The notes beneath the pieces are model-generated. The model made no database searches and was not told the origin of the DNA. It saw nothing but the letters and a program-made list of their open reading frames with translations. Source: Algimonas ampicilliniresistens (GTDB lineage: Bacteria; Pseudomonadota; Alphaproteobacteria; Caulobacterales; Maricaulaceae). From it: 64,000 bases of DNA. The translations under genes and the position numbers were made by a program. The DNA is taken from positions 1,054,001 to 1,118,000 of the forward strand of contig NZ_BSNK01000002.1 of assembly GCF_030159955.1 (NCBI RefSeq), written 5' to 3'. Shown in pieces: positions 1 to 64,000 of this stretch (position 1 is the first letter of the stretch; the number at the start of each line of letters is the position of its first letter).

Positions 1-330
1 TTCCTCGACTTTCTTGATCTTGCTCTGGTGGAAGGGGGTCCGACCGGTACGTTCAATGTCGGCACGGGCGAAAGTAAATCGATCAAGGACGTGTTCGATC
101 AGGCGGTCGAATATCTCGGCATCACGCTAGATGAACCCGTGCCCGTAGTCCCGGCTGGCGACGACGATGTGCGCGAAATGGTACTAGACGCGTCCGAGAC
201 CGAAAGTGCCTTCGATTGGTCTCCCAAAGTTTCTTTTGAAGACACGATTCGTCGCATGTATGAATGGTACGACAAGAACGGCGTCACGGCGATTTTCAGC
301 CATGTCAAAACGCCCGATAGCGTCAGGTAG
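1..330 (+). CDS. NAD-dependent epimerase/dehydratase, C-terminal part
   Basis: This is the last 109 codons of a gene that begins before the window. The frame is open from base 1 and stops at 328-330. The peptide contains the FNVGTG segment that extended short-chain dehydrogenases carry just after the substrate loop. It is followed by the usual C-terminal helices of a sugar-nucleotide epimerase (FDWSPKVSFEDTIRRMYEW). The cofactor and catalytic motifs lie outside the window, so the reaction cannot be named. It sits 4 bp before a lipoprotein gene on the same strand and belongs to the glycan locus that follows. It is one of four SDR-type enzymes in that locus. Confidence 0.8.
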   Translation, partial: FLDFLDLALVEGGPTGTFNVGTGESKSIKDVFDQAVEYLGITLDEPVPVVPAGDDDVREMVLDASETESAFDWSPKVSFEDTIRRMYEWYDKNGVTAIFSHVKTPDSVR

Positions 331-334
331 GCTT

Positions 335-1405
335 ATGTTACGCTCTGTGCTTTTCGTTTCCGGTTTTATCGGTCTCGCTGCTTGCACAGGTGACGTGGCT
401 GAGCCGCAGCCTGAGGCGCTCGAGTTTCCGGCCCTGACCTTGACGGACTTCTCCCATGAAGGAACATCGACGGCGGTTTTGACGTTCAATCATGATGCTT
501 TGGGCGAGGTGGCCTACCGCCTCGACGGCGATGACCCCCGCATAATCGCGTCCGAAGACGGCATTGTGCGCATCGACTATTATGCGGACGCGCCGGACGG
601 CGATGGGGTCCTTGACGAACAAAGTTACGTTCTAGAATTTCAGGATGCCAACGACCAGCCTCACTCTATCGAGTTGATCCGTCAAAGCCCTGGGGAGCTT
701 CTGGAGGCTTTTGAGTTCGACAAGGTTGATGGTTACACCATTCTTGGATCTAATACGCTTCTGTTCTCAAATGGCGATGTCGACTCGGCACATGTGCTGG
801 ATCGCAGCTATTCGGAAGACTTCACTGTAAATGATGCGGTCGCCAATGCGGACCTCATCTACCCCGAACTCCACATTGCCGCAGATATTGTCGGGACGCT
901 TTATGCTCAACCTTTATCATTCGGTCCGAGAGACCGTGGCGGGGCGAAGAGTCTGATCGAAGAGATCGAGAACATCCGAAATGGTGCTGACGGTATTCAG
1001 TGCGCGGGTTTCCGCGAATTGTGGGGTCATGCCTCGGAAGACCACGGCCTTATATTTCGGTATGTCGGCCTCTACAGCTACGCGCCCTATTTCGATGACC
1101 TGACACCCTATAGTCATGCCATCGCAGAGGTTATGACGGACGACGGTTGGAAAGCTATCGACCCGTGGAATAACGCGGCCTTTCGCGTGCGAGAGCGTTA
1201 CGTGTCCGCCGAAGAATTGCGCCAAGCAGTGAAACGTGAACCGGCGACGGTCGAGATCGTGATGCTTAATCCAGGCCTTGAAAAGATCATTCTGGGGGCT
1301 GACGGATCCACGACGTCGACATTGATTAAATTCCCGGAGCGAGATTTCTACTTCAACTATTTCGGCGCCATTGAAACAGTTGATGTAACGTTCACTAGTG
1401 GATAA
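335..1405 (+). CDS. Transglutaminase-like lipoprotein A (Cys-His-Asp present)
   Basis: A 356-residue predicted lipoprotein. I chose the ATG at 335 because it gives a short signal peptide ending in LAAC, with the lipid-accepting cysteine at residue 17, and lies 4 bp after the previous stop. The N-terminal half looks like a beta-rich domain. The C-terminal half carries a papain/transglutaminase-like triad: Cys223 in QCAGF, His261 in PYSHAIAEV and Asp276 in AIDPWNN. Proteins of this fold cleave or transfer acyl groups on peptides; the substrate here is unknown. It is followed by a tandem paralog (1473-2612) and then by glycan genes. Membrane anchoring would place it in the periplasm. Fold assignment is fairly sure, the reaction is not. 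Confidence 0.75.
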   Translation: MLRSVLFVSGFIGLAACTGDVAEPQPEALEFPALTLTDFSHEGTSTAVLTFNHDALGEVAYRLDGDDPRIIASEDGIVRIDYYADAPDGDGVLDEQSYVLEFQDANDQPHSIELIRQSPGELLEAFEFDKVDGYTILGSNTLLFSNGDVDSAHVLDRSYSEDFTVNDAVANADLIYPELHIAADIVGTLYAQPLSFGPRDRGGAKSLIEEIENIRNGADGIQCAGFRELWGHASEDHGLIFRYVGLYSYAPYFDDLTPYSHAIAEVMTDDGWKAIDPWNNAAFRVRERYVSAEELRQAVKREPATVEIVMLNPGLEKIILGADGSTTSTLIKFPERDFYFNYFGAIETVDVTFTSG

Positions 1406-1472
1406 TCGGAGGCAGCCAGGCGTCCTCTAACAACCGGACCGTTAGAGCGATATTCTGATACGGGGAAATATA

Positions 1473-2612
1473 ATGTTTTCATCTGCCTGTTTGTTTCGAC
1501 GCGACACACTGTACCTGACAGGCGTGTGTCTCGCCGCCCTTGCAATTGGATCGTGCGACGCACTCACGGGTGGGAGCGACGGCGCGACGGCAGATAATAA
1601 TTATGCGGGCCAGTCCGTTCCCATCATCCCCGTCGAAATCGTTGACGAGCCTGTGGTAAACTTTGCGCGCATGAGCGGTTTTACCCATCGCGGTGCGGAG
1701 GACGCCTTTATCGGTGTTGAGAATGTGAACGGTCCCGCGACTCTGCTCGATAATCCGACTGGCGAGACGATCAGTATTCCTTATGACGGTGAGGGTTATC
1801 TGATGACCTTCCTGAATCAGGAGGGAAACAACAATGGCCGACTGGACAGCCGGAGCTACACCCTAACGTTCCAAGGCGAGGATGGAACGGGTCACAACCT
1901 CGCTCTTGTTCGCCAATCTCCTGAGGAACTTGCCGAAGGCGGCGTGGACAAGCCGGATGGTTACACCATCCTGTCTGTCAATACGCTGGACTTCAGTGAC
2001 GCAGATAGATTCAGAACTATTCCGATGAGCCCTGACTACGCCTCGGGAGTTGTGCTTCCAGAGGCTAAGGCCACACAAGACGGTTTAGATATCGCGGCTC
2101 GCGCGTCGGCGTGGATCAATGCTCGGGCACTTCGGTATTCAGGCCCCGCGAGCCGCAAGGCTGAAACTATGGATGTGCAGATGCGGGCGTTGGAGCGCGG
2201 CGAAACGGCTCTACGCATTGCGGGTTTTCGTGATCTCTGGTTGAATCTCGCCCATAGTGCGGGCGGGGAAGCCCGTATTGTGGATTTCGTCAGTTACAGC
2301 CCGCAATATGACGACTTGACACCATACAGCCATCAATTAGCCGAATTTAACGTCGATGGACGATGGGTTGCCATTGATCCCATCAATAACTCCCTGTTCC
2401 AGACTGAGGGCAAGTTACTTTCGGCTGTCGAATTGCGCGAACAGCTTCGACACGATATCGACTCTGTATCTGTGGTTCCATTGGTTGACGGTCAGACTCG
2501 CAACGTTCGCGGACAAGGGTCGCAAGCAATCGCTTTGGTGCCGCTTTTCAGGATTGCGCGGAGTGCGGGCGTGATCCAAACCTATGAAATTGATTGGACT
2601 GACGCGCCCTGA
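1473..2612 (+). CDS. Transglutaminase-like lipoprotein B, catalytic Cys lost
   Basis: A 379-residue tandem paralog of the preceding gene. It starts at an ATG after a GGGGAAA ribosome site, and its signal peptide ends in IGSC (lipid cysteine at residue 28). It shares with its neighbour the blocks RQSP-EEL, DGYTIL-NTL, YDDLTPYSH and AIDP-NN. The triad His (287) and Asp (302) are kept. The position matching Cys223 of the neighbour is Ile249 (ALRIAGF against IQCAGF), so the protein should not be catalytic by the usual route. It could be a binding or regulatory partner of its paralog. The middle stretch, about residues 180-240, is unlike the paralog. Confidence 0.72.
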   Translation: MFSSACLFRRDTLYLTGVCLAALAIGSCDALTGGSDGATADNNYAGQSVPIIPVEIVDEPVVNFARMSGFTHRGAEDAFIGVENVNGPATLLDNPTGETISIPYDGEGYLMTFLNQEGNNNGRLDSRSYTLTFQGEDGTGHNLALVRQSPEELAEGGVDKPDGYTILSVNTLDFSDADRFRTIPMSPDYASGVVLPEAKATQDGLDIAARASAWINARALRYSGPASRKAETMDVQMRALERGETALRIAGFRDLWLNLAHSAGGEARIVDFVSYSPQYDDLTPYSHQLAEFNVDGRWVAIDPINNSLFQTEGKLLSAVELREQLRHDIDSVSVVPLVDGQTRNVRGQGSQAIALVPLFRIARSAGVIQTYEIDWTDAP

Positions 2613-2739
2613 TTTCGATGTCGAACTTGACTTCGGGATCAATTATTTTTTCGCCCGACGTCATTTAGACACGGACGAACGTTTCACCTTTTCCGACCCT
2701 ATCCGGTCTATTTATTCTATTGCGGGTATCCCGAAATGA
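2584..2739 (+). CDS. Possible 51-aa overlapping small ORF
   Basis: An ATG at 2584, inside the end of the preceding lipoprotein gene and in another frame, opens 51 codons. They fill the whole spacer and stop at a TGA overlapping the ATG of the next gene (ATGA at 2736-2739). The peptide is rich in Phe, Asp and Arg and has no recognised domain. No good ribosome site is seen before the ATG. It may be a translational-coupling ORF, a displaced C-terminus of the previous gene, or chance. Confidence 0.2.
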   Translation: MKLIGLTRPDFDVELDFGINYFFARRHLDTDERFTFSDPIRSIYSIAGIPK

Positions 2740-3800
2740 CTAATCCCACATTCAAAGGCGTAACGGTCGCCATAGCCGGCGGTGCCGGTTTCGTTGGCTC
2801 CAACCTCGCAAAAATGTTGCTGAAGGAAGACATCAAGAAACTTATCTTGGTGGATAATCTTCTTTCTGCCGATATGGCCAATGTACCGAATGACCCGCGC
2901 GTGGAGTTTATTCCTCGGTCGATCACAAACCCCGAAGTATTGGAACGTCTGCCCGACGATCTGGATTATGCCTATCAGCTGACGACGTTCCACGGGAACC
3001 AGAGTTCGATCGCTGATCCGATGCGCGACCACATGCACAACAACTACACCTCGCTGTCCATGTTCCACCGGCTGTCCCAGATCAAGAACCTGAAAAAGGT
3101 GGTTTACGCAGCCGCAGCCTGTGCCGTGGCAGAAAAGACCTACGGCGAAGCGACCGCGACCGATGAAGAAGCTCCCGTATCGCTCTTCCACGACAGCCCT
3201 TATTCAGTCTCCAAGATCATTGGAGAGCTTTACGGCAACTATTACTGGAAACAGGAAAACCTACCCTTCGTGAAAGCCCGTTTCATGAATGTGTATGGTC
3301 CTGGCGAAATTCTCGGTGCGGGACGCTGGCGCGGGACGGTTCATACGATCTGGCGTAACGTCACCCCGACTTTCATATTTAAGTCTTTGCACGAGGAAGC
3401 GTTGCCCCTCGACGATGAAGGCCGGACATCGCGTGACTTCATTTTTGTGGAAGACATGGCGCGCGGTCTGATGGCTGCGGCGCTTCATGGCAAACCGTCT
3501 GAGGCCTATAATCTGGCGTCGGGTAAGGAAACGACTATCCGCGAACTGGCTGAGACCATCAACCGCTTGACGGGAAACCCAACCCCGGTGGAGCTTAAAC
3601 CTCGCCGTCCATGGGATAGTAGCGGCAACCGCTTCGGTTCCGCCGCCAAGGCCGAACGCGATCTGGGTTTCAAAGCCGAGGTTGGGATCGAGGATGGGTT
3701 ACAGCGCACGGTCGAGTGGACCCGCGAGAATATGGATGTAATCAAGCGCTGCATGGCGCAGCATGTTCATTTTGTGCCAGACGCCCAACGCTACCTCTAA
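2736..3800 (+). CDS. Extended SDR sugar-nucleotide epimerase/dehydratase, altered active site
   Basis: A 354-residue extended short-chain dehydrogenase. The NAD-binding GGAGFVG is at residues 15-21, the YSVSK (Tyr156, Lys160) pair is present, and the C-terminal half has the RFMNVYGPGE and SRDFIFVEDMA blocks typical of UDP-sugar epimerases. The segment that normally reads SSS/T before the catalytic tyrosine is AAAAC here (residues 125-129), so the usual Ser/Thr of the triad appears to be missing. It probably acts on a UDP-linked amino sugar or uronic acid in the cytoplasm. It lies between two transglutaminase-like lipoprotein genes. The family is certain, the substrate is not. Confidence 0.85.
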   Translation: MTNPTFKGVTVAIAGGAGFVGSNLAKMLLKEDIKKLILVDNLLSADMANVPNDPRVEFIPRSITNPEVLERLPDDLDYAYQLTTFHGNQSSIADPMRDHMHNNYTSLSMFHRLSQIKNLKKVVYAAAACAVAEKTYGEATATDEEAPVSLFHDSPYSVSKIIGELYGNYYWKQENLPFVKARFMNVYGPGEILGAGRWRGTVHTIWRNVTPTFIFKSLHEEALPLDDEGRTSRDFIFVEDMARGLMAAALHGKPSEAYNLASGKETTIRELAETINRLTGNPTPVELKPRRPWDSSGNRFGSAAKAERDLGFKAEVGIEDGLQRTVEWTRENMDVIKRCMAQHVHFVPDAQRYL

Positions 3801-3819
3801 TTTGTAAGAGCGGCGGATC

Positions 3820-5010
3820 TTGCAGATAGCTAAACACCTACGAACGATCGGGCATTGCCTGATCATTTGTGCTGTTGTGTCAGCATTAGCCGGATGCAGT
3901 TTGGAAACGAAGCCCGCTGCGAAGGGCTCCAACGCTTTTGTAACGCCCATACCCAAAGCCGGGCGAGCCGCCGCGCGCGACTGGCTGAAACGAGAGGGCA
4001 TTGCGTTGGACGCGCTGCAGTCTTTGTCCGTCGCAGAACGGGCCGCGCGTCTCAATCAGGCCGTCTATCGTTTCTGCAATAACGGAACGGCCACAACGCC
4101 TGTCGACATCAACGATTTGTTCGAAGACTGCGAAACTGCCTGTGGTGGCATCTCGTATGTCCTTCGCGGTGTATTGGAAGCAACCGGCGCCCGTACGCGC
4201 TACGTCCATCTTCACAACATCCCTAACCAGGGCAACCACACGGCGGTCGAAGTTGATCTGGGTGATGGCCGATGGGCGTTCTTCGATCCGACTTTCGGTG
4301 TCTATTTTGTAAGCTCGAAGGCCGGATCGCTCTCCAAAGATGTCCTAAGCCTTGCGGAGATCGCGGGAAGCGCCAGCGATACGGTCCTGAAAGACAGAGT
4401 GCGACAAGCGCCAAAGGCCAGTCGTGAAACTCTCTCTGCCGATCTGTTATCCCTTTACGATGCGCGTTTTGATCACCCCTATATGAGCCTGAGCAACTAC
4501 CGTATTGCGGAAGCGCTGTCCTATGATGACCCGCGCGAATGGATGGTTCTGGACGTGGATTTGCGCCTGTCGCAAGGTAGGGCGTCGCTGGGTGATGCGA
4601 GCGCTATGCAAATGGACGGTTTATCAGCAGCGTGGCTGGCGGATACTAATGCGCAGCTCCTCAATGAAGACCTGACCGACGATGTGTCCTATAATGCAAG
4701 CCGCCTTTGGGCCACCCGACCGCACCTGACAACCGTGACTCTGCGGCCTTTAACCGTTGGAAGCACGGGGGTCATTGAGTTCGTGGTCTGGAACCAGACG
4801 GATATCGATGCCGAGTTGCAGATCATGCCGCTGGGCAAGACCGTACGGCTGGATTTCGACAGACGTGTCAGATTAAGCCCGGGCAAAAATCAAATTGCCA
4901 TAAACCTCATCGCCGAGGAGGATCGAGCGCAGATCGGGTTGAAAAACCTCGGGCCTGTTCCATTGGTTCATCTATTCGGAGTGTCAGTCGATATGGATAT
5001 CGTCGATTAG
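3820..5010 (+). CDS. Transglutaminase-like lipoprotein C
   Basis: A 396-residue predicted lipoprotein starting at TTG 3820, with a signal peptide ending in LAGC (Cys26). The triad is Cys108 (ETACGG), His140 (GNHTAVEV) and Asp156 (FFDPTFG). The HNIP motif before the histidine and FFDPTFG are shared with the cytosolic protein at 29898-30896, so these two form one subgroup and the tandem pair at 335-2612 another. The C-terminal 150 residues look beta-rich and are not recognised. It follows an epimerase by 19 bp and precedes a UDP-GlcNAc 2-epimerase. It should act at the periplasmic face; a role in processing or attaching a surface polymer is only inference. Confidence 0.75.
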   Translation: MQIAKHLRTIGHCLIICAVVSALAGCSLETKPAAKGSNAFVTPIPKAGRAAARDWLKREGIALDALQSLSVAERAARLNQAVYRFCNNGTATTPVDINDLFEDCETACGGISYVLRGVLEATGARTRYVHLHNIPNQGNHTAVEVDLGDGRWAFFDPTFGVYFVSSKAGSLSKDVLSLAEIAGSASDTVLKDRVRQAPKASRETLSADLLSLYDARFDHPYMSLSNYRIAEALSYDDPREWMVLDVDLRLSQGRASLGDASAMQMDGLSAAWLADTNAQLLNEDLTDDVSYNASRLWATRPHLTTVTLRPLTVGSTGVIEFVVWNQTDIDAELQIMPLGKTVRLDFDRRVRLSPGKNQIAINLIAEEDRAQIGLKNLGPVPLVHLFGVSVDMDIVD

Positions 5011-5127
5011 ACTTGCCGCATTCGCAGTTGCCTTCACGGCGTGGCTGGATAGGAAGGCGTACGCGCGTGGACCCGAATTCGGGACACTTTCGCCGACTAT
5101 TTTAATCGCTTTGAAGACCTGCGAGTC

Positions 5128-6183
5128 ATGATCCAAACCAAGACAATCCATACTATCGTCGGCGCGCGGCCGCAGTTCATCAAGGCTGCGGCACTGAGTC
5201 GGGCCATTGCCGCGGATGTTCGCTTTGACGAACGCATCATCCATACCGGCCAACATTACGACGCGAATATGTCGGATGTGTTTTTCGACGGGCTGGGTAT
5301 TCCTGCGCCCGCCCATCGGTTGGAATTTGGTGGATTGTCCCACGGCGAAATGACCGGGCGCATGATCGAAGCGCTGGAAGGGATATTCAAGGCGGAACAG
5401 CCCGATGCCGTTCTGATTTATGGCGATACGAATTCGACTCTGGCAGGCGCGATCGCGGCAGTGAAGCTTCACATTCCGGTCATTCATGTCGAAGCGGGGC
5501 TCCGCTCATTCAACATGCGGATGCCAGAAGAGATCAATCGCGTTCTGGCGGACCGCGTGTCGGCGCTGTTGCTGTGCCCGACCCATCAGGCCGTCGAAAA
5601 CCTGGCCAGCGAAGGCGTCACGGACGGGGTCCACATGGTCGGCGACGTGATGCATGACGCCACATTGCACGCTATTGAGATGACGCGCGATCGCAAGGCT
5701 CTACGCGAGACGCTCGGTCTGGACGGACCCTATGCCGTCTGTACGCTGCACCGTGCGGAAAACACCGACGACACGGACCGGTTCAACCGGGTCCTCGATT
5801 TCCTAGAAGCCGAAGCTGCCAAGCGGCCCGTCGTCCTGCCGCTGCACCCACGCACAAAGGGTGTGATGGAGCGGATCGGACGCAAGCCCGAGGGCGTCAC
5901 CCTGATCGACCCGCTCGACTATTTTGAACTGGCCGAATTGATGGCTGGATCGGAATTGGTCCTGACGGATTCAGGTGGATTGCAGAAAGAGGCCTATTTT
6001 CACCGTGTGCCCTGCATCACCATTCGCGACGAAACCGAATGGGTGGAAACCATCAAGGCGGGCTGGAATCGACTCTGGACGCAGGACGATTGGGCGACGC
6101 CACGCCGCGACATCCCCGAATATGGCGACGGTCATGCAGCAGCACTCTGTGTTGACGTCATCGCCGATTACCTCCTGTCGTAA
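5128..6183 (+). CDS. wbpI: Non-hydrolysing UDP-N-acetylglucosamine 2-epimerase family (WecB/WbpI-like)
   Basis: A 351-residue protein opening with IVGARPQFIKAA, then TGQHYD, YGDTNSTLAGA, HVEAGLRSF-MPEEINR and LTDSGGLQKEA, which are the hallmarks of the 2-epimerase family. The GARPQFIKA opening and the length fit WbpI (UDP-2,3-diacetamido-glucuronate 2-epimerase) at least as well as WecB (UDP-GlcNAc to UDP-ManNAc). WbpA- and WbpD-like genes later in the window (34166-36232) favour the WbpI reading. The ATG at 5128 overlaps the stop of an open but start-less frame in the spacer. The symbol is a best guess within the family. Confidence 0.85.
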   Translation: MIQTKTIHTIVGARPQFIKAAALSRAIAADVRFDERIIHTGQHYDANMSDVFFDGLGIPAPAHRLEFGGLSHGEMTGRMIEALEGIFKAEQPDAVLIYGDTNSTLAGAIAAVKLHIPVIHVEAGLRSFNMRMPEEINRVLADRVSALLLCPTHQAVENLASEGVTDGVHMVGDVMHDATLHAIEMTRDRKALRETLGLDGPYAVCTLHRAENTDDTDRFNRVLDFLEAEAAKRPVVLPLHPRTKGVMERIGRKPEGVTLIDPLDYFELAELMAGSELVLTDSGGLQKEAYFHRVPCITIRDETEWVETIKAGWNRLWTQDDWATPRRDIPEYGDGHAAALCVDVIADYLLS

Positions 6184-6192
6184 GCGCTCCTG

Positions 6193-7320
6193 TCAGATCG
6201 CCGCGCCGAGCGGCACATCCCGCCAATCGCTACCGTCACTGACGAGAAGCTGGAAAGACGCGCCGGATCCTACCGACCGCAAGGTTCCCGCGCCTTCGCT
6301 TTCAGCTGCGGGCAGGGCGGCGATCGTCGATGGAACCGGGCGGATGCCGCCTGATACTGTGAGATCCGTCGTTGCCTGAATATCGCCAACAGCGACTCTG
6401 CCGTCCCCGTCGATGATCACCCGGTTTTCATCGTCCGTCCTCAGAAATAGCGAATCCGCAGTTCGTGTTCCCATCAACATGGACGTGTTTGTAATCGCGT
6501 AGAGAGCGCCGGCGCCGTAGAGTTGGAAGCGGAAATAAAAGCCGCCGTTGGCGTTCAGCCGGATATTGGAACTGGCCGCCGGGTCCGTTGACATGTTGGA
6601 AATGACCACCCCATCGGCTCCATCCCGTTCAGCGCTGACATCAAGTTTGAACTCATTTGCTGCGTCCGCGCCAATGCCAACATTGCCTGTCGCGGTGTCG
6701 ATGGACAGGGGTGTCCGCGCCAAGCCATTATCGAATGTCTTGAGCCTGAGCGTATTGTCCCCGACAAGCCCGAACTCTGCGCTCGCCGTATCAGCTGTTT
6801 TGAACAATAGGCGCACGTCATTAGATGGATCATCCCGGTTCATCGATAGATCGACGCTGCCGCTATCGCTGGCTTCGGTGCCGGGACCGAAATAGACCGA
6901 CGGGCTGCGCACGGATAGCCGGTCATGAGGATTGGCTTGCGTGCCGATGCCTAGTCGGGGAACCGTATCGACCGTTCGCTTCAAAGCCTCCCATCCGTTC
7001 TGTGTCATGACACATACACCATCCGCATCGGAAACATGCGCAATCCAACCCAGGTCGGGGCGGGTGAATTTCCAAGCGTGTCCGGACCATTCTGCAATGC
7101 TGCCCGATTGCCCGGACCAGTCTTCGGTCGCGTTTTCGGGAATGCCGTATCGATCACCTATCGAAGGGACTAATGGTGGATGGACGATTGTCACCGACAT
7201 CAGACGGATGTGTAGTCGACGGTCAATGGCTGACAGGGCTTCGTTGACTATGATGTGTTTGCGCGCTTGCGCGGGTGCCATAAGTGGCAAGGCGTTGTGC
7301 TGTGTTTCCAAGGTCGTCAT
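6193..7320 (-). CDS. DUF2793 tail-fibre-like protein
   Basis: A 375-residue protein on the opposite strand to its neighbours. The ATG at 7320 has a GAGGAG ribosome site (7327-7332), so the longer upstream frame is not used. Residues 1 to about 130 match the DUF2793 pattern (QARKHIIVNEALSAID, PSIGDRY, GWIAHVSDADG) known from alphaproteobacterial prophages and gene transfer agents. The rest carries fibre-like GIG/DV repeats (GNVGIGADAANEFKLDV, RLGIGTQANPHDRLSV, GRVAVGDIQATTDLTV). No other phage gene lies nearby. It may be a domesticated fibre or a surface protein. Its 3' end is 9 bp from the epimerase gene. Confidence 0.7.
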   Translation of the reverse strand: MTTLETQHNALPLMAPAQARKHIIVNEALSAIDRRLHIRLMSVTIVHPPLVPSIGDRYGIPENATEDWSGQSGSIAEWSGHAWKFTRPDLGWIAHVSDADGVCVMTQNGWEALKRTVDTVPRLGIGTQANPHDRLSVRSPSVYFGPGTEASDSGSVDLSMNRDDPSNDVRLLFKTADTASAEFGLVGDNTLRLKTFDNGLARTPLSIDTATGNVGIGADAANEFKLDVSAERDGADGVVISNMSTDPAASSNIRLNANGGFYFRFQLYGAGALYAITNTSMLMGTRTADSLFLRTDDENRVIIDGDGRVAVGDIQATTDLTVSGGIRPVPSTIAALPAAESEGAGTLRSVGSGASFQLLVSDGSDWRDVPLGAAI

Positions 7321-7449
7321 TGAAGGCTCCTCGCTTGACCGACCTGCAAGGTAAGGGCAGATAGAAAAGGCGCGGATCATATTTCTTTAAACCGAGGACG
7401 AACGACCCCGCGGCGTCTCGTTTCGGATTTTTTCGGTGCGCTTACCCCG

Positions 7450-8745
7450 ATGGCTCAACGGACGATTCTCGTTCTCTACTATACGCGCGGCGTTTTCCCG
7501 CTGCGCGACACGATAGAGCGCCATCTCTATTGTTGGCGGCGGTACAGTTCGCACCGTGTGGCCTATGTTAACATCGCAATGGGATTGCCTTGGCGATTTA
7601 TTGAAGGTCTTGATCCTGATGTGGTTGTTTTGCACACATCGCTGTGCGGGATGCGCTGGAGCGAGGCCGTTTTCCGCCGTTTCGCACCGATTTTGACCCC
7701 GCTGAAAACTCACCGTAGTCTCAAGATTGCTCAACCACAGGACGAATTTATTCATACCGACTTGCTCGATAAGCTGATCGAGATGACAGGAACGCGCTTG
7801 GTGATGAGTTGCGCCAGGGCGGATGCGCGCGCGGTCATCTATGCGAATGCTCCATCTGAAGTGGCTTATGAGCAGGTTTTGACAGGCTATTTGGATCCAG
7901 ACACGGTCGCTTATGCAAAGGCGTGCCACCGTCCAATCACAGAGCGTCCTCATGGTCTGACTTACCGGGCTTGGCGCGCGGCGGACTGGCTAGGATCACT
8001 TGGGCAGCTAAAAGTACGCATCGGTGAAGTCTTCGCCGCCGCCGCAGTTCGAACTGGAATCAAGGCCGATATTTCGCTTGATGACGAGGATACAGTGTCT
8101 GGAAAAGCGTGGATCAAATATCTCGCGGACAGCCGCGCCGTGATTGGCGTGGAGGGCGGAGCGTCAATTCTTGATCGCGACGGATCATTGAAACAGGCGG
8201 TCGAAGCGTACCGCGCAGATCATCCAACGGCCACATTCGAGCAGGTACGCGACGCCGTATTTCCTGACCGCGACGGGGAATTACCTCTCCGCGCGCTGTC
8301 TCCGCGTCACTTGGAGGCCGCGGCGACCCGCACGGCACAATGTCTCGTGCGTGGAGCCTATAACGGTCTGCTGGAGGCTGACGTCCATTACATTCCGGTT
8401 GAAGAGGATTTCTCCAACCTAGACGCAGTGCTGGTCGCCCTGCAGGATGACGATGTTATAGACGCGGTCGCTGATCGGGCCTTTCGCGATATTGTGGAGG
8501 CTGGCCGAGCCGCCTATCCCGATTTTGTCGACGAGTGGGACCGTCGGTTAGAGTGCGACACGCCGGAACCGCCGCGTTGGACAATCGACCGTGCGCGCAG
8601 ACTTTGGACGCTGAACGTCCGCGATCGTCTGTTCTGGCGGTTCATCGCCTGGGAAGTTCGGCAGCTGGCGTCCGATAATCCCTATGGCCGAAGGTCGCGA
8701 CTGCGCGAACGGTGGCTAAGGCTGTTTGCAGATATCCCGGCATGA
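7450..8745 (+). CDS. CgeB-like glycosyltransferase paralog 1
   Basis: A 431-residue protein, one of four related proteins in this locus (7450, 15891, 20050 and 31426). Shared marks are QPQDEF near residue 100, a long central part with VEGGASI-D-DG, HPTATFEQVRDAVFP and the block SPRHLEAAA, then YIPVEEDFSNLD. The SPR-LEAAA block with the following acidic stretch resembles the nucleotide-sugar-binding end of CgeB/Glyco_trans_1_2 glycosyltransferases. The most similar relative is 31426-32757, which like this gene sits next to a GT4 gene. The gene ends in an ATGA overlap with that partner. The donor sugar is unknown. Confidence 0.65.
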   Translation: MAQRTILVLYYTRGVFPLRDTIERHLYCWRRYSSHRVAYVNIAMGLPWRFIEGLDPDVVVLHTSLCGMRWSEAVFRRFAPILTPLKTHRSLKIAQPQDEFIHTDLLDKLIEMTGTRLVMSCARADARAVIYANAPSEVAYEQVLTGYLDPDTVAYAKACHRPITERPHGLTYRAWRAADWLGSLGQLKVRIGEVFAAAAVRTGIKADISLDDEDTVSGKAWIKYLADSRAVIGVEGGASILDRDGSLKQAVEAYRADHPTATFEQVRDAVFPDRDGELPLRALSPRHLEAAATRTAQCLVRGAYNGLLEADVHYIPVEEDFSNLDAVLVALQDDDVIDAVADRAFRDIVEAGRAAYPDFVDEWDRRLECDTPEPPRWTIDRARRLWTLNVRDRLFWRFIAWEVRQLASDNPYGRRSRLRERWLRLFADIPA

Positions 8746-10304
8746 GCGGAACGGGCGAAAGCCTTTGGGTTGTTTGTGCCCACCCGCCCCATGCCGATCC
8801 GCGCATTGGCTGGTCGGCCGACTTCGCGCGCTCGCACGGCTATGACGTGCATGTCTTTGGGTTGGACCATCGGGCGGAGCCAACGCCGTCCGGACCCGGC
8901 GAAACCGTCATTCCTGCGCCCGGCGGTCGTGTGGGGTGGGCGAGGGGGCTAATGCATCTGCATCGACTCGGTCTTCGCTTGCACCCGCGTGACGCGGGTG
9001 CTCTCGGCGCGCTCTTTCTTATCCTGTCGCCGTTCCTGATCGTCATTGGAGTGCCGCTACTCTTTATCATGATAATCGTGCGGAGCCTGAGGATGGCTGC
9101 GCGTTTGATCCGGGCTGTCCTGCGCCGAATGGATGTCGGCCTACGCGCCCTGCCTAAAGGCGAAGGTGTGTCCAACCGGTTGCGTCATGCGGGGCGAGTG
9201 GTCCGGAATCGTTTTTGGCAGCCTCTTATTGCGCTCCTGTCGCCTTTATCGGCGCAGAGCGTGTTTCGCCGTGCGTTGCGTCAACTGACCAAAGGGCGGC
9301 TGGGCGAAGCATGGATCGCGCTGGAAGGTTATCGCTGGTATCTGCTGGATCATGTGTTGCCACTGGCCGATGCTCTGGTCGCGCAGGCGCGGGAAAATCC
9401 ACCGCAAATCATTCACGCCCATGACCCGGACGGTCTGCTGGCGGCCGTGGCGCTCAAGCGCGCTTGTGGGGCGCGGCTGGTCTTTGATGCTCATGAATAC
9501 GGGCCGGATGCCTATTTGCTACGCCCACGCCCGAGGCGTCTGTTCCGCATGATAGAACGAGCCGGCGTCTCCCACGCCGATGCGGCTTTGGGTGTGTCCA
9601 CGCCGCTGATAAACTTGTGGCAAGCGCGCTTTCCGACTGTGCCCTTCGCGTTGCTTCCCAATGCTTCGCCGCTAGCTGAGATCGATTTTGATCCGCTTCC
9701 CCCGCCGCATCAAACCCAAGGGCGCGAGGGACGGCTCAGCGTGTTGTTCCAAGGTGGTTTCGCGCCGGAACGCGGTGTGGACCGTGTTATCGAATCCTGG
9801 TCGAGTGTGAGAGGGGCGGATCTATATTTGCGCGGCCCCGACGGCACACGCCGAGACGCGCTTTTAAAAACGGCCCATGCGTCAGGCCTTTTAGACAAAT
9901 CGATCTTCTTTCTTCCTAGCTTGTCCGAAGACCAATTAATTGCAGGGGCGGCCTTCGCGGATATCGGTTTGATCCCATATGCCAGCGACGTGGAAAATCA
10001 TGCGATTGCTTGCCCAAACAAGCTCGGCCAATTCATGATGGCTGGACTAATGATACTGTCGACGGATCTGCCTTTTGTCGCCGAGATAATTACCCAAGGT
10101 GAGTGCGGCCGAATATATGACGACCGCACCATTCACGACCTCTCGGACACCGTAAACCAGCTTGCCACGGACCGCGAATTCGTGAATAGGAAGGCGCTCA
10201 ATGCGAGCCGTCATGCTCGTGATGCCTATCACTATGAAGCATATGCGTCGGCTTTAATATCCTCATACCGAACGCCGAGCCGACACACGACCAAGGATCA
10301 TTGA
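8742..10304 (+). CDS. Glycosyltransferase family 4-like, with membrane segment
   Basis: A 520-residue GT-B enzyme, starting at the ATG overlapping the previous stop. The C-terminal half has the GT4 features VLFQGGFAPERGVDRVIE, LIPYASDVENHAIACPNKLGQFMMAG and a distal acidic patch. The middle has IIHAHDPDGLLAAVALK and VFDAHEYGPD. Residues 87-113 are a strong hydrophobic segment (LGALFLILSPFLIVIG) followed by a basic amphipathic stretch, so the enzyme is probably held at the inner membrane. This insertion makes it longer than the usual 380-420 residues. It belongs to a CgeB-like plus GT4 pair that recurs at 31426-33980. Confidence 0.82.
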   Translation: MSGTGESLWVVCAHPPHADPRIGWSADFARSHGYDVHVFGLDHRAEPTPSGPGETVIPAPGGRVGWARGLMHLHRLGLRLHPRDAGALGALFLILSPFLIVIGVPLLFIMIIVRSLRMAARLIRAVLRRMDVGLRALPKGEGVSNRLRHAGRVVRNRFWQPLIALLSPLSAQSVFRRALRQLTKGRLGEAWIALEGYRWYLLDHVLPLADALVAQARENPPQIIHAHDPDGLLAAVALKRACGARLVFDAHEYGPDAYLLRPRPRRLFRMIERAGVSHADAALGVSTPLINLWQARFPTVPFALLPNASPLAEIDFDPLPPPHQTQGREGRLSVLFQGGFAPERGVDRVIESWSSVRGADLYLRGPDGTRRDALLKTAHASGLLDKSIFFLPSLSEDQLIAGAAFADIGLIPYASDVENHAIACPNKLGQFMMAGLMILSTDLPFVAEIITQGECGRIYDDRTIHDLSDTVNQLATDREFVNRKALNASRHARDAYHYEAYASALISSYRTPSRHTTKDH

Positions 10305-10311
10305 ACCATCC

Positions 10312-11190
10312 ATGTCTTCACCCGATTTAAAAGTAAGCAAACGGGAACGCCGTAAGGCGGTTGCTGGGCGGGAGATTTTCATCTCTGATGCCCGTCGTCC
10401 GGGCGCGGCGACTTGGGCGGATATTCTGTCTATTCGGCATCGATGGCGTACCGTTTTCTCTGATGGTGTTGAGGATGTTACCACGCGGTACCGGCGTTCC
10501 GTATTGGGTCCATTTTGGAACCTTGTCAGCACTGTTGTCTTCGTGCTCGGGTTTATGGCGCTCGGAAAATTACTGCTCAATATTCCTGCTGCGGAATTTC
10601 GTGAATATGTCGCTTACGTTACAGGCGGTGTTGTTTTGTGGTCGTTCATTTTCAGCATTCTTGTGGAAGGTGCGAACATGTACACCACACCGGTCACAAC
10701 AGGGTTTCAGCTCTCTTTTGCGGAAATTCCGTTCCGTATCCTTGTTCGTAATTACGTCATGCTGGCGTTCAATCTGGCGACGCTGTTTTTGGTCGCGCTT
10801 CTCTTTATTGGTCCCAACATTTCGATGTTTATGGTGATCCCAGGCTTAGTACTTATGGGCTTTGTCTTGCTGCCTGCGGGAATTGTGCTGGGTATTATGG
10901 CGGCGCGGATGCGGGATTTGGGTCCAGCCGTGTCTAACCTGATGCAGTTTGGTTTCTATCTCAGCCCAGTTTTCTGGCGTGCGCGGGACATTCCAGAAAC
11001 CTATCCGGAACGTCTTTTTCTTGAGCTTAATCCGTTTTACTACATGCTAACTTTGGCGCGCGATCCGCTCATGGGGAATATTCCAAGTGCCAAGATCTAC
11101 ATCGTATCTGCGGCGCTCGGCATTGTGGCCTGGATTATAGCTATCATTGTCTTCGCAAAATACCGGCGCAAGCTGACTTACTGGTCGTAA
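10312..11190 (+). CDS. wzm: ABC-2 polysaccharide export permease (Wzm/KpsM-like)
   Basis: A 292-residue membrane protein with about six hydrophobic segments after a roughly 60-residue cytosolic start. RYRRSVLGPFWNLVS is the characteristic entry motif of the ABC-2 glycan exporters (TagG/Wzm/KpsM). NLMQFGFYLSPVFW and ELNPFYYMLTLARDPLMG are also family blocks. With the ATPase 7 bp downstream it should move an undecaprenyl- or lipid-linked glycan across the inner membrane. No outer-membrane partner (Wza/KpsD) or co-polymerase is in the window. Whether the polymer is an O-antigen or a capsule is not shown; the symbol is generic. Confidence 0.9.
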   Translation: MSSPDLKVSKRERRKAVAGREIFISDARRPGAATWADILSIRHRWRTVFSDGVEDVTTRYRRSVLGPFWNLVSTVVFVLGFMALGKLLLNIPAAEFREYVAYVTGGVVLWSFIFSILVEGANMYTTPVTTGFQLSFAEIPFRILVRNYVMLAFNLATLFLVALLFIGPNISMFMVIPGLVLMGFVLLPAGIVLGIMAARMRDLGPAVSNLMQFGFYLSPVFWRARDIPETYPERLFLELNPFYYMLTLARDPLMGNIPSAKIYIVSAALGIVAWIIAIIVFAKYRRKLTYWS

Positions 11191-11196
11191 CGGCTC

Positions 11197-12027
11197 ATGT
11201 ATCCACCACGTCTCTCTGCAACCGACTTACAGGTCGCTTTTCCGCTCGGTCTGGCCGAAAGCCGGACGTTTCGTGCGTCCGTAGGCAATATGCTTCGCGG
11301 TAACCCTACCAAGGATCAATTCAAGCTCGGTTTGTATGATGTCAATTTTACGCTGCGAACCGGCGACCGTCTCGGCATCGTCGGGGCCAACGGTGCGGGG
11401 AAATCAACCCTCATCCAGACTTTGATCGGAACCTATGAGCCGACGAAAGGCCGGGTCATCCGAATTGGTCGCGTGGCCGGCTTGATTTCCGCCAAGACCG
11501 GAATGGTCGTCGATGATACGGGCATGTCCAACATTTACAGGCGCGGACGACAGGCTGGTCTGAGCCGCGAAGCGATTGAAGGTTACCTCCCTAAGATCCT
11601 CGATTTCGCGGCGTTAGGTGATGACATTGACCGGGCGGTTCGTACTTATTCTACCGGTATGTCCGCGCGGCTTGGTTTCGCAATCGCTACGTGCATGAGC
11701 GCGCAAATCTATATCATGGATGAATGGATTGGCGCTGGCGACGCACGGTTCGTCGACAAGGCGCAGCAACGTATCGAAGCGATGTTCGATGAGGAACATA
11801 TTTTGGTCTTGGCAACACACGTTGACGCACTTATTAAACGTTGGTGTAATCAAGTCTTAGTGTTGCATGAAGGGCGACAGATAGCCTTGACCGATGTTGC
11901 AACAGGGCTCGACATCAAGAACCGCATACTGAAAGACGAAGCCGTCAATACAGTGCTGGCCTCTCACAACCTACCCCCGATTCCCGACTCGGACGCGCTA
12001 AACAAAACGCGTATCGTCAAGCTCTGA
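11197..12027 (+). CDS. wzt: ABC polysaccharide export ATPase (Wzt/KpsT-like)
   Basis: A 276-residue ATPase with Walker A GANGAGKS at 63-70, signature YSTGMSARLGF at 151-161 and Walker B IYIMDEW at 171-177. The STGM form of the signature is typical of polysaccharide exporters. Only about 40 residues follow the nucleotide-binding domain. It therefore lacks the C-terminal carbohydrate-binding domain of Wzt proteins that read a terminal cap (E. coli O8/O9a type), and resembles KpsT/TagH-type ATPases. It pairs with the permease gene just upstream. Confidence 0.92.
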   Translation: MYPPRLSATDLQVAFPLGLAESRTFRASVGNMLRGNPTKDQFKLGLYDVNFTLRTGDRLGIVGANGAGKSTLIQTLIGTYEPTKGRVIRIGRVAGLISAKTGMVVDDTGMSNIYRRGRQAGLSREAIEGYLPKILDFAALGDDIDRAVRTYSTGMSARLGFAIATCMSAQIYIMDEWIGAGDARFVDKAQQRIEAMFDEEHILVLATHVDALIKRWCNQVLVLHEGRQIALTDVATGLDIKNRILKDEAVNTVLASHNLPPIPDSDALNKTRIVKL

Positions 12028-12064
12028 ACAGAGCCTAATTCGTTACCCTATCAAGGACATACCC

Positions 12065-13060
12065 ATGGATATCAAAGGCAAGAAACTTGTCGTCGTCGGC
12101 GGCGGCGGACTTATTGGGTCGCACACGGTTGATGCCCTGCTGCGCGAAGATGTTGGCGAAGTGCTTGTCTTTGACAACTTCGTGCGCGGTCGCGTGTCCA
12201 ATCTCGAAGGTGCGCTGTCAGATGACCGCTGCAAGATCTACGATATTGGTGGCGACATCCTCCAATCCGATATTCTGGCGTCGGCCTTTGACGGCGCAGA
12301 TGGCGTGTTTCACTTCGCCGCACTCTGGCTCCTACAGTGTCAGGAATATCAGCGTTCCGCATTTGATGTGAATATTCGCGGTACGTTCAACGTGCTGGAA
12401 GCCTGCGTCGAAAAAAATGTGAAACGATTAGTTTGGTCCTCCTCCGCGTCTGTCTATGGAGACGCCGTGCAGGAACCGATGACCGAAGATCATCCGCTCA
12501 ATAATACCAATTTTTACGGTGCGACCAAGATTGCGGGTGAAGCCATGCTGACCGCGTTTGCGCACCGTTTCGACCTGCCCGCAGTCGGGCTGCGTTACAT
12601 GAATGTCTACGGCCCGCGTCAGGATTATAATGGCGCGTATATTGCCGTTATCATGAAGATCCTCGACAATATCGACAAGGGTATCGCCCCGGTCGTCTAT
12701 GGTGATGGATCGCAGGCTTACGACTTCGTCTATGTCGAGGATTGTGCCGCTGCCAATGTTTGCGCTATGAAAGCGGACACGACGGCCAGCTTCTACAATG
12801 TTGGAACGGGGAAGCGCACATCGATCAAGGCATTGGCCGAAATGCTTCTGGAGCTCACTGGTACTGACCTGAAGATCCGTTACGAGCCAGCAGGCCCGAC
12901 TTTTGTCAAAAATCGGATCGGCTGTCCGAAAAAGGCGACCGAAGAAATCGGTTTTGTTTCCAAAGTCGAGCTGCGCAATGGTCTAGAGCGTGTCATTGAA
13001 TGGCGTCAGAACAATATCAAGGAAGTGGCCCTGCGGCGCGACAAGCTCCGATCCGCATAG
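12065..13060 (+). CDS. Extended SDR sugar-nucleotide epimerase
   Basis: A 331-residue extended SDR, with GGGGLIG at 12-18, VWSSSASVYG at 123-132, Tyr151-Lys155 in YGATK, and RYMNVYGPRQDYN. The whole triad is present, unlike two other SDRs in the locus. The sequence resembles UDP-glucose/UDP-uronate 4-epimerases and the SDR group used for diacetamido-galacturonic acid in Bordetella wbm loci. It lies between the exporter genes and an AsnB-type amidotransferase gene (35 bp gap), which fits a uronamide pathway. The substrate is inferred from context. Confidence 0.87.
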   Translation: MDIKGKKLVVVGGGGLIGSHTVDALLREDVGEVLVFDNFVRGRVSNLEGALSDDRCKIYDIGGDILQSDILASAFDGADGVFHFAALWLLQCQEYQRSAFDVNIRGTFNVLEACVEKNVKRLVWSSSASVYGDAVQEPMTEDHPLNNTNFYGATKIAGEAMLTAFAHRFDLPAVGLRYMNVYGPRQDYNGAYIAVIMKILDNIDKGIAPVVYGDGSQAYDFVYVEDCAAANVCAMKADTTASFYNVGTGKRTSIKALAEMLLELTGTDLKIRYEPAGPTFVKNRIGCPKKATEEIGFVSKVELRNGLERVIEWRQNNIKEVALRRDKLRSA

Positions 13061-13094
13061 CTGTCTGCGGCTTGATTAAGGAGCGTAGACGTTA

Positions 13095-15008
13095 ATGTGC
13101 GGCATAGCAGGTATTTTCAACCGAAGGGGGCGCCCCGCGACCGTCAACGCGCTTGCGCCCATGGTATCGGCTATCGTGCACCGAGGGCCGGACGGCTTCG
13201 GTCATTTCACAGATGGGCCTGTCGCCTTAGGGCATCGCCGCCTCTCGATTATCGACCTTTCTGACGCCTCAAGCCAGCCCTTCCATTCGCGCGACGGACG
13301 CTACCACCTCACCTATAATGGTGAGCTATATAACTATCGTGAATTGCGCACGGAACTCGAAGCCAAAGGTGTGGTGTTCGAAACTGATGGCGACACGGAA
13401 GTCTTACTGCAATCCATGATCTTATGGGGTGATGCAGCCCTCAAACGTTTCAACGGCATGTTTGCCTTTGGACTATGGGATTCTGTAGAGGAACGACTGA
13501 CGCTCGCGCGCGACCGTTTTGGCGTCAAGCCGCTTTACTGGTCCAAGCAAACTGACGGGACCTTGTTGTTTGCTTCGGAGGTCAAAGCGCTACAGGCCTA
13601 TCCGGGCTTTCGAACGTCTTTGGACCAGAAGGCTCTGGTTGAGTATTTGACGTTCCAGAACATATTCACAGACCGTACCCTCTACCAAGGCGTCAGCCTG
13701 ATGCCACAGGGGTCAGTCATGCACGTGACCCGCGACGCCGTCCCTGCGCCTGTGCGCTATTGGGACTTTGATTTTCAGGAGCCGGAAAATCCGCCGTCCG
13801 ATGCGGAGCTTTTCGAGGAACTGGATTACTTGTTCAGGCAAAGCGTTTCGCGCCAGCTTGTGTCGGATGTCGATATCGGGTCGTATTTGTCGGGCGGTGT
13901 CGATTCCGGTTCGATCACGGCGCTGGCCGCGCGCGAATTGCCTTATATGAAGACGTTCACCGTGGGCTTTGACATGAGCTCCGCCTCAGGCGTTGAGCTA
14001 GGCTATGACGAGCGTGCCAAAGCAGAGCGCATGTCCTACCTGTTCAAGACCGAGCATTATGAAGCTGTTCTGAAAGCTGGCGACATGGAGCGCGCCCTAC
14101 CGCTCATTGTCGGCCACCAGGAAGAGCCGCGTGTGGGGCAGTGCTACCCGAACTGGTATGCAACCAAACTGGCGAGCCGTTTCGTCAAGGTCGTCTTGTC
14201 GGGTGGCGGCGGTGATGAGCTGTTTGGAGGTTATCCATGGCGTTATTATCGGGCCGCCACTAAAACTGACTTTTCGAGCTACGCTGACACTTACTATGAT
14301 TTCTGGCAACGGCTTGTGCCCAATGAGGCATTCGATGCGCTGATCGGACCGCTGGATGCGTCGGCCCATGTCGACACGCGCGAAATCTTTCACGGTGTTT
14401 TCGATCAGGTTCAAACTAGCGGGCGGTTGCGGGCGGAGGACTGCCTGAATTTGTCCCAATATTTCGAGGCCAAGACGTTCCTGAATGGATTGCTGGTAAT
14501 GGAAGACAAGCTGTCCATGGCTCACAGTCTTGAGACACGCGTGCCATTTCTAGATAATGATCTTGCCGATTTTGCTATGCGTCTGCCTGCCCATCTGAAG
14601 GTTAAGAACCTCAAGGAAGTGGTCAGAATGGATGAAAACAAATCCGCTAAGGGCGAGAAATATTTTGCCAAGACCAAGGATGGTAAACTGGCGCTGCGTG
14701 AGGTTATGTCGCGCCATGTTCCGGACGAGATTGCCAATGCAGTCAAGCAAGGTTTTTCCGCACCCGATGCAAGCTGGTTCAAGGGCGAAAGCATTGATTT
14801 TGTGCGGCGCAAACTCCTCGAAGACGAACCCGCCATTTCAGAGATCGTCGATACAAATGTCATGGGCGATCTCGTGGAGGATCACCTCAATGGCGAAACC
14901 AACCGTCGTCTGTTGATCTGGTCACTCCTCTATCTGAATGAATGGATTCAGAGTCAGGACCTGCAGCCCGCAACGCCCGAACCGGAAGCCCCGAAAGCAG
15001 CGGCTTAA
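13095..15008 (+). CDS. asnB: Asparagine synthase-like glutamine amidotransferase
   Basis: A 637-residue protein with class II glutaminase at the N-terminus: Cys2 directly after the start Met (MCGIAGIF), HRGPDG at 29-34 and YNGELYN at 74-80. An ATP-pyrophosphatase synthase domain follows, with SGGVDS at 266-271 and LSGGGGDELFGGYPWRY. Such enzymes make asparagine, but in glycan clusters (for example WbpS and Bordetella WbmI) they convert uronic acids to uronamides using glutamine. SDR genes on both sides and WbpA/WbpD-like genes elsewhere favour sugar amidation. AAGGAG lies upstream of the start. The alternative is ordinary asparagine synthesis. Confidence 0.9.
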   Translation: MCGIAGIFNRRGRPATVNALAPMVSAIVHRGPDGFGHFTDGPVALGHRRLSIIDLSDASSQPFHSRDGRYHLTYNGELYNYRELRTELEAKGVVFETDGDTEVLLQSMILWGDAALKRFNGMFAFGLWDSVEERLTLARDRFGVKPLYWSKQTDGTLLFASEVKALQAYPGFRTSLDQKALVEYLTFQNIFTDRTLYQGVSLMPQGSVMHVTRDAVPAPVRYWDFDFQEPENPPSDAELFEELDYLFRQSVSRQLVSDVDIGSYLSGGVDSGSITALAARELPYMKTFTVGFDMSSASGVELGYDERAKAERMSYLFKTEHYEAVLKAGDMERALPLIVGHQEEPRVGQCYPNWYATKLASRFVKVVLSGGGGDELFGGYPWRYYRAATKTDFSSYADTYYDFWQRLVPNEAFDALIGPLDASAHVDTREIFHGVFDQVQTSGRLRAEDCLNLSQYFEAKTFLNGLLVMEDKLSMAHSLETRVPFLDNDLADFAMRLPAHLKVKNLKEVVRMDENKSAKGEKYFAKTKDGKLALREVMSRHVPDEIANAVKQGFSAPDASWFKGESIDFVRRKLLEDEPAISEIVDTNVMGDLVEDHLNGETNRRLLIWSLLYLNEWIQSQDLQPATPEPEAPKAAA

Positions 15009-15010
15009 CT

Positions 15011-15901
15011 GTGGAAGCCTCCGCAAAGCCCAAAATTCTACTGACCGGTGCAACTGGGTTTATCGGCCAGTCCGTTATGCGCCATCTATCAATGCATGCC
15101 GATCTCTATCCTGTGGTAAGAACAGCCGGGCAGGGTGGTTCGAACGCGGTTGTTCATGATCTCAACACGCCTTTGTCAATCGCGGTCTTGCCGGAACAGA
15201 TTGATGCAGTGATCCATATGGCGCAATCTCCAAATTATCGCGGTTTTCCCGATACGGCTTCAGAGGTGTTCGGTATCAATGTCCGGGCTATGTCCGAATT
15301 ACTGGATTATGCTGCAAAAGCCGGTGCGGACTCGTTTGTGCACTGTTCCACTGGGTCTGTGTACGAACCTTATGACGGGGTTTTAGCCGAGAGCCGGGCG
15401 CTGAGCCCGACTTCGCTCAATGGAACAACGAAACTTGCCGCCGAAGCTATTAGTCGGACTTATGAGTCACAGTTTGCCGTGTCCCGTTTGCGTTTTTTCA
15501 TGCCTTACGGCCCCGGACAGTATGACAAGCTATTACCAGCTATCATAGACCGGGTCGCCAATGGGCGCGCCGTTGACTTGCAAGGTGGAACCGGGCCAAC
15601 ATTGGCCCCGATACATGTCGAAGATGCTGCCGCCATTATTGCGAGCGCCGCGCTGAAACGCTGGTCGGGCACCTATAATGTGGCTTCGCCGGAACAGTTT
15701 ACACTTGCTGAAATCGCAGAAATGATTGCGGCTCAGATGGGGCAAACGCTGTTGCAAAACGCTACGGACGGAACACCCGCCCGTCTTGTTCCAGAGATCG
15801 AAAGGCTCGCCGCGAAATGCCCGGATCGAAAATATATTCCGTTCAAGGTCGGATTGCGCGATACGATTGATGCTCAGATCGGAGGGTCAGATGAAGCGTA
15901 G
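15011..15901 (+). CDS. Extended SDR with missing active-site tyrosine
   Basis: A 296-residue SDR. I chose GTG 15011, 2 bp after the asnB stop; an ATG at 14942 inside asnB would add 23 unlikely residues. It has GATGFIG at 13-19, HCSTGSVYE at 111-119 and RFFMPYGPGQYDKL. Where the family has YxxxK it reads NGTTK, that is Asn137 in place of tyrosine, with Lys141 kept. This should impair classical SDR proton transfer, so it may catalyse a different step or be a non-catalytic partner. It overlaps the next gene by 11 bp. Confidence 0.8.
   Translation: MEASAKPKILLTGATGFIGQSVMRHLSMHADLYPVVRTAGQGGSNAVVHDLNTPLSIAVLPEQIDAVIHMAQSPNYRGFPDTASEVFGINVRAMSELLDYAAKAGADSFVHCSTGSVYEPYDGVLAESRALSPTSLNGTTKLAAEAISRTYESQFAVSRLRFFMPYGPGQYDKLLPAIIDRVANGRAVDLQGGTGPTLAPIHVEDAAAIIASAALKRWSGTYNVASPEQFTLAEIAEMIAAQMGQTLLQNATDGTPARLVPEIERLAAKCPDRKYIPFKVGLRDTIDAQIGGSDEA
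15881..15886 (+). promoter_or_regulatory. Ribosome binding site fixing the start at 15891
   Basis: GGAGGG lies 4 bases before ATG 15891, inside the end of the preceding gene. It decides against the much longer upstream frame and implies coupled translation of the SDR and the glycosyltransferase-like gene. Confidence 0.7.
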
Positions 15902-17762
15902 CATTCTGGTTCTATCCTCCCTCTACGATTACCATCAGCTGACACAGTTCGTTCAGTATTTGTCGGCCTATCCGCGCCTTTCGCGCCATGACTACTACTT
16001 CCATAATTTTGTTTATGACTTCGATCCTGAACAGGTGGATTTTGACGATTTCGATGCCGTCATGGTGCCGCATAATTTCTGGCCCCTGTACCTGTCCGAT
16101 GAGCAAATCGAGGCATTTGCAGAGACGCGTGCCCTGAAACTTGTCTTCCTGCAGGACGAATATCAGGAAGTGAATACTGTGGCGGACATTCTGGGTCGAA
16201 TGAAGGTCGATCTGGTTTTCACATGTGTCAATCCGGAAGATCACGACGTGTTTTATTCCAAGCGCCGCATTCCGACCCTCAAAGCCGTCAATCAAGTTCT
16301 GACGGGCTATGTCGACGAAAAATTGCGTAAGCCCGGCCTTTTTACCTTGGATAACAAGTCCATCGACGTGGGTTTTCGAGGCCGGATATCGCCATTCTAT
16401 TTGGGTGAATTGGGTTATCAGAAACAGAAAATCACGGAGATGTTTGCCGAGCCTGCCCGAAAAGCAGGATTGTCCGTCAATATTTCCATCAATGAGTCCG
16501 ATCGTCTATCCGGCGATCGCTGGCTTGGTTTCCTACAGAGCTGCCGTACCCAATTGGGTACACCCAGCGGATCTAGTGTTATTGATTTCAACGGGCGCAT
16601 CATTAAGGAAACGGCATCCTATCGCAGGGCGTTTCCACGTGCTGATTTCGACACGGTTCGCGACGATGTTTTCCGCCGCCAAGACGGTCGCTACAGTATC
16701 GACACGATTTCACCGCGCATGCTGGAAGCCGCCGCGACGGGTTCCGCCATGGTGCAATTGGAGGGTCGTTATGGCGGTTTCATGAGCGCAGGCGAACATT
16801 ATATTGAACTGAAGAGTGATTACTCCAACATTCCGGAGGTCATTGCGCAGATCAAAGATAAACGTCTTGTGCGTGAGATGGCGCAGCGGGCTTATGACCA
16901 TTTCATCACGTCTGGAAAATTCGACTTCCAGCGCCACATCGATAAATTCGACAATTTGATCGACACGCATTTAGCTGGAACAGAGGCAAGTCAACCGCCG
17001 TCGAAGCGTGCCTTCTATCAAAACCAGATCAGCCGCCATAAACAGAATTTCACGGTGGGTCGCGACGGTGTCACCTGGTTCGACACGCTTCCGTCGCGTC
17101 AGATGCGGCGAGCTAACGCTGAGCGCGACGCTTTGCGGGAACACAAGCTCTACGGACCCATGCTCAAAAGGGCGGGGGGCGATCCGATCATCAAGCGGGC
17201 TAAGGCGGGTGTCGCGCTTGACCTCGTTCGTGCTTATCCGGCGTACCGAAATTTATTGCTGGCAGGTCTCTGCCTGCCGGGCATTTCAGTGGAAGATATA
17301 TTACGCGAAATTTTTATCTTGGGAATTATACAAGCGAGCCGATTGGGTCTGTCTCCCACCGGTGCCGCCCTGAAAGCGACCCTTGTCAATCATCCTGATG
17401 GTGACGTGGTTATAGAGACGCGCAATATTGGCTACCCATTCGGTTCGTGCCCGGTCATAGCTCCGTCTGATGTCAAGCCCTCCAAACTGGCTCCTGAAGC
17501 GCTCTGGGTTGATTTTCGAAAGACGTTTCCGATCGGCAATGCCAACAGCACGCTCATCGTTCCGGTCAAAATCGGTGGCGATTGGACGGATATCCGGTCC
17601 GATCCATCATTCCGCTATCCACTGTATGCCACATGCAAGGTCGGGAATGTGCTTGGATCTGTTGTTCGCGCGGCACTGAAACAGGCCATAGGAACAACCA
17701 CCGACAAAAAAGTGGATGTCGAGGCATTGCGACACGCTTTCAAGGAAGTCTACGGCCTCTGA
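15891..17762 (+). CDS. CgeB-like glycosyltransferase paralog 2 with unique C-terminal domain
   Basis: A 623-residue protein, the longest of the four CgeB-like paralogs. It starts MKRSILVLSSLYDYHQ and has QDEYQE around residue 90, VGFRGRISPFYLGE, FPRADFDTVRDDVF, SPRMLEAAATG and YIELKSDYSNIPE. Residues from about 385 to the end are absent from the other paralogs and unrecognised. This part includes a helical, partly hydrophobic stretch (LLLAGLCLPGISVEDILRE) and a late beta-rich stretch. It probably transfers a sugar during chain building; the extra domain might bind acceptor or partner proteins. It is followed on the other strand by a Sel1-repeat gene. Confidence 0.62.
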   Translation: MKRSILVLSSLYDYHQLTQFVQYLSAYPRLSRHDYYFHNFVYDFDPEQVDFDDFDAVMVPHNFWPLYLSDEQIEAFAETRALKLVFLQDEYQEVNTVADILGRMKVDLVFTCVNPEDHDVFYSKRRIPTLKAVNQVLTGYVDEKLRKPGLFTLDNKSIDVGFRGRISPFYLGELGYQKQKITEMFAEPARKAGLSVNISINESDRLSGDRWLGFLQSCRTQLGTPSGSSVIDFNGRIIKETASYRRAFPRADFDTVRDDVFRRQDGRYSIDTISPRMLEAAATGSAMVQLEGRYGGFMSAGEHYIELKSDYSNIPEVIAQIKDKRLVREMAQRAYDHFITSGKFDFQRHIDKFDNLIDTHLAGTEASQPPSKRAFYQNQISRHKQNFTVGRDGVTWFDTLPSRQMRRANAERDALREHKLYGPMLKRAGGDPIIKRAKAGVALDLVRAYPAYRNLLLAGLCLPGISVEDILREIFILGIIQASRLGLSPTGAALKATLVNHPDGDVVIETRNIGYPFGSCPVIAPSDVKPSKLAPEALWVDFRKTFPIGNANSTLIVPVKIGGDWTDIRSDPSFRYPLYATCKVGNVLGSVVRAALKQAIGTTTDKKVDVEALRHAFKEVYGL

Positions 17763-17815
17763 TACGAGGCGCCTAACGAATTCTGGACCAGTGCCGGGAT
17801 TGCGTTTGAGCCGTT

Positions 17816-18943
17816 TTAGGCTGTCGTCAACTGGTCCAGAGGGCTGGCGTAATAGACCAACGTCGTATCCAGGCTCGTGGACGGATCGATTTCCCAAGCT
17901 CGAAATACGCATTCGCAACTCGCGGGCAGGTCGCTCACGCTGCGAAAGCCGATATTTGCCAACAGGCCACTCAGATTGACATAGGCTGTTGCCAGTCCCG
18001 ATGCCGCTGCAGCTCGATAATGCTCAACGGCAGCCTTGATATCGGTCGGTCCTCCCAAACCCATCTGCTGCAATGCGCCGAGATAAAGATGGGCCATGTT
18101 ATTTCCACCGTCAGCGGCTAAATCATACCATTTGCGCGCGGCTTCGTAGTCCACATCACACCCCATGCCGAGCTGGTAGTAAGTGCCGATGGACATTTGC
18201 GACGCCGTCACACCTTGTTGCGCTAATTCCATATGCGCTTTGAAAGCAGCTTCGTTTTGTCCCTGACTCTGCAACGTATTGGCCGCATTGACCTGCTGAT
18301 CAATTTCCGGACCCTGCACAGGAGTATCCCGTATTTCAGCCTGCAGGCGGTTAGATAGGCGTTTAAATAGACTAGATTTAGGGTTTTCAGGGGTTCCGCC
18401 AGATTTATCAACGCCAACACGCGCTTGGTAACCCGGCGATATCCGGTCGAGTCTTTCACGCACTTCGGCGATGTAAGCGGCTTTATTCCCGCGTTCCAAA
18501 AGACTGGTCGCATACTCGACATTGATCTGGTGGATATCGTCCGGGTTCAGGCCGGGGCCACCGCTCTCGATCAGAGCATCATAGGCGGCACGGAGTTCGT
18601 TGTGGCAGCACTCACGGCCGGAGGCCCGTACAGCTATGCTCCGGAATTCGAACCGTGTTCTTTGGTCCAAAGCATCGTGTTCAGCCAAGGCCTTGAGCCG
18701 GGCAATCAGCGCGCTCAAGGCTTCGGTTTCTTCAGCCTTGGATAAGGTATCCAAGGCTGCAAACAATTGTTCTTGATCGACGGCTTCCGGATCGATGGAG
18801 CCTTGGTCCGCACCGTTCCACAGCTCATCAAGTTGCTCATTCGCATGCTCAATGAGTAATGAACGGGTCTGGGTGCCGTCGCCGAGTCTATCGGAGACGG
18901 CAATGAGCTCGAGAAGCAAATTTCCTCTAGTTGATGACTTCAT
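17816..18943 (-). CDS. Sel1-repeat protein 1
   Basis: A 375-residue protein convergent with the preceding glycosyltransferase-like gene. The start is the ATG at 18943 (MKSSTRGN). Residues about 1-210 are helical and not recognised. Residues about 240-350 contain Sel1/TPR-like repeats, seen as ARKWYDLAADGGNNMAHLYLG and VEHYRAAAASGLATAYVNL. These repeats mediate protein contacts. No signal peptide is visible, so it is probably cytosolic. A second Sel1 protein (30965-31429) also adjoins a CgeB-like gene, which suggests that these proteins serve the glycosyltransferases. Confidence 0.72.
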   Translation of the reverse strand: MKSSTRGNLLLELIAVSDRLGDGTQTRSLLIEHANEQLDELWNGADQGSIDPEAVDQEQLFAALDTLSKAEETEALSALIARLKALAEHDALDQRTRFEFRSIAVRASGRECCHNELRAAYDALIESGGPGLNPDDIHQINVEYATSLLERGNKAAYIAEVRERLDRISPGYQARVGVDKSGGTPENPKSSLFKRLSNRLQAEIRDTPVQGPEIDQQVNAANTLQSQGQNEAAFKAHMELAQQGVTASQMSIGTYYQLGMGCDVDYEAARKWYDLAADGGNNMAHLYLGALQQMGLGGPTDIKAAVEHYRAAAASGLATAYVNLSGLLANIGFRSVSDLPASCECVFRAWEIDPSTSLDTTLVYYASPLDQLTTA

Positions 18944-19138
18944 GGTTGCCCCGACACCGAATTGATCCACAAACACGAGCCGTGAAAGCCGTGGTGGACA
19001 TAAACTTTATGTCATATTATTCCCTCACTTTCTACAGGCCACATGCATTAGCATTCTGCCCTGTAAATTTACGGGAGTCGCGCCATTTCCACTATGCTCG
19101 AAAGACGTGCTTACAAAGACAGTCTGGGCGCAAATTCC

Positions 19139-20053
19139 ATGTCTGAAGATGCGTCACGCCTTTTCGAACGTGCTGGCTATAATTATCTTGATATTGACCC
19201 CGACGCGGAACCTTATTCGCTGCTGACGCCTGCAGAGTTGGCAGACGGGCTGTTTCATATGTCCCTTTTTATGGATGTTTCAGGTCAATGGGACCGGACA
19301 GCGGAATCGATTTTAAAAACCGTCCGATTTGTCAAAACGCTTGAGAGCCAGGAGGTGCATCCCATCTGGGTGCGGCTTTTGCGCCACGCACACGCCGCAC
19401 CGTGCGCGGATAAACGCGATGCGCTTCTGGAAGAATCCATTATACCCCGGAAGCTTTCATCCAAGCGCTGGCCGCGGTTTTCACCGGCGCTTCGCTACGA
19501 AACCTTGGCGGCAGAGATTCAATCTCAGGCACCGGTGGATGCGGTTCTCAAGACATGGGACAGATTTACGAAGTTCTTCCCGGAAGAATCCGTGCGTCCG
19601 TCGGCGCTTTGCGCGGCAGCATTACAGGCCCATATGGCGGGTCGTGCTGAGCTAGCTGAACGACTGCTCGACGGACTGAAAGAGAGCTATCCGAAGGCAT
19701 ATGAACTCAGCGATGTTCCTGCCAATCTCTGTGCCCGGATATTCTACCTGCGTAACCTTTTTCCAGAGCATTCACCGAACTGGAACAATCGCGTTGACTA
19801 TTGGCAGTCCGCCTTGTCGCCCTTCGATTCAAGACAGATCGGTCTGCGCTACCCTGAACTGCGGGCGATCTATCATGACTTGATCTCTGACGCAGATGCC
19901 GACGCAAACCGGCTTCAAGACATTCATGAAAAATGGCAGAGTTTCCTGATGGAGGCGCTGGATCTTGATGTGCTCACACCTGCAGCCGACATCCCGTCTG
20001 ACGGTGATGCCAGCCTAGCGGATCACGTGATCCAGGCCGAGGGCCTGTCGTGA
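19139..20053 (+). CDS. Uncharacterised helical protein
   Basis: A 304-residue, largely alpha-helical protein without recognised domain, signal peptide or membrane segment. The ATG at 19139 (MSEDASRL) is preferred; another at 19094 in the same frame adds 15 residues, and neither has a strong ribosome site. Helix pairs such as AALQAHMAGRAELAERLLDGL recall TPR-like folds. Its stop overlaps the GTG of the next gene (GTGA at 20050), so it is coupled to CgeB-like paralog 3. By position it may be the counterpart of the Sel1 partners of the other paralogs. Function is unknown. Confidence 0.6.
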   Translation: MSEDASRLFERAGYNYLDIDPDAEPYSLLTPAELADGLFHMSLFMDVSGQWDRTAESILKTVRFVKTLESQEVHPIWVRLLRHAHAAPCADKRDALLEESIIPRKLSSKRWPRFSPALRYETLAAEIQSQAPVDAVLKTWDRFTKFFPEESVRPSALCAAALQAHMAGRAELAERLLDGLKESYPKAYELSDVPANLCARIFYLRNLFPEHSPNWNNRVDYWQSALSPFDSRQIGLRYPELRAIYHDLISDADADANRLQDIHEKWQSFLMEALDLDVLTPAADIPSDGDASLADHVIQAEGLS

Positions 20054-21606
20054 AGCGCATCCTGATACTTCACGATCTAAGTGTGGGTTCACGCCGCACC
20101 AACCGCGATCACGTTTACAATTTCGCCAAATACGCGAAAGGAAACTTCTACCTTTTCCACGCGGCTAATGCTCCGCAGAGCGACGCAATGCGGAATATCG
20201 CTTGGGACGGGGTAATCATCAATTACTGTTTTCTCGGCTACCGTGCCTCTACGCTCTATGAGCGCGTGCGCGCAGATTGGGCGTGGCTGGTGGATATTGA
20301 CTGTCCGAAAGTCGGCATCGCGCAGGACGATTACACGGATAGCGGCCATCTTGATGATTGGCTGCAATCCATCGGAACAACGGTGATCTACAGCCCGGTG
20401 ACGCAAAGCCTGGAACAAATATATCCTAAAAACTATGGCTGGACGGAAATACGCGAAGGTCTGACAGCCTATGTGGACAGCAAGCAACTCACGGAGTTGG
20501 CGACGTTCGCGACATCATGGGACGAACGCACAATCGATGTGGGGACGCGGGTCCGTTATTTGCCGCCACAATTCGGGCGCTACGGTCGACGTAAAGGCGA
20601 AACAGCCGAGGATTTCCGCGACTCCGCCGAACAGCAAGGGTTCGCCGTTGATATTTCCACGTCGCCGGAGGATGTGATCTTTGGCAATGACTGGTTGCGG
20701 TTTGTCGGAAATTGCAAGTTTACGCTCGGGTCACGAGGTGGTTCCAGCATAAACGATCCGGACGGCAGCATTCGTAAGGCGATATCCGCCTATATGGTGA
20801 ATCATCCAAATGCGGGTTTCGCGGAAGTCGAAAGGAAGTGCTTTCCTGGCGTTGATGGCGAATTCGTATTTGCTGGGATCAGTCCTCGATTGTTCGAGTC
20901 AGCCGCGCTGGGCACCTGCCAGATTCTGATCCGTGATGAGTATGTTGGCGGGATCGAACCTTATATTGATTATATCCCTATGGAAGACGACTTGTCCAAT
21001 CTGGACGAGGTCTTCACCCTGATGCGGGATGAGGCGAAGGTTAAATCCATGATCGCCAGCTGTCACGCCAAGCTCGTGGCTTCCAAGGCATTCGATTACG
21101 AGAAGTTTGTCGCAGAAGTTCTCGACATTTTCCCGGATGGAGACGCTGTATTGAGCGATAGGGATGTCGAGTGCATCCACGCCCATTTCAAGGCTATTGA
21201 GCCGTTTCTCGCTATCAAGAAGCAGCGTTCCAACTTCTATGAGCGCGGTTGGAGACGAACGCTGGCCAAAATGTCTTACGGGCGCAGCCTTAGCCACGCG
21301 AATGCCATATTCGGCATGGATCCGTTGCTACGCGGCAGTCCGGCCTTTGTCTCAGCCATGTTCCAAAGCTTGCCGCCAACATTAGCCTATGAGCTTACGG
21401 CGCAGACCTTGGCGGAGCTTCCACCGGATTCGCCGATACTGTCCAGTATGAAAGCCCTGACCGAGTGGGCTGTCGACGAAGACAAAAGCTTCGAGGATCT
21501 CGATGTGTGGTGGGATATGTGCGAGTATATCTATGAGCCGGAGGAGACGCAGAACATCGACCTATCTGGTGAAAACGGACCCACGTCGGAAAAGGTCATG
21601 TCGTGA
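20050..21606 (+). CDS. CgeB-like glycosyltransferase paralog 3
   Basis: A 518-residue protein starting at a GTG that overlaps the previous stop. Family marks are QDDYTDS around residue 95, DVGTRVRYLPPQFG, GSRGGSSINDPDGS, HPNAGFAEVERKCFPG, SPRLFESAALG and YIPMEDDLSNLDEVF. The C-terminal 130 residues (from about 385) differ from the other paralogs and end in an acidic tail. It should be a GT-B-like transferase in the cytoplasm. It heads a tight run (20050-25104) in which every gene overlaps the next by a few bases. Confidence 0.62.
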   Translation: MKRILILHDLSVGSRRTNRDHVYNFAKYAKGNFYLFHAANAPQSDAMRNIAWDGVIINYCFLGYRASTLYERVRADWAWLVDIDCPKVGIAQDDYTDSGHLDDWLQSIGTTVIYSPVTQSLEQIYPKNYGWTEIREGLTAYVDSKQLTELATFATSWDERTIDVGTRVRYLPPQFGRYGRRKGETAEDFRDSAEQQGFAVDISTSPEDVIFGNDWLRFVGNCKFTLGSRGGSSINDPDGSIRKAISAYMVNHPNAGFAEVERKCFPGVDGEFVFAGISPRLFESAALGTCQILIRDEYVGGIEPYIDYIPMEDDLSNLDEVFTLMRDEAKVKSMIASCHAKLVASKAFDYEKFVAEVLDIFPDGDAVLSDRDVECIHAHFKAIEPFLAIKKQRSNFYERGWRRTLAKMSYGRSLSHANAIFGMDPLLRGSPAFVSAMFQSLPPTLAYELTAQTLAELPPDSPILSSMKALTEWAVDEDKSFEDLDVWWDMCEYIYEPEETQNIDLSGENGPTSEKVMS

Positions 21607-22310
21607 GCCGCATCTGCGCTATACACCAACCCAATTTTTTTCCGTGGATGGGGTATTTTGACAAGATCCGACGTGCGGATACTTTCGTGTTTCTGGATGC
21701 GGTTGACTATCCGCGATCTGGGTCGGGCGGCATGGGATCATGGTCCAACCGGGTCAAGATCGCCGTTCAAGGAGAGCCGGCTTGGTTCGGATGCCCCGTT
21801 GACAAGAAGACGTCCGATGGCGCGATTATGGATGTCTGCATAGCGGCTGATCCGCGCTGGAAGAAGAAAGCGCTAAAGACCATACAGATGAACTATGCGA
21901 AATCGCCGAATTTTGACCGCGCCATGTCCTTAGTGACTGATCTGATCCAGCAGGACACGCGCTCGATTGCCGACTTCAACATCCACGCCGTTGAGACGAT
22001 CGCGCATGTGCTGGGCTTAGAGACGCCATTCGTTCGCCAAAGCGCGCTTGATACGAAAAACGCGAGCACGTCTTTACTGATCGAAATATGCGATGCCGTG
22101 GATTGTGATACCTATCTCGCTGGCGGCGGAGCCGGGGGATATCAGGAAGATGATTTGTTCGAGCAGGCTGGTATCCGCTTGGAGTATCAAGGGTTCACGC
22201 CACATCCCTATGGGGATGAGAACCAGTTCCAGCCCGGCCTGTCGGTGATCGACTATCTGTTCCATGCTGAGGGTATCGAGTTCGACAGGTTCAAGGGCAA
22301 CCGATCATGA
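21603..22310 (+). CDS. WbqC-like protein
   Basis: A 235-residue protein with the family opening AIHQPNFFPWMGYFDKI and FVFLDAVDYPRSG, then NRVKI, TDLIQQDTRSIADFN, and the closing QPGLSVIDYLFHAEG. WbqC-family proteins are found in O-antigen and capsule loci. Their reaction is not settled in my knowledge; a transferase acting on aminated sugars has been suggested. It starts at GTG 21603 overlapping the previous stop (GTGA) and ends overlapping the next start (ATGA). A place in the sugar-decorating set is likely. Confidence 0.8.
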   Translation: MSRICAIHQPNFFPWMGYFDKIRRADTFVFLDAVDYPRSGSGGMGSWSNRVKIAVQGEPAWFGCPVDKKTSDGAIMDVCIAADPRWKKKALKTIQMNYAKSPNFDRAMSLVTDLIQQDTRSIADFNIHAVETIAHVLGLETPFVRQSALDTKNASTSLLIEICDAVDCDTYLAGGGAGGYQEDDLFEQAGIRLEYQGFTPHPYGDENQFQPGLSVIDYLFHAEGIEFDRFKGNRS

Positions 22311-23983
22311 GCGAGTCGACCGAAGAGATCACTGAGGAAGAGCGCACATCCCGCTTTCGTGCCAAGTTACTCGACCGTCTAGAAACGGACAACGTTCTGT
22401 CGAATTTGCGGTCTTTCACGCCTATGAAAGAGGATGTCACTCCGCGTGCCGGTGATATCGATAAAATCATCAAGGGCTTGGCCGACCCGGCCATGATGCC
22501 CTTGCAAGCCAAGAACGATGCGCAGGAACTGGGGCACCCTGAAATCCCACCGCCATTTGAAGGGGTGACAAAATTTCACCCTTTAACCCTCAAAAAGCGC
22601 TGGCAGCGCCGATTGACCGAACGGGCCAAAGCGCGTGCTCTGCATGATATGGAGCCACACAAGCGTAAGTTCAATTACGTGCCGACGTTCGAACCCAAAG
22701 GATATCGATCGCCGGTCGGCGGCTTGGTCGATCTCCTGGCTCCCGATCCTGGGCAGACGCGTTCTGTAGTGTTTCTCCACCACTCATATTACCATTTCTA
22801 TTATCTGGCACAGGCGCTTCGACGCCGGGGCTGGAATGCGTGGAGCTTGTCGACGGAATCACCATCCAATCCCAACCAGGCCTACTACCACGGCGAGGAT
22901 CTGAGCCTGTACCATCCCGACCCGGCGGTACAGAAAGGCATACTCTACGAACTGGTGGATGCCCTGCGACTCCACTTTGATGTGTTGCACATGCACGGAG
23001 ACGGTATTTTGTCGATCTTCGACGAAAACAAGTCCGCCAATATCACACGCAACGGCGTGCCCTACGACCTGATGGAGCTCCGCGCTCTGGGCGTGAAGTT
23101 GGGCCTGTCGATGTCAGGTTGCGTCACCGCGCAGCGCGCGTCGGTCTTCAATCAAGTGACGGGCGGCGTCTGCAATACCTGCGTGTGGCAAGGCAATCGT
23201 TCCGTATGTTCCGAAACCGCGCAATATTTGTCAGGCCAACGGATCGAGACACTGATCAATCTCTATGCGCTTGAAGGGGACTGGCCGGCCGATTTCTCTC
23301 GTCTCAACCGTGACCTTTGTTTCTATGAACCTCTGACCTATTGCGTGGATGACAAGCTTTGGACACCGGATCTGCGGTTGCCACAACGGATCGAACGGTT
23401 CGAACGCGAACCCGGTGAAATTTTGGTTCTGCACTCGGTGGGCGGATATAATGAGCGTGAAGCGGGTGGGCGCAATATCAAGGGCACCCCGGCTGTTATC
23501 GATGCTGTGAAGCGTTTGAATGCTGAAGGATATAAGGTGCGCCTGATCTTTAAAACGGGCGTGCCGTCACGCGATATGCGCTATTACCAGATACAGTCAG
23601 ACATCGCGGTGGATCAGCTGAATTATGGTCGGTACGGGGCGACCTCGCGCGAATGCATGGCATTGGGGCTACCGACCCTGACCCGCCTTCACCGCGAACA
23701 ACCGCATGGGCTGCCCGTTTCACCATCCCTTCAGGAATGCCCATTGGTAGATGCCAGCGAAGCGACCGTTTACGATGTGCTCAAAGATCTGCTCGACAAT
23801 CCCGAAAAGCGTAAGGAAATCGGCCGTAAGTCGCGTGAATACGCTCTCAAATGGCATTCATCAGATTCATGCGCAGAGCGTTTCGAAAAGGCTTATGACC
23901 GAGTGCATAACGGGGAAAACGTCATTGATGTACCCTCCATTCATGCGCCAACGCCAAATGAGGGCGCAGAACCCGACCTATGA
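22307..23983 (+). CDS. Glycosyltransferase-like protein with Cys-rich segment
   Basis: A 558-residue protein. The N-terminal 130 residues are charged and probably unstructured or helical. The centre has VVFLHHSYYHFYYLAQALRR and DVLHMHGDG as in a GT-B N-terminal domain. The C-terminal part has the GT-B block IKGTPAVIDAVKRLNAEG, then GATSRECMALGLPTLTRL. Between them lies a cysteine-rich segment (SGCVTAQR, GGVCNTCVWQ, RSVCSE) that could bind metal or form a structural knot. Overlapping starts and stops couple it to the WbqC-like and FAD genes. The sugar is unknown. Confidence 0.68.
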   Translation: MSESTEEITEEERTSRFRAKLLDRLETDNVLSNLRSFTPMKEDVTPRAGDIDKIIKGLADPAMMPLQAKNDAQELGHPEIPPPFEGVTKFHPLTLKKRWQRRLTERAKARALHDMEPHKRKFNYVPTFEPKGYRSPVGGLVDLLAPDPGQTRSVVFLHHSYYHFYYLAQALRRRGWNAWSLSTESPSNPNQAYYHGEDLSLYHPDPAVQKGILYELVDALRLHFDVLHMHGDGILSIFDENKSANITRNGVPYDLMELRALGVKLGLSMSGCVTAQRASVFNQVTGGVCNTCVWQGNRSVCSETAQYLSGQRIETLINLYALEGDWPADFSRLNRDLCFYEPLTYCVDDKLWTPDLRLPQRIERFEREPGEILVLHSVGGYNEREAGGRNIKGTPAVIDAVKRLNAEGYKVRLIFKTGVPSRDMRYYQIQSDIAVDQLNYGRYGATSRECMALGLPTLTRLHREQPHGLPVSPSLQECPLVDASEATVYDVLKDLLDNPEKRKEIGRKSREYALKWHSSDSCAERFEKAYDRVHNGENVIDVPSIHAPTPNEGAEPDL

Positions 23984-25104
23984 ATGACGAGCTTGTCGCC
24001 GATGTTGCCGTCATCGGAGCGGGCGTTGTCGGCTTAGCCTGTGCGCGGGCGCTGGCGCAGGCCGGCCAATCCGTATTTTGCCTAGAGGCCGAGCCGAGCT
24101 TCGGCACCGGGATCAGTTCGCGCAATAGCGAGGTGATCCATGCTGGACTCTACTATCCGGAAGGCTCGCTAAAGACGACGCTGTGTATCAAGGGGCGCCG
24201 GGCTCTGTACGATTATTGCGACGCGCGCAGGGTGCCTTACCAAAAATGCGGCAAACTGATCGTCGCCGTGACTCCAGAAGAAACCGAGCGTCTATCCACA
24301 TTGGAAAAACAGGCTCTGCGTAACGGGGTCGAAAATGTCGACGCTGTCACGCCTGAGACGGCACGTGCTATGGAGCCGGATGTCACGAGTTACGGCGCGC
24401 TCTTGTCACGCGAAACCGGCATCATAGACTCCCACAGCCTGATGCAGGCCTATCTTTCTGATGTCGAGGCGGCGGGTGGTATGGTTGTGTTCAACAGCCG
24501 GATCAGCGCTGTCCGGCGTTCTAGCGATGGATATGAAGTTGAGTTGGAAGGGGAGGCCGAGCGCTTTCGGTTCCGGCGGCTCGTCATCGCCGGGGGTCTG
24601 TCGGCCCAGCACATCGCCGGAACGCTGATCGCAGAGGATGGCGCAACCGACTCTGATCATGCAGCCATTCCCAAGCTTCATTACGTGGCAGGACGCTATT
24701 ACGGCTACTCCGGGCGCCACGCGGTCCGTCACTTGATTTATCCGTTGCCAGTCGATGGTGGTCTCGGTGTTCACGCAACACTCGATCTAGCGGGGCAGTT
24801 GCGGTTTGGACCCGATGCGCGTTGGGTGGACACGGAGAACTATGATTTAGACCCTATCTGCCCCCCCGAATTTGTGAATGCGATCCAGCGTTATATGCCA
24901 TGGGTCAGTGCTGAGCGGTTGCACCCCGCCTATGTCGGCATTCGTCCCAAACTGGCCGGACCGGGAGAGGGCTTCCGGGACTTCGAAATTCACACGTCGG
25001 ATCAGCATGGGCAGGAGGGTCTGGTCTGCCTCTATGGGATCGAGTCGCCCGGACTTACAGCGTCTCTCGCTATTGGCGACGTTGTGACCCGTGAACTAAG
25101 CTGA
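23980..25104 (+). CDS. FAD-dependent oxidoreductase, LhgO-like
   Basis: A 374-residue DAO-type flavoprotein. VAVIGAGVVGLACARAL is the dinucleotide site at the N-terminus, followed by ISSRNSEVIHAGLYYP, a hallmark of L-2-hydroxyglutarate oxidases, then ETGIIDSHSLMQAY and LHPAYVGIRPKLAGPGE near the C-terminus. LhgO proteins oxidise 2-hydroxy acids. In a glycan cluster it may instead provide or oxidise an acyl precursor or a sugar. Its start overlaps the preceding stop (ATGA). It ends 20 bp before a convergent deacetylase gene. Confidence 0.85.
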   Translation: MNDELVADVAVIGAGVVGLACARALAQAGQSVFCLEAEPSFGTGISSRNSEVIHAGLYYPEGSLKTTLCIKGRRALYDYCDARRVPYQKCGKLIVAVTPEETERLSTLEKQALRNGVENVDAVTPETARAMEPDVTSYGALLSRETGIIDSHSLMQAYLSDVEAAGGMVVFNSRISAVRRSSDGYEVELEGEAERFRFRRLVIAGGLSAQHIAGTLIAEDGATDSDHAAIPKLHYVAGRYYGYSGRHAVRHLIYPLPVDGGLGVHATLDLAGQLRFGPDARWVDTENYDLDPICPPEFVNAIQRYMPWVSAERLHPAYVGIRPKLAGPGEGFRDFEIHTSDQHGQEGLVCLYGIESPGLTASLAIGDVVTRELS

Positions 25105-25124
25105 CGCCGGGTAAAACGCTCAAA

Positions 25125-25874
25125 CTAAGTCCGGATATTTTCCCGCCCGCTTCGTGCAAGGTGGTCATCATATTCTTTCATGATCCAACGACTATGTTCG
25201 TGCAATGCGGCTTCGATCCGTGGGCGCGGGGCCATAGCTTCATCCGCCCACCAAGCCGGATGCGTCAGCACATGCAGCCTGTCATGCGCCGGATCGGATA
25301 GCACCTCTGGAATCGGGCGGTGACGCCAGTGTCCGTTGGAATCAGAACAGTATTCGTAGTCGCGCTGCAAACGGGCCGAGTAGCAATTGACCATGCCTGA
25401 CATTGTGTCAGCGTTGAAGTCTATCAGCCCGCCTGCCGTCGGGTCGTGATAGCTGACGACATCCACAGGTGCCTCCAGAAGGTCGGACAGGATCGTGCGG
25501 TCTTGCTCCATTCGAGCGGATAATTCCTCTTCGCTCCATTTCTCAACTCGACGAGTGTCGACATAAAAGTGAAGTCCGGCCCGGTGTCCCAATGCGATGA
25601 TCTTGCGTGCAACGACCTGCAGATCATAGTCTAGGAGATTGTAGAACGGAATGTTCAGCATGAACATGTGGGTTGTCCGCACACCTTCGTCTGCTTCAAT
25701 CTCGGCGAGTTTTAAGGCACGGTGTACTGAATAGTCGATGTCGTGACGCCACAGCACATGGGGTTCCAAGGGTCGCTCATCATAGGTGGCGAAGTAGAAC
25801 CGCTCCTTGGCCGTGCGCACAAGTGCTCGGTATCCATCCAACGTCCATGCACTCCAATCCGATGTTCCGGTCAT
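25125..25874 (-). CDS. Polysaccharide deacetylase-like (CE4/NodB fold)
   Basis: A 249-residue protein starting at the ATG at 25874, which overlaps the upstream stop (ATGA). VLWRHDIDYSVHRALKLAE carries the HD-D metal/base motif of CE4 enzymes, followed by GHRAGLHFYVD and VSYHDPTAGG. There is no signal peptide, so it probably acts in the cytoplasm on a sugar nucleotide or lipid-linked sugar rather than on exported polymer. It forms a two-gene unit with a GNAT acetyltransferase, suggesting deacylation followed by a new acylation. The reaction is inferred. Confidence 0.75.
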   Translation of the reverse strand: MTGTSDWSAWTLDGYRALVRTAKERFYFATYDERPLEPHVLWRHDIDYSVHRALKLAEIEADEGVRTTHMFMLNIPFYNLLDYDLQVVARKIIALGHRAGLHFYVDTRRVEKWSEEELSARMEQDRTILSDLLEAPVDVVSYHDPTAGGLIDFNADTMSGMVNCYSARLQRDYEYCSDSNGHWRHRPIPEVLSDPAHDRLHVLTHPAWWADEAMAPRPRIEAALHEHSRWIMKEYDDHLARSGRENIRT

Positions 25875-26395
25875 GGCGTGGCCTGTTTTTTTTGATAATC
25901 TTTGCGTAGCATAGCCATGAGGATTGAATCCTCCCACTCGCCCGCAATAAAATAAGCTTCACGCAGAACGCCTTCAGTTGTGAAGCCGGTCTTTTCATAA
26001 ACGCGCCGAGCGCGTGCGTTGGATGCGAAAACGTGCAGAAAAATCCGGTTGAGGTGAAGGTCCTTAAAGCCGAAATCCAATAAGTCTCGCACGGCACGAC
26101 TGCCCAGACCTTTGCCCCGAGCGCTGTCCTCGCCAATCCTAATTTGTAATTCGGCGCTGCGGTGGATATAGTCGATATTCCGGAGCGAGCAGGAACCGAC
26201 TGGCTGTTCAGATTCGTCTTGAATCGTGAAGATTTTCAAATCCGACCGGTTGCCGATGCTAGAGAACCAGCCTTGATGCTGAGAAAAAGATGTCGGCGCG
26301 TAGTTCGCATTCAGGCGAACGAGTTCGGGATCGTTGATCCACCGAAAATAAGCCGCGCTGTCGCTTTCCCGGAGTTCTCTCAAGGTCTGCAGCAT
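25871..26395 (-). CDS. GNAT N-acetyltransferase (RimJ/RimL/PseH-like)
   Basis: A 174-residue GNAT. The acetyl-CoA loop appears as RGKGLGSRAVRDLLDFGF, followed by LNRIFLHVFASNARARRVYEKTGF, the classic beta-5/alpha-4 region of this branch. In glycan loci such enzymes acetylate amino sugars of UDP- or CMP-linked precursors. It overlaps the downstream deacetylase gene by 4 bp. It is divergent from the formyltransferase gene, with a spacer of 93 bp that should hold the promoters for both. Confidence 0.88.
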   Translation of the reverse strand: MLQTLRELRESDSAAYFRWINDPELVRLNANYAPTSFSQHQGWFSSIGNRSDLKIFTIQDESEQPVGSCSLRNIDYIHRSAELQIRIGEDSARGKGLGSRAVRDLLDFGFKDLHLNRIFLHVFASNARARRVYEKTGFTTEGVLREAYFIAGEWEDSILMAMLRKDYQKKQATP

Positions 26396-26488
26396 AGTCG
26401 TCCCCCGTCATTTCAAAATGCGTCGCCGGTCTTGCGTTGTCCCAATGTGTATGCGACCCGCCAGTCCGAATTGGAAGTCAGGAACCTC

Positions 26489-27439
26489 ATGTCACGGCAT
26501 AAAAGAATTGCCCTGCTTGGCAACCGGGCCATGGCTATAGAGATTGGCGAATATCTTCACGCCCAAGAAGGCGTGGAGTTGCTGATCGTTCTCAATCCTG
26601 ATGACGACGGACGCGACAGGGGGCAGGCTCTATCCCTCTCCAAACGGGCCGCCGATTGGGGCGTGAGGACGATCCAACCCAAAGGTCTCCGCAAGCCTGC
26701 CCAGATAGCCCTTTTGGCGGATTTCGACCCCGACCTCATTCTGTCCTGCTCTTATGCGCGGATTATCCCACAGACCGTGATCGATCTTGGCCGTGAAGGC
26801 TGTTTGAATATTCACTTTGCCGATCTTCCGAAGAACCGGGGCTGCCTCCCCGTTGTCTGGACGTTGGCGCTTGGCGCGCCTGATCTGGTTGCGACGCTTC
26901 ACGAGATCACGCCGGGCATCGATGACGGTCCGATCCTGATGCAAGCCCGTTCGCCTGTATCGCCCGGCACAACGGCTGAAATCGCGACCGGCATTTGCGC
27001 CAAGCTCGGAGCTGGCCTGTTCAAAACCTATTTCGATGCATGGATGCGGGGCGATGCGCCGTCTGCGGTGGCGCAGGACGAAAGTGTCGTCACCTATCAT
27101 ACTATGGTTCATCCATATGATCGCTATCCGCCTGTTTGGCTGAACCCGACGCGTGTGGCCAATACGATCAACGCCCTGACGTTCCCGCCGCACCCTGCGG
27201 CACGATTAAATCAGTCGGACGCCAACGACGAGCTCGTCTTGCGCGGTCCTGCCAAACCTGTTGATGGTTATGACGGCGGCCCGATCGGCATGATCTCGAA
27301 AACCGATGACGGTTGGATCGTGGTGTGCCAAGGGGGTGCAGTCCTGTTCTCCGCTCTCGAAACCGATGACGGTCAACCCGTTGTGACCGACGGTCCGTTT
27401 TTCACAGATGTTACTCCTGTTCCGGAATATGCTCCATGA
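26489..27439 (+). CDS. Sugar N-formyltransferase
   Basis: A 316-residue protein. I chose ATG 26489 because AGGAA lies just upstream and the domain starts right there (RIALLGNRAMA). The formyltransferase triad is visible as Asn107 and His109 in NIHFADLP, with Asp146 in GIDDGPIL. The C-terminal extension, about 100 residues, has the YHTMVHPYDRYPP block. Such enzymes use 10-formyl-tetrahydrofolate to formylate an amino group of a dTDP-, GDP- or UDP-linked sugar. It overlaps a WbmS-like deacetylase gene by 4 bp, so a free amine may be made and then formylated. An N-formylated residue in the glycan is the natural inference. Confidence 0.85.
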   Translation: MSRHKRIALLGNRAMAIEIGEYLHAQEGVELLIVLNPDDDGRDRGQALSLSKRAADWGVRTIQPKGLRKPAQIALLADFDPDLILSCSYARIIPQTVIDLGREGCLNIHFADLPKNRGCLPVVWTLALGAPDLVATLHEITPGIDDGPILMQARSPVSPGTTAEIATGICAKLGAGLFKTYFDAWMRGDAPSAVAQDESVVTYHTMVHPYDRYPPVWLNPTRVANTINALTFPPHPAARLNQSDANDELVLRGPAKPVDGYDGGPIGMISKTDDGWIVVCQGGAVLFSALETDDGQPVVTDGPFFTDVTPVPEYAP

Positions 27440-28158
27440 TCTGTCTGTCCTTCGATACCGACCATATGAATGCAGACGGAATGCGCCGGTTTCTCGATAC
27501 AGTCGAACTACCCGGTCGTGGGACCTTCTTCCTTTGGCAACCTTTCCCCGATTTCGATTGGGGTATCCACGAAGCCGCGCCCCATCCGCATTTCGAGGAT
27601 GTGCGCGATCCGGTCGGACACTTTACGGACTATTTTATGGAACTGGATATGGCCGTGGGCAGCGATACGGCTCCCGTTGGGTTGCGCACTCATAGCTGTG
27701 TCACCTCGCACATGATCAGTTTGGCGGCCGCGCAGGTGGGGTGCCGTTACACCAGTATGACCACACGCTTGGGCGAATCCGGCATCAAACCATATCGCGA
27801 GCCTTGGGGTGTTTGGGAAATGCCGATCTATTATATGGACAATATGGATTTCTGCACGGCAACGAACTGGCCGCGCAGCGGTCATACGCCTTTCGATGAA
27901 ACGCTGCTGGACCGTGCTGTTCAGGACGATGCCCTGTACATTTTCGATTTTCATCCGCTGCACATCGCCCTGAACTCACCCGATTTCGAGCATTATCAAT
28001 CCGTGAAGGAGCATGTCGCGATGGGACGCGGTAACCCGTTCGATCATGCCCATCCGGGCTACGGAACGCGAACATTCTACGAGACCTTGCTGACAAAGAT
28101 GAAAGCTCAGGGATTGGAAAGCGAACGGCTAGATATTCTGACGCCGCCCAAGGTCTAG
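27436..28158 (+). CDS. Polysaccharide deacetylase-like, WbmS type
   Basis: A 240-residue protein. FDTDHMN near the N-terminus, RTHSCVTSH in the centre and FDFHPLHIALN near the C-terminus place the metal-binding Asp/His groups of a CE4-type fold. The short ICLSFDTDHM opening and length recall WbmS from Bordetella O-antigen loci, where it belongs to the genes for the terminal residue. It has no signal peptide. Its ATG overlaps the stop of the formyltransferase gene. The WbmS comparison is from memory of the family. Confidence 0.68.
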   Translation: MICLSFDTDHMNADGMRRFLDTVELPGRGTFFLWQPFPDFDWGIHEAAPHPHFEDVRDPVGHFTDYFMELDMAVGSDTAPVGLRTHSCVTSHMISLAAAQVGCRYTSMTTRLGESGIKPYREPWGVWEMPIYYMDNMDFCTATNWPRSGHTPFDETLLDRAVQDDALYIFDFHPLHIALNSPDFEHYQSVKEHVAMGRGNPFDHAHPGYGTRTFYETLLTKMKAQGLESERLDILTPPKV

Positions 28159-28187
28159 GCTTTGATCCGGCGCGCGGTAGTGCAGAT

Positions 28188-29696
28188 CTATTTCTTGGGT
28201 TCGAATACTGCGAAAACGTCCTGAATGCCGTCGGCGGCCCATGCGGAAACGTGGTCGAGCACTCGGAAGTGCTGCTCCATCATCGGCATGAACCAGCTTT
28301 CATCGATATGGAACAAATGGAATTGATCGATCGGGCCTTTATAGGGGCCAGTGGGATCCTTGGAGCCCTCCACGTTCGCATACCACGCGATGAACCGCCC
28401 GCCGCTGCGAGTGACCCGAGCCGTTTCCGCAATTGCGTCAGGCAGATCGATGCAGTGATCCAGTGCCGTTGAGTTGACCACTGTGTCGAACGCGTCGTCT
28501 TGAAACGGGATGTCCTCGTTAAAGCCCATATGGACTGGAAAGCGCGTCTCCGTCTGCATGGTCAACGGCTCCAGCCCGGTTAGCCAATGTCTATCAATTC
28601 CGCGCAGGTAGAGCGGGTCACCATAAGGGCCGCAGCCGATGTCCAGCATATTACCGCGACCGTGAATGCGCAGATAGGATTGAAATGCCCAAGCGCGGCG
28701 CTCGCTCCAATGCGCGCAATTATTCTTGGGCGATTCAATATAAATTTCCCCCCCTTGATCATAACATTCTCGCCAATCGGCATAACGATCCGGATAGGCT
28801 TTTTTTAAACCGTCGAATTTTTCATTCCGCGTTGTTAAATCGAGCGCGCGTGGACGACGGTTAATGAGGCGGCGCCAGTGGGACTTGCGATCAAGGAGGC
28901 GGTTCGGGCCGGACCCGCTTTGCCGGATGAGCGCGAACTGCAAACCTACATCATTGTCTCTTGAGAGCTGTGCCAAGGATTGAAGGGCAATGGCCAAATT
29001 GTTGGCCTGCTCAGCAATCTGCAGGAGATTGAGCCGTATTGGCTCAAGAAGGTTGGACGCTTCAATTTGCACAGCCCGACTTGCTTCCTGAAAGGTTGCA
29101 GGCCTCGAGGCACTTTCAAAGGCAAGGAGATGCGCTTCGATTCCAGAGACCGCTTGCTTCAGAGGTTGAACGATTGTCCCAACTTCGGTTTGCACAGCAG
29201 CGCTAGATTTCTCGAAGATGGTCTGAGGAAGGGTCTCAGATGTGTGCGCCAACTTCTCAGACAGTGTCTTAAAGCTCTGCTGAGAGCGTTCGTTCGCTTG
29301 TGTGCTTTCCACTTGGACGGCGCGGCTTGTTTCTTCGAAGACTGATTTGCGTAAACTGTCTTGGTTCGCGTTGATCTGACTTTCGACACGACTCAGCGCG
29401 TCCTGAGCCGGGCGCAAAAGCGATACGACTTCAGTCTGAACGGCCGAGCTGCTTTCTTCGAATACCACATTCCGAATGGAGTCCAGTTGGTCTGCGACCA
29501 AGCCTTCAAGGTGACGGATGCTGGCGTGCAACGGTTCGAGATAGGTATGAACAGTTTCAAGTGTCGGCCCGACGATTTGGTTGGGCAAAGCGGACATCTG
29601 GGTACGGATCGCCTGCAGCTCGGAATCCATATCTGTATCATTTTTCATAGCGGCGCCGGATTCATCGGGTTCCGTCGTATCATTATTACTGCTCAT
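28188..29696 (-). CDS. Coiled-coil (41-residue repeats) SAM methyltransferase
   Basis: A 502-residue two-part protein. Residues 1-75 are acidic to helical. Residues 77-117, 118-158, 159-199 and 200-240 are four repeats of exactly 41 residues, each opening with xxFEExSxAVQxE, and a weaker copy precedes them. Residues about 350-500 are a class I methyltransferase (NMLDIGCGPYGDP, then FDTVVNSTALDHC and ARVTRSGGRFIAWY). Methyltransferases joined to coiled coils (WbdD of E. coli O9a) cap O-chains and act as molecular rulers in ABC-exported glycans; the arrangement here is N-terminal coil, C-terminal methyltransferase. The same role is inference. Confidence 0.8.
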   Translation of the reverse strand: MSSNNDTTEPDESGAAMKNDTDMDSELQAIRTQMSALPNQIVGPTLETVHTYLEPLHASIRHLEGLVADQLDSIRNVVFEESSSAVQTEVVSLLRPAQDALSRVESQINANQDSLRKSVFEETSRAVQVESTQANERSQQSFKTLSEKLAHTSETLPQTIFEKSSAAVQTEVGTIVQPLKQAVSGIEAHLLAFESASRPATFQEASRAVQIEASNLLEPIRLNLLQIAEQANNLAIALQSLAQLSRDNDVGLQFALIRQSGSGPNRLLDRKSHWRRLINRRPRALDLTTRNEKFDGLKKAYPDRYADWRECYDQGGEIYIESPKNNCAHWSERRAWAFQSYLRIHGRGNMLDIGCGPYGDPLYLRGIDRHWLTGLEPLTMQTETRFPVHMGFNEDIPFQDDAFDTVVNSTALDHCIDLPDAIAETARVTRSGGRFIAWYANVEGSKDPTGPYKGPIDQFHLFHIDESWFMPMMEQHFRVLDHVSAWAADGIQDVFAVFEPKK

Positions 29697-29897
29697 TATT
29701 ACCCATTACTGTTGATTATTACTAATTATTGCTCAATTCGCGGTTTGCAAAATCGTCCTGTCTGCACAGTTGATTCTGTAAATGAACGGCTCGGGCTGAC
29801 TGGAAACGAGGAAGCAACTTTCGGCGCGATGCTGTGTGAGCCTGAATTTCGAGTTTTGGACGAAAAATGTTGCTTGCCTTCTTACTAGAACGTCCCG

Positions 29898-30896
29898 CTA
29901 AACAGACGTGATCACGAGGTTTTCAATAATGGCCGAAACCTCCCCGAGTGTGGAAATTTTGAAGGTCGACCCCTCTGGGCGGACCGGAAAGCGCCAATGA
30001 ATCCAGCCATCTTCGCTCTCGGTTCTATCGACCGTCAGGGCGGCTTCTGAGAAGTCCAAAACCGTATGACGCACCCCGCCTACAATCCGGTCTAGCGGGG
30101 CATAGCGGGTCTTGAGCGAGACCTGGACTTCGCGCTCCGCATCTGGACGGAGGTCGATGCTCAGGCTGGTTAGCGGCCCGCGCCCATGCGACAGACCCAA
30201 AGTATTGGCATAGGCCACATAAGTCTGGCCGTAGCCTAGATCGAGGTGAGACTTTTGAAGGTCTATCTCACTCAGCTCGATTTGGGTCGTTTCCGTCACG
30301 GGTACGGCCATTTCGGACACGAAAGTCCCCGTTTCATCTTCTGGAACGATGTCGCTGTAAAGGTATGACTCGTACGGCTTGAGAATGGGCCATCCTCCCG
30401 TTGCATGATTCATCGTGCCGCGTGGCAGAACCTCGCTGTTCGGGCTGACAGAGCGAAGCCACTTCCCTTGATAAGCGGGCGTCTTGGTCCGGCGTATTTC
30501 TACGTCTGGAAAGCGCTTGCGTGCATCGTCGAGCGAAATCGGGATATTCGGCTCAGCTATAGCAGCAATGAACGTACCGAATGTCGGGTCGAAAAATCTC
30601 CATTCGCCATCAATCCACACTTCGGTGCCGACATGCGCGATCTGGATCGGAATATTATGAAATCCGATGCGGCGACTTTTTAGGTTCAGCCGATCGCAGA
30701 CAGCCCTGAACAAGATGTCCCTGTGCCCGCAAGCTCCGTTCAGCTTGTCCAAGCTTTCCTCGGAGCTTTCGCTGTTCCGGTCCTTTACCGACAGAGACAG
30801 AGACCCGTATATCCAGGCATTTAGGAAGACACCTTTAAGGACTTCTGGGCCCCGAAGCTTTTGGACCTGTTTCGTAAGTTCGTCCAAGGAATTCAT
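29898..30896 (-). CDS. Transglutaminase-like protein D (cytosolic)
   Basis: A 332-residue protein without signal peptide or lipobox. The triad is Cys56 (NGACGHRD), His88 (IAHVGTEV) and Asp103 (FFDPTFG). The HNIP and FFDPTFG segments are the same as in the lipoprotein at 3820-5010. The C-terminal 150 residues look beta-rich. In the same strand run are Sel1, CgeB-like, GT4 and coiled-coil methyltransferase genes. It is preceded by a 68-bp spacer and followed by a 201-bp one. A cytosolic member suggests that the family acts on a glycan or protein substrate before export, or regulates the pathway. Function is unknown. Confidence 0.7.
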   Translation of the reverse strand: MNSLDELTKQVQKLRGPEVLKGVFLNAWIYGSLSLSVKDRNSESSEESLDKLNGACGHRDILFRAVCDRLNLKSRRIGFHNIPIQIAHVGTEVWIDGEWRFFDPTFGTFIAAIAEPNIPISLDDARKRFPDVEIRRTKTPAYQGKWLRSVSPNSEVLPRGTMNHATGGWPILKPYESYLYSDIVPEDETGTFVSEMAVPVTETTQIELSEIDLQKSHLDLGYGQTYVAYANTLGLSHGRGPLTSLSIDLRPDAEREVQVSLKTRYAPLDRIVGGVRHTVLDFSEAALTVDRTESEDGWIHWRFPVRPEGSTFKISTLGEVSAIIENLVITSV

Positions 30897-30964
30897 GTAG
30901 ACGGGGCCATTTTCTTGAAGATATTAACCGGGAAGGAAGCGTAACATTTGCAAAGAAAACCGTG

Positions 30965-31429
30965 TCAGCGACGGCCGACAATTCGGTCCCAAAGATTCCG
31001 ACGCTTTGCATGATAGTCAGGTTGGCGCAAGCTTGCAGAGGTTCCTTGACCGGTAGCACCATAAAGCGCGGACAGCTTCTCCAGAGCGGGTTCATGTCCC
31101 AGCTCCCAGGCTTGCTCATAGAAAGGCCGAGCCGAGGCCGCGTTGCCTCCGTCCAGTAAGCCGGCTTCATGCAATATGCCGAGGTTAAAGGCTGCGACTC
31201 CGATTCCCCCATTCGCCGCTTTGACATACCATGCGGCAGCCGAACCATTATTCGCTTCACGGTCTCCTAGACCCATCTGCTCAATGACGCCGACGAAATG
31301 CGCCGCCATGGGATGAGTGTCAGATAGGCGAACCAACGGGTCGAATGCCGCAACATAATCGCCAGAAAAGTAGAGTCTGCTTGCAGCGTCGAATTCATTC
31401 TGACTTCCGTCCTGTGTCGGGGAGCTCAT
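30965..31429 (-). CDS. Sel1-repeat protein 2
   Basis: A 154-residue protein made mostly of three Sel1-like repeats (WYVKAANGGIGVAAFNLG is the clearest). It starts at the ATG overlapping the stop of the CgeB-like gene upstream (ATGA at 31426-31429). This makes coupled translation and a direct partnership likely. There is no signal peptide. Compare the longer Sel1 protein at 17816-18943, which also lies next to a CgeB-like gene. Confidence 0.72.
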   Translation of the reverse strand: MSSPTQDGSQNEFDAASRLYFSGDYVAAFDPLVRLSDTHPMAAHFVGVIEQMGLGDREANNGSAAAWYVKAANGGIGVAAFNLGILHEAGLLDGGNAASARPFYEQAWELGHEPALEKLSALYGATGQGTSASLRQPDYHAKRRNLWDRIVGRR

Positions 31430-32757
31430 GGGGCGGTCTTGTTTGAGTGGCCGGGTTGCAGAGCACCATCTTTGGTCAATGCTTTGCGAATGCCGGATAG
31501 GAACAGACGCAATCTTGGACGCTGTCCCAACCAGACTTCAAACCTGACACGGCGGGTCAGATAGCGATCGCGTCTTTGCAAATGCCTTATCAGAGCACCA
31601 TCAGGACGCTGTTGCGCGTCGGAAGCCGGGGCGTAGGGACCACATTGGAGCGCGACTTTCTCAACGAAGTCAGAATATCGCAGCTCGACGTTCTCCAGAA
31701 TCCGGCGCCTGGCCGAGTCCGCGATTTCTTGAAGTCTGCTTTTATCGGAGATTTGCAAGAGTGCCTGGTCGAGATCGGATAAATCAGTTTCAACCGGTAT
31801 ATAGTCGCGTCCAGCGAGGAGTGCGCCGTTGAAATCTCCTTTGATCAGTATCTGACAGCTTCCCATTGCTGCAGCTTCAAGATGGCGCGGGGATAGGCAC
31901 TTCAAGTCTAGTGAGCCTTCCGCGCCGGGAAAGCAGGCCTGTTCCAAATCGGTGAAGTTCGCCCCAGGGTGATCTTTAAGGTATTTTACTCCGCAATCTC
32001 TGAAATGGCCCACAGGATCATGGATGGAAGCGCCGCCCTGAACTCCGATTACGGCCTTGCATCGGCTCAAAAACTGCAACCATCCGTCTCCAGTCCTGAC
32101 ATCGGTCGGGTCCAGAGAGATATGCGCTTTCAGCGTCGTGGTGATCGGGGAGCGTCGCGTTGCCTCGGCGATTTCGACCTTGAGTCTGGCGTGGCGTCCC
32201 AGCCAAGGCGTCGCCCTCCAAGCTAGATAACCTACATCGACGGGTCTCGCCGCAATCGGTCTGACTTTCCGTGCTATTTCAAGAAGGCCCTCATCGACAT
32301 ACCCCGTCAGCACCGGTCGAACGGCAATATTACGTTCGGATGATTCAGGATACAATTTCGTATGTTCGTGTTCTGGCCCGCAACTGAGGATTAGGCTTGC
32401 GCCGATGTCCACGGCGAAGCGGTCCACCGCCACGGTATCGACGAATTCATCTTGCGGCCTCAGAATCTTGGCGGCGGGTAGATCGCAGAGCTTTTTCCGA
32501 AATTCAGCATCCGAGAACAATGCCGGATCGCGCCAGCGAAGCTTCATGAAGGTTGTATCAAAAACGATATGCGATGGATCCAGCGCCTTTAGACGTTCAG
32601 CCTCCAAACCGTATGCCGCATTAATATAAATAACGGGAGCAGGCGCGTGACGCCCCCAGCTTTCGAGGTCCACGCGACTGGAACGTCGCGGTGGCCAGCT
32701 GCCTCGTAAGTGGTGATACACCACCCAAGGGCGTAGATCAGAGCGCCGTGATAACAC
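31426..32757 (-). CDS. CgeB-like glycosyltransferase paralog 4
   Basis: A 443-residue protein starting at GTG 32757. Closest to paralog 1 (7450-8745): both have RPQDEF or QPQDEF, YLAWRA/YRAWRA, ISLD, AVIGVxGGASI, SPRHLEAAA and YIPVExDxSxLD in the same order and spacing. It follows a GT4 gene with a 2-bp gap and overlaps the Sel1 gene by 4 bp. It should be a cytosolic GT-B-like transferase; acceptor and donor are not known. Confidence 0.65.
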   Translation of the reverse strand: MLSRRSDLRPWVVYHHLRGSWPPRRSSRVDLESWGRHAPAPVIYINAAYGLEAERLKALDPSHIVFDTTFMKLRWRDPALFSDAEFRKKLCDLPAAKILRPQDEFVDTVAVDRFAVDIGASLILSCGPEHEHTKLYPESSERNIAVRPVLTGYVDEGLLEIARKVRPIAARPVDVGYLAWRATPWLGRHARLKVEIAEATRRSPITTTLKAHISLDPTDVRTGDGWLQFLSRCKAVIGVQGGASIHDPVGHFRDCGVKYLKDHPGANFTDLEQACFPGAEGSLDLKCLSPRHLEAAAMGSCQILIKGDFNGALLAGRDYIPVETDLSDLDQALLQISDKSRLQEIADSARRRILENVELRYSDFVEKVALQCGPYAPASDAQQRPDGALIRHLQRRDRYLTRRVRFEVWLGQRPRLRLFLSGIRKALTKDGALQPGHSNKTAP

Positions 32758-32759
32758 GA

Positions 32760-33980
32760 TTAACTTTGCTGAGAAGACGTTCGATTTTCTGCGCCGGAAT
32801 AAACTGCATCTAGGCCACCGAGGAGCCTGTCATGCGAAATTCGGGAGAAATCAAACAACCTTCGATCCAAGTCTTCGTCGCGTCGAAAGCTACGAATTCG
32901 GGCCGTCATGATTGAGAAATCGGCCGCGCCATCGGATGTGTCTCCACCCCATGCCGGCTCGTCCAATACACTGCCGATGCCGTGGGTTATGATAGTATTG
33001 TGAATTATTGGAAGGTCACGTGAGAGTAAAGGTACTCCCGCACATGGAAACTCGTACAGTTTGTTTGGTGTGGCTATTCGGTGATTGGCTATATCGGTCT
33101 GATAAGGAATTAATCCCGCATCCGCGCCGGACAGCCAGGCCTGCAACTCCGTAGGCGCAACGGCGTCTATCAGGTGGACGTTCGAATGGGCGTTGGCGTA
33201 GGATTGTATTTCGTCCGTCAGCGGTCCGTAGCCCATAAAGGCCAGATGTGTGTGGGGTTGAAGATCGCTGGCGCCCCGCAACAGTGCCTCAATGCCGCGG
33301 CAACGATTGAACGCCCCTGAAAACAGTAAGACGATGTCTTCAGGCACCACGCCGAGAGTTTTGCGCAAGGGGCTGGCGGTGCGTTGGACTGGGCGAGATA
33401 GATCCCAATCTGGTACGTTGCCGAACAAGTAAGGGGACGGCCATTCGGGATAGCTATCCGTATAGAGTTTCGACAGGGCTTCGCTGGAGCATACCCACGC
33501 GGATAATTCCGGGCCGAATTCGCTCAATAATGCTTGGATGTAACGCCCTGTCGCCGCATCGGCGGCGGCCGTGCCGGGGAACCATTCGCAGGCATCAAAG
33601 ATGATGGCTGTGTCAGCGCCGCTCTGGCGTTTCCACAGGACTGCAACCTTGAGAGCGTAGGGATCCATGACATGCAGGGCATCGGGCAATACGGCGTTGA
33701 AATGCCTGAAGACGTCTTTCAGAAGGCTGCGGAAAGCGATGGGTCTGGCCAATGATGACGGTACAACCTGCAAGAGTTCTAGAACCAACCGACTTGCATA
33801 AGCCTGGAGATCTGCCCCTGGATCGTCTTTGCGGAAACCGTTGGCGCGGGAATGTAGATGTAGGCGCATGACCTGTACGTCTGCACCAAGAGCGTTCAAG
33901 CGATGACGGGTTTTGACGATCCTGCCGTTGAAGGACATGGCATCAGAGCCGACGATCAGGACTTTCAAACCGAGTGCCAC
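32760..33980 (-). CDS. Glycosyltransferase family 4-like
   Basis: A 406-residue GT-B enzyme, starting at GTG 33980 (an in-frame TTG at 33968 would also do). VLLFSGAFNRCRGIEALLRG, LIPYQTDIANHRIATPNKLYEFPCAGVPLL and the N-terminal NGRIVKTRHRLNALGADV are GT4 features. The LIPYxxDxxNHxIAxPNKL block is the same as in the GT4 at 8742-10304. That enzyme also adjoins a CgeB-like gene, so the pair appears duplicated. It is the first gene of a five-gene minus-strand run. Confidence 0.85.
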   Translation of the reverse strand: MALGLKVLIVGSDAMSFNGRIVKTRHRLNALGADVQVMRLHLHSRANGFRKDDPGADLQAYASRLVLELLQVVPSSLARPIAFRSLLKDVFRHFNAVLPDALHVMDPYALKVAVLWKRQSGADTAIIFDACEWFPGTAAADAATGRYIQALLSEFGPELSAWVCSSEALSKLYTDSYPEWPSPYLFGNVPDWDLSRPVQRTASPLRKTLGVVPEDIVLLFSGAFNRCRGIEALLRGASDLQPHTHLAFMGYGPLTDEIQSYANAHSNVHLIDAVAPTELQAWLSGADAGLIPYQTDIANHRIATPNKLYEFPCAGVPLLSRDLPIIHNTIITHGIGSVLDEPAWGGDTSDGAADFSIMTARIRSFRRDEDLDRRLFDFSRISHDRLLGGLDAVYSGAENRTSSQQS

Positions 33981-33988
33981 CTTCAGAT

Positions 33989-34017
33989 GTTACAACGAAC
34001 AACCGATGCGTTATACT
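33989..34017 (+). promoter_or_regulatory. Possible sigma-70 promoter for the wbpA-like gene
   Basis: GTTACA at 33989-33994 and TATACT at 34012-34017 are 17 bp apart in an AT-richer stretch between two divergent operons. The match is 4/6 and 5/6 to the standard hexamers. It would give a leader of about 140 bases before the ATG at 34166. Confidence 0.3.
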
Positions 34018-34165
34018 ACACCCTTAGAGGCGGCAAAGCTCAAAGATACATAACTGATACGACGCTTATCAGGCTTCTTGAAATCCGTTTCAATGTAAGT
34101 AGGATGATGTCGCGCACTTTTCCACACTTGCGCCGAGACTTTTAGTCAATTTGGATACTCTTACT

Positions 34166-35584
34166 ATGAGCAAAACGAAGGCGACCGACTCAGTCGGCAA
34201 TCGCGAGCACGAAGAAACGCCTTCTGAAAACGGACCTCAGGCTGCGGCATCCGGGCAGGCTTTGCGGGACACACTTGACAGAATGCAAAAGGGTGACCTG
34301 AGCGTCGCGATACTAGGCCTCGGCTATGTCGGTATTCCGCTTGCGGAAGCCTATGTACGATCCGGTGTCAGAGTCCTGGGGGTCGACGTCAATCAAAGCC
34401 GGGTTGATATGCTCAATAACGGCACGTCCGGTATGCGCCACATCGACGATGAACGCATTCAGCGCATGGTCGACAGCGGAAAATTTCGTGCGACAACGGA
34501 TGCATCTGCCTTGAGTGATTATGATGCCCTAATCATTGCGGTCCCGACACCTCTTGACAGGTATCACCACCCTGATCTGTCCTATGTCGTGGCGACCTGC
34601 GACACCATTAAGACCGTTCTGCGGCCTGGACAGCTAGTGGTTCTTGAATCCACGACCTACCCCGGCACAACACAAGAAATCATGCGCCCGATTCTTGAAG
34701 AGAGCGGTCTGAAAGTCGGTGATGACTTTGCGCTGGCTTATTCGCCCGAACGCGAAGATCCGGGCAATATCGATTTCGAAACATCGACCATTCCGAAACT
34801 CGTCGGCGCAGATTCGGCCCTTGAACGCGATCTGGCCAAGGCCGTCTACGAGAAGGTTGTCACGACGGTCATGGTGCCAAATACCCGCACAGCCGAAGCC
34901 GCGAAGCTGACGGAGAACATCTTCCGCTGGGTCAATATAGGGCTCGTCAATGAGCTGAAGCTTGTCTACGATAAGATGGGCATTGATGTCTGGGATGTCA
35001 TTAAGGCGGCCGATTCAAAGCCCTTCGGCTTTATGGCCTTTTATCCGGGACCGGGCGTGGGCGGTCACTGCATTCGTATCGATCCCTATTACCTGACTTG
35101 GAAAGCGCGAGAGCACGGTGTGTCGACGCGCTTCATTGAGCTCGCAGGCGAAGTCAATATCGCCATGCCAAACCACGTCGTTTCGCGGTTGATGGAAGAA
35201 CTCAATTTACGTCATGGCAAAGCTTTGTCAGGCGCGCGCATTCTGCTTTGCGGCGTGGCCTACAAAAAGAACATCGACGATGTGCGCGAGAGTCCGTCAC
35301 TTGAAATACTGTCGTTGCTAGAACGTCACGGTGCCAAGGTCGATATTTATGACCCCTATGTTCCGATCGTGCCCCGGACGCATGATTATCCTGAGTTTGA
35401 AGGACGCAAGTCAATCGAATGGAATTCTGAGATACTGGGTGAGTTTGACGCGGCGTTGATCGCAACTGATCACAAATTTGTTGATTATGCGATGTTGGTG
35501 AATGAGGTGCCTTTGGTTGTCGACACACGCAATGTCACAAAAGACTTGCCTGAAGAGCTTCTGAAGAAAGTCTCTAAGGCTTAG
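34166..35584 (+). CDS. wbpA: UDP-N-acetylglucosamine 6-dehydrogenase (WbpA-like)
   Basis: A 472-residue nucleotide-sugar dehydrogenase. NAD site GLGYVG is at 51-56, VVLESTTYPGTTQE and SPEREDPGN follow, and the catalytic Cys302 is in PGVGGHCIRIDPYYL. The C-terminal domain has LLCGVAYKKNIDDVRESPS. The pattern matches WbpA-type enzymes, which oxidise UDP-GlcNAc to UDP-GlcNAcA, rather than WecC. The 35-40 residues before the domain are polar and unlike the family; the start could be later, but no better ribosome site is seen. It is followed by a WbpD-like gene. Confidence 0.88.
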   Translation: MSKTKATDSVGNREHEETPSENGPQAAASGQALRDTLDRMQKGDLSVAILGLGYVGIPLAEAYVRSGVRVLGVDVNQSRVDMLNNGTSGMRHIDDERIQRMVDSGKFRATTDASALSDYDALIIAVPTPLDRYHHPDLSYVVATCDTIKTVLRPGQLVVLESTTYPGTTQEIMRPILEESGLKVGDDFALAYSPEREDPGNIDFETSTIPKLVGADSALERDLAKAVYEKVVTTVMVPNTRTAEAAKLTENIFRWVNIGLVNELKLVYDKMGIDVWDVIKAADSKPFGFMAFYPGPGVGGHCIRIDPYYLTWKAREHGVSTRFIELAGEVNIAMPNHVVSRLMEELNLRHGKALSGARILLCGVAYKKNIDDVRESPSLEILSLLERHGAKVDIYDPYVPIVPRTHDYPEFEGRKSIEWNSEILGEFDAALIATDHKFVDYAMLVNEVPLVVDTRNVTKDLPEELLKKVSKA

Positions 35585-35629
35585 CTTTGCTGGCGACCAA
35601 TATGGTTTTCGATTGAGAGAGACTGCATA

Positions 35630-36232
35630 ATGGGACACATCCACGAAACAGCTCTGATGGGCGATGGTGCTACAGCTCACGAGTCGGCTTATGTTGATGC
35701 CAACACTCAAATTGGTGACGGGACAAAAATTTGGCACTTTGCGCACATTCTTTCCGGAACGACGATCGGGAAGAATTGCTCGCTCGGGCAAAATGTTATG
35801 GCTGGACCCGATGTGACGATTGGTGATGGCTGCAAGATCCAAAATAATGTGGCGCTCTATAAGGGCGTGATTTTGGAAGATGGCGTGTTCTGTGGCCCAT
35901 CGATGGTCTTCACCAATGTTACGACGCCTCGCTCTGAAGTCAGTCGCCGGGACGAATATGCGGAAACACTTGTCCGCAAGGGCGCAACGATCGGGGCTAA
36001 TGCAACAATTGTTTGCGGTCATGAGTTAGGCGAATATTGTTTTATTGCAGCTGGGGCAGTGGTTACGAAAAATGTTGTTCCACACGCGGTTATGGCTGGC
36101 GTGCCCGCCAAGCGCATTGGCTGGGCCAGTCATGCAGGTGAAATGCTAAAAGCTGATGCAGATGGCGTTTTGATCTGTCCGCGTACGCAAGATCAGTATG
36201 TGGAGCGTGACGGACGCTTGCACCGATCCTGA
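35630..36232 (+). CDS. wbpD: UDP-amino-uronate N-acetyltransferase (WbpD/WlbB-like)
   Basis: A 200-residue left-handed beta-helix protein with many hexapeptide repeats (IGDGTKIWHFAHI, IGKNCSLGQNVMAG, IGANATIVCG). GPSMVFTNVTTPRSE and VMAGVPAKRIGW are typical of WbpD/WlbB, which N-acetylates the 3-amino group of UDP-GlcNAc3NA. It lies 45 bp after the WbpA-like dehydrogenase. The two intervening steps of that pathway, an oxidase (WbpB) and an aminotransferase (WbpE), are not in the window. Confidence 0.88.
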   Translation: MGHIHETALMGDGATAHESAYVDANTQIGDGTKIWHFAHILSGTTIGKNCSLGQNVMAGPDVTIGDGCKIQNNVALYKGVILEDGVFCGPSMVFTNVTTPRSEVSRRDEYAETLVRKGATIGANATIVCGHELGEYCFIAAGAVVTKNVVPHAVMAGVPAKRIGWASHAGEMLKADADGVLICPRTQDQYVERDGRLHRS

Positions 36233-36271
36233 AGTTCACGACTTTTGTTCAGACCGATATCGGCGGCAATT

Positions 36272-37474
36272 CTATGAAAGGGTCATCAGGAATTGCACCA
36301 ACTCATCAGCTGCGGCGGTGGCGCTAAATCCGGGTGGGCAAGACGCTGGTGCCCGAGCGCCTTTTTCTAGCGACGCAAGCCCCTCCCGCAGGGGCAGTAA
36401 ACTGTCTGGCGCATCGACGAGCGATAGCCAATCCCCGCCTCCGAGATACAGTATCGGTAAGTTCGTTTGACGATACTCCGCATATTTTCCGGGGAGCGCG
36501 TGACTATTTTCGGGCGTGTGTAGCAATAATGCATCGGCTCCGGCTTGAAGTCCTCGCGACCGGGGGAGGGAAACCTGTCCATGCATTGTTACGCGCGCCA
36601 TTGACGGATCATCATTCGACCGTGTTTCCAACATTTGGCGCTCCATCGGACTAAGCTCCCCGGCGATATGAAGATGGATGCGTCTATCACGCCTTTGTTG
36701 GCTTACTTCGTCCAGCACTGATAATGCTGTCTCTAATTTTCGATTTCGATCTGAGAGTATGAAACCGCCAGAATGTACAATGTTCAGATCATATTCTGGA
36801 AGTTGGACGGGTGCGGGCGGGGCATCTGAGAAGTGGCCAATAATGTGTTCGGGAGTTCCGGGCGGCGTATAGTTCCGGATCTCTGACAACACTGCGTCGG
36901 ACACGCCCGTGACAGCATCGACCCCTCGTAAACATCGCCGGGCGAGGAGCCGCTCGACGCCACGGCGCAAAGCAGATTGGGCGAGAACAGCGCGATGAGG
37001 GGCTAGGGTCCATGTATCTCGGAATTCAGCAATCCAGCGGCAATCAAGGGCAGTCTTGAGCATCGGACCCACAATGTGAAGACTCTCAGGTGGGCTGGTC
37101 GTAATGACCCAATCGACGGACAGGTCAGCCGTCTCCAATTGAGTGACTGCACGCCTTGCCCAGCGGATTTCGGGATCAGGCCAAAGCAACCAATTCCGGG
37201 CTAAATTTCTGATGGGCGAATGACGCGAATAGTCCAAGCTACCGACGGTAACCGTCTCTGGATCAGCAGTCTCTCTATAGCGGTCTGTGACCATGTGCGG
37301 GACAACGATATGGTCTGGATGATCTAGGGCGAATGGGCTGACAACAGTAACGCGGTGACCCGCGGAACGAAGCGCATTGGTAAAGAGATAGGGGCGTCGA
37401 GCACCGCCCGATGACTCGGGCGGATAATGTCGCGCGATAATACAAATGTGGATATGCCACTCCAGTTTCGTCAT
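36272..37474 (-). CDS. Glycosyltransferase family 4-like
   Basis: A 400-residue GT-B enzyme. The N-terminus has the GT4 opening IIARHYPPESSGGARRPYLF and WPDPEIRWARRA, and the middle has VDWVITTSPPESLHIVG, as in WbuB/WcaI-like transferases. The C-terminal part (ADALLLHTPENSHALPGKYAEY) holds the donor-binding region. I chose ATG 37474 because the domain starts directly after it. It is convergent with the WbpD-like gene (39-bp gap). It seems to be the last gene of the glycan locus in this window. Confidence 0.82.
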   Translation of the reverse strand: MTKLEWHIHICIIARHYPPESSGGARRPYLFTNALRSAGHRVTVVSPFALDHPDHIVVPHMVTDRYRETADPETVTVGSLDYSRHSPIRNLARNWLLWPDPEIRWARRAVTQLETADLSVDWVITTSPPESLHIVGPMLKTALDCRWIAEFRDTWTLAPHRAVLAQSALRRGVERLLARRCLRGVDAVTGVSDAVLSEIRNYTPPGTPEHIIGHFSDAPPAPVQLPEYDLNIVHSGGFILSDRNRKLETALSVLDEVSQQRRDRRIHLHIAGELSPMERQMLETRSNDDPSMARVTMHGQVSLPRSRGLQAGADALLLHTPENSHALPGKYAEYRQTNLPILYLGGGDWLSLVDAPDSLLPLREGLASLEKGARAPASCPPGFSATAAADELVQFLMTLS

Positions 37475-37777
37475 CCCAACGTAACGACAAAATCTCTCAA
37501 CACCAGATGGGAAGCGCCTTTCTTCCACAAAACATCGAGTGCAGTTTTACAAAAGGTTTTATTTGGATTGAAATATTGTCTCAGCCAGCAAGGTCGCTAG
37601 GACGTCGTTACAGCGCCACCACGAAACATAAGTCATTCGGGACGGGGGAGCCTCTTGGGCCCTTCCCGAATATGGATTGGCTCGAGGGTCTCAACTACCC
37701 GAACGGTCCAGCAATAGCGTCCATGAAAGAGAAAAATCTATGGTGGACAGCTTGCTGAGAAGTGGAGAAGAGCGCTC
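37475..37777. other. Intergenic region upstream of purU
   Basis: No convincing gene is seen in these 303 bases between two divergent genes. The main structure is the GC-rich inverted repeat at 37635-37671. A GGAGAAG ribosome site for purU lies at the right end. The left half is AT-richer and could hold both promoters. Confidence 0.5.
37635..37671 (+). promoter_or_regulatory. Inverted repeat in purU leader
   Basis: ATTCGGGA (37635-37642) and TCCCGAAT (37664-37671) form a perfect 8-bp stem around a 21-base GC-rich loop, about 106 bases before the purU start. It may be an attenuator, an operator for a dimeric regulator, or an RNA leader element. No T-run follows, so it is not a simple terminator. 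Confidence 0.4.
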
Positions 37778-38620
37778 ATGACTAGCTATGTCCTGACCTT
37801 CTCTTGTCTCGACCGCCCTGGAATTGTTGCCAAGGTTACGTCTCTTATTGCCCAACACAGTGGGAACATCACATCGGCACAGCAATTTAATGATCCGGCA
37901 ACAGGTCGTTTTTTCATGCGTGTGGTTTTCGATATGGCGAATGTTGAAACGTTTTCAGCATCGCTATCTTCCATCGCTCAGGAATTATCTTTTGACTGGC
38001 GAATGCGAGATGTCGCAAAGCGGAAACGCGTTTTGATACTCGTTTCTAAGTTCGACCATTGTTTGCTGGACCTTCTTTACAGGGTACGAATTGGCGAGTT
38101 GAGAATGGATGTAGTGAGCGTGGTTTCGAACCATTCCCGCGAGTCTCTTAAATTAAGCAATCTCCACGGCGCCACCTTCCACCATTTGCCCATCACAAGA
38201 TCGACGAAGCTTGACCAAGAATTACAGCTGCGAAATTTGATTGAAGAGACGGGCGCTGATTTCGTTATCCTTGCGCGATACATGCAAATCCTCTCCGACA
38301 GCATGGCGCAATGGTTAGAAGGCAGATGCATCAATATCCATCATAGCTTTTTGCCGGGATTTAAAGGCGCTCGACCCTATCATCAAGCGCACGAGCGTGG
38401 CGTAAAGATGATTGGTGCGACAGCCCACTTCGTCACAGGGGATTTGGATGAAGGTCCGATTATTGCCCAAAATGTAGAACCCATAACCCACCGCGACACC
38501 CCAGCAATGTTGATCGCAAAGGGCCGAGCGATCGAGCAGCGTGTGCTCGCATCTGCTGTCGGCGCACTCATCGAAGATAGGGTGTTTCTCAATGGGCGAC
38601 GAACAGTCGTGTTTGACTGA
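37778..38620 (+). CDS. purU: Formyltetrahydrofolate deformylase
   Basis: A 280-residue protein. The N-terminal ACT domain (FSCLDRPGIVAKVTSLIAQ) is followed by a formyltransferase-type catalytic domain with Asn186 and His188 in INIHHSFLPG and Asp224 in DLDEGPII; length matches PurU. It hydrolyses 10-formyl-THF to formate and THF. The window also contains a sugar N-formyltransferase that uses the same cofactor 10 kb away, so the pairing may reflect folate balance, or be chance. GC is lower than in the glycan genes. Confidence 0.92.
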   Translation: MTSYVLTFSCLDRPGIVAKVTSLIAQHSGNITSAQQFNDPATGRFFMRVVFDMANVETFSASLSSIAQELSFDWRMRDVAKRKRVLILVSKFDHCLLDLLYRVRIGELRMDVVSVVSNHSRESLKLSNLHGATFHHLPITRSTKLDQELQLRNLIEETGADFVILARYMQILSDSMAQWLEGRCINIHHSFLPGFKGARPYHQAHERGVKMIGATAHFVTGDLDEGPIIAQNVEPITHRDTPAMLIAKGRAIEQRVLASAVGALIEDRVFLNGRRTVVFD

Positions 38621-38989
38621 AATCGTCGGTGAATATCTCACCGGAAGTAATGGCCGCGCCCACCATAAAGCCATGCCGGGTATCCTGCGATTATCAGCAT
38701 AGCTCTCAATTAGAGCTGTTCAATTATTCTACCAAATCGATGAACTGTTTTCCTAGCATGGGGGGCGTCTTAGCTCGCTTCGTAAAACATCAAAGTCATC
38801 TCGAAATCCGCCTTCGCTTTATGTTGCCCCGGGCATTCGGCGATCATGGAGTGGTAACTATTCATCGAAGCGTAATAGTCGGTTGGCTCAGTTTAATCTG
38901 ACAAAATCGCGCCGAGCGCTTGCCCGAGCCTGAGGATAACGGCATCACATATCTCAAGATCCCTCTCAATATGGCAATGGGCTGACAAC
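38621..38989. other. Gene-poor spacer with a short inverted repeat
   Basis: No gene is supported in these 369 bases. AGCTCT (38701-38706) and AGAGCT (38712-38717) form a perfect 6-bp stem with a CAATT loop, followed by a T-rich but interrupted stretch; it could be a weak purU terminator. Confidence 0.4.
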
Positions 38990-39325
38990 ATGGAATATAA
39001 AAAGATCGACGATCGGCTGAGTGTGTCAGGACAGCTGAGCCCAAACGACCTCGCAGAACTCAAAGCCAATGGCGTGTCTGTTGTTATTAACAATCGACCA
39101 GACGGCGAACAGGCGGACCAGCCCGCCTCAGATGCTTTGGCGGCCGCGGCACGTGAGCTGGGCTTAACTTACCATTATATTCCAGTCGTTCCGGGGCAGG
39201 CCAATCTCGCTGATGCTCAACGGATGACCCAAATTGTCGAAGCGTCCGGTGATTGGGTCCACGCATTTTGCCGTACGGGCAACCGTTCTTCCAACCTATG
39301 GGCCATGGGACGGTCGCAAGGTTGA
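38990..39325 (+). CDS. DUF442/TIGR01244 sulfurtransferase-like phosphatase-fold protein
   Basis: A 111-residue single-domain protein. YKKIDDRLSVSGQLSPNDL, then VVINNRPDGEQADQP and the active-site loop FCRTGNRSSNLWAMG (Cys-x5-Arg) are typical of the DUF442 domain, found alone or fused to beta-lactamase-like persulfide dioxygenases. It probably handles persulfide or sulfide. It lies 37 bp before a SulP transporter gene, so the two likely form a sulfur-related pair. Confidence 0.85.
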   Translation: MEYKKIDDRLSVSGQLSPNDLAELKANGVSVVINNRPDGEQADQPASDALAAAARELGLTYHYIPVVPGQANLADAQRMTQIVEASGDWVHAFCRTGNRSSNLWAMGRSQG

Positions 39326-39362
39326 GCCCCATGCAGTCACCAATTCTGCCGTGGGCCATGAT

Positions 39363-41114
39363 GTGAAACTTGCTTCTGGAATAAAGCGTTTTTTCCCTAT
39401 CTTACAATGGGGACGGGATTACCGCGCCGATACATTTGTCAATGATGGACTAGCGGCGCTGATCGTGACCATCATGCTGATTCCGCAATCGCTGGCCTAT
39501 GCGCTGCTGGCAGGATTGCCGCCTCAGGTCGGTCTGTATGCCTCTATCCTGCCTCTCGTCGCCTATGCGGTTTTCGGGACGAGTCGCGCGCTAGCTGTCG
39601 GTCCGGTCGCGGTCATCTCGCTGATGACGGCAGCCGCCGCCGGAAATCTAGCGGCTCAAGGGTCACCGGAATATTTGGCAATCGCCATCCTGCTCGCCTT
39701 GATTTCCGGTATTATGCTATTGTTAATGGGCGTTTTCCGGATGGGTTTCGTCGCAAACTTTCTGAGTCATCCGGTGATTTCTGGATTCATCACTGCATCC
39801 GGTATTTTGATCGCCGTTAGTCAACTCAAGCACATTTTGGGGGTTCAGGTTTCCGGCCATAACCTGATCGAAATTGGATCCTCACTACTGGCTAAAATCG
39901 ACGACACAAACCTACCGACCTTGATCATCGGGGCCGTGTCGACCCTGTTTTTGTTCTGGGTGCGGGGCAATCTGAAACCTCTATTCATGAAAATCGGGCT
40001 GTCAGAGAAATCGGCCAACATAGCCTCTCGGATTGGACCGGTGATCGCTGTGGTGGTCGCAATTTCGACCGTTGCATTGCTGAGACTTGACACTCAGGGC
40101 GTGGCGATTGTTGGCCGTATACCTGAAGGGCTCCCGCCCCTTACCGTGCCCGACTTTGACATGGGTCTTTGGATTAGTCTGCTCGGTTCATCCTTCGTAA
40201 TTGCGTTGATTGGTTTTGTAGAATCTGTGTCAGTCGCTCAAACACTTGCGGCTAAGAAGCGCCAGCGCATCGACCCGGATCAGGAACTCGTCGGTCTTGG
40301 TGCAGCGAATGTGGCAGCGGCCTTTTCGGGGGGCTATCCTGTGACAGGTGGATTTGCGCGCTCAGCCGTCAATTTTGATGCAGGGGCAGAAACGCCAGCG
40401 GCTGGAGCGTTGACAGCGATAGGTATAGCATTGGCGACGTTGTTCTTAACGCCGCTGCTCTATTTCCTTCCGATTGCCACCCTTGCTGCGACGATCATCG
40501 TGGCCGTTCTGTCTTTGGTGAATATTGGCGATATCCGGGAAGCTTGGACCTACAGCAAGAGTGATTTCGCTGCCATGACAGCAACCATTGCGATGACATT
40601 GTTGGTCGGAGTGGAAGCTGGTGTGTTTGCAGGTGTGATCTTGTCAATCGCGCTGTTCCTCTACCGTTCGTCTCGACCACATTTCGCTATTGTTGGCCAA
40701 GTCCGCGATACAGAACATTTCCGCAATGTTGCGCGTCATGATGTTTGGACCAATCCTCGTTTGGTCTCGATCCGCATTGACGAGTCACTCTATTTCGCCA
40801 ACGCACGCTATCTAGAGGACACGATTTACGATTTGGCCCTATCGAGTGACACAGTCGAACATGTCGTCCTGATGTGTTCTGCGGTCAACGCGATCGACCT
40901 GTCCGCGCTGGAAAGCCTCGAGGCGATAAATGATCGCCTGCAATCGGCGGGAGTTTTGCTGCATCTGTCTGAAGTTAAGGGGCCTGTGATGGACCGGCTA
41001 AAGCGCTCGCATTTGTTAGAGCGCCTGAGTGGAAAGGTCTTCCAATCGCAGATGGATGCAATACGTGGGACCACAGATACGGCACATGGAACAGTCCTAG
41101 ACTATCACCTTTGA
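39363..41114 (+). CDS. SulP family anion permease with STAS domain
   Basis: A 583-residue membrane protein. I chose GTG 39363 (VKLASGIKRFF) because the SulP start follows at once; the frame is open further up, inside the DUF442 gene. AALIVTIMLIPQSLAYALLAGLPPQVGLYASILP is the family signature region around TM1, and ESVSVAQTLA and GGYPVTGGFARSAVN lie later. A cytosolic STAS domain fills about the last 150 residues. SulP proteins carry sulfate, bicarbonate or other anions; the DUF442 neighbour suggests sulfate or another sulfur anion. Confidence 0.9.
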   Translation: MKLASGIKRFFPILQWGRDYRADTFVNDGLAALIVTIMLIPQSLAYALLAGLPPQVGLYASILPLVAYAVFGTSRALAVGPVAVISLMTAAAAGNLAAQGSPEYLAIAILLALISGIMLLLMGVFRMGFVANFLSHPVISGFITASGILIAVSQLKHILGVQVSGHNLIEIGSSLLAKIDDTNLPTLIIGAVSTLFLFWVRGNLKPLFMKIGLSEKSANIASRIGPVIAVVVAISTVALLRLDTQGVAIVGRIPEGLPPLTVPDFDMGLWISLLGSSFVIALIGFVESVSVAQTLAAKKRQRIDPDQELVGLGAANVAAAFSGGYPVTGGFARSAVNFDAGAETPAAGALTAIGIALATLFLTPLLYFLPIATLAATIIVAVLSLVNIGDIREAWTYSKSDFAAMTATIAMTLLVGVEAGVFAGVILSIALFLYRSSRPHFAIVGQVRDTEHFRNVARHDVWTNPRLVSIRIDESLYFANARYLEDTIYDLALSSDTVEHVVLMCSAVNAIDLSALESLEAINDRLQSAGVLLHLSEVKGPVMDRLKRSHLLERLSGKVFQSQMDAIRGTTDTAHGTVLDYHL

Positions 41115-41636
41115 ACTACGGCCTTTGTTCGGCTGCCGAGTTGTTTAGGTCCTGACGTGCCCATTAAGTGGTTCTTCATAGGCGAAATAGCCAAAAGCCG
41201 GAACATTCATGATAGGCCACTTTTAAGAGTGACGCTCGGTCCGAAAAGAATACTCGAAGCTTATGCAATGCGAGCAACGCTCGTTTGTACGCTGTCTACC
41301 ACGCTCCACTATTGAGACCGAATTGCTGAAGTTCTTGCAACGGGTTTCGTAAACATCTCTAACATGTCTCGTCTCGTCTCGACGATCTGTGGATTGGGTG
41401 CATGAATGCCGTATGAGCTAACGCTCGCGACACGTGACTTCTCGTGGTTTCCTTTTTCTAAGGTAGTAAAGTACACTTTGTATTTCTCGTGGGCATGGTT
41501 CTGAAATTAGAACATGAGGAATTAAAGCGAGAGAACACTTAGACAAGTTGACGGTATAGAGGTTTAAGAAAACCTGTAGTCACATGCCGTCTATATGGGC
41601 ATGCTAAACACGATGAAATTTAAATATGAGGTCGCG
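41115..41636. other. AT-rich gene-poor spacer before serine hydrolase
   Basis: No gene is seen in these 522 bases. They hold a small hairpin CGAGC-AAC-GCTCG (41271-41283) followed by TTTGT, a triple GTCTC repeat near 41366-41380, the palindrome GTTCT-N6-AGAAC (41498-41513) and AGGTTT-N4-AAACCT (41560-41575). The last two are candidate operators. GC is clearly lower than in the rest of the window. Confidence 0.4.
41560..41575 (+). promoter_or_regulatory. Inverted repeat AGGTTT-N4-AAACCT
   Basis: A perfect 6-bp dyad 61 bases before the likely ATG of the serine hydrolase gene, just after a TTGACG (41548-41553) that resembles a -35 element. It may be an operator for a local regulator. Confidence 0.25.
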
Positions 41637-43283
41637 ATGAGGTTCTGTACTTTACTTAGTTTATTCGTGGTTGTGTTGCTGACATCATATTCTAGCTCAG
41701 CACAGACATTCTCGAGCAATTCTGTCGATCAAATCGTTGAAGAATATCGTGGAGATGAGACGCCTGGACTCGCGATAGGCATCGTGCGTGATCAGCAAGT
41801 AATATATGAGCGTTATATTGGTTTGGCCGACTTAGAACATCAAGTACCGATTAAAAAGGCAACGCGTTTTAATATAGCGTCAAATGCAAAACAATTCACG
41901 GCTCTTGCCCTTCAGGTTTTAGTTGAAGACGGAAAGGTGTCCCTTGATGATGACATAAGGATATTCTTTCCTGATCTATACAAGAATGTTGATGATCCAA
42001 TTCTTGTTCGGCACCTGCTGAACCATTCGAGCGGTATCAGGGACGTCTATGATCTGTGGGCCATTTCGGGCATCACATGGTGGCAGGAATTTATCGGTAA
42101 TGCGGACGCGATGGCGCTGTTAACGCGACAAAATGATCTAAATTTCGAACCCGGAACTCAGTTTCTATACAGCAATTCGAACTACATCCTACTCGCTGAG
42201 ATTATAGCCAAAGTTTCCGGTAAAACGTTTTCGAAATACGCAGCCTCTATGTTTGAAGCGCTTGAGTTGAGAGACACAGGATTCACTGACAGCTATATGG
42301 ATGTCATTCCTAATCGTGCTCGCGGTTATGGCAATTTCGGTCAATGGGTCGCTTTTCCAGCCGTAACAAACTTTTCCGGTGACGGTTGGTTGTACACAAC
42401 GCTGGAAGATCAGCTCAATTATGAGATTGCCTTGCAATCAAAGGGGATCAAGGCCTTTGACGATCCGTTGAGGCAGTCCCAGGCTCTTGTTCCGGGCAGC
42501 ACCATAGATAAATATGGTTACGGATTGGAACACTCCACTTACCGCGGCACACATCACATCTATCATGATGGCTCAACAGGGGCTTTGAACGCTAGTTTTT
42601 CTCGCTTCCCTGAGGAGAATCTCAGTATTCTCGCGATTAGCAATAACGGTCAAATTTCAACGCGAAACATCACTGATAAAATTACGGATGTTGTTCTAGG
42701 CGAGACACTAAGAACGTATCCAAAAAAATGGAATCCTGAGGCACTTTATAATAGGCCCGCCAATAGTTCCGTTGTTGGATACTATGACAGTAACACAAGC
42801 CGCCCACTATTCCATATTGTCGAGCGGAATGGCGAGTTGTGGAGAGAGATGGAGGGTCTCAATCCAGTGAAATTACTGCATCAGACAGGCAATATTTTCT
42901 ATTATGAAAGCAACCCTGACTGGCGCGTGGTTTTCGATAAAAATGAAGATGGAACCAAACGTTTTACTATTTATTTCGTTTCTAGTGACCCCTTGGAAGC
43001 TGTAAATGTGGATGTGTCTTCAAATACCTTGTCGTATAAGCAGATGTTTGTTGGTGCCTACGCAAACCCTGAAACAAGTGCTGAGCTTACAATAGAGCTG
43101 GATTCAAATAACGCGCTCATTTTGCATGCTCTTGGAAATCAGATGCCTTTGGACATGAAGATTAAAGATTCGTTCCGGGCTTTCGGATATCGTTTCAAAG
43201 TGAAGAGAGCGGATAACGGCAAGGTAGATTCAATTCTCCTTAATAATGACCGACTTAGAAACGTGCGTTTCTCTCGACGTTAA
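41637..43283 (+). CDS. Exported serine hydrolase (beta-lactamase class C/PBP-like)
   Basis: A 548-residue protein. I chose ATG 41637, with GAGG upstream and a clean signal peptide (MRFCTLLSLFVVVLLTSYSSSA); ATGs at 41595 and 41613 are in frame. The serine beta-lactamase/DD-peptidase motifs are SNAK (Ser82, Lys85), YSN (Tyr178-Asn180) and HDG (310-312). The last 190 residues look like a lipocalin-type beta domain. Likely a periplasmic or secreted esterase/peptidase. It stands alone between gene-poor, AT-rich spacers, with a more A/T-rich third codon base than its neighbours, which suggests horizontal transfer. Confidence 0.87.
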   Translation: MRFCTLLSLFVVVLLTSYSSSAQTFSSNSVDQIVEEYRGDETPGLAIGIVRDQQVIYERYIGLADLEHQVPIKKATRFNIASNAKQFTALALQVLVEDGKVSLDDDIRIFFPDLYKNVDDPILVRHLLNHSSGIRDVYDLWAISGITWWQEFIGNADAMALLTRQNDLNFEPGTQFLYSNSNYILLAEIIAKVSGKTFSKYAASMFEALELRDTGFTDSYMDVIPNRARGYGNFGQWVAFPAVTNFSGDGWLYTTLEDQLNYEIALQSKGIKAFDDPLRQSQALVPGSTIDKYGYGLEHSTYRGTHHIYHDGSTGALNASFSRFPEENLSILAISNNGQISTRNITDKITDVVLGETLRTYPKKWNPEALYNRPANSSVVGYYDSNTSRPLFHIVERNGELWREMEGLNPVKLLHQTGNIFYYESNPDWRVVFDKNEDGTKRFTIYFVSSDPLEAVNVDVSSNTLSYKQMFVGAYANPETSAELTIELDSNNALILHALGNQMPLDMKIKDSFRAFGYRFKVKRADNGKVDSILLNNDRLRNVRFSRR

Positions 43284-43784
43284 CGCGGCGCTTTATTGCG
43301 TATGCTTTCCCATTCATAACGATCAAGGCGAGTTGATTGCCTATTCCGGGTGATGGGCGAGCGATGATCTACCGGAGGACACATCGCGCCATCTTTCGCC
43401 AAAAAGGTTTGAGAAGAGCAAAGCGCTTACAGTCTGCGCTGTGTCCTGGAGTAAGGACGATACAGTCGTAAGTGTTGAAGGGCTCTAGTCGGCCATGCGA
43501 TTACACGTCGCCGACATCCCTTGCGTTTCGACGTTCGGCGATAGCGTTTCTGAGGCGAAAGCCATCGGCTCATGAACACAACATTGATGAGGATGAATGC
43601 GGTCGGGCCGGGATGACCTCATCGTTGGTAAACCCGCCGCGATGAGCGACGAGATCATGGACACGCTGCCGAGCTATCAAGGTAACCGTAAAACGACTGT
43701 TGAATCTCCCATTGGGGATCTCTTTTTCATCCGGTGCTCACCGAAAGTGTTTCGGAGTCTTCGCGCCTAGCAATCTGAGAAAAA
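43284..43784. other. Gene-poor spacer, possibly decayed sequence
   Basis: No well-supported gene is seen in these 501 bases. There is a 57-codon frame at 43597-43770 (see separate entry) and otherwise broken frames. The region lies between a foreign-looking hydrolase gene and a tRNA gene and may be remnant island DNA. I found no direct repeat of the tRNA 3' end. Confidence 0.4.
43597..43770 (+). CDS. Possible 57-aa small ORF
   Basis: ATG 43597 follows a stop and a GAGG-like ribosome site and opens 57 codons to TAG 43770. The peptide includes MSDEIMDTLPSYQG and has no recognised domain. It could be a fragment of a decayed gene or chance. Confidence 0.2.
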   Translation: MRSGRDDLIVGKPAAMSDEIMDTLPSYQGNRKTTVESPIGDLFFIRCSPKVFRSLRA

Positions 43785-43860
43785 TGGTGCCCCCACACGG
43801 ACTCGAACCGCGGACCCCCTGATTACAAATCAGGTGCTCTACCAGCTGAGCTATAGGGGC
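43785..43860 (-). tRNA. tRNA-Thr (anticodon TGT)
   Basis: Read on the minus strand this is a complete 76-base cloverleaf. The acceptor stem is GCCCCTA with TGGGGGC and includes one G-T wobble; the D arm is GCTCAGCTGGTAGAGC. The anticodon arm is CCTGA-TTTGTAA-TCAGG with TGT, the T arm contains GGTTCGAGTCC, and CCA is encoded. Threonine codon ACA is read. Its 3' end faces the gene-poor region and serine hydrolase to the left. Confidence 0.97.
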
Positions 43861-43948
43861 TGACCAGGAGCGCGCCAATAAGACGCGTTCCGAAGTCTGG
43901 CAAGCCCTCGTTTCAGTCTTTTTTCAGATCTAAACGAGGGCAACGCAG

Positions 43949-44392
43949 TTAGGCGTCGACGGCGTCTTTTCCGCGGAAGGCAGAGTAGATGGCCGCCATA
44001 ATCAGATAGCCAACCAGCATATGACCGAAGTCGATCAGAAAGCCCGTCAGTGAGTAGCCTGTGTAGATGCAGGCATAGGCAAGAACCGGTGCGACGATTG
44101 TGATGACCAGCCAGAATGCGGTCTTCAGGCTAGCGGGCAGGCGCTTCACGCCAGCTAGGTTCAGAACCATGAGTAAGCCGATGGCTTGGGCGAGTGTGAT
44201 CAGCAGGGCATAGAATAGCCACATGGCCATACCCATTTCCGCCATTCGCGCTTCTGCCATAGCTTCTGTCACACCAGACGCAGCCTGCCATGGGTCGGCA
44301 AATAACAGTCCATACCAAAGCGAACCGAGTATGAAGAAGGCAATGGTCGCGGCAATAACGGCGAGCCAGGATGTGTTGAAGATTTTCGGCAT
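43949..44392 (-). CDS. DUF1761 membrane protein
   Basis: A 147-residue protein with four hydrophobic segments. I chose ATG 44392, which has a GGGGG ribosome site 5 bases upstream and begins MPKIFNTSW. WLAVIAATIAFFILGSLWYGLLF is the typical opening of DUF1761, and a conserved central MAEMGMAMWL stretch follows. Function is not known. It is divergent from a CPBP protease gene. Confidence 0.8.
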   Translation of the reverse strand: MPKIFNTSWLAVIAATIAFFILGSLWYGLLFADPWQAASGVTEAMAEARMAEMGMAMWLFYALLITLAQAIGLLMVLNLAGVKRLPASLKTAFWLVITIVAPVLAYACIYTGYSLTGFLIDFGHMLVGYLIMAAIYSAFRGKDAVDA

Positions 44393-44494
44393 TGGTGTCC
44401 CCCTTTGTGACCGAGGGTTAACCATAGCAGAAAGCAGGATTTAGTCGAATCAGGCGCTTGCGCGCGACATTCTTGCTCTGTAGCGCGGACGCTG

Positions 44495-45340
44495 ATGAAC
44501 CAGCCACAAATCCCCCAAATTCCTCTGAGCGATGTAACGCGCTATATATTCGCGCCGCGATTTCTATCTCAACGCCATGCTGTTGATGCGGCCGGATTAC
44601 GCCACTTAGTACAGCTCTTATTCGCGTGCCTCTTCATCATGCTCATCTTGAGTGGTCTGGTTGGAGTGATTATTTCGAGTGTTCTGGGGTCTGTGCCGGA
44701 CAATGTGAACCAGACACTGGGGCAGAGCGATCCACGCATGCTTCTCCTAATGGGCATCCTCATCGCGCCCGTCATCGAAGAGTTGATGTTCCGAAGCTGG
44801 TTAGGGGGACCCCGCGCTGCGATCTTGGGTCTGCCGATCTTGGCGGCTGCACTGGCCGTGCTCGCAACGGTGGGGGTCGATCTACTGCCGAGCGTTTCGT
44901 TCGGATTAGCGATCGTGCTGGCGTTACTGATCTTAGCGGTCGCTAGACAATATGCGTCCCAGACAACCGAGCGGCAGTCCATAGCGAGGCGGCACCTATT
45001 CCCATATGCGTTTTACGGGTCTGCCATCTTGTTCGCCTTGTTGCATTTGTCGAATTATGAAGGCGGTCTGTCCTCGCCAATCATGCTGCTGGCCGTGCTT
45101 CCGCAGGCTATTGTCGGGCTCTTGCTTGGATATGTGCGGATGCGGTTTGGGATATTGGCGGCCATAGTTTTTCACGCCGTCTATAATAGTTTTCTGATTG
45201 GCCTGTTTCTTGTGGCCCAAACCTTGGCGGCCCCCATCGATGCGGCGCCTACTGATACAGCGGAGACTGCTACAGCGGAAACTGCGCAGAATTTGCCCAC
45301 AACGCTGCTAGCCCTTGTCGCGGGCGGCCTGCCTGCCTAG
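44495..45340 (+). CDS. CPBP intramembrane metalloprotease
   Basis: A 281-residue protein with about seven or eight membrane segments. The family motifs are EE-x3-R (Glu95, Glu96, Arg100 in APVIEELMFR), FALLHLS and FHAVYNS near the C-terminus. CPBP/Abi proteins cleave within membranes or process peptides; the substrate is not evident. The tail after the last segment is Ala/Thr rich. It ends 12 bp before metG. Confidence 0.87.
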   Translation: MNQPQIPQIPLSDVTRYIFAPRFLSQRHAVDAAGLRHLVQLLFACLFIMLILSGLVGVIISSVLGSVPDNVNQTLGQSDPRMLLLMGILIAPVIEELMFRSWLGGPRAAILGLPILAAALAVLATVGVDLLPSVSFGLAIVLALLILAVARQYASQTTERQSIARRHLFPYAFYGSAILFALLHLSNYEGGLSSPIMLLAVLPQAIVGLLLGYVRMRFGILAAIVFHAVYNSFLIGLFLVAQTLAAPIDAAPTDTAETATAETAQNLPTTLLALVAGGLPA

Positions 45341-45352
45341 AGGCTCGCTCCT

Positions 45353-47098
45353 ATGAGCGACAGTCAATCCCGTATCCTGATCACGTCAGCGCTGCCTTAC
45401 ATTAACGGCGTTAAGCATCTCGGCAATTTGGCCGGGTCGATGCTGCCAGCCGATGTCTATGCGCGCGTCATGCGTTTGCTTGGTCATGACGTGCTCTATA
45501 TTTGCGCAACGGACGAACATGGCACACCGGCGGAACTGGCGGCCGCTGAAGCCGGGATGGCTGTGGCTGAGTATTGCGCGCTGATGCATGAGAAACAGCG
45601 CGAGGCCGGCGCGGCCTTTGATCTGTCTTATGACTGGTTCGGACGCAGCTCATCTGAGGCGACAGCCAAGCTAACGCAGCAGTTTTCGGCAACCTTAGAG
45701 CAAAATGGTCTGATCGAAGCGCGTATCTCCAAACAGGTCTATTCCAATGCCGATGGCCGCTATCTACCGGACCGCTATGTGGAAGGGACGTGTCCGAACT
45801 GCGCGTTCGAGAAAGCACGCGGGGATCAATGCGACAATTGCGGAAAACTGCTCGACCCAATTGACTTGATCGATCCCTATTCGTCTGTCTCAGGAAGTCA
45901 TGATGTTGAGGTGCGCGAGACCGAACACCTTTATCTCAAACAATCCGAGATGAGCGACAAGTTAAGAGTATGGGTCGAGGCTCAGACCAGCTGGCCGCCG
46001 CTGGCGACGTCCATCGCATTGAAATGGCTTGATGAAGGATTACGCGACCGGTCCATCACGCGCGATCTGGATTGGGGTATTCCCGTCGTGGATATGGACG
46101 GCAATCAACGCGCCGGATTTGACGGCAAAGTCTACTATGTCTGGTTCGATGCCCCCATCGCCTATATCGGTGCGACTCAGGACTGGGCAGCGGACACTGG
46201 CGGCGACTGGGCGCGCTGGTGGCGCACCGATCAAGGCGCGGATGACGTCACTTATGTCCAATTCATGGGCAAAGACAATGTCGCCTTCCATACGCTGAGT
46301 TTTCCAACCACGCTGATGGGCGCAAACCTCGAGGAGGAAGGCGAGCCGTGGAAACTGGTTGATACGCTCAAAGCGTTCAACTGGGTCACATGGTATGGCG
46401 GCAAGTTTAGCACCTCGAACAAACGCGGCGTCTTCATGGATCAGGCGATTGCTCTGGCACCGTCCGATTGCTGGCGCTGGCACCTCATGGCAAATGCGCC
46501 GGAAAGCTCAGACGCGGCATTCACGTGGGAAGAGTTTCAAGCCTCGGTCAATTCGGACCTCGCCAATGTGCTGGGTAATTTTGTCAATCGGATCACTAAA
46601 TATACGGTGTCGAAATTCGATGGTCAGGTGCCAGATGGCGGCGTTTCCGGCGGTCACGAAGATTGGATTATTGCAGAAGTCAGCACGCGCTTGCCACTGA
46701 TGATCGCCCTTTTTGAAGCGCGCGAATTTCGTAAGGCATTGGGTGAAATGCGGGCCATTTGGGCCGCAGGGAACGAATATCTAACCCGCGCTGCGCCTTG
46801 GACGCATTACAAAACGGATGTTGATCAGGCGGCCGTGGGCGTGCGTATGGGACTGAACCTCGTCTCCTTATTTGGCATTATTGCGCAACCGATCATTCCG
46901 CGAGCCGCCAAGTCGATCCTCGATGCGATGAATATTCCAGAGGCACATCGCAACTGGTCATCCTTCGACGGCTGGGCAAACGGTCTGCCAGTCGGGCTTC
47001 CAGTCGCTGCGCCGGATGTTTTATTCGCCAAGATCGAAGACACGCAGATTGAAGACTGGACGGAACAGTTTGGTGGCGACGCTGAGGTCCAATCATGA
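45353..47098 (+). CDS. metG: Methionyl-tRNA synthetase
   Basis: A 581-residue class I synthetase. The HIGH-like motif is HLGN at 22-25, and ATDEHGTPAELAA follows. A Cys-x2-Cys pair twice (CPNCAFEK and CDNCG) forms the zinc knuckle. The KMSKS-like motif is KFSTS at 351-355, and an anticodon-binding helical domain closes the protein. It lacks the C-terminal tRNA-binding dimer domain found in E. coli MetG, as in many MetG variants. It charges tRNA-Met. It overlaps the following DUF805 gene by 4 bp. Confidence 0.96.
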   Translation: MSDSQSRILITSALPYINGVKHLGNLAGSMLPADVYARVMRLLGHDVLYICATDEHGTPAELAAAEAGMAVAEYCALMHEKQREAGAAFDLSYDWFGRSSSEATAKLTQQFSATLEQNGLIEARISKQVYSNADGRYLPDRYVEGTCPNCAFEKARGDQCDNCGKLLDPIDLIDPYSSVSGSHDVEVRETEHLYLKQSEMSDKLRVWVEAQTSWPPLATSIALKWLDEGLRDRSITRDLDWGIPVVDMDGNQRAGFDGKVYYVWFDAPIAYIGATQDWAADTGGDWARWWRTDQGADDVTYVQFMGKDNVAFHTLSFPTTLMGANLEEEGEPWKLVDTLKAFNWVTWYGGKFSTSNKRGVFMDQAIALAPSDCWRWHLMANAPESSDAAFTWEEFQASVNSDLANVLGNFVNRITKYTVSKFDGQVPDGGVSGGHEDWIIAEVSTRLPLMIALFEAREFRKALGEMRAIWAAGNEYLTRAAPWTHYKTDVDQAAVGVRMGLNLVSLFGIIAQPIIPRAAKSILDAMNIPEAHRNWSSFDGWANGLPVGLPVAAPDVLFAKIEDTQIEDWTEQFGGDAEVQS

Positions 47099-47604
47099 GC
47101 TATGTCCGCCGTGTCGGTTTATTAAAGGCTGCTGGTCTCGGCTTCCGGAACTATGCAGACTTCAGCGGACGTGCGCAGCGGGCCGAGTATTGGTGGTTCC
47201 AGCTGTTCGTCATACTGGTCAGCGTTGCCATTAGTCTTGTTGGCCAGATTGGTTTCGGTTGGGAAGAAGGTGAGTTGATCCGGTCTCAAGCGATCTGGAA
47301 TCTCGCCACCGTGATCCCGACTCTGGCTTTGGGATGGCGACGGATGCATGATCTGGGTAAATCCGGCTGGTGGAACTTCTTCCCCGTCGCACCGTTGATT
47401 TGGGCTGTTGTTGCGGCAATCATTTTGTCAGAATTGGGGGATAACGAAAATCCGGTTGCGGTCGCAGCCGCTGTAATGGGATTTGCGACGACACTCGCCG
47501 CCGCTATTTACGTCATCGTTTTGTTGGCAAGAGATTCAGATCCACGCCCCAATCGCTATGGGCCAAGCCCTAAATATAGCGAAGCTGACGCGATCTTCCA
47601 GTAG
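47095..47604 (+). CDS. DUF805 membrane protein 1
   Basis: A 169-residue protein with four membrane segments. GFRNYADFSGRAQRAEYWWFQLF and GWRRMHDLGKSGWW are typical of DUF805. Function is unknown. It starts within the metG stop (ATGA) and is followed by a second DUF805 gene 9 bp later, a tandem duplication with strong divergence. Confidence 0.87.
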   Translation: MSYVRRVGLLKAAGLGFRNYADFSGRAQRAEYWWFQLFVILVSVAISLVGQIGFGWEEGELIRSQAIWNLATVIPTLALGWRRMHDLGKSGWWNFFPVAPLIWAVVAAIILSELGDNENPVAVAAAVMGFATTLAAAIYVIVLLARDSDPRPNRYGPSPKYSEADAIFQ

Positions 47605-47613
47605 GTTCGAGCT

Positions 47614-48096
47614 ATGACTCCCCCCAACGTCGCTATCTATAACTGGATCCGCCAAGGGTTTGACTTTCAGGGGCGCTCAACTCGGTCCGATTATTGGTGG
47701 ACGCGCTTGCTCGTCTTTAGCGTTAATCTCGTTTTGCTGACCCTGTTCATGACGTCGGTCGGCCCTGATGGGACGGAGGCGTTGTTGGATTGGCTGGCGG
47801 CAGGGTCAGCGGATTTGGAACAGCTCGACATGGGACCTTTGCCGTCCTTAGCGAAATTCTCGCTCACCTTTGCAGTGATCTTTGGGTTGCTGACTCTGAT
47901 CCCAGATCTATCAATTGCCTGGAGACGGTTTCATGATCTTAATAAGCCAGGCTGGCTTCACCTGATCTTCTTTTTTGCCAGCGCATTTGCGCCGTTAGTC
48001 GCGCTGGCCGAATATATCTGGTTTGTTTTTCCCGGCACATCTGGACCTAATCGGTTTGGCCCTGATCCGCTTGCCGACAAACGAGACGACGCTTAA
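47614..48096 (+). CDS. DUF805 membrane protein 2
   Basis: A 160-residue protein with four membrane segments. FDFQGRSTRSDYWWTRLLVF and AWRRFHDLNKPGWLHL are the DUF805 hallmarks. Its TAA lies in a TTAA tetramer whose other strand is the stop of the next, convergent gene. Function is unknown. Confidence 0.87.
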   Translation: MTPPNVAIYNWIRQGFDFQGRSTRSDYWWTRLLVFSVNLVLLTLFMTSVGPDGTEALLDWLAAGSADLEQLDMGPLPSLAKFSLTFAVIFGLLTLIPDLSIAWRRFHDLNKPGWLHLIFFFASAFAPLVALAEYIWFVFPGTSGPNRFGPDPLADKRDDA

Positions 48097-48911
48097 GCCG
48101 TCTCGGCGTCATATCCGGTGATCGGCACGCGCGGCTTGGTCAAAGCGGAGGCGATCAACAGAATAATACCTCCGATGGCCACCCAGCCGATGATAGGGAC
48201 CTCCGGTCCGGCCACAAGGTGACGCCCAGCGAGCCATGCTAGGCCCCAAATTGCTGGAAACACATAGACTCGATTGCATAATGACCATCGGCACACACCA
48301 ATAATAAGACCCAGCGCCGCTGCCAAAATGAGTAAGCTACTCGTGACGCTCGCAGTCTCATGGGCAAAAGCGTCATAGGCAATCGGTGTCCAGTTGAGGA
48401 AGATGGCAAGACTACACCAGCCTGCGATCAGGCTGATTGGCACCCAGCTCAAGATCCGCTCTATGGCACTGACTTCGTTAATCCGCTCGGTGAAAATCTT
48501 CGTTGCCACAATCAGTGCACCGACAGCCGGGATAAATATTAGGGCCGTGCCCCACTGCACAAGATTGGTGGGTGCATAGGCTGTAATGAGGGCCCATCCA
48601 CAGACGCACGCAAACCCAGCCGCCGTCCACCAGCCAACGGCTCGGAACACGTCGCGGGTTCGGTTTTTCGGCAAGGCCTGAAGAACCGCATAGGCGATAC
48701 AGCCGACAAAAATCGGAAACCAGATTGAAAAAGCTGGGCCGAGGGGCACAAGCAAATTGTCGGACATGTCTGAAAACTCGTTGGCCGTCCGCGCGCCCTC
48801 AGTGAAAAACCCTATAGACGACAAGACCCACATGGCGGGTGCCGTGATCAGGTTCGCGCTCTGGCGGAGATAGTCGGAGGGGGTCGCAGGTCGGTGTGTC
48901 ATGACCTTCAT
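48093..48911 (-). CDS. TspO/MBR-like multi-pass membrane protein
   Basis: A 272-residue protein with about eight hydrophobic segments rich in Trp (WFPIFVG, VGWWTAAGF, GWALITAY, LAIFLNW). The pattern resembles the larger TspO-related proteins, which bind porphyrins or regulate in alphaproteobacteria, but it is longer than classic TspO (about 160). I chose ATG 48911; an ATG at 48902 is as good. The upstream frame runs into the hpf leader and is not used. The promoter region is shared with hpf. Confidence 0.6.
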   Translation of the reverse strand: MKVMTHRPATPSDYLRQSANLITAPAMWVLSSIGFFTEGARTANEFSDMSDNLLVPLGPAFSIWFPIFVGCIAYAVLQALPKNRTRDVFRAVGWWTAAGFACVCGWALITAYAPTNLVQWGTALIFIPAVGALIVATKIFTERINEVSAIERILSWVPISLIAGWCSLAIFLNWTPIAYDAFAHETASVTSSLLILAAALGLIIGVCRWSLCNRVYVFPAIWGLAWLAGRHLVAGPEVPIIGWVAIGGIILLIASALTKPRVPITGYDAETA

Positions 48912-49038
48912 ACGCGCGTGAACCAAAAAAGTGTCGTGATTATGTTTATGACGTTGCAGAATTTTTGATAAAATCTTCGCCCGATTGCCGATCTTCATGC
49001 TAAGGAGAAGGTCGTTCAGAAACCCAGAAAGGTCGCGT

Positions 49039-49617
49039 ATGCAAATCCAGATCGTCTCAAAAGGCATTGATGTGTCGAAGGCTCTCGAAGAGCGAATTTC
49101 GGACAGACTCGAAGAGATGATGGATAAATACATACACCGAGACGGCGACGCCCAAGTGGCTGTCGCGCGCGATGGCTCAGGTTTTAAGACCAGCATTTCT
49201 GTACATTTGTCCAGCGGCGCAACCTTCGAAGCTGAAGGTAAATCGCATGAGGCCTATTCGGCGACCGACGAAGCGCTTGAACATATTGAAAAGCGTCTGC
49301 GCCGCTATAAACGCCGCCTCAAGGATCACAGCCAGAAAGCCAAAGCCAAAGAGGCGGGTCTGTATGTTCTAAGCAACCCTGCTGGGAATGACGCCGACGA
49401 TGACGCCGATTCGGCCCAGATATCTGACGAGCCTATGGTGATCGCGGAAAGCGTCGGTCGCGTCCGCACATTGACTCCAGGCATGGCGGCATTGGAAGTC
49501 GGTCTGGCCGATTCCGGGGTCGTTGTGTTCCACAATTCACGCCATGGAGGGTTGAATGTTGTTTATAAACGCCCGGATGGGCACATTGGTTGGATCGATC
49601 CGGATAGTAACGGGTAA
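49039..49617 (+). CDS. hpf: Long-form ribosome hibernation promoting factor
   Basis: A 192-residue protein. ATG 49039 has AGAAAGG (49026-49032) 6 bases before it. The N-terminal ribosome-binding domain, about residues 1-105, is followed by a linker and a C-terminal domain with MAALEVGLADSGVVVFHN and VYKRPDGHIGWIDP, the dimerising part of long HPF. It makes inactive 100S ribosomes in stationary phase. In alphaproteobacteria hpf typically precedes ptsN, as here. Confidence 0.94.
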   Translation: MQIQIVSKGIDVSKALEERISDRLEEMMDKYIHRDGDAQVAVARDGSGFKTSISVHLSSGATFEAEGKSHEAYSATDEALEHIEKRLRRYKRRLKDHSQKAKAKEAGLYVLSNPAGNDADDDADSAQISDEPMVIAESVGRVRTLTPGMAALEVGLADSGVVVFHNSRHGGLNVVYKRPDGHIGWIDPDSNG

Positions 49618-49772
49618 ATCAGTCCAGGCCTCTGTGACGCGGGCTTGTCCCATCGGCCTCTAGTCGCTATGGGCCGCACCGTTCCCGTCGGAGCCCGCCC
49701 AAACGGCTGGGCGACGGACGACAAACCTATTCACGGTGGCCCCCACCGCCGATCGAACCCTTGAGCCTCGTT
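49618..49772. other. hpf-ptsN spacer with hairpins
   Basis: A spacer of 155 bases without a gene. It contains CGCCC-N8-GGGCG and CGGTGG-CCC-CCACCG near its right end. Neither is followed by a T-run, so they are not clear terminators, but they could affect ptsN translation. Confidence 0.35.
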
Positions 49773-50252
49773 ATGACCGACCGCGCCTTATTCAGCGCCG
49801 ATAGCATGATTTCCGATCTCGTCGCGACAAGTCCGAAACAGATGTTTCGTGATCTCGCGCGGACACTGATCAGTGCGCATGACCTTGACGCTAAAGGGAT
49901 CAATTGTCGCGATGTCGTTGCGGCTGCCATCGAACGTGAGCGTTTAGGCTCAACGGGCGTTGGTAATGGTGTTGCCCTTCCACATGCCCGCATTGAAGGT
50001 ATGGACCGCGTTGTTGCAGCGTTTGCACGGTTGTCTGAACCCATGGATTTTGATGCGGTTGACGGTCGTCCCGTCGATCTCGTTTGTTTTCTGCTAGCGC
50101 CGGCTGATTGTGGCGGTGCTCACTTGCGCGCGCTGGCCCGTGTGTCGCGTCTGCTGCGTCGCCAAGAGACGCGTCAACGTTTGCGCGCCGCCCCGACCTC
50201 TGAAGCTCTGTTTGCTATTTTGGCCGACGATACATCGAGCGCTGCGGCCTAA
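49773..50252 (+). CDS. ptsN: Nitrogen PTS EIIA protein
   Basis: A 159-residue EIIA-Ntr domain. The phosphorylated histidine is His71 in GVALPHARIEGM, followed by VDLVCFLLAP and HLRALARVSRLLR. It regulates potassium, nitrogen and stress functions, often with HPr-like NPr. I chose ATG 49773 from the domain start; the TTG at 49761 is another option. It follows hpf and precedes ppk. Confidence 0.93.
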   Translation: MTDRALFSADSMISDLVATSPKQMFRDLARTLISAHDLDAKGINCRDVVAAAIERERLGSTGVGNGVALPHARIEGMDRVVAAFARLSEPMDFDAVDGRPVDLVCFLLAPADCGGAHLRALARVSRLLRRQETRQRLRAAPTSEALFAILADDTSSAAA

Positions 50253-50304
50253 TTAGCCGTTGCCAAGTCTGGACGCGCCCGCTCAGTCGGGGCATAGCCT
50301 GTCC

Positions 50305-52446
50305 ATGGCCCTCACATCCTCGCAGCGATACTTTAATCGCGAACTGTCTTGGCTGCAGTTCAATACTCGGGTGATGGAAGAAGCACGCAACAAATCCGTG
50401 CCTCTGCTCGAACGGCTGCGGTTTCTTTCGATCTCAGCGTCTAATCTCGACGAATTCTATATGGTTCGGGTTGCAGGTCTGCGCACGCAGATGCTGGCGG
50501 GTATGAACGCGCCAAGTTTTGATGGTCTAACCCCCGCGCGTCAGTTGGATAAAATCGCCAAACAGGTCGACAAACTGATCGAGGCACAAGAACGGTGCTG
50601 GGTAACATTGCGGTCGCTTCTGGCCACGCGCAAAATTTCTGTCCTCGCGGTTAAAGACTTAGACGATGAAGCCTTGGTCGAATTGCGCGAGCGGTTTGAG
50701 TCGCAGATTTTGCCGTTGCTATCTCCGCTCTGCGTGGATGCGGCGCATCCCTTTCCATTTCTGTCCAACCTGTCTTTGGGCCTTGTTGCCTCGCTGACGC
50801 GGACTGAGCCAGAGGATGAGCAAGCCTTTGCCTTGGTGCCTGTGCCGTCCCATGTTCCACGCTTCCTACAGCTCGCGGCAGGGTCCAAGAAACGCGACTA
50901 TGTCATGATCGAGGATGTCATCGGACATTTCCTCCCCGACCTATTCCCAGACTTCGAGGTCAACAGCACGGGTCTGTTTCGGATCACGCGCGATAGCGAT
51001 ATCGCCATTGATGAAGAGGCCGAGGACCTTGTCCAGCACTTCGAATTTTTGCTGAAGGAACGCCGTCGCGGGCGTGTTATCCGGCTAGAACTTAATGAGG
51101 GGATCGATGAAGAGCTGCGTCATTTCCTGATTGAGAGCTTTGAATGCTGGGATGAGGATATCCAAGACGCCGACTATCTTGGCATGGTGGACCTCAAAGG
51201 CTTAATCGATAGTGGCCGTCACGACCTACTTTTCCCGCCCTTTACGGCCCGTTTCCCAGAACGCATTCGCGACTATGATGGCAATCATTTTGCGGCCATC
51301 GCGGCTAAAGATATTTTGGTTCACCACCCGTATGAAGAATTTGATGTCGTCATTCAGTTCCTGCGTCAGGCTGCGCGCGACCCGGATGTCGTAGTTATAA
51401 AACAAACGCTCTACCGGACGTCGGATGATAGCCCGATTGTCCGCGCTCTGATTGACGCGGCTGAGTCCGGAAAAAGCGTCACTGCGCTTGTGGAGATACA
51501 GGCCCGTTTTGACGAGGCCTCAAATCTAAAGTTCGCGCGCGATTTGGAGCGGGCTGGCGTACAAGTTGTCTATGGTCTGTTGGGCTTCAAGACCCACGCC
51601 AAGGTCAGTCTTGTCATTCGGCGCGAGGGCGATCGATTGCAGACTTACACTCATTTGGGGACGGGCAACTATCACGCGCTAAATGCCAAGATCTATACCG
51701 ACTTAGCGCTGTTCACCGCTGATCCGGTGATCGGTGCGGATGTGGGCAAGCTATTCAATTATGTCACCAGCAGTTCACGCCCCCGCAATATGGAAAAATT
51801 GGCGCTCGCGCCGCACGGCCTCCGCGGCAAGCTTTTCGAATATATTGATGTTGAGATCGCCAATGCTCAAGCGGGCAAGCCATCAGGGATATGGGCGAAG
51901 CTCAATGCCCTCGTCGATCAAGGTGTGATCGATAAATTATATGAGGCCAGTCAGGCCGGCGTCCCAATCGATCTGGTGGTGCGCGGCATTTGCTGCCTGC
52001 GTCCCGGTGTCGAAGGTCTGTCGGACACGATCAGAGTGAAGTCTATCGTCGGTCGTTATCTCGAACATTCGCGCATCGTTGCCTTTGGTAATGGCCATGC
52101 CCTGCCGTCAGAAAACGCGAAATTGTTCATGAGTTCAGCCGATTGGATGCCGCGCAATCTGGATCGGCGGATCGAGACTCTCGTGCCGATCGAAAGCCCA
52201 ACTGTGCACGATCAAGTGCTCGATCAGATCATGGTTGCCAATTTGATGGACACGCAAAATAGTTGGGAGCTACAACCGTCAGGCAAATATGCCCGTCGGA
52301 AATTGGAAGACGGCGAAACCTCTTTCTCTGCGCACCAATATTTCATGGATAATCCATCTTTGTCTGGGCGTGGGCAGGCGTTGAAAACGTCTCGCCCGCA
52401 GGAATTGCCTGACCCACCGCGCTTCAAACCGAGGCTAGTGTCTTGA
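50305..52446 (+). CDS. ppk: Polyphosphate kinase 1
   Basis: A 713-residue PPK1 with four domains in order: FNRELSWLQFN at the start (ATG 50305 chosen), SNLDEFYMVRVAGL, then the catalytic domains with VVVIKQTLYRTS, the autophosphorylated histidine in FKTHAKVSLV, and THLGTGNYHALNAKIYTD. It makes polyphosphate from ATP at the inner membrane. A TTG at 50260 in frame could also start it. It is followed by ppx, the classic ppk-ppx order. Confidence 0.96.
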   Translation: MALTSSQRYFNRELSWLQFNTRVMEEARNKSVPLLERLRFLSISASNLDEFYMVRVAGLRTQMLAGMNAPSFDGLTPARQLDKIAKQVDKLIEAQERCWVTLRSLLATRKISVLAVKDLDDEALVELRERFESQILPLLSPLCVDAAHPFPFLSNLSLGLVASLTRTEPEDEQAFALVPVPSHVPRFLQLAAGSKKRDYVMIEDVIGHFLPDLFPDFEVNSTGLFRITRDSDIAIDEEAEDLVQHFEFLLKERRRGRVIRLELNEGIDEELRHFLIESFECWDEDIQDADYLGMVDLKGLIDSGRHDLLFPPFTARFPERIRDYDGNHFAAIAAKDILVHHPYEEFDVVIQFLRQAARDPDVVVIKQTLYRTSDDSPIVRALIDAAESGKSVTALVEIQARFDEASNLKFARDLERAGVQVVYGLLGFKTHAKVSLVIRREGDRLQTYTHLGTGNYHALNAKIYTDLALFTADPVIGADVGKLFNYVTSSSRPRNMEKLALAPHGLRGKLFEYIDVEIANAQAGKPSGIWAKLNALVDQGVIDKLYEASQAGVPIDLVVRGICCLRPGVEGLSDTIRVKSIVGRYLEHSRIVAFGNGHALPSENAKLFMSSADWMPRNLDRRIETLVPIESPTVHDQVLDQIMVANLMDTQNSWELQPSGKYARRKLEDGETSFSAHQYFMDNPSLSGRGQALKTSRPQELPDPPRFKPRLVS

Positions 52447-52519
52447 TCACGCCAATAGACGGGTCCTTCATCTGACCGATCCATTCAACGTTCCCGAAAG
52501 TGGTCCGCAGCAGGCCGGC

Positions 52520-53992
52520 GTGCTCGATATTGGTTCGAACTCGATCCGTTTTGTCGTTTACGACATTTATGGCTCCCATTTCACGCCCGTCTATAATGAG
52601 AAAGTTCTGGCGGGTCTCGGACGCGACTTGAAAGAAACGGGACATCTGTCCGAAGATGGCAAGCAACTCGCCCTCAATAGCCTGTCCCGGTTTAAGGCCA
52701 TCGCCGATGCACGGGGCCTGACACATATTTTGATCGGTGCCACGGCGGCCATGCGCGAGGCTGAGGACGCAGCAGACTTCATTGAAGATATCCGCAGTCA
52801 TACGGGCCTGACCGTGACGCCGATATCGGGCAAGGAAGAGGCACGATTGTCGGCACTGGGTCTGCTCTCCGCTGATCCGGGTGCGACGGGCCTGGCGGCT
52901 GATCTGGGCGGAGCGTCGTTGGAACTGATCCGCATTGATGACCATAAGCCCGGTAAACGTATCTCGCTCCCACTCGGCCCCTTTGATGCAGTGGGTCGCG
53001 ACCTGCGTGAGGCTGATTATAAGGCGTTGATCCCTAATATCGATGCTGCGCTGTCAGACCTACCAACCGCACTCTCAGACACGAAAACACTTTACTTGAT
53101 TGGCGGGGCTTGGCGAAACTTAGCCGCGATCCATATGACGCGCTCGCTCTACCCGCTGAAGACGATGCAGAATTATGCGCTCGATCCGCTTGATGCCGCT
53201 TTGCTGGCCCGCTGGGCCTATAATGAAGGTAGAGAGCAACTCTTCAACTGGCCGGGTCTGCGTCAGCGCCGGGCAGAAACGCTCCCCTATTCAGGACTAT
53301 TGCTAGAGCGGTTGATCCGAGTTGTGCAACCGCGCCGCATTGAAGTCTCTTTAACGGGCCTGCGCGAAGGTCTGGTCTTTGACCACCTCCCAAAATCGGT
53401 TCAGGCGCGCGATGCCCTGCTTGATGGATGCCGAGATTTCGCCTCTGGCTTCTTGCAATCAGAACGTTTCGGTCTGCCGCTCATGACTTTTGTTGAGGCC
53501 ATTGCCGATGTGTTGCCGACCGCATTTAACTCCCGAATGGATCGGCGTTTGCGACAGGCGGCTTGCCTGTTGGCGGGATTGGGCAAAAACCTGCACCCCG
53601 ATTATCGTGCTGAGCTAATCTTTGAAAACGTGTTGTATGCGCCGATCTCGGGCTTGTCTCATCCGGAGCGGGTTTGGTTGGCCTTGACCTTGTTCCGATC
53701 CGTATCGCGCAACCGAAAACCGCCCAATATTCCGGCCGTGGACCGCTTGTTGAACAGTGATCAGATCGGTGCGGCCGAGGCGTTGGGTGATGTGATCAGA
53801 TTAGCGATTGTGGCGACGGGTCGCACGCCAGATCTGGTGGACGCGCTGGAATTGTCACATGAGGGCGATGAATTGGTTCTACGCAGCGACGTGCCTGAAT
53901 TGATAACTGAGCAGGTGGAGTTTCGTTTACGAAAACTGGCGGATCGGCTTGGTCTCAACTATTCTTTGGGTGGAGTGTCTTCCGACACTTGA
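52520..53992 (+). CDS. ppx: Exopolyphosphatase/GppA family phosphatase
   Basis: A 490-residue ASKHA phosphatase. LDIGSNSIRFVVY is the first phosphate loop and AADLGGASLELI the second. A C-terminal HD-like helical domain follows. The start is uncertain: GTG 52520 leaves only one residue before the loop, and the frame is open back past the ppk stop with CTG 52472 as an option. It degrades polyphosphate and/or pppGpp. Its 3' end overlaps the convergent beta-propeller gene by 34 bp. Confidence 0.92.
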   Translation: MLDIGSNSIRFVVYDIYGSHFTPVYNEKVLAGLGRDLKETGHLSEDGKQLALNSLSRFKAIADARGLTHILIGATAAMREAEDAADFIEDIRSHTGLTVTPISGKEEARLSALGLLSADPGATGLAADLGGASLELIRIDDHKPGKRISLPLGPFDAVGRDLREADYKALIPNIDAALSDLPTALSDTKTLYLIGGAWRNLAAIHMTRSLYPLKTMQNYALDPLDAALLARWAYNEGREQLFNWPGLRQRRAETLPYSGLLLERLIRVVQPRRIEVSLTGLREGLVFDHLPKSVQARDALLDGCRDFASGFLQSERFGLPLMTFVEAIADVLPTAFNSRMDRRLRQAACLLAGLGKNLHPDYRAELIFENVLYAPISGLSHPERVWLALTLFRSVSRNRKPPNIPAVDRLLNSDQIGAAEALGDVIRLAIVATGRTPDLVDALELSHEGDELVLRSDVPELITEQVEFRLRKLADRLGLNYSLGGVSSDT

Positions 53993-55074
53993 TCTGCGGG
54001 TTTGAGCGTAGAGGCTGGACCCATTGTTGACGCTGGTCCCATGGTTGAAGACCGCGTGATTCCAGACCCGCGCAATAGGTCAGGTCGGGCCCTCGGCACT
54101 TTTTGCTCAAGCTGTTCTGAAACAATCTCCTCTGTCTTGATGTCGACGGGCTCTGGTTCAGGCGTTTTGGATATGTGCCAAATTCGTCCACCCGCCTGAT
54201 CACTGACGAATAGGCCGCGCATATCGGCCAGCATAGCGCCGGGCCGGATACCATTGGTTCCGCTACCAAACCCGCTTAGCAGGCTTTGACCTTTGTCCCG
54301 AATTCCGGCGAAAGTCGCAACTGTGGTTGAGACACCGTGGGGTAGAGCTAATACGGCTTGGCCCTGCGCTTCATCCAACCAGATCGCGTTGACCTCCATA
54401 TTGAGATTTCTTGACGTCGCCAGCGTTTGACCGAACCAGGTTTCACCCCCGCGTGTCAAAAGCACCCAAGGCTCTGGGAATTTTCCGTCTTCTGAGCGGG
54501 CTTTAGAAAAGCCGATAATTTGTCCCGGCCCCTCTTCACGTAGACGAGCGGCGCCAGTGGCGATCTCGATCTCCAATAACCGCACCGTTCCGTCCGACCG
54601 ATTTAGACCCAGAAGTAGCCGATCTGCTCCGATGGGTGCGATCGGGTGAGGATACCCCGTCGACCCGGACCGCGCGAACGGCGCGATCAAATCAGGTGTT
54701 CCGCCTCCCGCATTGATCCGCCACAGCCCGCTGCGGTCGCTCACAAACAGTACGTCACCCATCAGGGCCAAGCCCGAAGGATGATCAAACCTGTGCGCTA
54801 AGGGTTGAGTGGTGTCGGCAGCGCCGTCCAGTTGTCGGTCTTGAATGCGAAAAATCCGCCCTGCGCCGCGCTCTGCGACATAGAGGGTTCCATCCTCGTG
54901 ACGGTCCATCGCCGATATATCACCCAGCCGACGCGCGAAGACTGTGAGTTCATAGCCGTCTGCAGCGGTCACATTGGCGACGGCTCCACCACTCAACAGA
55001 CGCATATCCTGAGCAGTAGCCGCGCTAATCGATACAAGGGCGATCAAGATGGATATGAAAACAACACGAATCAT
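53959..55074 (-). CDS. Exported beta-propeller, glucose/sorbosone dehydrogenase-like
   Basis: A 371-residue protein with a signal peptide (cleavage after SAATA, about residue 21). Repeated blocks such as ISAMDRHEDGTLYVAERGAGRIFRI and GVLFVSDRSG-like segments fit a six-bladed propeller of the PQQ-type sugar dehydrogenase family, without clear catalytic residues. The C-terminus carries a small MGPAST tandem repeat and a Pro/Lys-rich tail. Probably periplasmic. Tail-to-tail overlap with ppx. Confidence 0.7.
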   Translation of the reverse strand: MIRVVFISILIALVSISAATAQDMRLLSGGAVANVTAADGYELTVFARRLGDISAMDRHEDGTLYVAERGAGRIFRIQDRQLDGAADTTQPLAHRFDHPSGLALMGDVLFVSDRSGLWRINAGGGTPDLIAPFARSGSTGYPHPIAPIGADRLLLGLNRSDGTVRLLEIEIATGAARLREEGPGQIIGFSKARSEDGKFPEPWVLLTRGGETWFGQTLATSRNLNMEVNAIWLDEAQGQAVLALPHGVSTTVATFAGIRDKGQSLLSGFGSGTNGIRPGAMLADMRGLFVSDQAGGRIWHISKTPEPEPVDIKTEEIVSEQLEQKVPRARPDLLRGSGITRSSTMGPASTMGPASTLKPADQVSEDTPPKE

Positions 55075-55332
55075 TATGACCTTTTTAGGGTAGGGTATCT
55101 GTCTCAGTGCGACCTACTAAAACGAGGTGAATGCCCGGTGAGGGATGTCGATGATCGCTGCTTTTCTATAAATGACAGCGACGCGACGCGGGGTGTCATA
55201 GAGCTGTGGCTTGTCAGCCGCCTGATTTTCGGCATAGCTAAGGTTACGATTCGACACGGAGTTCATCGCTTTCAGTATTACTCACGTAAATGACAATTTG
55301 ATCGTCAGCTCTCGCTACTGGAGAGGCTGCAC

Positions 55333-55926
55333 ATGAGTGCGATTTCCGCCACACCAGAGGCTCTTGTTGGCGCTCTGCCTGTCAGTCAGGGTAACTATCC
55401 GTGCCTCATTCTGAATGCGGACTACCAACCATTGTCTTACTTTCCGCTCTCGCTTTGGTCTTGGCAGGACGCCATCAAGGCTGTCTTCTTGGACCGGGTC
55501 AATGTTGTCGATCATTATGAACAATGTGTCCGCAGCCCGAATTTCGAGATGCAGATGCCGTCCGTTGTCGCGCTCAAGGATTATGTACCGCAAAATCGCA
55601 CGCCCGCTTTTACGCGCTTTAACCTGTTTCTGCGCGACGGATTTCAATGCGTTTATTGCGCCTCACCGGATGAGTTGACCTTTGACCATGTTTTGCCGCG
55701 TCGGCTTGGGGGTAAGACCAGCTGGTCCAATATCGTTGCGGCTTGTTCGAGCTGCAATATGCGCAAGGGAGGCCGCCACCCCAAAGAGGCGGGCATGCAT
55801 CCGCTGATAAAGCCTCGCCGACCAACGATGCACCAGTTGCAAACTCAAGGACGGCGCTTCCCGCCGAACCATCTACATGAAAGTTGGCTTGACTATCTCT
55901 ACTGGGACGTTGAGCTTGAGGCATGA
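55333..55926 (+). CDS. HNH endonuclease family protein
   Basis: A 197-residue protein with GGAGAGG 6 bases before the ATG. The zinc-binding and catalytic HNH core is CVYC, then DELTFDHVLPRRLGG, WSNIVAACSSCN. The N-terminal YPCLILNADYQPL-Y block is shared by stand-alone housekeeping-like HNH proteins of alphaproteobacteria. Probably a nuclease or repair protein; no toxin or mobile partner is adjacent. It overlaps a 53-aa membrane protein gene by 4 bp. Confidence 0.88.
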   Translation: MSAISATPEALVGALPVSQGNYPCLILNADYQPLSYFPLSLWSWQDAIKAVFLDRVNVVDHYEQCVRSPNFEMQMPSVVALKDYVPQNRTPAFTRFNLFLRDGFQCVYCASPDELTFDHVLPRRLGGKTSWSNIVAACSSCNMRKGGRHPKEAGMHPLIKPRRPTMHQLQTQGRRFPPNHLHESWLDYLYWDVELEA

Positions 55927-56084
55927 AAATTCATCCCTACGCGATCATCCTTGGTATCGGTATTGGCATTATGAGCCTTTACGCGCTGCGCCATCCTGTA
56001 TTTGCCGCCATGGCCGGCCTTATCGCCATTCTTGGCATCGACATGGTTATTCGGGTGACCAAGGACTGGCCTAAGAAGCGCTGA
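55923..56084 (+). CDS. Small membrane protein (53 aa)
   Basis: ATG 55923 overlaps the HNH stop (ATGA) and opens 53 codons. The peptide starts MKIHPYAIILGIGIG and has two hydrophobic stretches (about residues 6-20 and 28-44), ending in a basic VTKDWPKKR tail. It probably spans the inner membrane. Coupling to the HNH gene supports that it is real. Function is unknown. Confidence 0.7.
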   Translation: MKIHPYAIILGIGIGIMSLYALRHPVFAAMAGLIAILGIDMVIRVTKDWPKKR

Positions 56085-56109
56085 TACGCTTACGGTTTTG
56101 AGATCAGCT

Positions 56110-56910
56110 ATGCCCGATGATCCTGAACATGACTGGCAAAGAAGCGGTTATCATCAATTTGAAATAGGCGATGTTCTGACACGGGGCTTTGCTGGGTTGC
56201 GTGATCGGCTGAAGGACGTTGCTCTAATCTCGTTGCTGTTGATTGGCGGGCCAGGTGTGATCGTCAACGCATCGTCCTACATAACGGAAACGTCAAATGT
56301 TGGAGGACCGCTTCTGGTCATTGTTGGGGTCATTGTCTTCATTGTCGGGGCGATCTTACTGCCTGCCGTGCTCGTACAGATTTTTGTGCGTGGTTTCTGG
56401 GGTGAGCATTTAGAGCTAGACGTAGCTTTGCGTGACGGGATGGCGCGTTTCTGGCCCATGCTGGGTGCAGGGATCATAGCTGGCATTGGGATGATTTGTG
56501 GTTTTGTACTGTTAATCGTTCCTGCTTTTATCCTGTATTGCGGCTGGTATATTTTGCTCCCAATCGTTGTTGGAGAGAAGCGTGATCCAGTGGAGTCTCT
56601 GACTCGCAGTTGGGAACTGACACGCGGTTACAAGTGGCAAATCTTCGCCATTGTTCTTATTGGAACTGTGATTGCTGCGCTTGCGGGCGCTGTCATGGGC
56701 GGGATCGGTGGCGGTGTGCTGGGACTCGAAGCGGTCAATATGGACGTGTCCGCTGATCCCATAAAAATCTTCCTGTTTGCGTCTATGCAATCGTTGGCCG
56801 GAGTGATCGGCACGGCTGTCTCAACAGCTTTTGTCAGCTCGACTTATGTAGAACTCTTGAAGCTGAAGGGCGAGTATGACCCTGATAGCGGCGCACCTAC
56901 TTTCGGTTAA
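56110..56910 (+). CDS. Multi-pass membrane protein, GPDPase membrane-domain-like
   Basis: A 266-residue protein with about six membrane segments. FEIGDVLTRGFAGLRD and VVGEKRDPVESLTRSWELTRGYKWQIF resemble the membrane domain found before glycerophosphodiesterases and in many stand-alone proteins of unknown function. I chose ATG 56110 (MPDDPEHDW). Its TAA shares a TTAA with the stop of convergent sufE. Confidence 0.7.
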   Translation: MPDDPEHDWQRSGYHQFEIGDVLTRGFAGLRDRLKDVALISLLLIGGPGVIVNASSYITETSNVGGPLLVIVGVIVFIVGAILLPAVLVQIFVRGFWGEHLELDVALRDGMARFWPMLGAGIIAGIGMICGFVLLIVPAFILYCGWYILLPIVVGEKRDPVESLTRSWELTRGYKWQIFAIVLIGTVIAALAGAVMGGIGGGVLGLEAVNMDVSADPIKIFLFASMQSLAGVIGTAVSTAFVSSTYVELLKLKGEYDPDSGAPTFG

Positions 56911-57335
56911 GGTCTTGCGCCTGCCTCGCGTTTTATCCGCTCGACCATACTGCGCAGGCCATTGGCGCGTTGGCTGGAGAGATGTTCGGATAGACCCAGA
57001 TCGTCAAACAACGCCTCCGTATCGAGACCCTGGATCACAGCGTCTGACTTGTCTGAGAAGACCTGGACGGCGATGGCGACGAGGCCGCGCACAATATGCG
57101 CGTCAGAATCGCCCCGAAAGACCAGATGGCCCTCGGTATTACGGTCGCTAACCAGCCAAACTTGGGAGGCGCAGCCGCGAACTTTGTTGGCCTCGATCTG
57201 GTCGGCTTCGGGTAACGGATCCATTGCCTTGCCAAGATCAATGACATGCATATAGCGCTCTTCCCAACCATCGAGGAACGTGAAGTCCTCGATCAGCTCT
57301 GCAACATCCTCGGGCCATGTTTGAGTATCAGTCAT
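56907..57335 (-). CDS. sufE: SufE-like sulfur acceptor
   Basis: A 142-residue SufE. The persulfide-accepting cysteine is Cys55 in KVRGCASQVW; the surrounding PLPEADQIEANKV and the C-terminal SEHLSSQRANGLRSMVERI also match. It takes sulfur from SufS for Fe-S cluster assembly. No other suf gene is near. It is convergent with the membrane protein and divergent from the histidine kinase. Confidence 0.94.
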   Translation of the reverse strand: MTDTQTWPEDVAELIEDFTFLDGWEERYMHVIDLGKAMDPLPEADQIEANKVRGCASQVWLVSDRNTEGHLVFRGDSDAHIVRGLVAIAVQVFSDKSDAVIQGLDTEALFDDLGLSEHLSSQRANGLRSMVERIKREAGARP

Positions 57336-57484
57336 TGCGGTGCAGATAGGGGGCGTAGCCGGGTCCTACAAGCGCTGCGATATTGAGGGAAATAGCAGTC
57401 CAAAATTCCCCTCAGACACGAATTCGGTGGCAAAAACGCTGAAAATCGCCCTTTTATGGTTAAAATCTATAGTTAGTGAGAGAT

Positions 57485-59104
57485 ATGAGTCGAGTCGCCG
57501 ACACGTCGCTGGGGCCGCGCCTAATGGGTCCCATGCTGATTTGGCTCGCGGTCATGGCCGCTGGGACGGCGGCTGCTCTGTTCGCAACAGGAAATATTGA
57601 CCCCGTTGCCAAGATTGCAGTGGGACTTGCTGTCCCCGCTCTCCTGTCCCTTCTATTGATGCCTGCTCTGCACCGGACATGGTCGCAAGTTGTTCTGCTA
57701 GCGCTCTGGACCGGCTTTGCAGTGGTCTCCACGCTCATCGGCGGGCTATTCCCTCTGGCGATAACTTTCCTCTGTATCCCGGCCATTGCGATGCTGTTCA
57801 CACGCGAACGCGTTGTCGAAGCCCTCATATTGGCCGTACTCGCGCTCATCGCCACATTCCTGTCGCTTAGCTTGGTTGGCCTGGGTGAATCGCCGCTTTC
57901 TGATACGGGTATTGGACTTCTGGCGATGCTTGGGACAGCGGGCACGTTAGCACTGACGATTGCCGCTATGATTGCAGGGACACAGGCTCGGGATTCTGAT
58001 TTTTCGGCGGTGGGGAACGGCATCGCTGCGGGTGCGTGGGGCGATGCTGTAATAGGTGGCTTGCTTGAGTTCGGCCCTGATGACCGATTGGTCGGCGCAA
58101 ATGAGGACGCGCGGGCCCAGTTCGGTCTTGATCGCCTGAGCGAAGATATCCTGCTTGGTGATATGGCAGGCGGCGGCGATGCCAGCCTGCGAATGCTGGA
58201 TACCGCGCAGCTTGCACGCCGATCGCAACAGCCTGCCATATCGCGGGTGAGCATTCGCGATAGCAGCAGTACAGTGACCAGTTTTGACATGAGTTTCACA
58301 CCGCTTTCAGGGGGCGGGCTGCTTTTGCACAGTTTGGATCGGACGAATGAAGCGGAGCAACTCGAAGCCTTGCGTCAGGCTCAGACAGTGGCCGAACGAG
58401 AAGCCCGTGAGAAGACATTGTTCTTTGCTGGCGTCTCCCATGAGCTTCGCACACCGCTCAATGCCATAATCGGTTTTTCTGACATGATGCGCTCACGTCT
58501 CTTCGGTCCTCTACCCGGAAAATATGCCGAATATGCGGATCTGATCCATGATAGCGGCCAATACATGCTCGACCTCATTGGCGATGTCCTCGACCTGTCC
58601 AAAGTTGAAGCGGGCAAATATACGCTTGTACTGGATACGTTCGATGTCAGCGACGTTGTGCGCAGCTCAGTCAAAATGATCCGACCGTCAGCAGATTCGG
58701 ATGAAATTGTGGTCGAGATTGATGTGCCAGACGATGATGTGCTCCTGATCACGGCGGACCGGAAAGCTATGCGTCAAATCTTGCTCAATCTCCTGTCGAA
58801 CGCTGTGAAGTTTTCGCCCAAGGGCAGCACGGTTAAGGTTTCTGCCCGCGCAGACGAAGCAGGCGAGATGATGCTCGTCTCCGTGATGGACGAAGGTTCA
58901 GGCATGAGTGCCGAGGATATTGCTCGCGTCGGTGAGCCGTTTACGCAAGGTCGTTCTGGACAAGATGCAGACGCACGTGGATCGGGTTTGGGACTCTCTC
59001 TCGTGAGAAGCTTGGCCGAACTTCACGGTGGTCAGCTGGACCTGCGAAGCCAAGTCGGTGAGGGTACAGAGGCACGGGTCAGCGTGCCCATACTCAGCGA
59101 GTAA
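57485..59104 (+). CDS. Membrane sensor histidine kinase
   Basis: A 539-residue kinase. About six membrane segments fill residues 10-165. A PAS-like domain follows (about 190-290), then HisKA with the phospho-acceptor His319 in SHELRTPLNAIIGFSDMM, and HATPase with NLLSNAVKFSP, DEGSGMS and GSGLGLSLVRSLAELHGG. The HisKA region resembles the cell-cycle kinases DivJ/PleC of Caulobacter-like bacteria. No response regulator is adjacent, so it is an orphan. ATG 57485 is used. Confidence 0.9.
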   Translation: MSRVADTSLGPRLMGPMLIWLAVMAAGTAAALFATGNIDPVAKIAVGLAVPALLSLLLMPALHRTWSQVVLLALWTGFAVVSTLIGGLFPLAITFLCIPAIAMLFTRERVVEALILAVLALIATFLSLSLVGLGESPLSDTGIGLLAMLGTAGTLALTIAAMIAGTQARDSDFSAVGNGIAAGAWGDAVIGGLLEFGPDDRLVGANEDARAQFGLDRLSEDILLGDMAGGGDASLRMLDTAQLARRSQQPAISRVSIRDSSSTVTSFDMSFTPLSGGGLLLHSLDRTNEAEQLEALRQAQTVAEREAREKTLFFAGVSHELRTPLNAIIGFSDMMRSRLFGPLPGKYAEYADLIHDSGQYMLDLIGDVLDLSKVEAGKYTLVLDTFDVSDVVRSSVKMIRPSADSDEIVVEIDVPDDDVLLITADRKAMRQILLNLLSNAVKFSPKGSTVKVSARADEAGEMMLVSVMDEGSGMSAEDIARVGEPFTQGRSGQDADARGSGLGLSLVRSLAELHGGQLDLRSQVGEGTEARVSVPILSE

Positions 59105-59118
59105 ACGAAAGCAGCCGT

Positions 59119-61695
59119 CTATCGGCGATGCGGTTTGTTCGCGGGGGGTGAGGCGAAGGTCAGCCCGACCAGAAACATCAGAAACAGTACGATCAACGTC
59201 AATGCCGCTGGAATAATCTGCGCTTGCCCCAGTCTCGCCGACTTCATGTCCTGCTCTGGGATATCCAGATGCCGCCAAAGATCGACCCGAAGACCCGCAG
59301 CCACATTCCCGAATCCTTCGACGCGGCCTTGTAATCCAGACGCAGCCGGTTGCACCAAAGCTGGCGAGAGAGTGTGGGGTAAGGTCATAGTTGGACGTTG
59401 CGTATCCTCGAATGTGTTTTCACTGATAGCCTGTGACTGAGGCGCGGTGACCGTATCAGCTTTGAACGGTTCAACGATCAGAGTGTTGGATTGACGTGCG
59501 GTTGAAAACCGCGTCCACTGGCTGTCGATCCAATGGGTTAGTGCTTCCGTTTCAGGTTTCGGAAGGCGAAGGTCTGGCAGGTTAGACGCCAACCCTTTGG
59601 CGCGATCACCCAAGGACAATGATACTGTCGTTGGTTCGATTGTTTCAGTAATAGGCTCTATGATTGGCATGGGCAGCGCGGCTTGCGCCATTATCACGTC
59701 TTGCTCATCCCATCGGGTTACGCCGCCTTTGAGGCCATTCCAATGCAGGTCATTGGCCAAGGGCTGGATGGCTGTCGAGAAATCGCTGTCTGCCGTATTA
59801 GAAATAACGCCGATAAGTCGCCCGTCGTCGACAGGGAAGATCGCAGCCACGCCACCAGAATGTGTCGTGCTTGCCGAACGCAAAGTGAAGGCAGCCTGAC
59901 GCACAGCCGACTCGCCGTCCAAACTGGCAAATTTCTCGACGAACTGAGAATTATCGACGTTTGGGATTTGTCCCCGCCATGCGCTTTGTAAGGCAAGAGG
60001 TGCGTCGATCCGGAACTCTCGTTCAATTTCTGAATGGGGTTCAATAATCAGCGTGTGCTTGTCCGTAATCTCTGTCTGTCCGCGTGCGAATGCGGCATCA
60101 ATCCAGCCGCGACCACTGGCGCGTGCCATCTTCGCAACGACCGTGAGGGCGCTTGTAAAGTCTCGATCTGTCTCTGGCAGAACCATGACGGTTTCAGCCC
60201 CAGCATCTTGGCCGAATAAGGATCCGTTAGCGGCAAAGCGGGATAGATCACTCGGATGAGTGGGGAGCGCTGCGTTAAGGCGTAACTCCGAACCTTCGGA
60301 AATCGCGATAAAGGGCACGCTGGCATCGCAGCGTGGTCGGTTATTGGCGTCTTGTGTTGTTAGTTCGAGGCGGTTGCCGGTGCCGAGGAGTAAGCCTTTT
60401 TGGATCGGATAGGACACAGTTTTGCGGCGACCGCGGACAGCGGCTTCACCCAGATCGACCCCGTTGAGGGAGGCTTTCAATCGTGTGCCGGCCTGAGTTT
60501 GCTCATCCCGGTTCAAGCGCAGGACAAGAGCCCCTTCACTCGCGGCCGGATCGGTAACATCGAACACATAGTCGCGTTGCGTTCCGGTCTGGACCGTTAG
60601 AACATCAAGATTAGCGGACCCCTCAACGAGGCGGCGATTCACATCCAATGGGCTTTGTGCAAACACAATATCGGGCGTTGTCATCGACAGACGCGAGTCC
60701 GGTAGCGAGGCGGTCGCAAAGGCACTGACAGCCTCTAAAACCTCTGCCTCTGTGTCACCTGTTAGGAACAGCCTGTTAGCGTGTGTGTTAGACAGCGCGA
60801 TCAGAGGGCCCGCGCTCAATAAGACCGCATCATCCTGTGTGAACTCAAACAATTCTGACCGCGTCAGCATGATGATGTCAAAATCCGACTGGCGCGGGCT
60901 TGTCAGGAACGTTGGAATTTTGTCCGTGCGTAAACCGACGCCTTGCGCGGCCAAAGCTTGGCTCTTCGTCGCCATATCTCCACTTGAGATGAGTCCGACG
61001 CTTTTCGGGGCAAAGGTTAGGCTGGAAAAGCGACGTTCTACGTCTCTTAACTCCAGTTGATGGCCTTTAGGCAAAGCTGTGACGTCCAATCGTGAGCGAT
61101 CAAGGTTGATCTGATAACCGCCGATGGGCGCTTTGCAGCTGGTTGCGTAGGAGACGCGTAATACATTGCCAATGTCCCGCGCGCGACCCGGATCCAGATT
61201 GATGACCGTATTCGTAGCGTCTCCGCGAGTCTCAATCTCGATGGGGTCGCTGCCATTAAACTGCATTATCAGCGGAATGGTGGCATCGACGCCGGGCAGA
61301 GGCTCAGCAGATAGCGTGACGGAGAGCGCTTGAGTGACATCCGCATGAGAGAGATCGAAGCGGAGCTCGGCTTGCGGTGTGCGCCAATCAAGAGTTCGGG
61401 AGGATCGATCCCGCGTGGCGTCTTGTAAGCTGACGGAATAGTCGCGCGGTTCGGGCTCAGGCACAGGTTCTGGCTCGATTTCCGGTTCAAGGTCAGGCTC
61501 GACGATTAAGTCCGTTTCAATTTCTGTATCGTCTTGAATAAGCGCTTCAGCGATCGGGCGGTACAGCACGAATCCGGCATCTGTGGACGGACTCGCCGTG
61601 TCCGCAGGAACAGGTTCAGCGTTGGCCGTCGCAGCCAGCAGTGGTAGCAGGGCGACAGAGCTGATAAGTAGAGACCGGACGTGCGTGCGGTTCAT
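59119..61695 (-). CDS. BcsB-like cellulose synthase regulatory subunit family protein
   Basis: An 858-residue protein. I chose ATG 61695 for its clean signal peptide (MNRTHVRSLLISSVALLPLLAATANA). A Glu/Pro-rich linker is followed by the BcsB-type region: repeated beta modules with LRFDLSHADVTQALSVTLS, IGGYQINLDRSRLDV, DIIMLTRSELFEF and VSYPIQKGLLLGTGNRLELTT. One transmembrane helix (about residues 828-848) is at the C-terminus. BcsB anchors the exported glucan chain beside BcsA in the periplasm. No BcsA or c-di-GMP-regulated synthase lies in the window, so its partner is elsewhere. Confidence 0.85.
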   Translation of the reverse strand: MNRTHVRSLLISSVALLPLLAATANAEPVPADTASPSTDAGFVLYRPIAEALIQDDTEIETDLIVEPDLEPEIEPEPVPEPEPRDYSVSLQDATRDRSSRTLDWRTPQAELRFDLSHADVTQALSVTLSAEPLPGVDATIPLIMQFNGSDPIEIETRGDATNTVINLDPGRARDIGNVLRVSYATSCKAPIGGYQINLDRSRLDVTALPKGHQLELRDVERRFSSLTFAPKSVGLISSGDMATKSQALAAQGVGLRTDKIPTFLTSPRQSDFDIIMLTRSELFEFTQDDAVLLSAGPLIALSNTHANRLFLTGDTEAEVLEAVSAFATASLPDSRLSMTTPDIVFAQSPLDVNRRLVEGSANLDVLTVQTGTQRDYVFDVTDPAASEGALVLRLNRDEQTQAGTRLKASLNGVDLGEAAVRGRRKTVSYPIQKGLLLGTGNRLELTTQDANNRPRCDASVPFIAISEGSELRLNAALPTHPSDLSRFAANGSLFGQDAGAETVMVLPETDRDFTSALTVVAKMARASGRGWIDAAFARGQTEITDKHTLIIEPHSEIEREFRIDAPLALQSAWRGQIPNVDNSQFVEKFASLDGESAVRQAAFTLRSASTTHSGGVAAIFPVDDGRLIGVISNTADSDFSTAIQPLANDLHWNGLKGGVTRWDEQDVIMAQAALPMPIIEPITETIEPTTVSLSLGDRAKGLASNLPDLRLPKPETEALTHWIDSQWTRFSTARQSNTLIVEPFKADTVTAPQSQAISENTFEDTQRPTMTLPHTLSPALVQPAASGLQGRVEGFGNVAAGLRVDLWRHLDIPEQDMKSARLGQAQIIPAALTLIVLFLMFLVGLTFASPPANKPHRR

Positions 61696-61803
61696 TGTGG
61701 GGGACCCCGTCATTGATACGGGTCTTACAAAGCAAGGACCATGCCACGCACCCCGCCACAGGCGAAGTAATCTCAGCGCATTCCCGAAAGAGGAGAACAG
61801 GGC

Positions 61804-62190
61804 ATGGCCCAGCTTAAAACCGGCATGTGGGTCGATGCGCTGATGCGGCGCGCGCAAGTCGGTGGGGCCTATGCATGCGTCATCCATCGGGGCGACCGGG
61901 ATGCTGGTACGGTTCTGGTGACAGTGCGGAGCCGTGAGGTCTTGTCAATCTACACGCCAGAGCGGGACATGGACGGGGCCCGGGTCTGGCGCGGTGAGGA
62001 GCTGGACGAGGCGGGTTTGGCCGCCACGATCAAGTCACGTCTGGATTTCGACTCCGACCTGATTGTGGTCGAGATCGAAGATCCGGACGGGCGTCACTTC
62101 ATTGAAGAAGCGGTTCTGACGGATCAAGAAGCTCGGGAGGACGCGGCGGAACTTGAAGCTGCCGCCAAAGCCTTATTCCGAGGCCGATAA
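61804..62190 (+). CDS. DUF1491 family protein
   Basis: A 128-residue protein with AGGAGA 7 bases before its ATG. MWVDALMRRAQVGGAYACVIHRGDRDAGTVLV is the DUF1491 core, followed by the usual SRLDFDSDLIVVEIEDPDGRHF. Function is unknown; the family is typical of alphaproteobacteria. Its last 92 bases overlap, on the other strand, the 3' end of the MATE gene. Confidence 0.87.
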   Translation: MAQLKTGMWVDALMRRAQVGGAYACVIHRGDRDAGTVLVTVRSREVLSIYTPERDMDGARVWRGEELDEAGLAATIKSRLDFDSDLIVVEIEDPDGRHFIEEAVLTDQEAREDAAELEAAAKALFRGR

Positions 62191-63538
62191 AGGCTGCAAA
62201 CAGTCCCGCCATCAATCCGTACCATACGCCCAATGCGCCCAGCGGCGTATGCAAGGCCAAGCCATAGCAGAGCGGAAAGCCGATCACCCAATAGCTGATG
62301 CCCGTGATGACCATGGGCGCCGTGACATCTTTCAATCCCCGCAGGAGTTGGTTGCAGGCCACTTGTGCGGCGTCGAAAATCATGAAGGCGGCAGCCAGAG
62401 GTAAGAATAGGGTGATTAAGGCGATAGTCGCGCTGTTCTCTGGATTGTTCACATCCATATAAGCGCGCGCGATCAGATCCGGCATGAATGCAACAAAAAG
62501 GGCGAGAATACCCATTGCCCCGATAGAAATGAGCAGTGTCGCTTGCGCCGCCTGCCGCCGCGCTATTTTGTCGGCAGCGCCTTCCGCGAGGCCGATCCTG
62601 ACGGCTCCTGCCATCGAAAAGCCCCATGGCAGCATAAAGGACATGGCAACGACATTGAGCGAGACATTATAGGCCGCCGTTTCGCGCACACCGATCAATC
62701 CCATGATTAGGACAGCGGCGTTGAAAAGCGCACCCTCAAAGATTGTTGTCAGGCTGATCGGCCAAGAGAGTTTCATAACTTCGAAAAACCGTTCGCGGTC
62801 GAAGCCAAAAATGTTGCGGAAAATCTCAAACACCCGGGCTTCACGGTCAAGACTGATATAGGCGGCGAACAGGAAGAAGCAGATGATATAGCTGATCGAA
62901 CTGGCAATGCCGGCGCCCACGAGTCCCAGTTCGGGAAAGCCGAATAGACCGAAAATCAACAGCGCGTTCAGCCCCGCATTAATGCCGACCGTGATTGTGG
63001 CCAGCAGCAAGGGGACCATCGTTTTGTTCAGCGCGGCAAGGAAATTGCGCAAGGCCATAACACCCAGCGCGAACGGCAGGCCGGGGGCCAGCACGATTAC
63101 ATATTCGCTGGCTAGTTTTGCAACGTCTGCATCCTGCCCGAGAGCGAGCAGGATTGGCTCTGTTGCTAGCAAAATAGCCAGCATAGGGACGATCAGGCCG
63201 AAGATCAGCCAGAGTGTCATGCGGACACTCCGCCGTACATCGGTTCGGGCGTCGCGGGCTGTATCGCCAATCGTTGTGCCCAAGGCTTGGCTGACCATCG
63301 GTGTCACAGAGAACACAGGTCCAGCTCCGACCATCCAGAGCATAAAATAAACGACGCCCCCTATGGCCGCCGCGGCAAGGCTTTCCGTGCCAACCCGACC
63401 AATCATGACCGTATCGATCGTATAGATCGAAAATTGCACCATTTGGGTGAGCGCCATTGGTCCGCCAAGCGCAAGCAGGGCGGCTATCTCTCCGCGCATT
63501 GTGCGCGGGAGTGTCGGTATCGACGTGTCAGACGACAT
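62099..63538 (-). CDS. MATE family multidrug efflux transporter
   Basis: A 479-residue protein with about twelve membrane segments in two similar halves. GPMALTQMVQFSIYTIDTVMIGRVG and LSWPISLTTIFEGALFNAAVLIMG are MATE hallmarks. It exchanges drugs or metabolites for Na+ or H+. I chose ATG 63538 (MSSDTSIPTL), which leaves the usual short N-terminus. It converges on DUF1491 with a 92-bp overlap and is divergent from pstS. Confidence 0.93.
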   Translation of the reverse strand: MSSDTSIPTLPRTMRGEIAALLALGGPMALTQMVQFSIYTIDTVMIGRVGTESLAAAAIGGVVYFMLWMVGAGPVFSVTPMVSQALGTTIGDTARDARTDVRRSVRMTLWLIFGLIVPMLAILLATEPILLALGQDADVAKLASEYVIVLAPGLPFALGVMALRNFLAALNKTMVPLLLATITVGINAGLNALLIFGLFGFPELGLVGAGIASSISYIICFFLFAAYISLDREARVFEIFRNIFGFDRERFFEVMKLSWPISLTTIFEGALFNAAVLIMGLIGVRETAAYNVSLNVVAMSFMLPWGFSMAGAVRIGLAEGAADKIARRQAAQATLLISIGAMGILALFVAFMPDLIARAYMDVNNPENSATIALITLFLPLAAAFMIFDAAQVACNQLLRGLKDVTAPMVITGISYWVIGFPLCYGLALHTPLGALGVWYGLMAGLFAAFIGLGIRLWRQLQVPPRPPELLDPSEPLLQ

Positions 63539-63656
63539 GAGGCGCGCCCCTGCGCTTTCTTTTTTATGCTGTAAAGCCGATCTCTGGCTCGTGTCGTTAT
63601 GTGGACGGTTGCAATGTCCGTCCGAAGTCATCAGGGACCGACTAAACCCATCTCTT

Positions 63657-63663
63657 AAGGAAG
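63657..63663 (+). promoter_or_regulatory. Ribosome binding site fixing a TTG start for pstS
   Basis: AAGGAAG lies 6 bases before TTG 63670. This spacing makes TTG a better start than the ATGs at 63700 and 63703, which have no such site. Confidence 0.55.
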
Positions 63664-63669
63664 TCCGTT

Positions 63670-64000
63670 TTGAGGATTTCGCGTCCAGCCCGACGACCTA
63701 TGATGATCGCAACGCTTGCGATGTTATTATTGGCGTGCGCGAATGAGGGACCTGAGCCGGTCCGTGTTGTTGGGTCTTCAACCGTTTTCCCATTCGCTGC
63801 CAAGACGGCTGAAACCTATTCGGAACGTACAGGCATTCGCATGGTGGTCGAGCAAACGGGCAGCGGCGGCGGGCACAAGCTGTTCTGTTCCGGTGATCGG
63901 TCAATCAATGCGACAACGTCGTCACGCCCACAAAAGCCGTCCGAGGCTGCACTTTGCGCGAGTAATGGCGTAAAGCCCGTCGTGGAAATCCGTCTGGGGT
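63670..64000 (+). CDS. pstS: Phosphate-binding PstS-like lipoprotein, N-terminal part
   Basis: The first 110 codons of a gene that runs past the window. From TTG 63670 the peptide reads MRISRPARRPMMIATLAMLL and then LACAN, a lipobox. VRVVGSSTVFPFA and VEQTGSGGG follow, the typical phosphate-contacting loops of PstS. It should deliver phosphate to a PstCAB transporter. The rest of the pst operon is expected just to the right. ppk and ppx are 10 kb to the left, but no PhoB box is clear by eye. Confidence 0.82.
   Translation, partial: MRISRPARRPMMIATLAMLLLACANEGPEPVRVVGSSTVFPFAAKTAETYSERTGIRMVVEQTGSGGGHKLFCSGDRSINATTSSRPQKPSEAALCASNGVKPVVEIRLG

Follow-up and report, generated by a model that had tools for sequence, protein, structure and literature searches.

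A Stalk of 41-Residue Repeats on a Putative Glycan Methyltransferase in an ABC-Exporter Locus of Algimonas ampicilliniresistens

The Gene and Its Neighbourhood

The DNA analysed here (the window) is a 64,000-nucleotide stretch of the Algimonas ampicilliniresistens genome. Our subject is a minus-strand gene at 28188–29696, delimited by the open reading frame call, Pfam, and the relatives of its product. The 502-residue protein combines an N-terminal, predicted-helical stalk with a C-terminal class I SAM methyltransferase domain (residues 282–500; 28197–28853, minus strand), which is recognised by Pfam and structure matches and has its first SAM motif at residue 351. The preliminary description of this DNA had placed a methyltransferase in this reading frame, and the match to Methyltransf_11 (E 2.9e-9; 37.9 bits, above the curated cut-off of 21.2) agrees. 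The nearest solved or curated methyltransferases are only distantly related to it and for the most part act on small molecules or are uncharacterised; the D-glucose O-methyltransferase 6uv6 is among them. The protein has no kinase match, and a comparison with PHROGs returned a weak methyltransferase-core match alone. For the stalk, the best E values were 0.04 against Pfam and 0.71 against the PDB; its residues 20–255 carry a net charge of −14 (17 Lys/Arg vs. 31 Asp/Glu). Promoter and terminator scans gave results at chance level. An imperfect, AT-rich 20-base tandem repeat of 2.5 copies (29685–29735) lies across the start codon of the gene and could affect translation start.

The stalk methyltransferase gene closes a run of five minus-strand genes, preceded, in order, by a GT4-type glycosyltransferase-like gene (32760–33980), a member of a second glycosyltransferase-like family (31426–32757), a Sel1-like gene (30965–31429), and a transglutaminase-like gene (29898–30896). 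Two of these assignments come from matches below cut-off: Glycos_transf_1 (E 3.9e-5) and the WcaI family (1.7e-11) for the GT4-type protein, and PF01841 (E 2.2e-4; 21.9 bits, just under the cut-off of 23) for the transglutaminase-like protein. The product of 31426–32757 has no Pfam match of its own; it matches proteins in two of the relatives' loci described below (L026 14044–15336 and L027 15651–16976) at 34–36%, and these are better matched by window 7450–8745 (50–51%). A member of this paralogue family precedes the glycosyltransferase, Wzm, Wzt, and methyltransferase genes in L026. Within the window, 7450–8745, 15726–17762, 20050–21606, and 31426–32757 form one glycosyltransferase-like family in that they match the same relatives, with no Pfam match above cut-off.

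The window locus is rich in sugar-modifying genes: a formyltransferase, a WbqC-like protein, a WbmS-like deacetylase, and an FAD oxidoreductase. Related proteins common to glycan loci are encoded at window 206–1405 and 1473–2612, L026 15518–16807, and L027 17258–18574; the three that were scanned have no Pfam match. As had been claimed, an ABC-2 exporter shares the locus—a permease (Wzm; 10312–11190) and a 276-residue ATPase (Wzt; 11197–12027), both on the plus strand and together (10312–12027) some 16 kb from the methyltransferase gene.

The 41-Residue Repeats

Residues 77–240 are made up of four gapless units of 41 residues, identified by self-match and period search: 77–117 (29346–29468), 118–158 (29223–29345), 159–199 (29100–29222), and 200–240 (28977–29099), all on the minus strand. 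The preliminary description had reported four consecutive units of exactly this length with a shared opening, FEExSxAVQxE, and both claims are borne out: every unit has F3, S7, A9-V10-Q11, and E13 in unit numbering, and unit pairs agree at 9–16 of 41 residues. The three best self-match offsets over residues 20–255 were 82 (0.53), 41 (0.50), and 123 (0.43), against a maximum of 0.32 in 1000 shuffles. In a joint search of periods 15–69 over residues 60–255, 41 scored best (0.82), with null maxima of 0.14 in 5000 plain shuffles and 0.27 in 5000 shuffles that kept the hydrophobic pattern; the period-41 signal was thus reached in 0 of 1000 shuffles and in 0 of 5000 under either null.

A fifth, weaker copy had also been proposed ahead of these four (residues 36–76; 29469–29591, minus strand). 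Its hydrophobic phase and a proline at unit position 20 are shared with the other units, but its sequence identity to them is weak, at just 4–7 of 41 residues. It overlaps a conserved N-terminal tip (residues 25–57; 29526–29624, minus strand), which was delimited by local alignments against two relatives, G134 and G138. At the DNA level the four regular units are pairwise alike at 43–56 of 123 bases, and Tandem Repeats Finder detected no 123-base array in the gene; the duplications are therefore old, and the array, judged from these comparisons, is not a slippage-prone repeat.

Geometry of the Stalk

The hydrophobic stripe of residues 25–250 peaks at 3.72 residues per turn, a strength seen in 0 of 1000 shuffles. 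This matches 41/11 (3.727), that is, 11 strides per unit, as in 11+15+15; the peak is partly forced, since a 41-residue repeat shows harmonics of 41 alone. At 41/11 the stripe phases over the five units are −2, 7, 8, −3, and −10 degrees, whereas at 7/2 they wander (−14, 98, −162, −27, and 44 degrees). A same-column shuffle of the four regular units reached the 41/11 strength in 0.24% of 20,000 trials (p 0.0024), the weak first unit, which has the same phase as the others, being left out of this test. Singly, the four regular units give broader peaks at 3.58–3.68 on the hydropathy scale, and residues 200–250 peak at 3.60.

A left-handed heptad coiled coil was rejected for the window stalk, as the 3.5-residue stripe is out of phase. 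Periods above 3.63 give right-handed coils, according to the available text of PMC4786415; hence the stalk, if it is a coiled coil, would be right-handed and not of the heptad kind. Its period of 3.73 lies between the 11/3 and 15/4 of the hendecad and pentadecad coils described in that text, and 41 can be written as 11+15+15; it differs from those described there in being a predicted stalk built from one conserved 41-residue unit, mostly with a mid-unit proline. This proline, at unit position 20, is present in four of the five units (residues 55, 96, 178, and 219). More prolines fall near unit junctions (157 and 199), and residues 25–250 hold eight prolines.

AlphaFold, given five sequences, predicts an almost wholly helical stalk, most of which has a pLDDT below 50. 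The stalk alone is likewise predicted to be helical nearly throughout, with pLDDT at 32–66 by block of ten residues and with helix breaks at residues 81–84, 138–140, and 196–198; these lie about 57 residues apart, out of step with the 41-residue units. Given the low pLDDT and the three breaks, a single continuous rod is unproven. Were the helix continuous, each unit would span 61.5 Angstrom and residues 25–250 about 340 Angstrom.

Relatives of the Protein and Their Loci

In a search of 138 family genomes at E 1e-8, the methyltransferase part had a match in 5: the window's own; Hyphobacterium indicum (G025) and two Robiginitomaculum metagenome-assembled genomes (G134 and G138), these three of the order Maricaulales in the Alphaproteobacteria; and G061. 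In the last (E 6.8e-11) just a short piece of the core matched, within a frame of 284 residues, and it was dropped as a generic methyltransferase, leaving four carriers in 138, the window's own included. None of the 18 same-genus genomes, several of them incomplete, matched at E 1e-8. Wider searches matched 4 of 399 genomes of the order (E 1e-12), 2 of 385 of the class (E 1e-15; the window's own and G725, from another family), and 1 of 398 in a phylum sample (E 1e-15), the window's own alone. A further search of 61 genomes matched 16, of which 14 were dropped as generic, the match covering short methyltransferase-core stretches alone. A single-protein search of the genome contigs found no relative and an alignment-based search found three (G025, G134, and G138); with the whole stalk as query, 3 of the 138 family genomes matched at E 1e-3—the window's own, G134, and G138.

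The N-terminal parts of the five proteins differ widely, with 137–446 residues before the first SAM motif (window, 350; G134, 212; G138, 221; G025, 446; G725, 137). Local alignment of the window N-terminus scored 107 with G134 (maximum of 300 shuffles, 58) and 123 with G138 (maximum 66), and the tip at residues 25–57 is the best-kept part of both alignments. G134 and G138 are identical to each other at 174 of 209 methyltransferase residues, 22 of 35 tip residues, and 31 of 74 shaft residues. A pattern of conserved ends and a variable middle thus holds, as far as these alignments go, for three proteins (window, G134, and G138). The G025 N-terminus shows no significant similarity to that of the window protein, its score of 76 lying below the highest of 300 shuffles (82). 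Here some 365 residues (20–385), with a near-heptad peak of 3.55, precede the same methyltransferase. This G025 stalk weakly matches Apolipoprotein (E 0.0018; 18.5 bits vs. a cut-off of 90). At its C-terminus the G025 relative is extended by a Lys-, Pro-, Ala-, and Ser-rich tail of about 155 residues (L025 9198–9665) that is absent from the other four.

Helix periodicity was not significant in G134 (p 0.22), G138 (p 0.065), or G725 (p 0.42, over 72 N-terminal residues), and by this measure the short relatives give no support to a coil. A profile of the four units found no unit in G134, G138, G025, or G725. A unit-like stretch seen by eye in G134 and G138 (LPxxxKxExMxxxxIE) was not counted; its distance from the tip exceeds that of the first full unit of the window protein by 7 residues. 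N-terminal length thus differs among the relatives, but variation in unit number, which the preliminary description had proposed to compare, was not seen with the profile in these four.

All five methyltransferase loci, from two families of the class, contain an ABC exporter and glycosyltransferases. In L026, the locus of G134, a glycosyltransferase-like gene, a glycosyltransferase, the permease, the ATPase, and the methyltransferase follow each other on one strand; L027 has the same order, but with an opposite-strand integrase-core (rve) gene between the ATPase and the methyltransferase. In L025 the methyltransferase gene is flanked by two genes, each fusing relatives of two window glycosyltransferase-like proteins; in this locus one relative of the glycosyltransferase-like family has as its fusion partner a protein related to the GT4 enzyme of the window. 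In L036, the locus of G725, one glycosyltransferase gene stands between the methyltransferase and a Wzt with a Wzt_C domain; this Wzt comes after a permease whose ABC2 match is weak and falls short of the cut-off.

A crude coil filter was applied to 15 loci, of which 10 are other exporter loci of the family, and revealed no second coil-fused transferase in those 10. The filter is noisy: there it picked out four proteins, namely an AcrB-like pump, an efflux protein, a TonB receptor, and a 196-residue frame without a Pfam match. Two further hits are L026 5965–7386 and window 57476–59104. A separate observation comes from the same genome outside the window, where L053 4232–9694 encodes a protein of 1097 residues. 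Its N-terminus matches a sulfotransferase weakly and below cut-off, its middle looks coil-like from weak matches to coiled-coil families, and it has two GT2 modules; the genes for an ABC-2 permease and a Wzt carrying Wzt_C come directly after it. This layout resembles the coil-spaced terminators of Klebsiella O7 and O12, possibly with a sulfate cap, and if the genome encodes a classical ruler, this protein is perhaps the likelier one.

The Exporter

For both window exporter proteins the best NCBIfam match is the Klebsiella O1/O2 galactan exporter (NF050109 and NF050108), yet the scores are far below the curated cut-offs (146 bits vs. 380 and 164 vs. 400). The permease has no Pfam match, and its assignment as galactan type is the nearest one available (NF050109, 1.8e-42). 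The O1 and O2 antigens reportedly lack a coupling of chain-length regulation to export, as stated in the accessible part of PMC10629545. No Wzt_C domain was found on the window ATPase (11197–12027) or on the L025 and L026 ATPases, and the domain is absent from the whole genomes of G025, G134, and G138; in the window genome one ATPase carries it, but this belongs to another locus. Nothing else weighs as heavily against a plain WbdD-type reading as the missing Wzt_C together with the galactan-like exporter. The distant G725 locus points the other way, toward the WbdD type, as it is the only methyltransferase locus with Wzt_C, but its N-terminal part is the shortest of the five.

Of the 138 family genomes, 77 have relatives of the exporter permease (E 1e-15) and 4 have the methyltransferase; hence export in general does not need the methyltransferase. 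The closest permeases, at 53 and 49% identity (G138 and G134; the next is at 35%), are from genomes that both carry it.

Comparison with Known Rulers

In the available text on WbdD of E. coli O9a, N-terminal catalytic domains are carried on a C-terminal coil about 200 Angstrom from the polymerase, and an altered coil alters chain length (PMC5082667). Common to WbdD and the window protein are a methyltransferase on a long helical region, which in the window protein is a prediction, and an ABC-exporter system, here at 10312–12027 and in the relatives' loci too (PMC5082667, PMC11231755, PMC3482155, as far as these texts were available). In those texts WbdD has its catalytic domains first and its coil last, a kinase, and a Wzt with a carbohydrate-binding module; in contrast, the window protein has its helical 41-residue units first and its methyltransferase at the C-terminus, the reversed order that had been claimed for it, with no kinase match and no Wzt_C on its exporter. 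Two tested features that define the WbdD type, namely an N-terminal catalytic domain with a C-terminal coil and a cap-recognising domain on Wzt, are thus absent, and we do not file the protein as a member of that type. WbdD is not named among the 39 PDB sequences matched (E up to 10) or among the best 50 of 847 Foldseek matches; the likeness is judged from published descriptions, in their available parts (PMC5082667, PMC11231755, PMC10629545, PMC3482155), and not from sequence comparison.

Klebsiella O7 ORF6 and O12 WbbB are like the window protein in outline, with a terminator set apart by a coil and an ABC-exported O-chain, and relatives of O7 ORF6 are reported in alphaproteobacteria too (available text of PMC11231755). 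The same text places their terminator at the N-terminus and polymerase modules after the coil, with some O7 relatives ending after the coil; the window protein has the opposite order and lacks a fused polymerase module. As summarised in the accessible parts of PMC11231755, PMC10629545, and PMC5082667, the terminator of a coil ruler for ABC-exported glycans precedes the coil, and the O9a prototype depends on an exporter that senses the cap. In outline, the window protein may function as WbdD and the Klebsiella terminators do. Our literature search found no account of this architecture; the reversed order may appear beyond the literature covered.

Interpretation

The window protein is most likely a stalk-mounted glycan methyltransferase and possibly a capping one; by analogy with the known rulers, a role in chain-length control is plausible. 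The proposal that we put forward, with a confidence somewhat short of even, is that of a cytoplasmic, stalk-mounted methyltransferase of an ABC-exported glycan whose stalk length biases chain stop. The N-terminal tip would dock on the glycosyltransferase or exporter assembly, and the 41-residue units would build a right-handed coiled-coil oligomer with 11 helical strides per unit; whole units could then be gained or lost without turning the stalk ends relative to each other. At the far end, the methyltransferase would methylate the growing chain, most likely at the non-reducing end, and stalk length would thereby bias where chains stop. This proposal draws on the period of 41, the phase held at 41/11, and the conserved ends with a variable middle; on the exporter and glycosyltransferases at five of five loci and the L026 gene directly after permease and ATPase; and on the unrelated G025 stalk on the same methyltransferase and the co-occurrence of the nearest permeases with it. 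It is opposed by the missing Wzt_C, the galactan-like exporter, the low-confidence and broken helices, the eight prolines, the short relatives without significant periodicity, and the frequency of the permease (77/138) relative to the methyltransferase (4/138).

Equal weight goes to a methyltransferase tethered to a scaffold without length control, in which the helical N-terminus would oligomerise and tie the enzyme to glycosyltransferases, N-terminal length drifting with nothing depending on it; methylation would fall on a precursor or on one sugar of every repeat unit. What favours this scaffold is the missing sensing domain, on the window exporter and in three relatives' genomes alike, along with stalk-poor relatives whose N-termini vary in length and sequence (two without significant periodicity), and a locus rich in sugar-modifying genes would suit it. 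However, the far tip is conserved, and the exact period of 41 over four old duplications, together with the held phase, favours an in-register rod under selection.

The mid-unit prolines, together with those at residues 157 and 199, could instead split the region into short amphipathic helices, folded in a bundle or lying on a membrane surface; the helix breaks predicted by AlphaFold and the weak Apolipoprotein match of the G025 stalk are in line with this. We consider it improbable, given that a net charge of −14 is ill-suited to binding an anionic membrane, that the stalk-only model breaks out of step with the 41-residue units, and that the window stalk itself has no Pfam match better than E 0.04. 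It is more improbable still that the enzyme acts on an unrelated substrate and just happens to sit in the glycan locus: its distant, mostly small-molecule or uncharacterised relatives would fit (though 6uv6 is among them), as would the lack of a match in the 18 same-genus genomes, but five loci in two families keep the methyltransferase among glycosyltransferases and an ABC exporter.

A stricter form of the stalk-length proposal is a quantal ruler, in which each unit would add 11 right-handed strides (about 61.5 Angstrom if the helix is continuous) with the ends kept in register, the galactan-type exporter would be insensitive to the cap, and termination alone would set length. This we regard as unlikely. 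The set of proteins described here combines a reversed domain order, interchangeable 41-residue units, an exporter without a sensing domain, and relatives with short, long, or unrelated N-termini; as a natural set, it would make the question of whether stalk length alone sets chain length testable outside pathogens.
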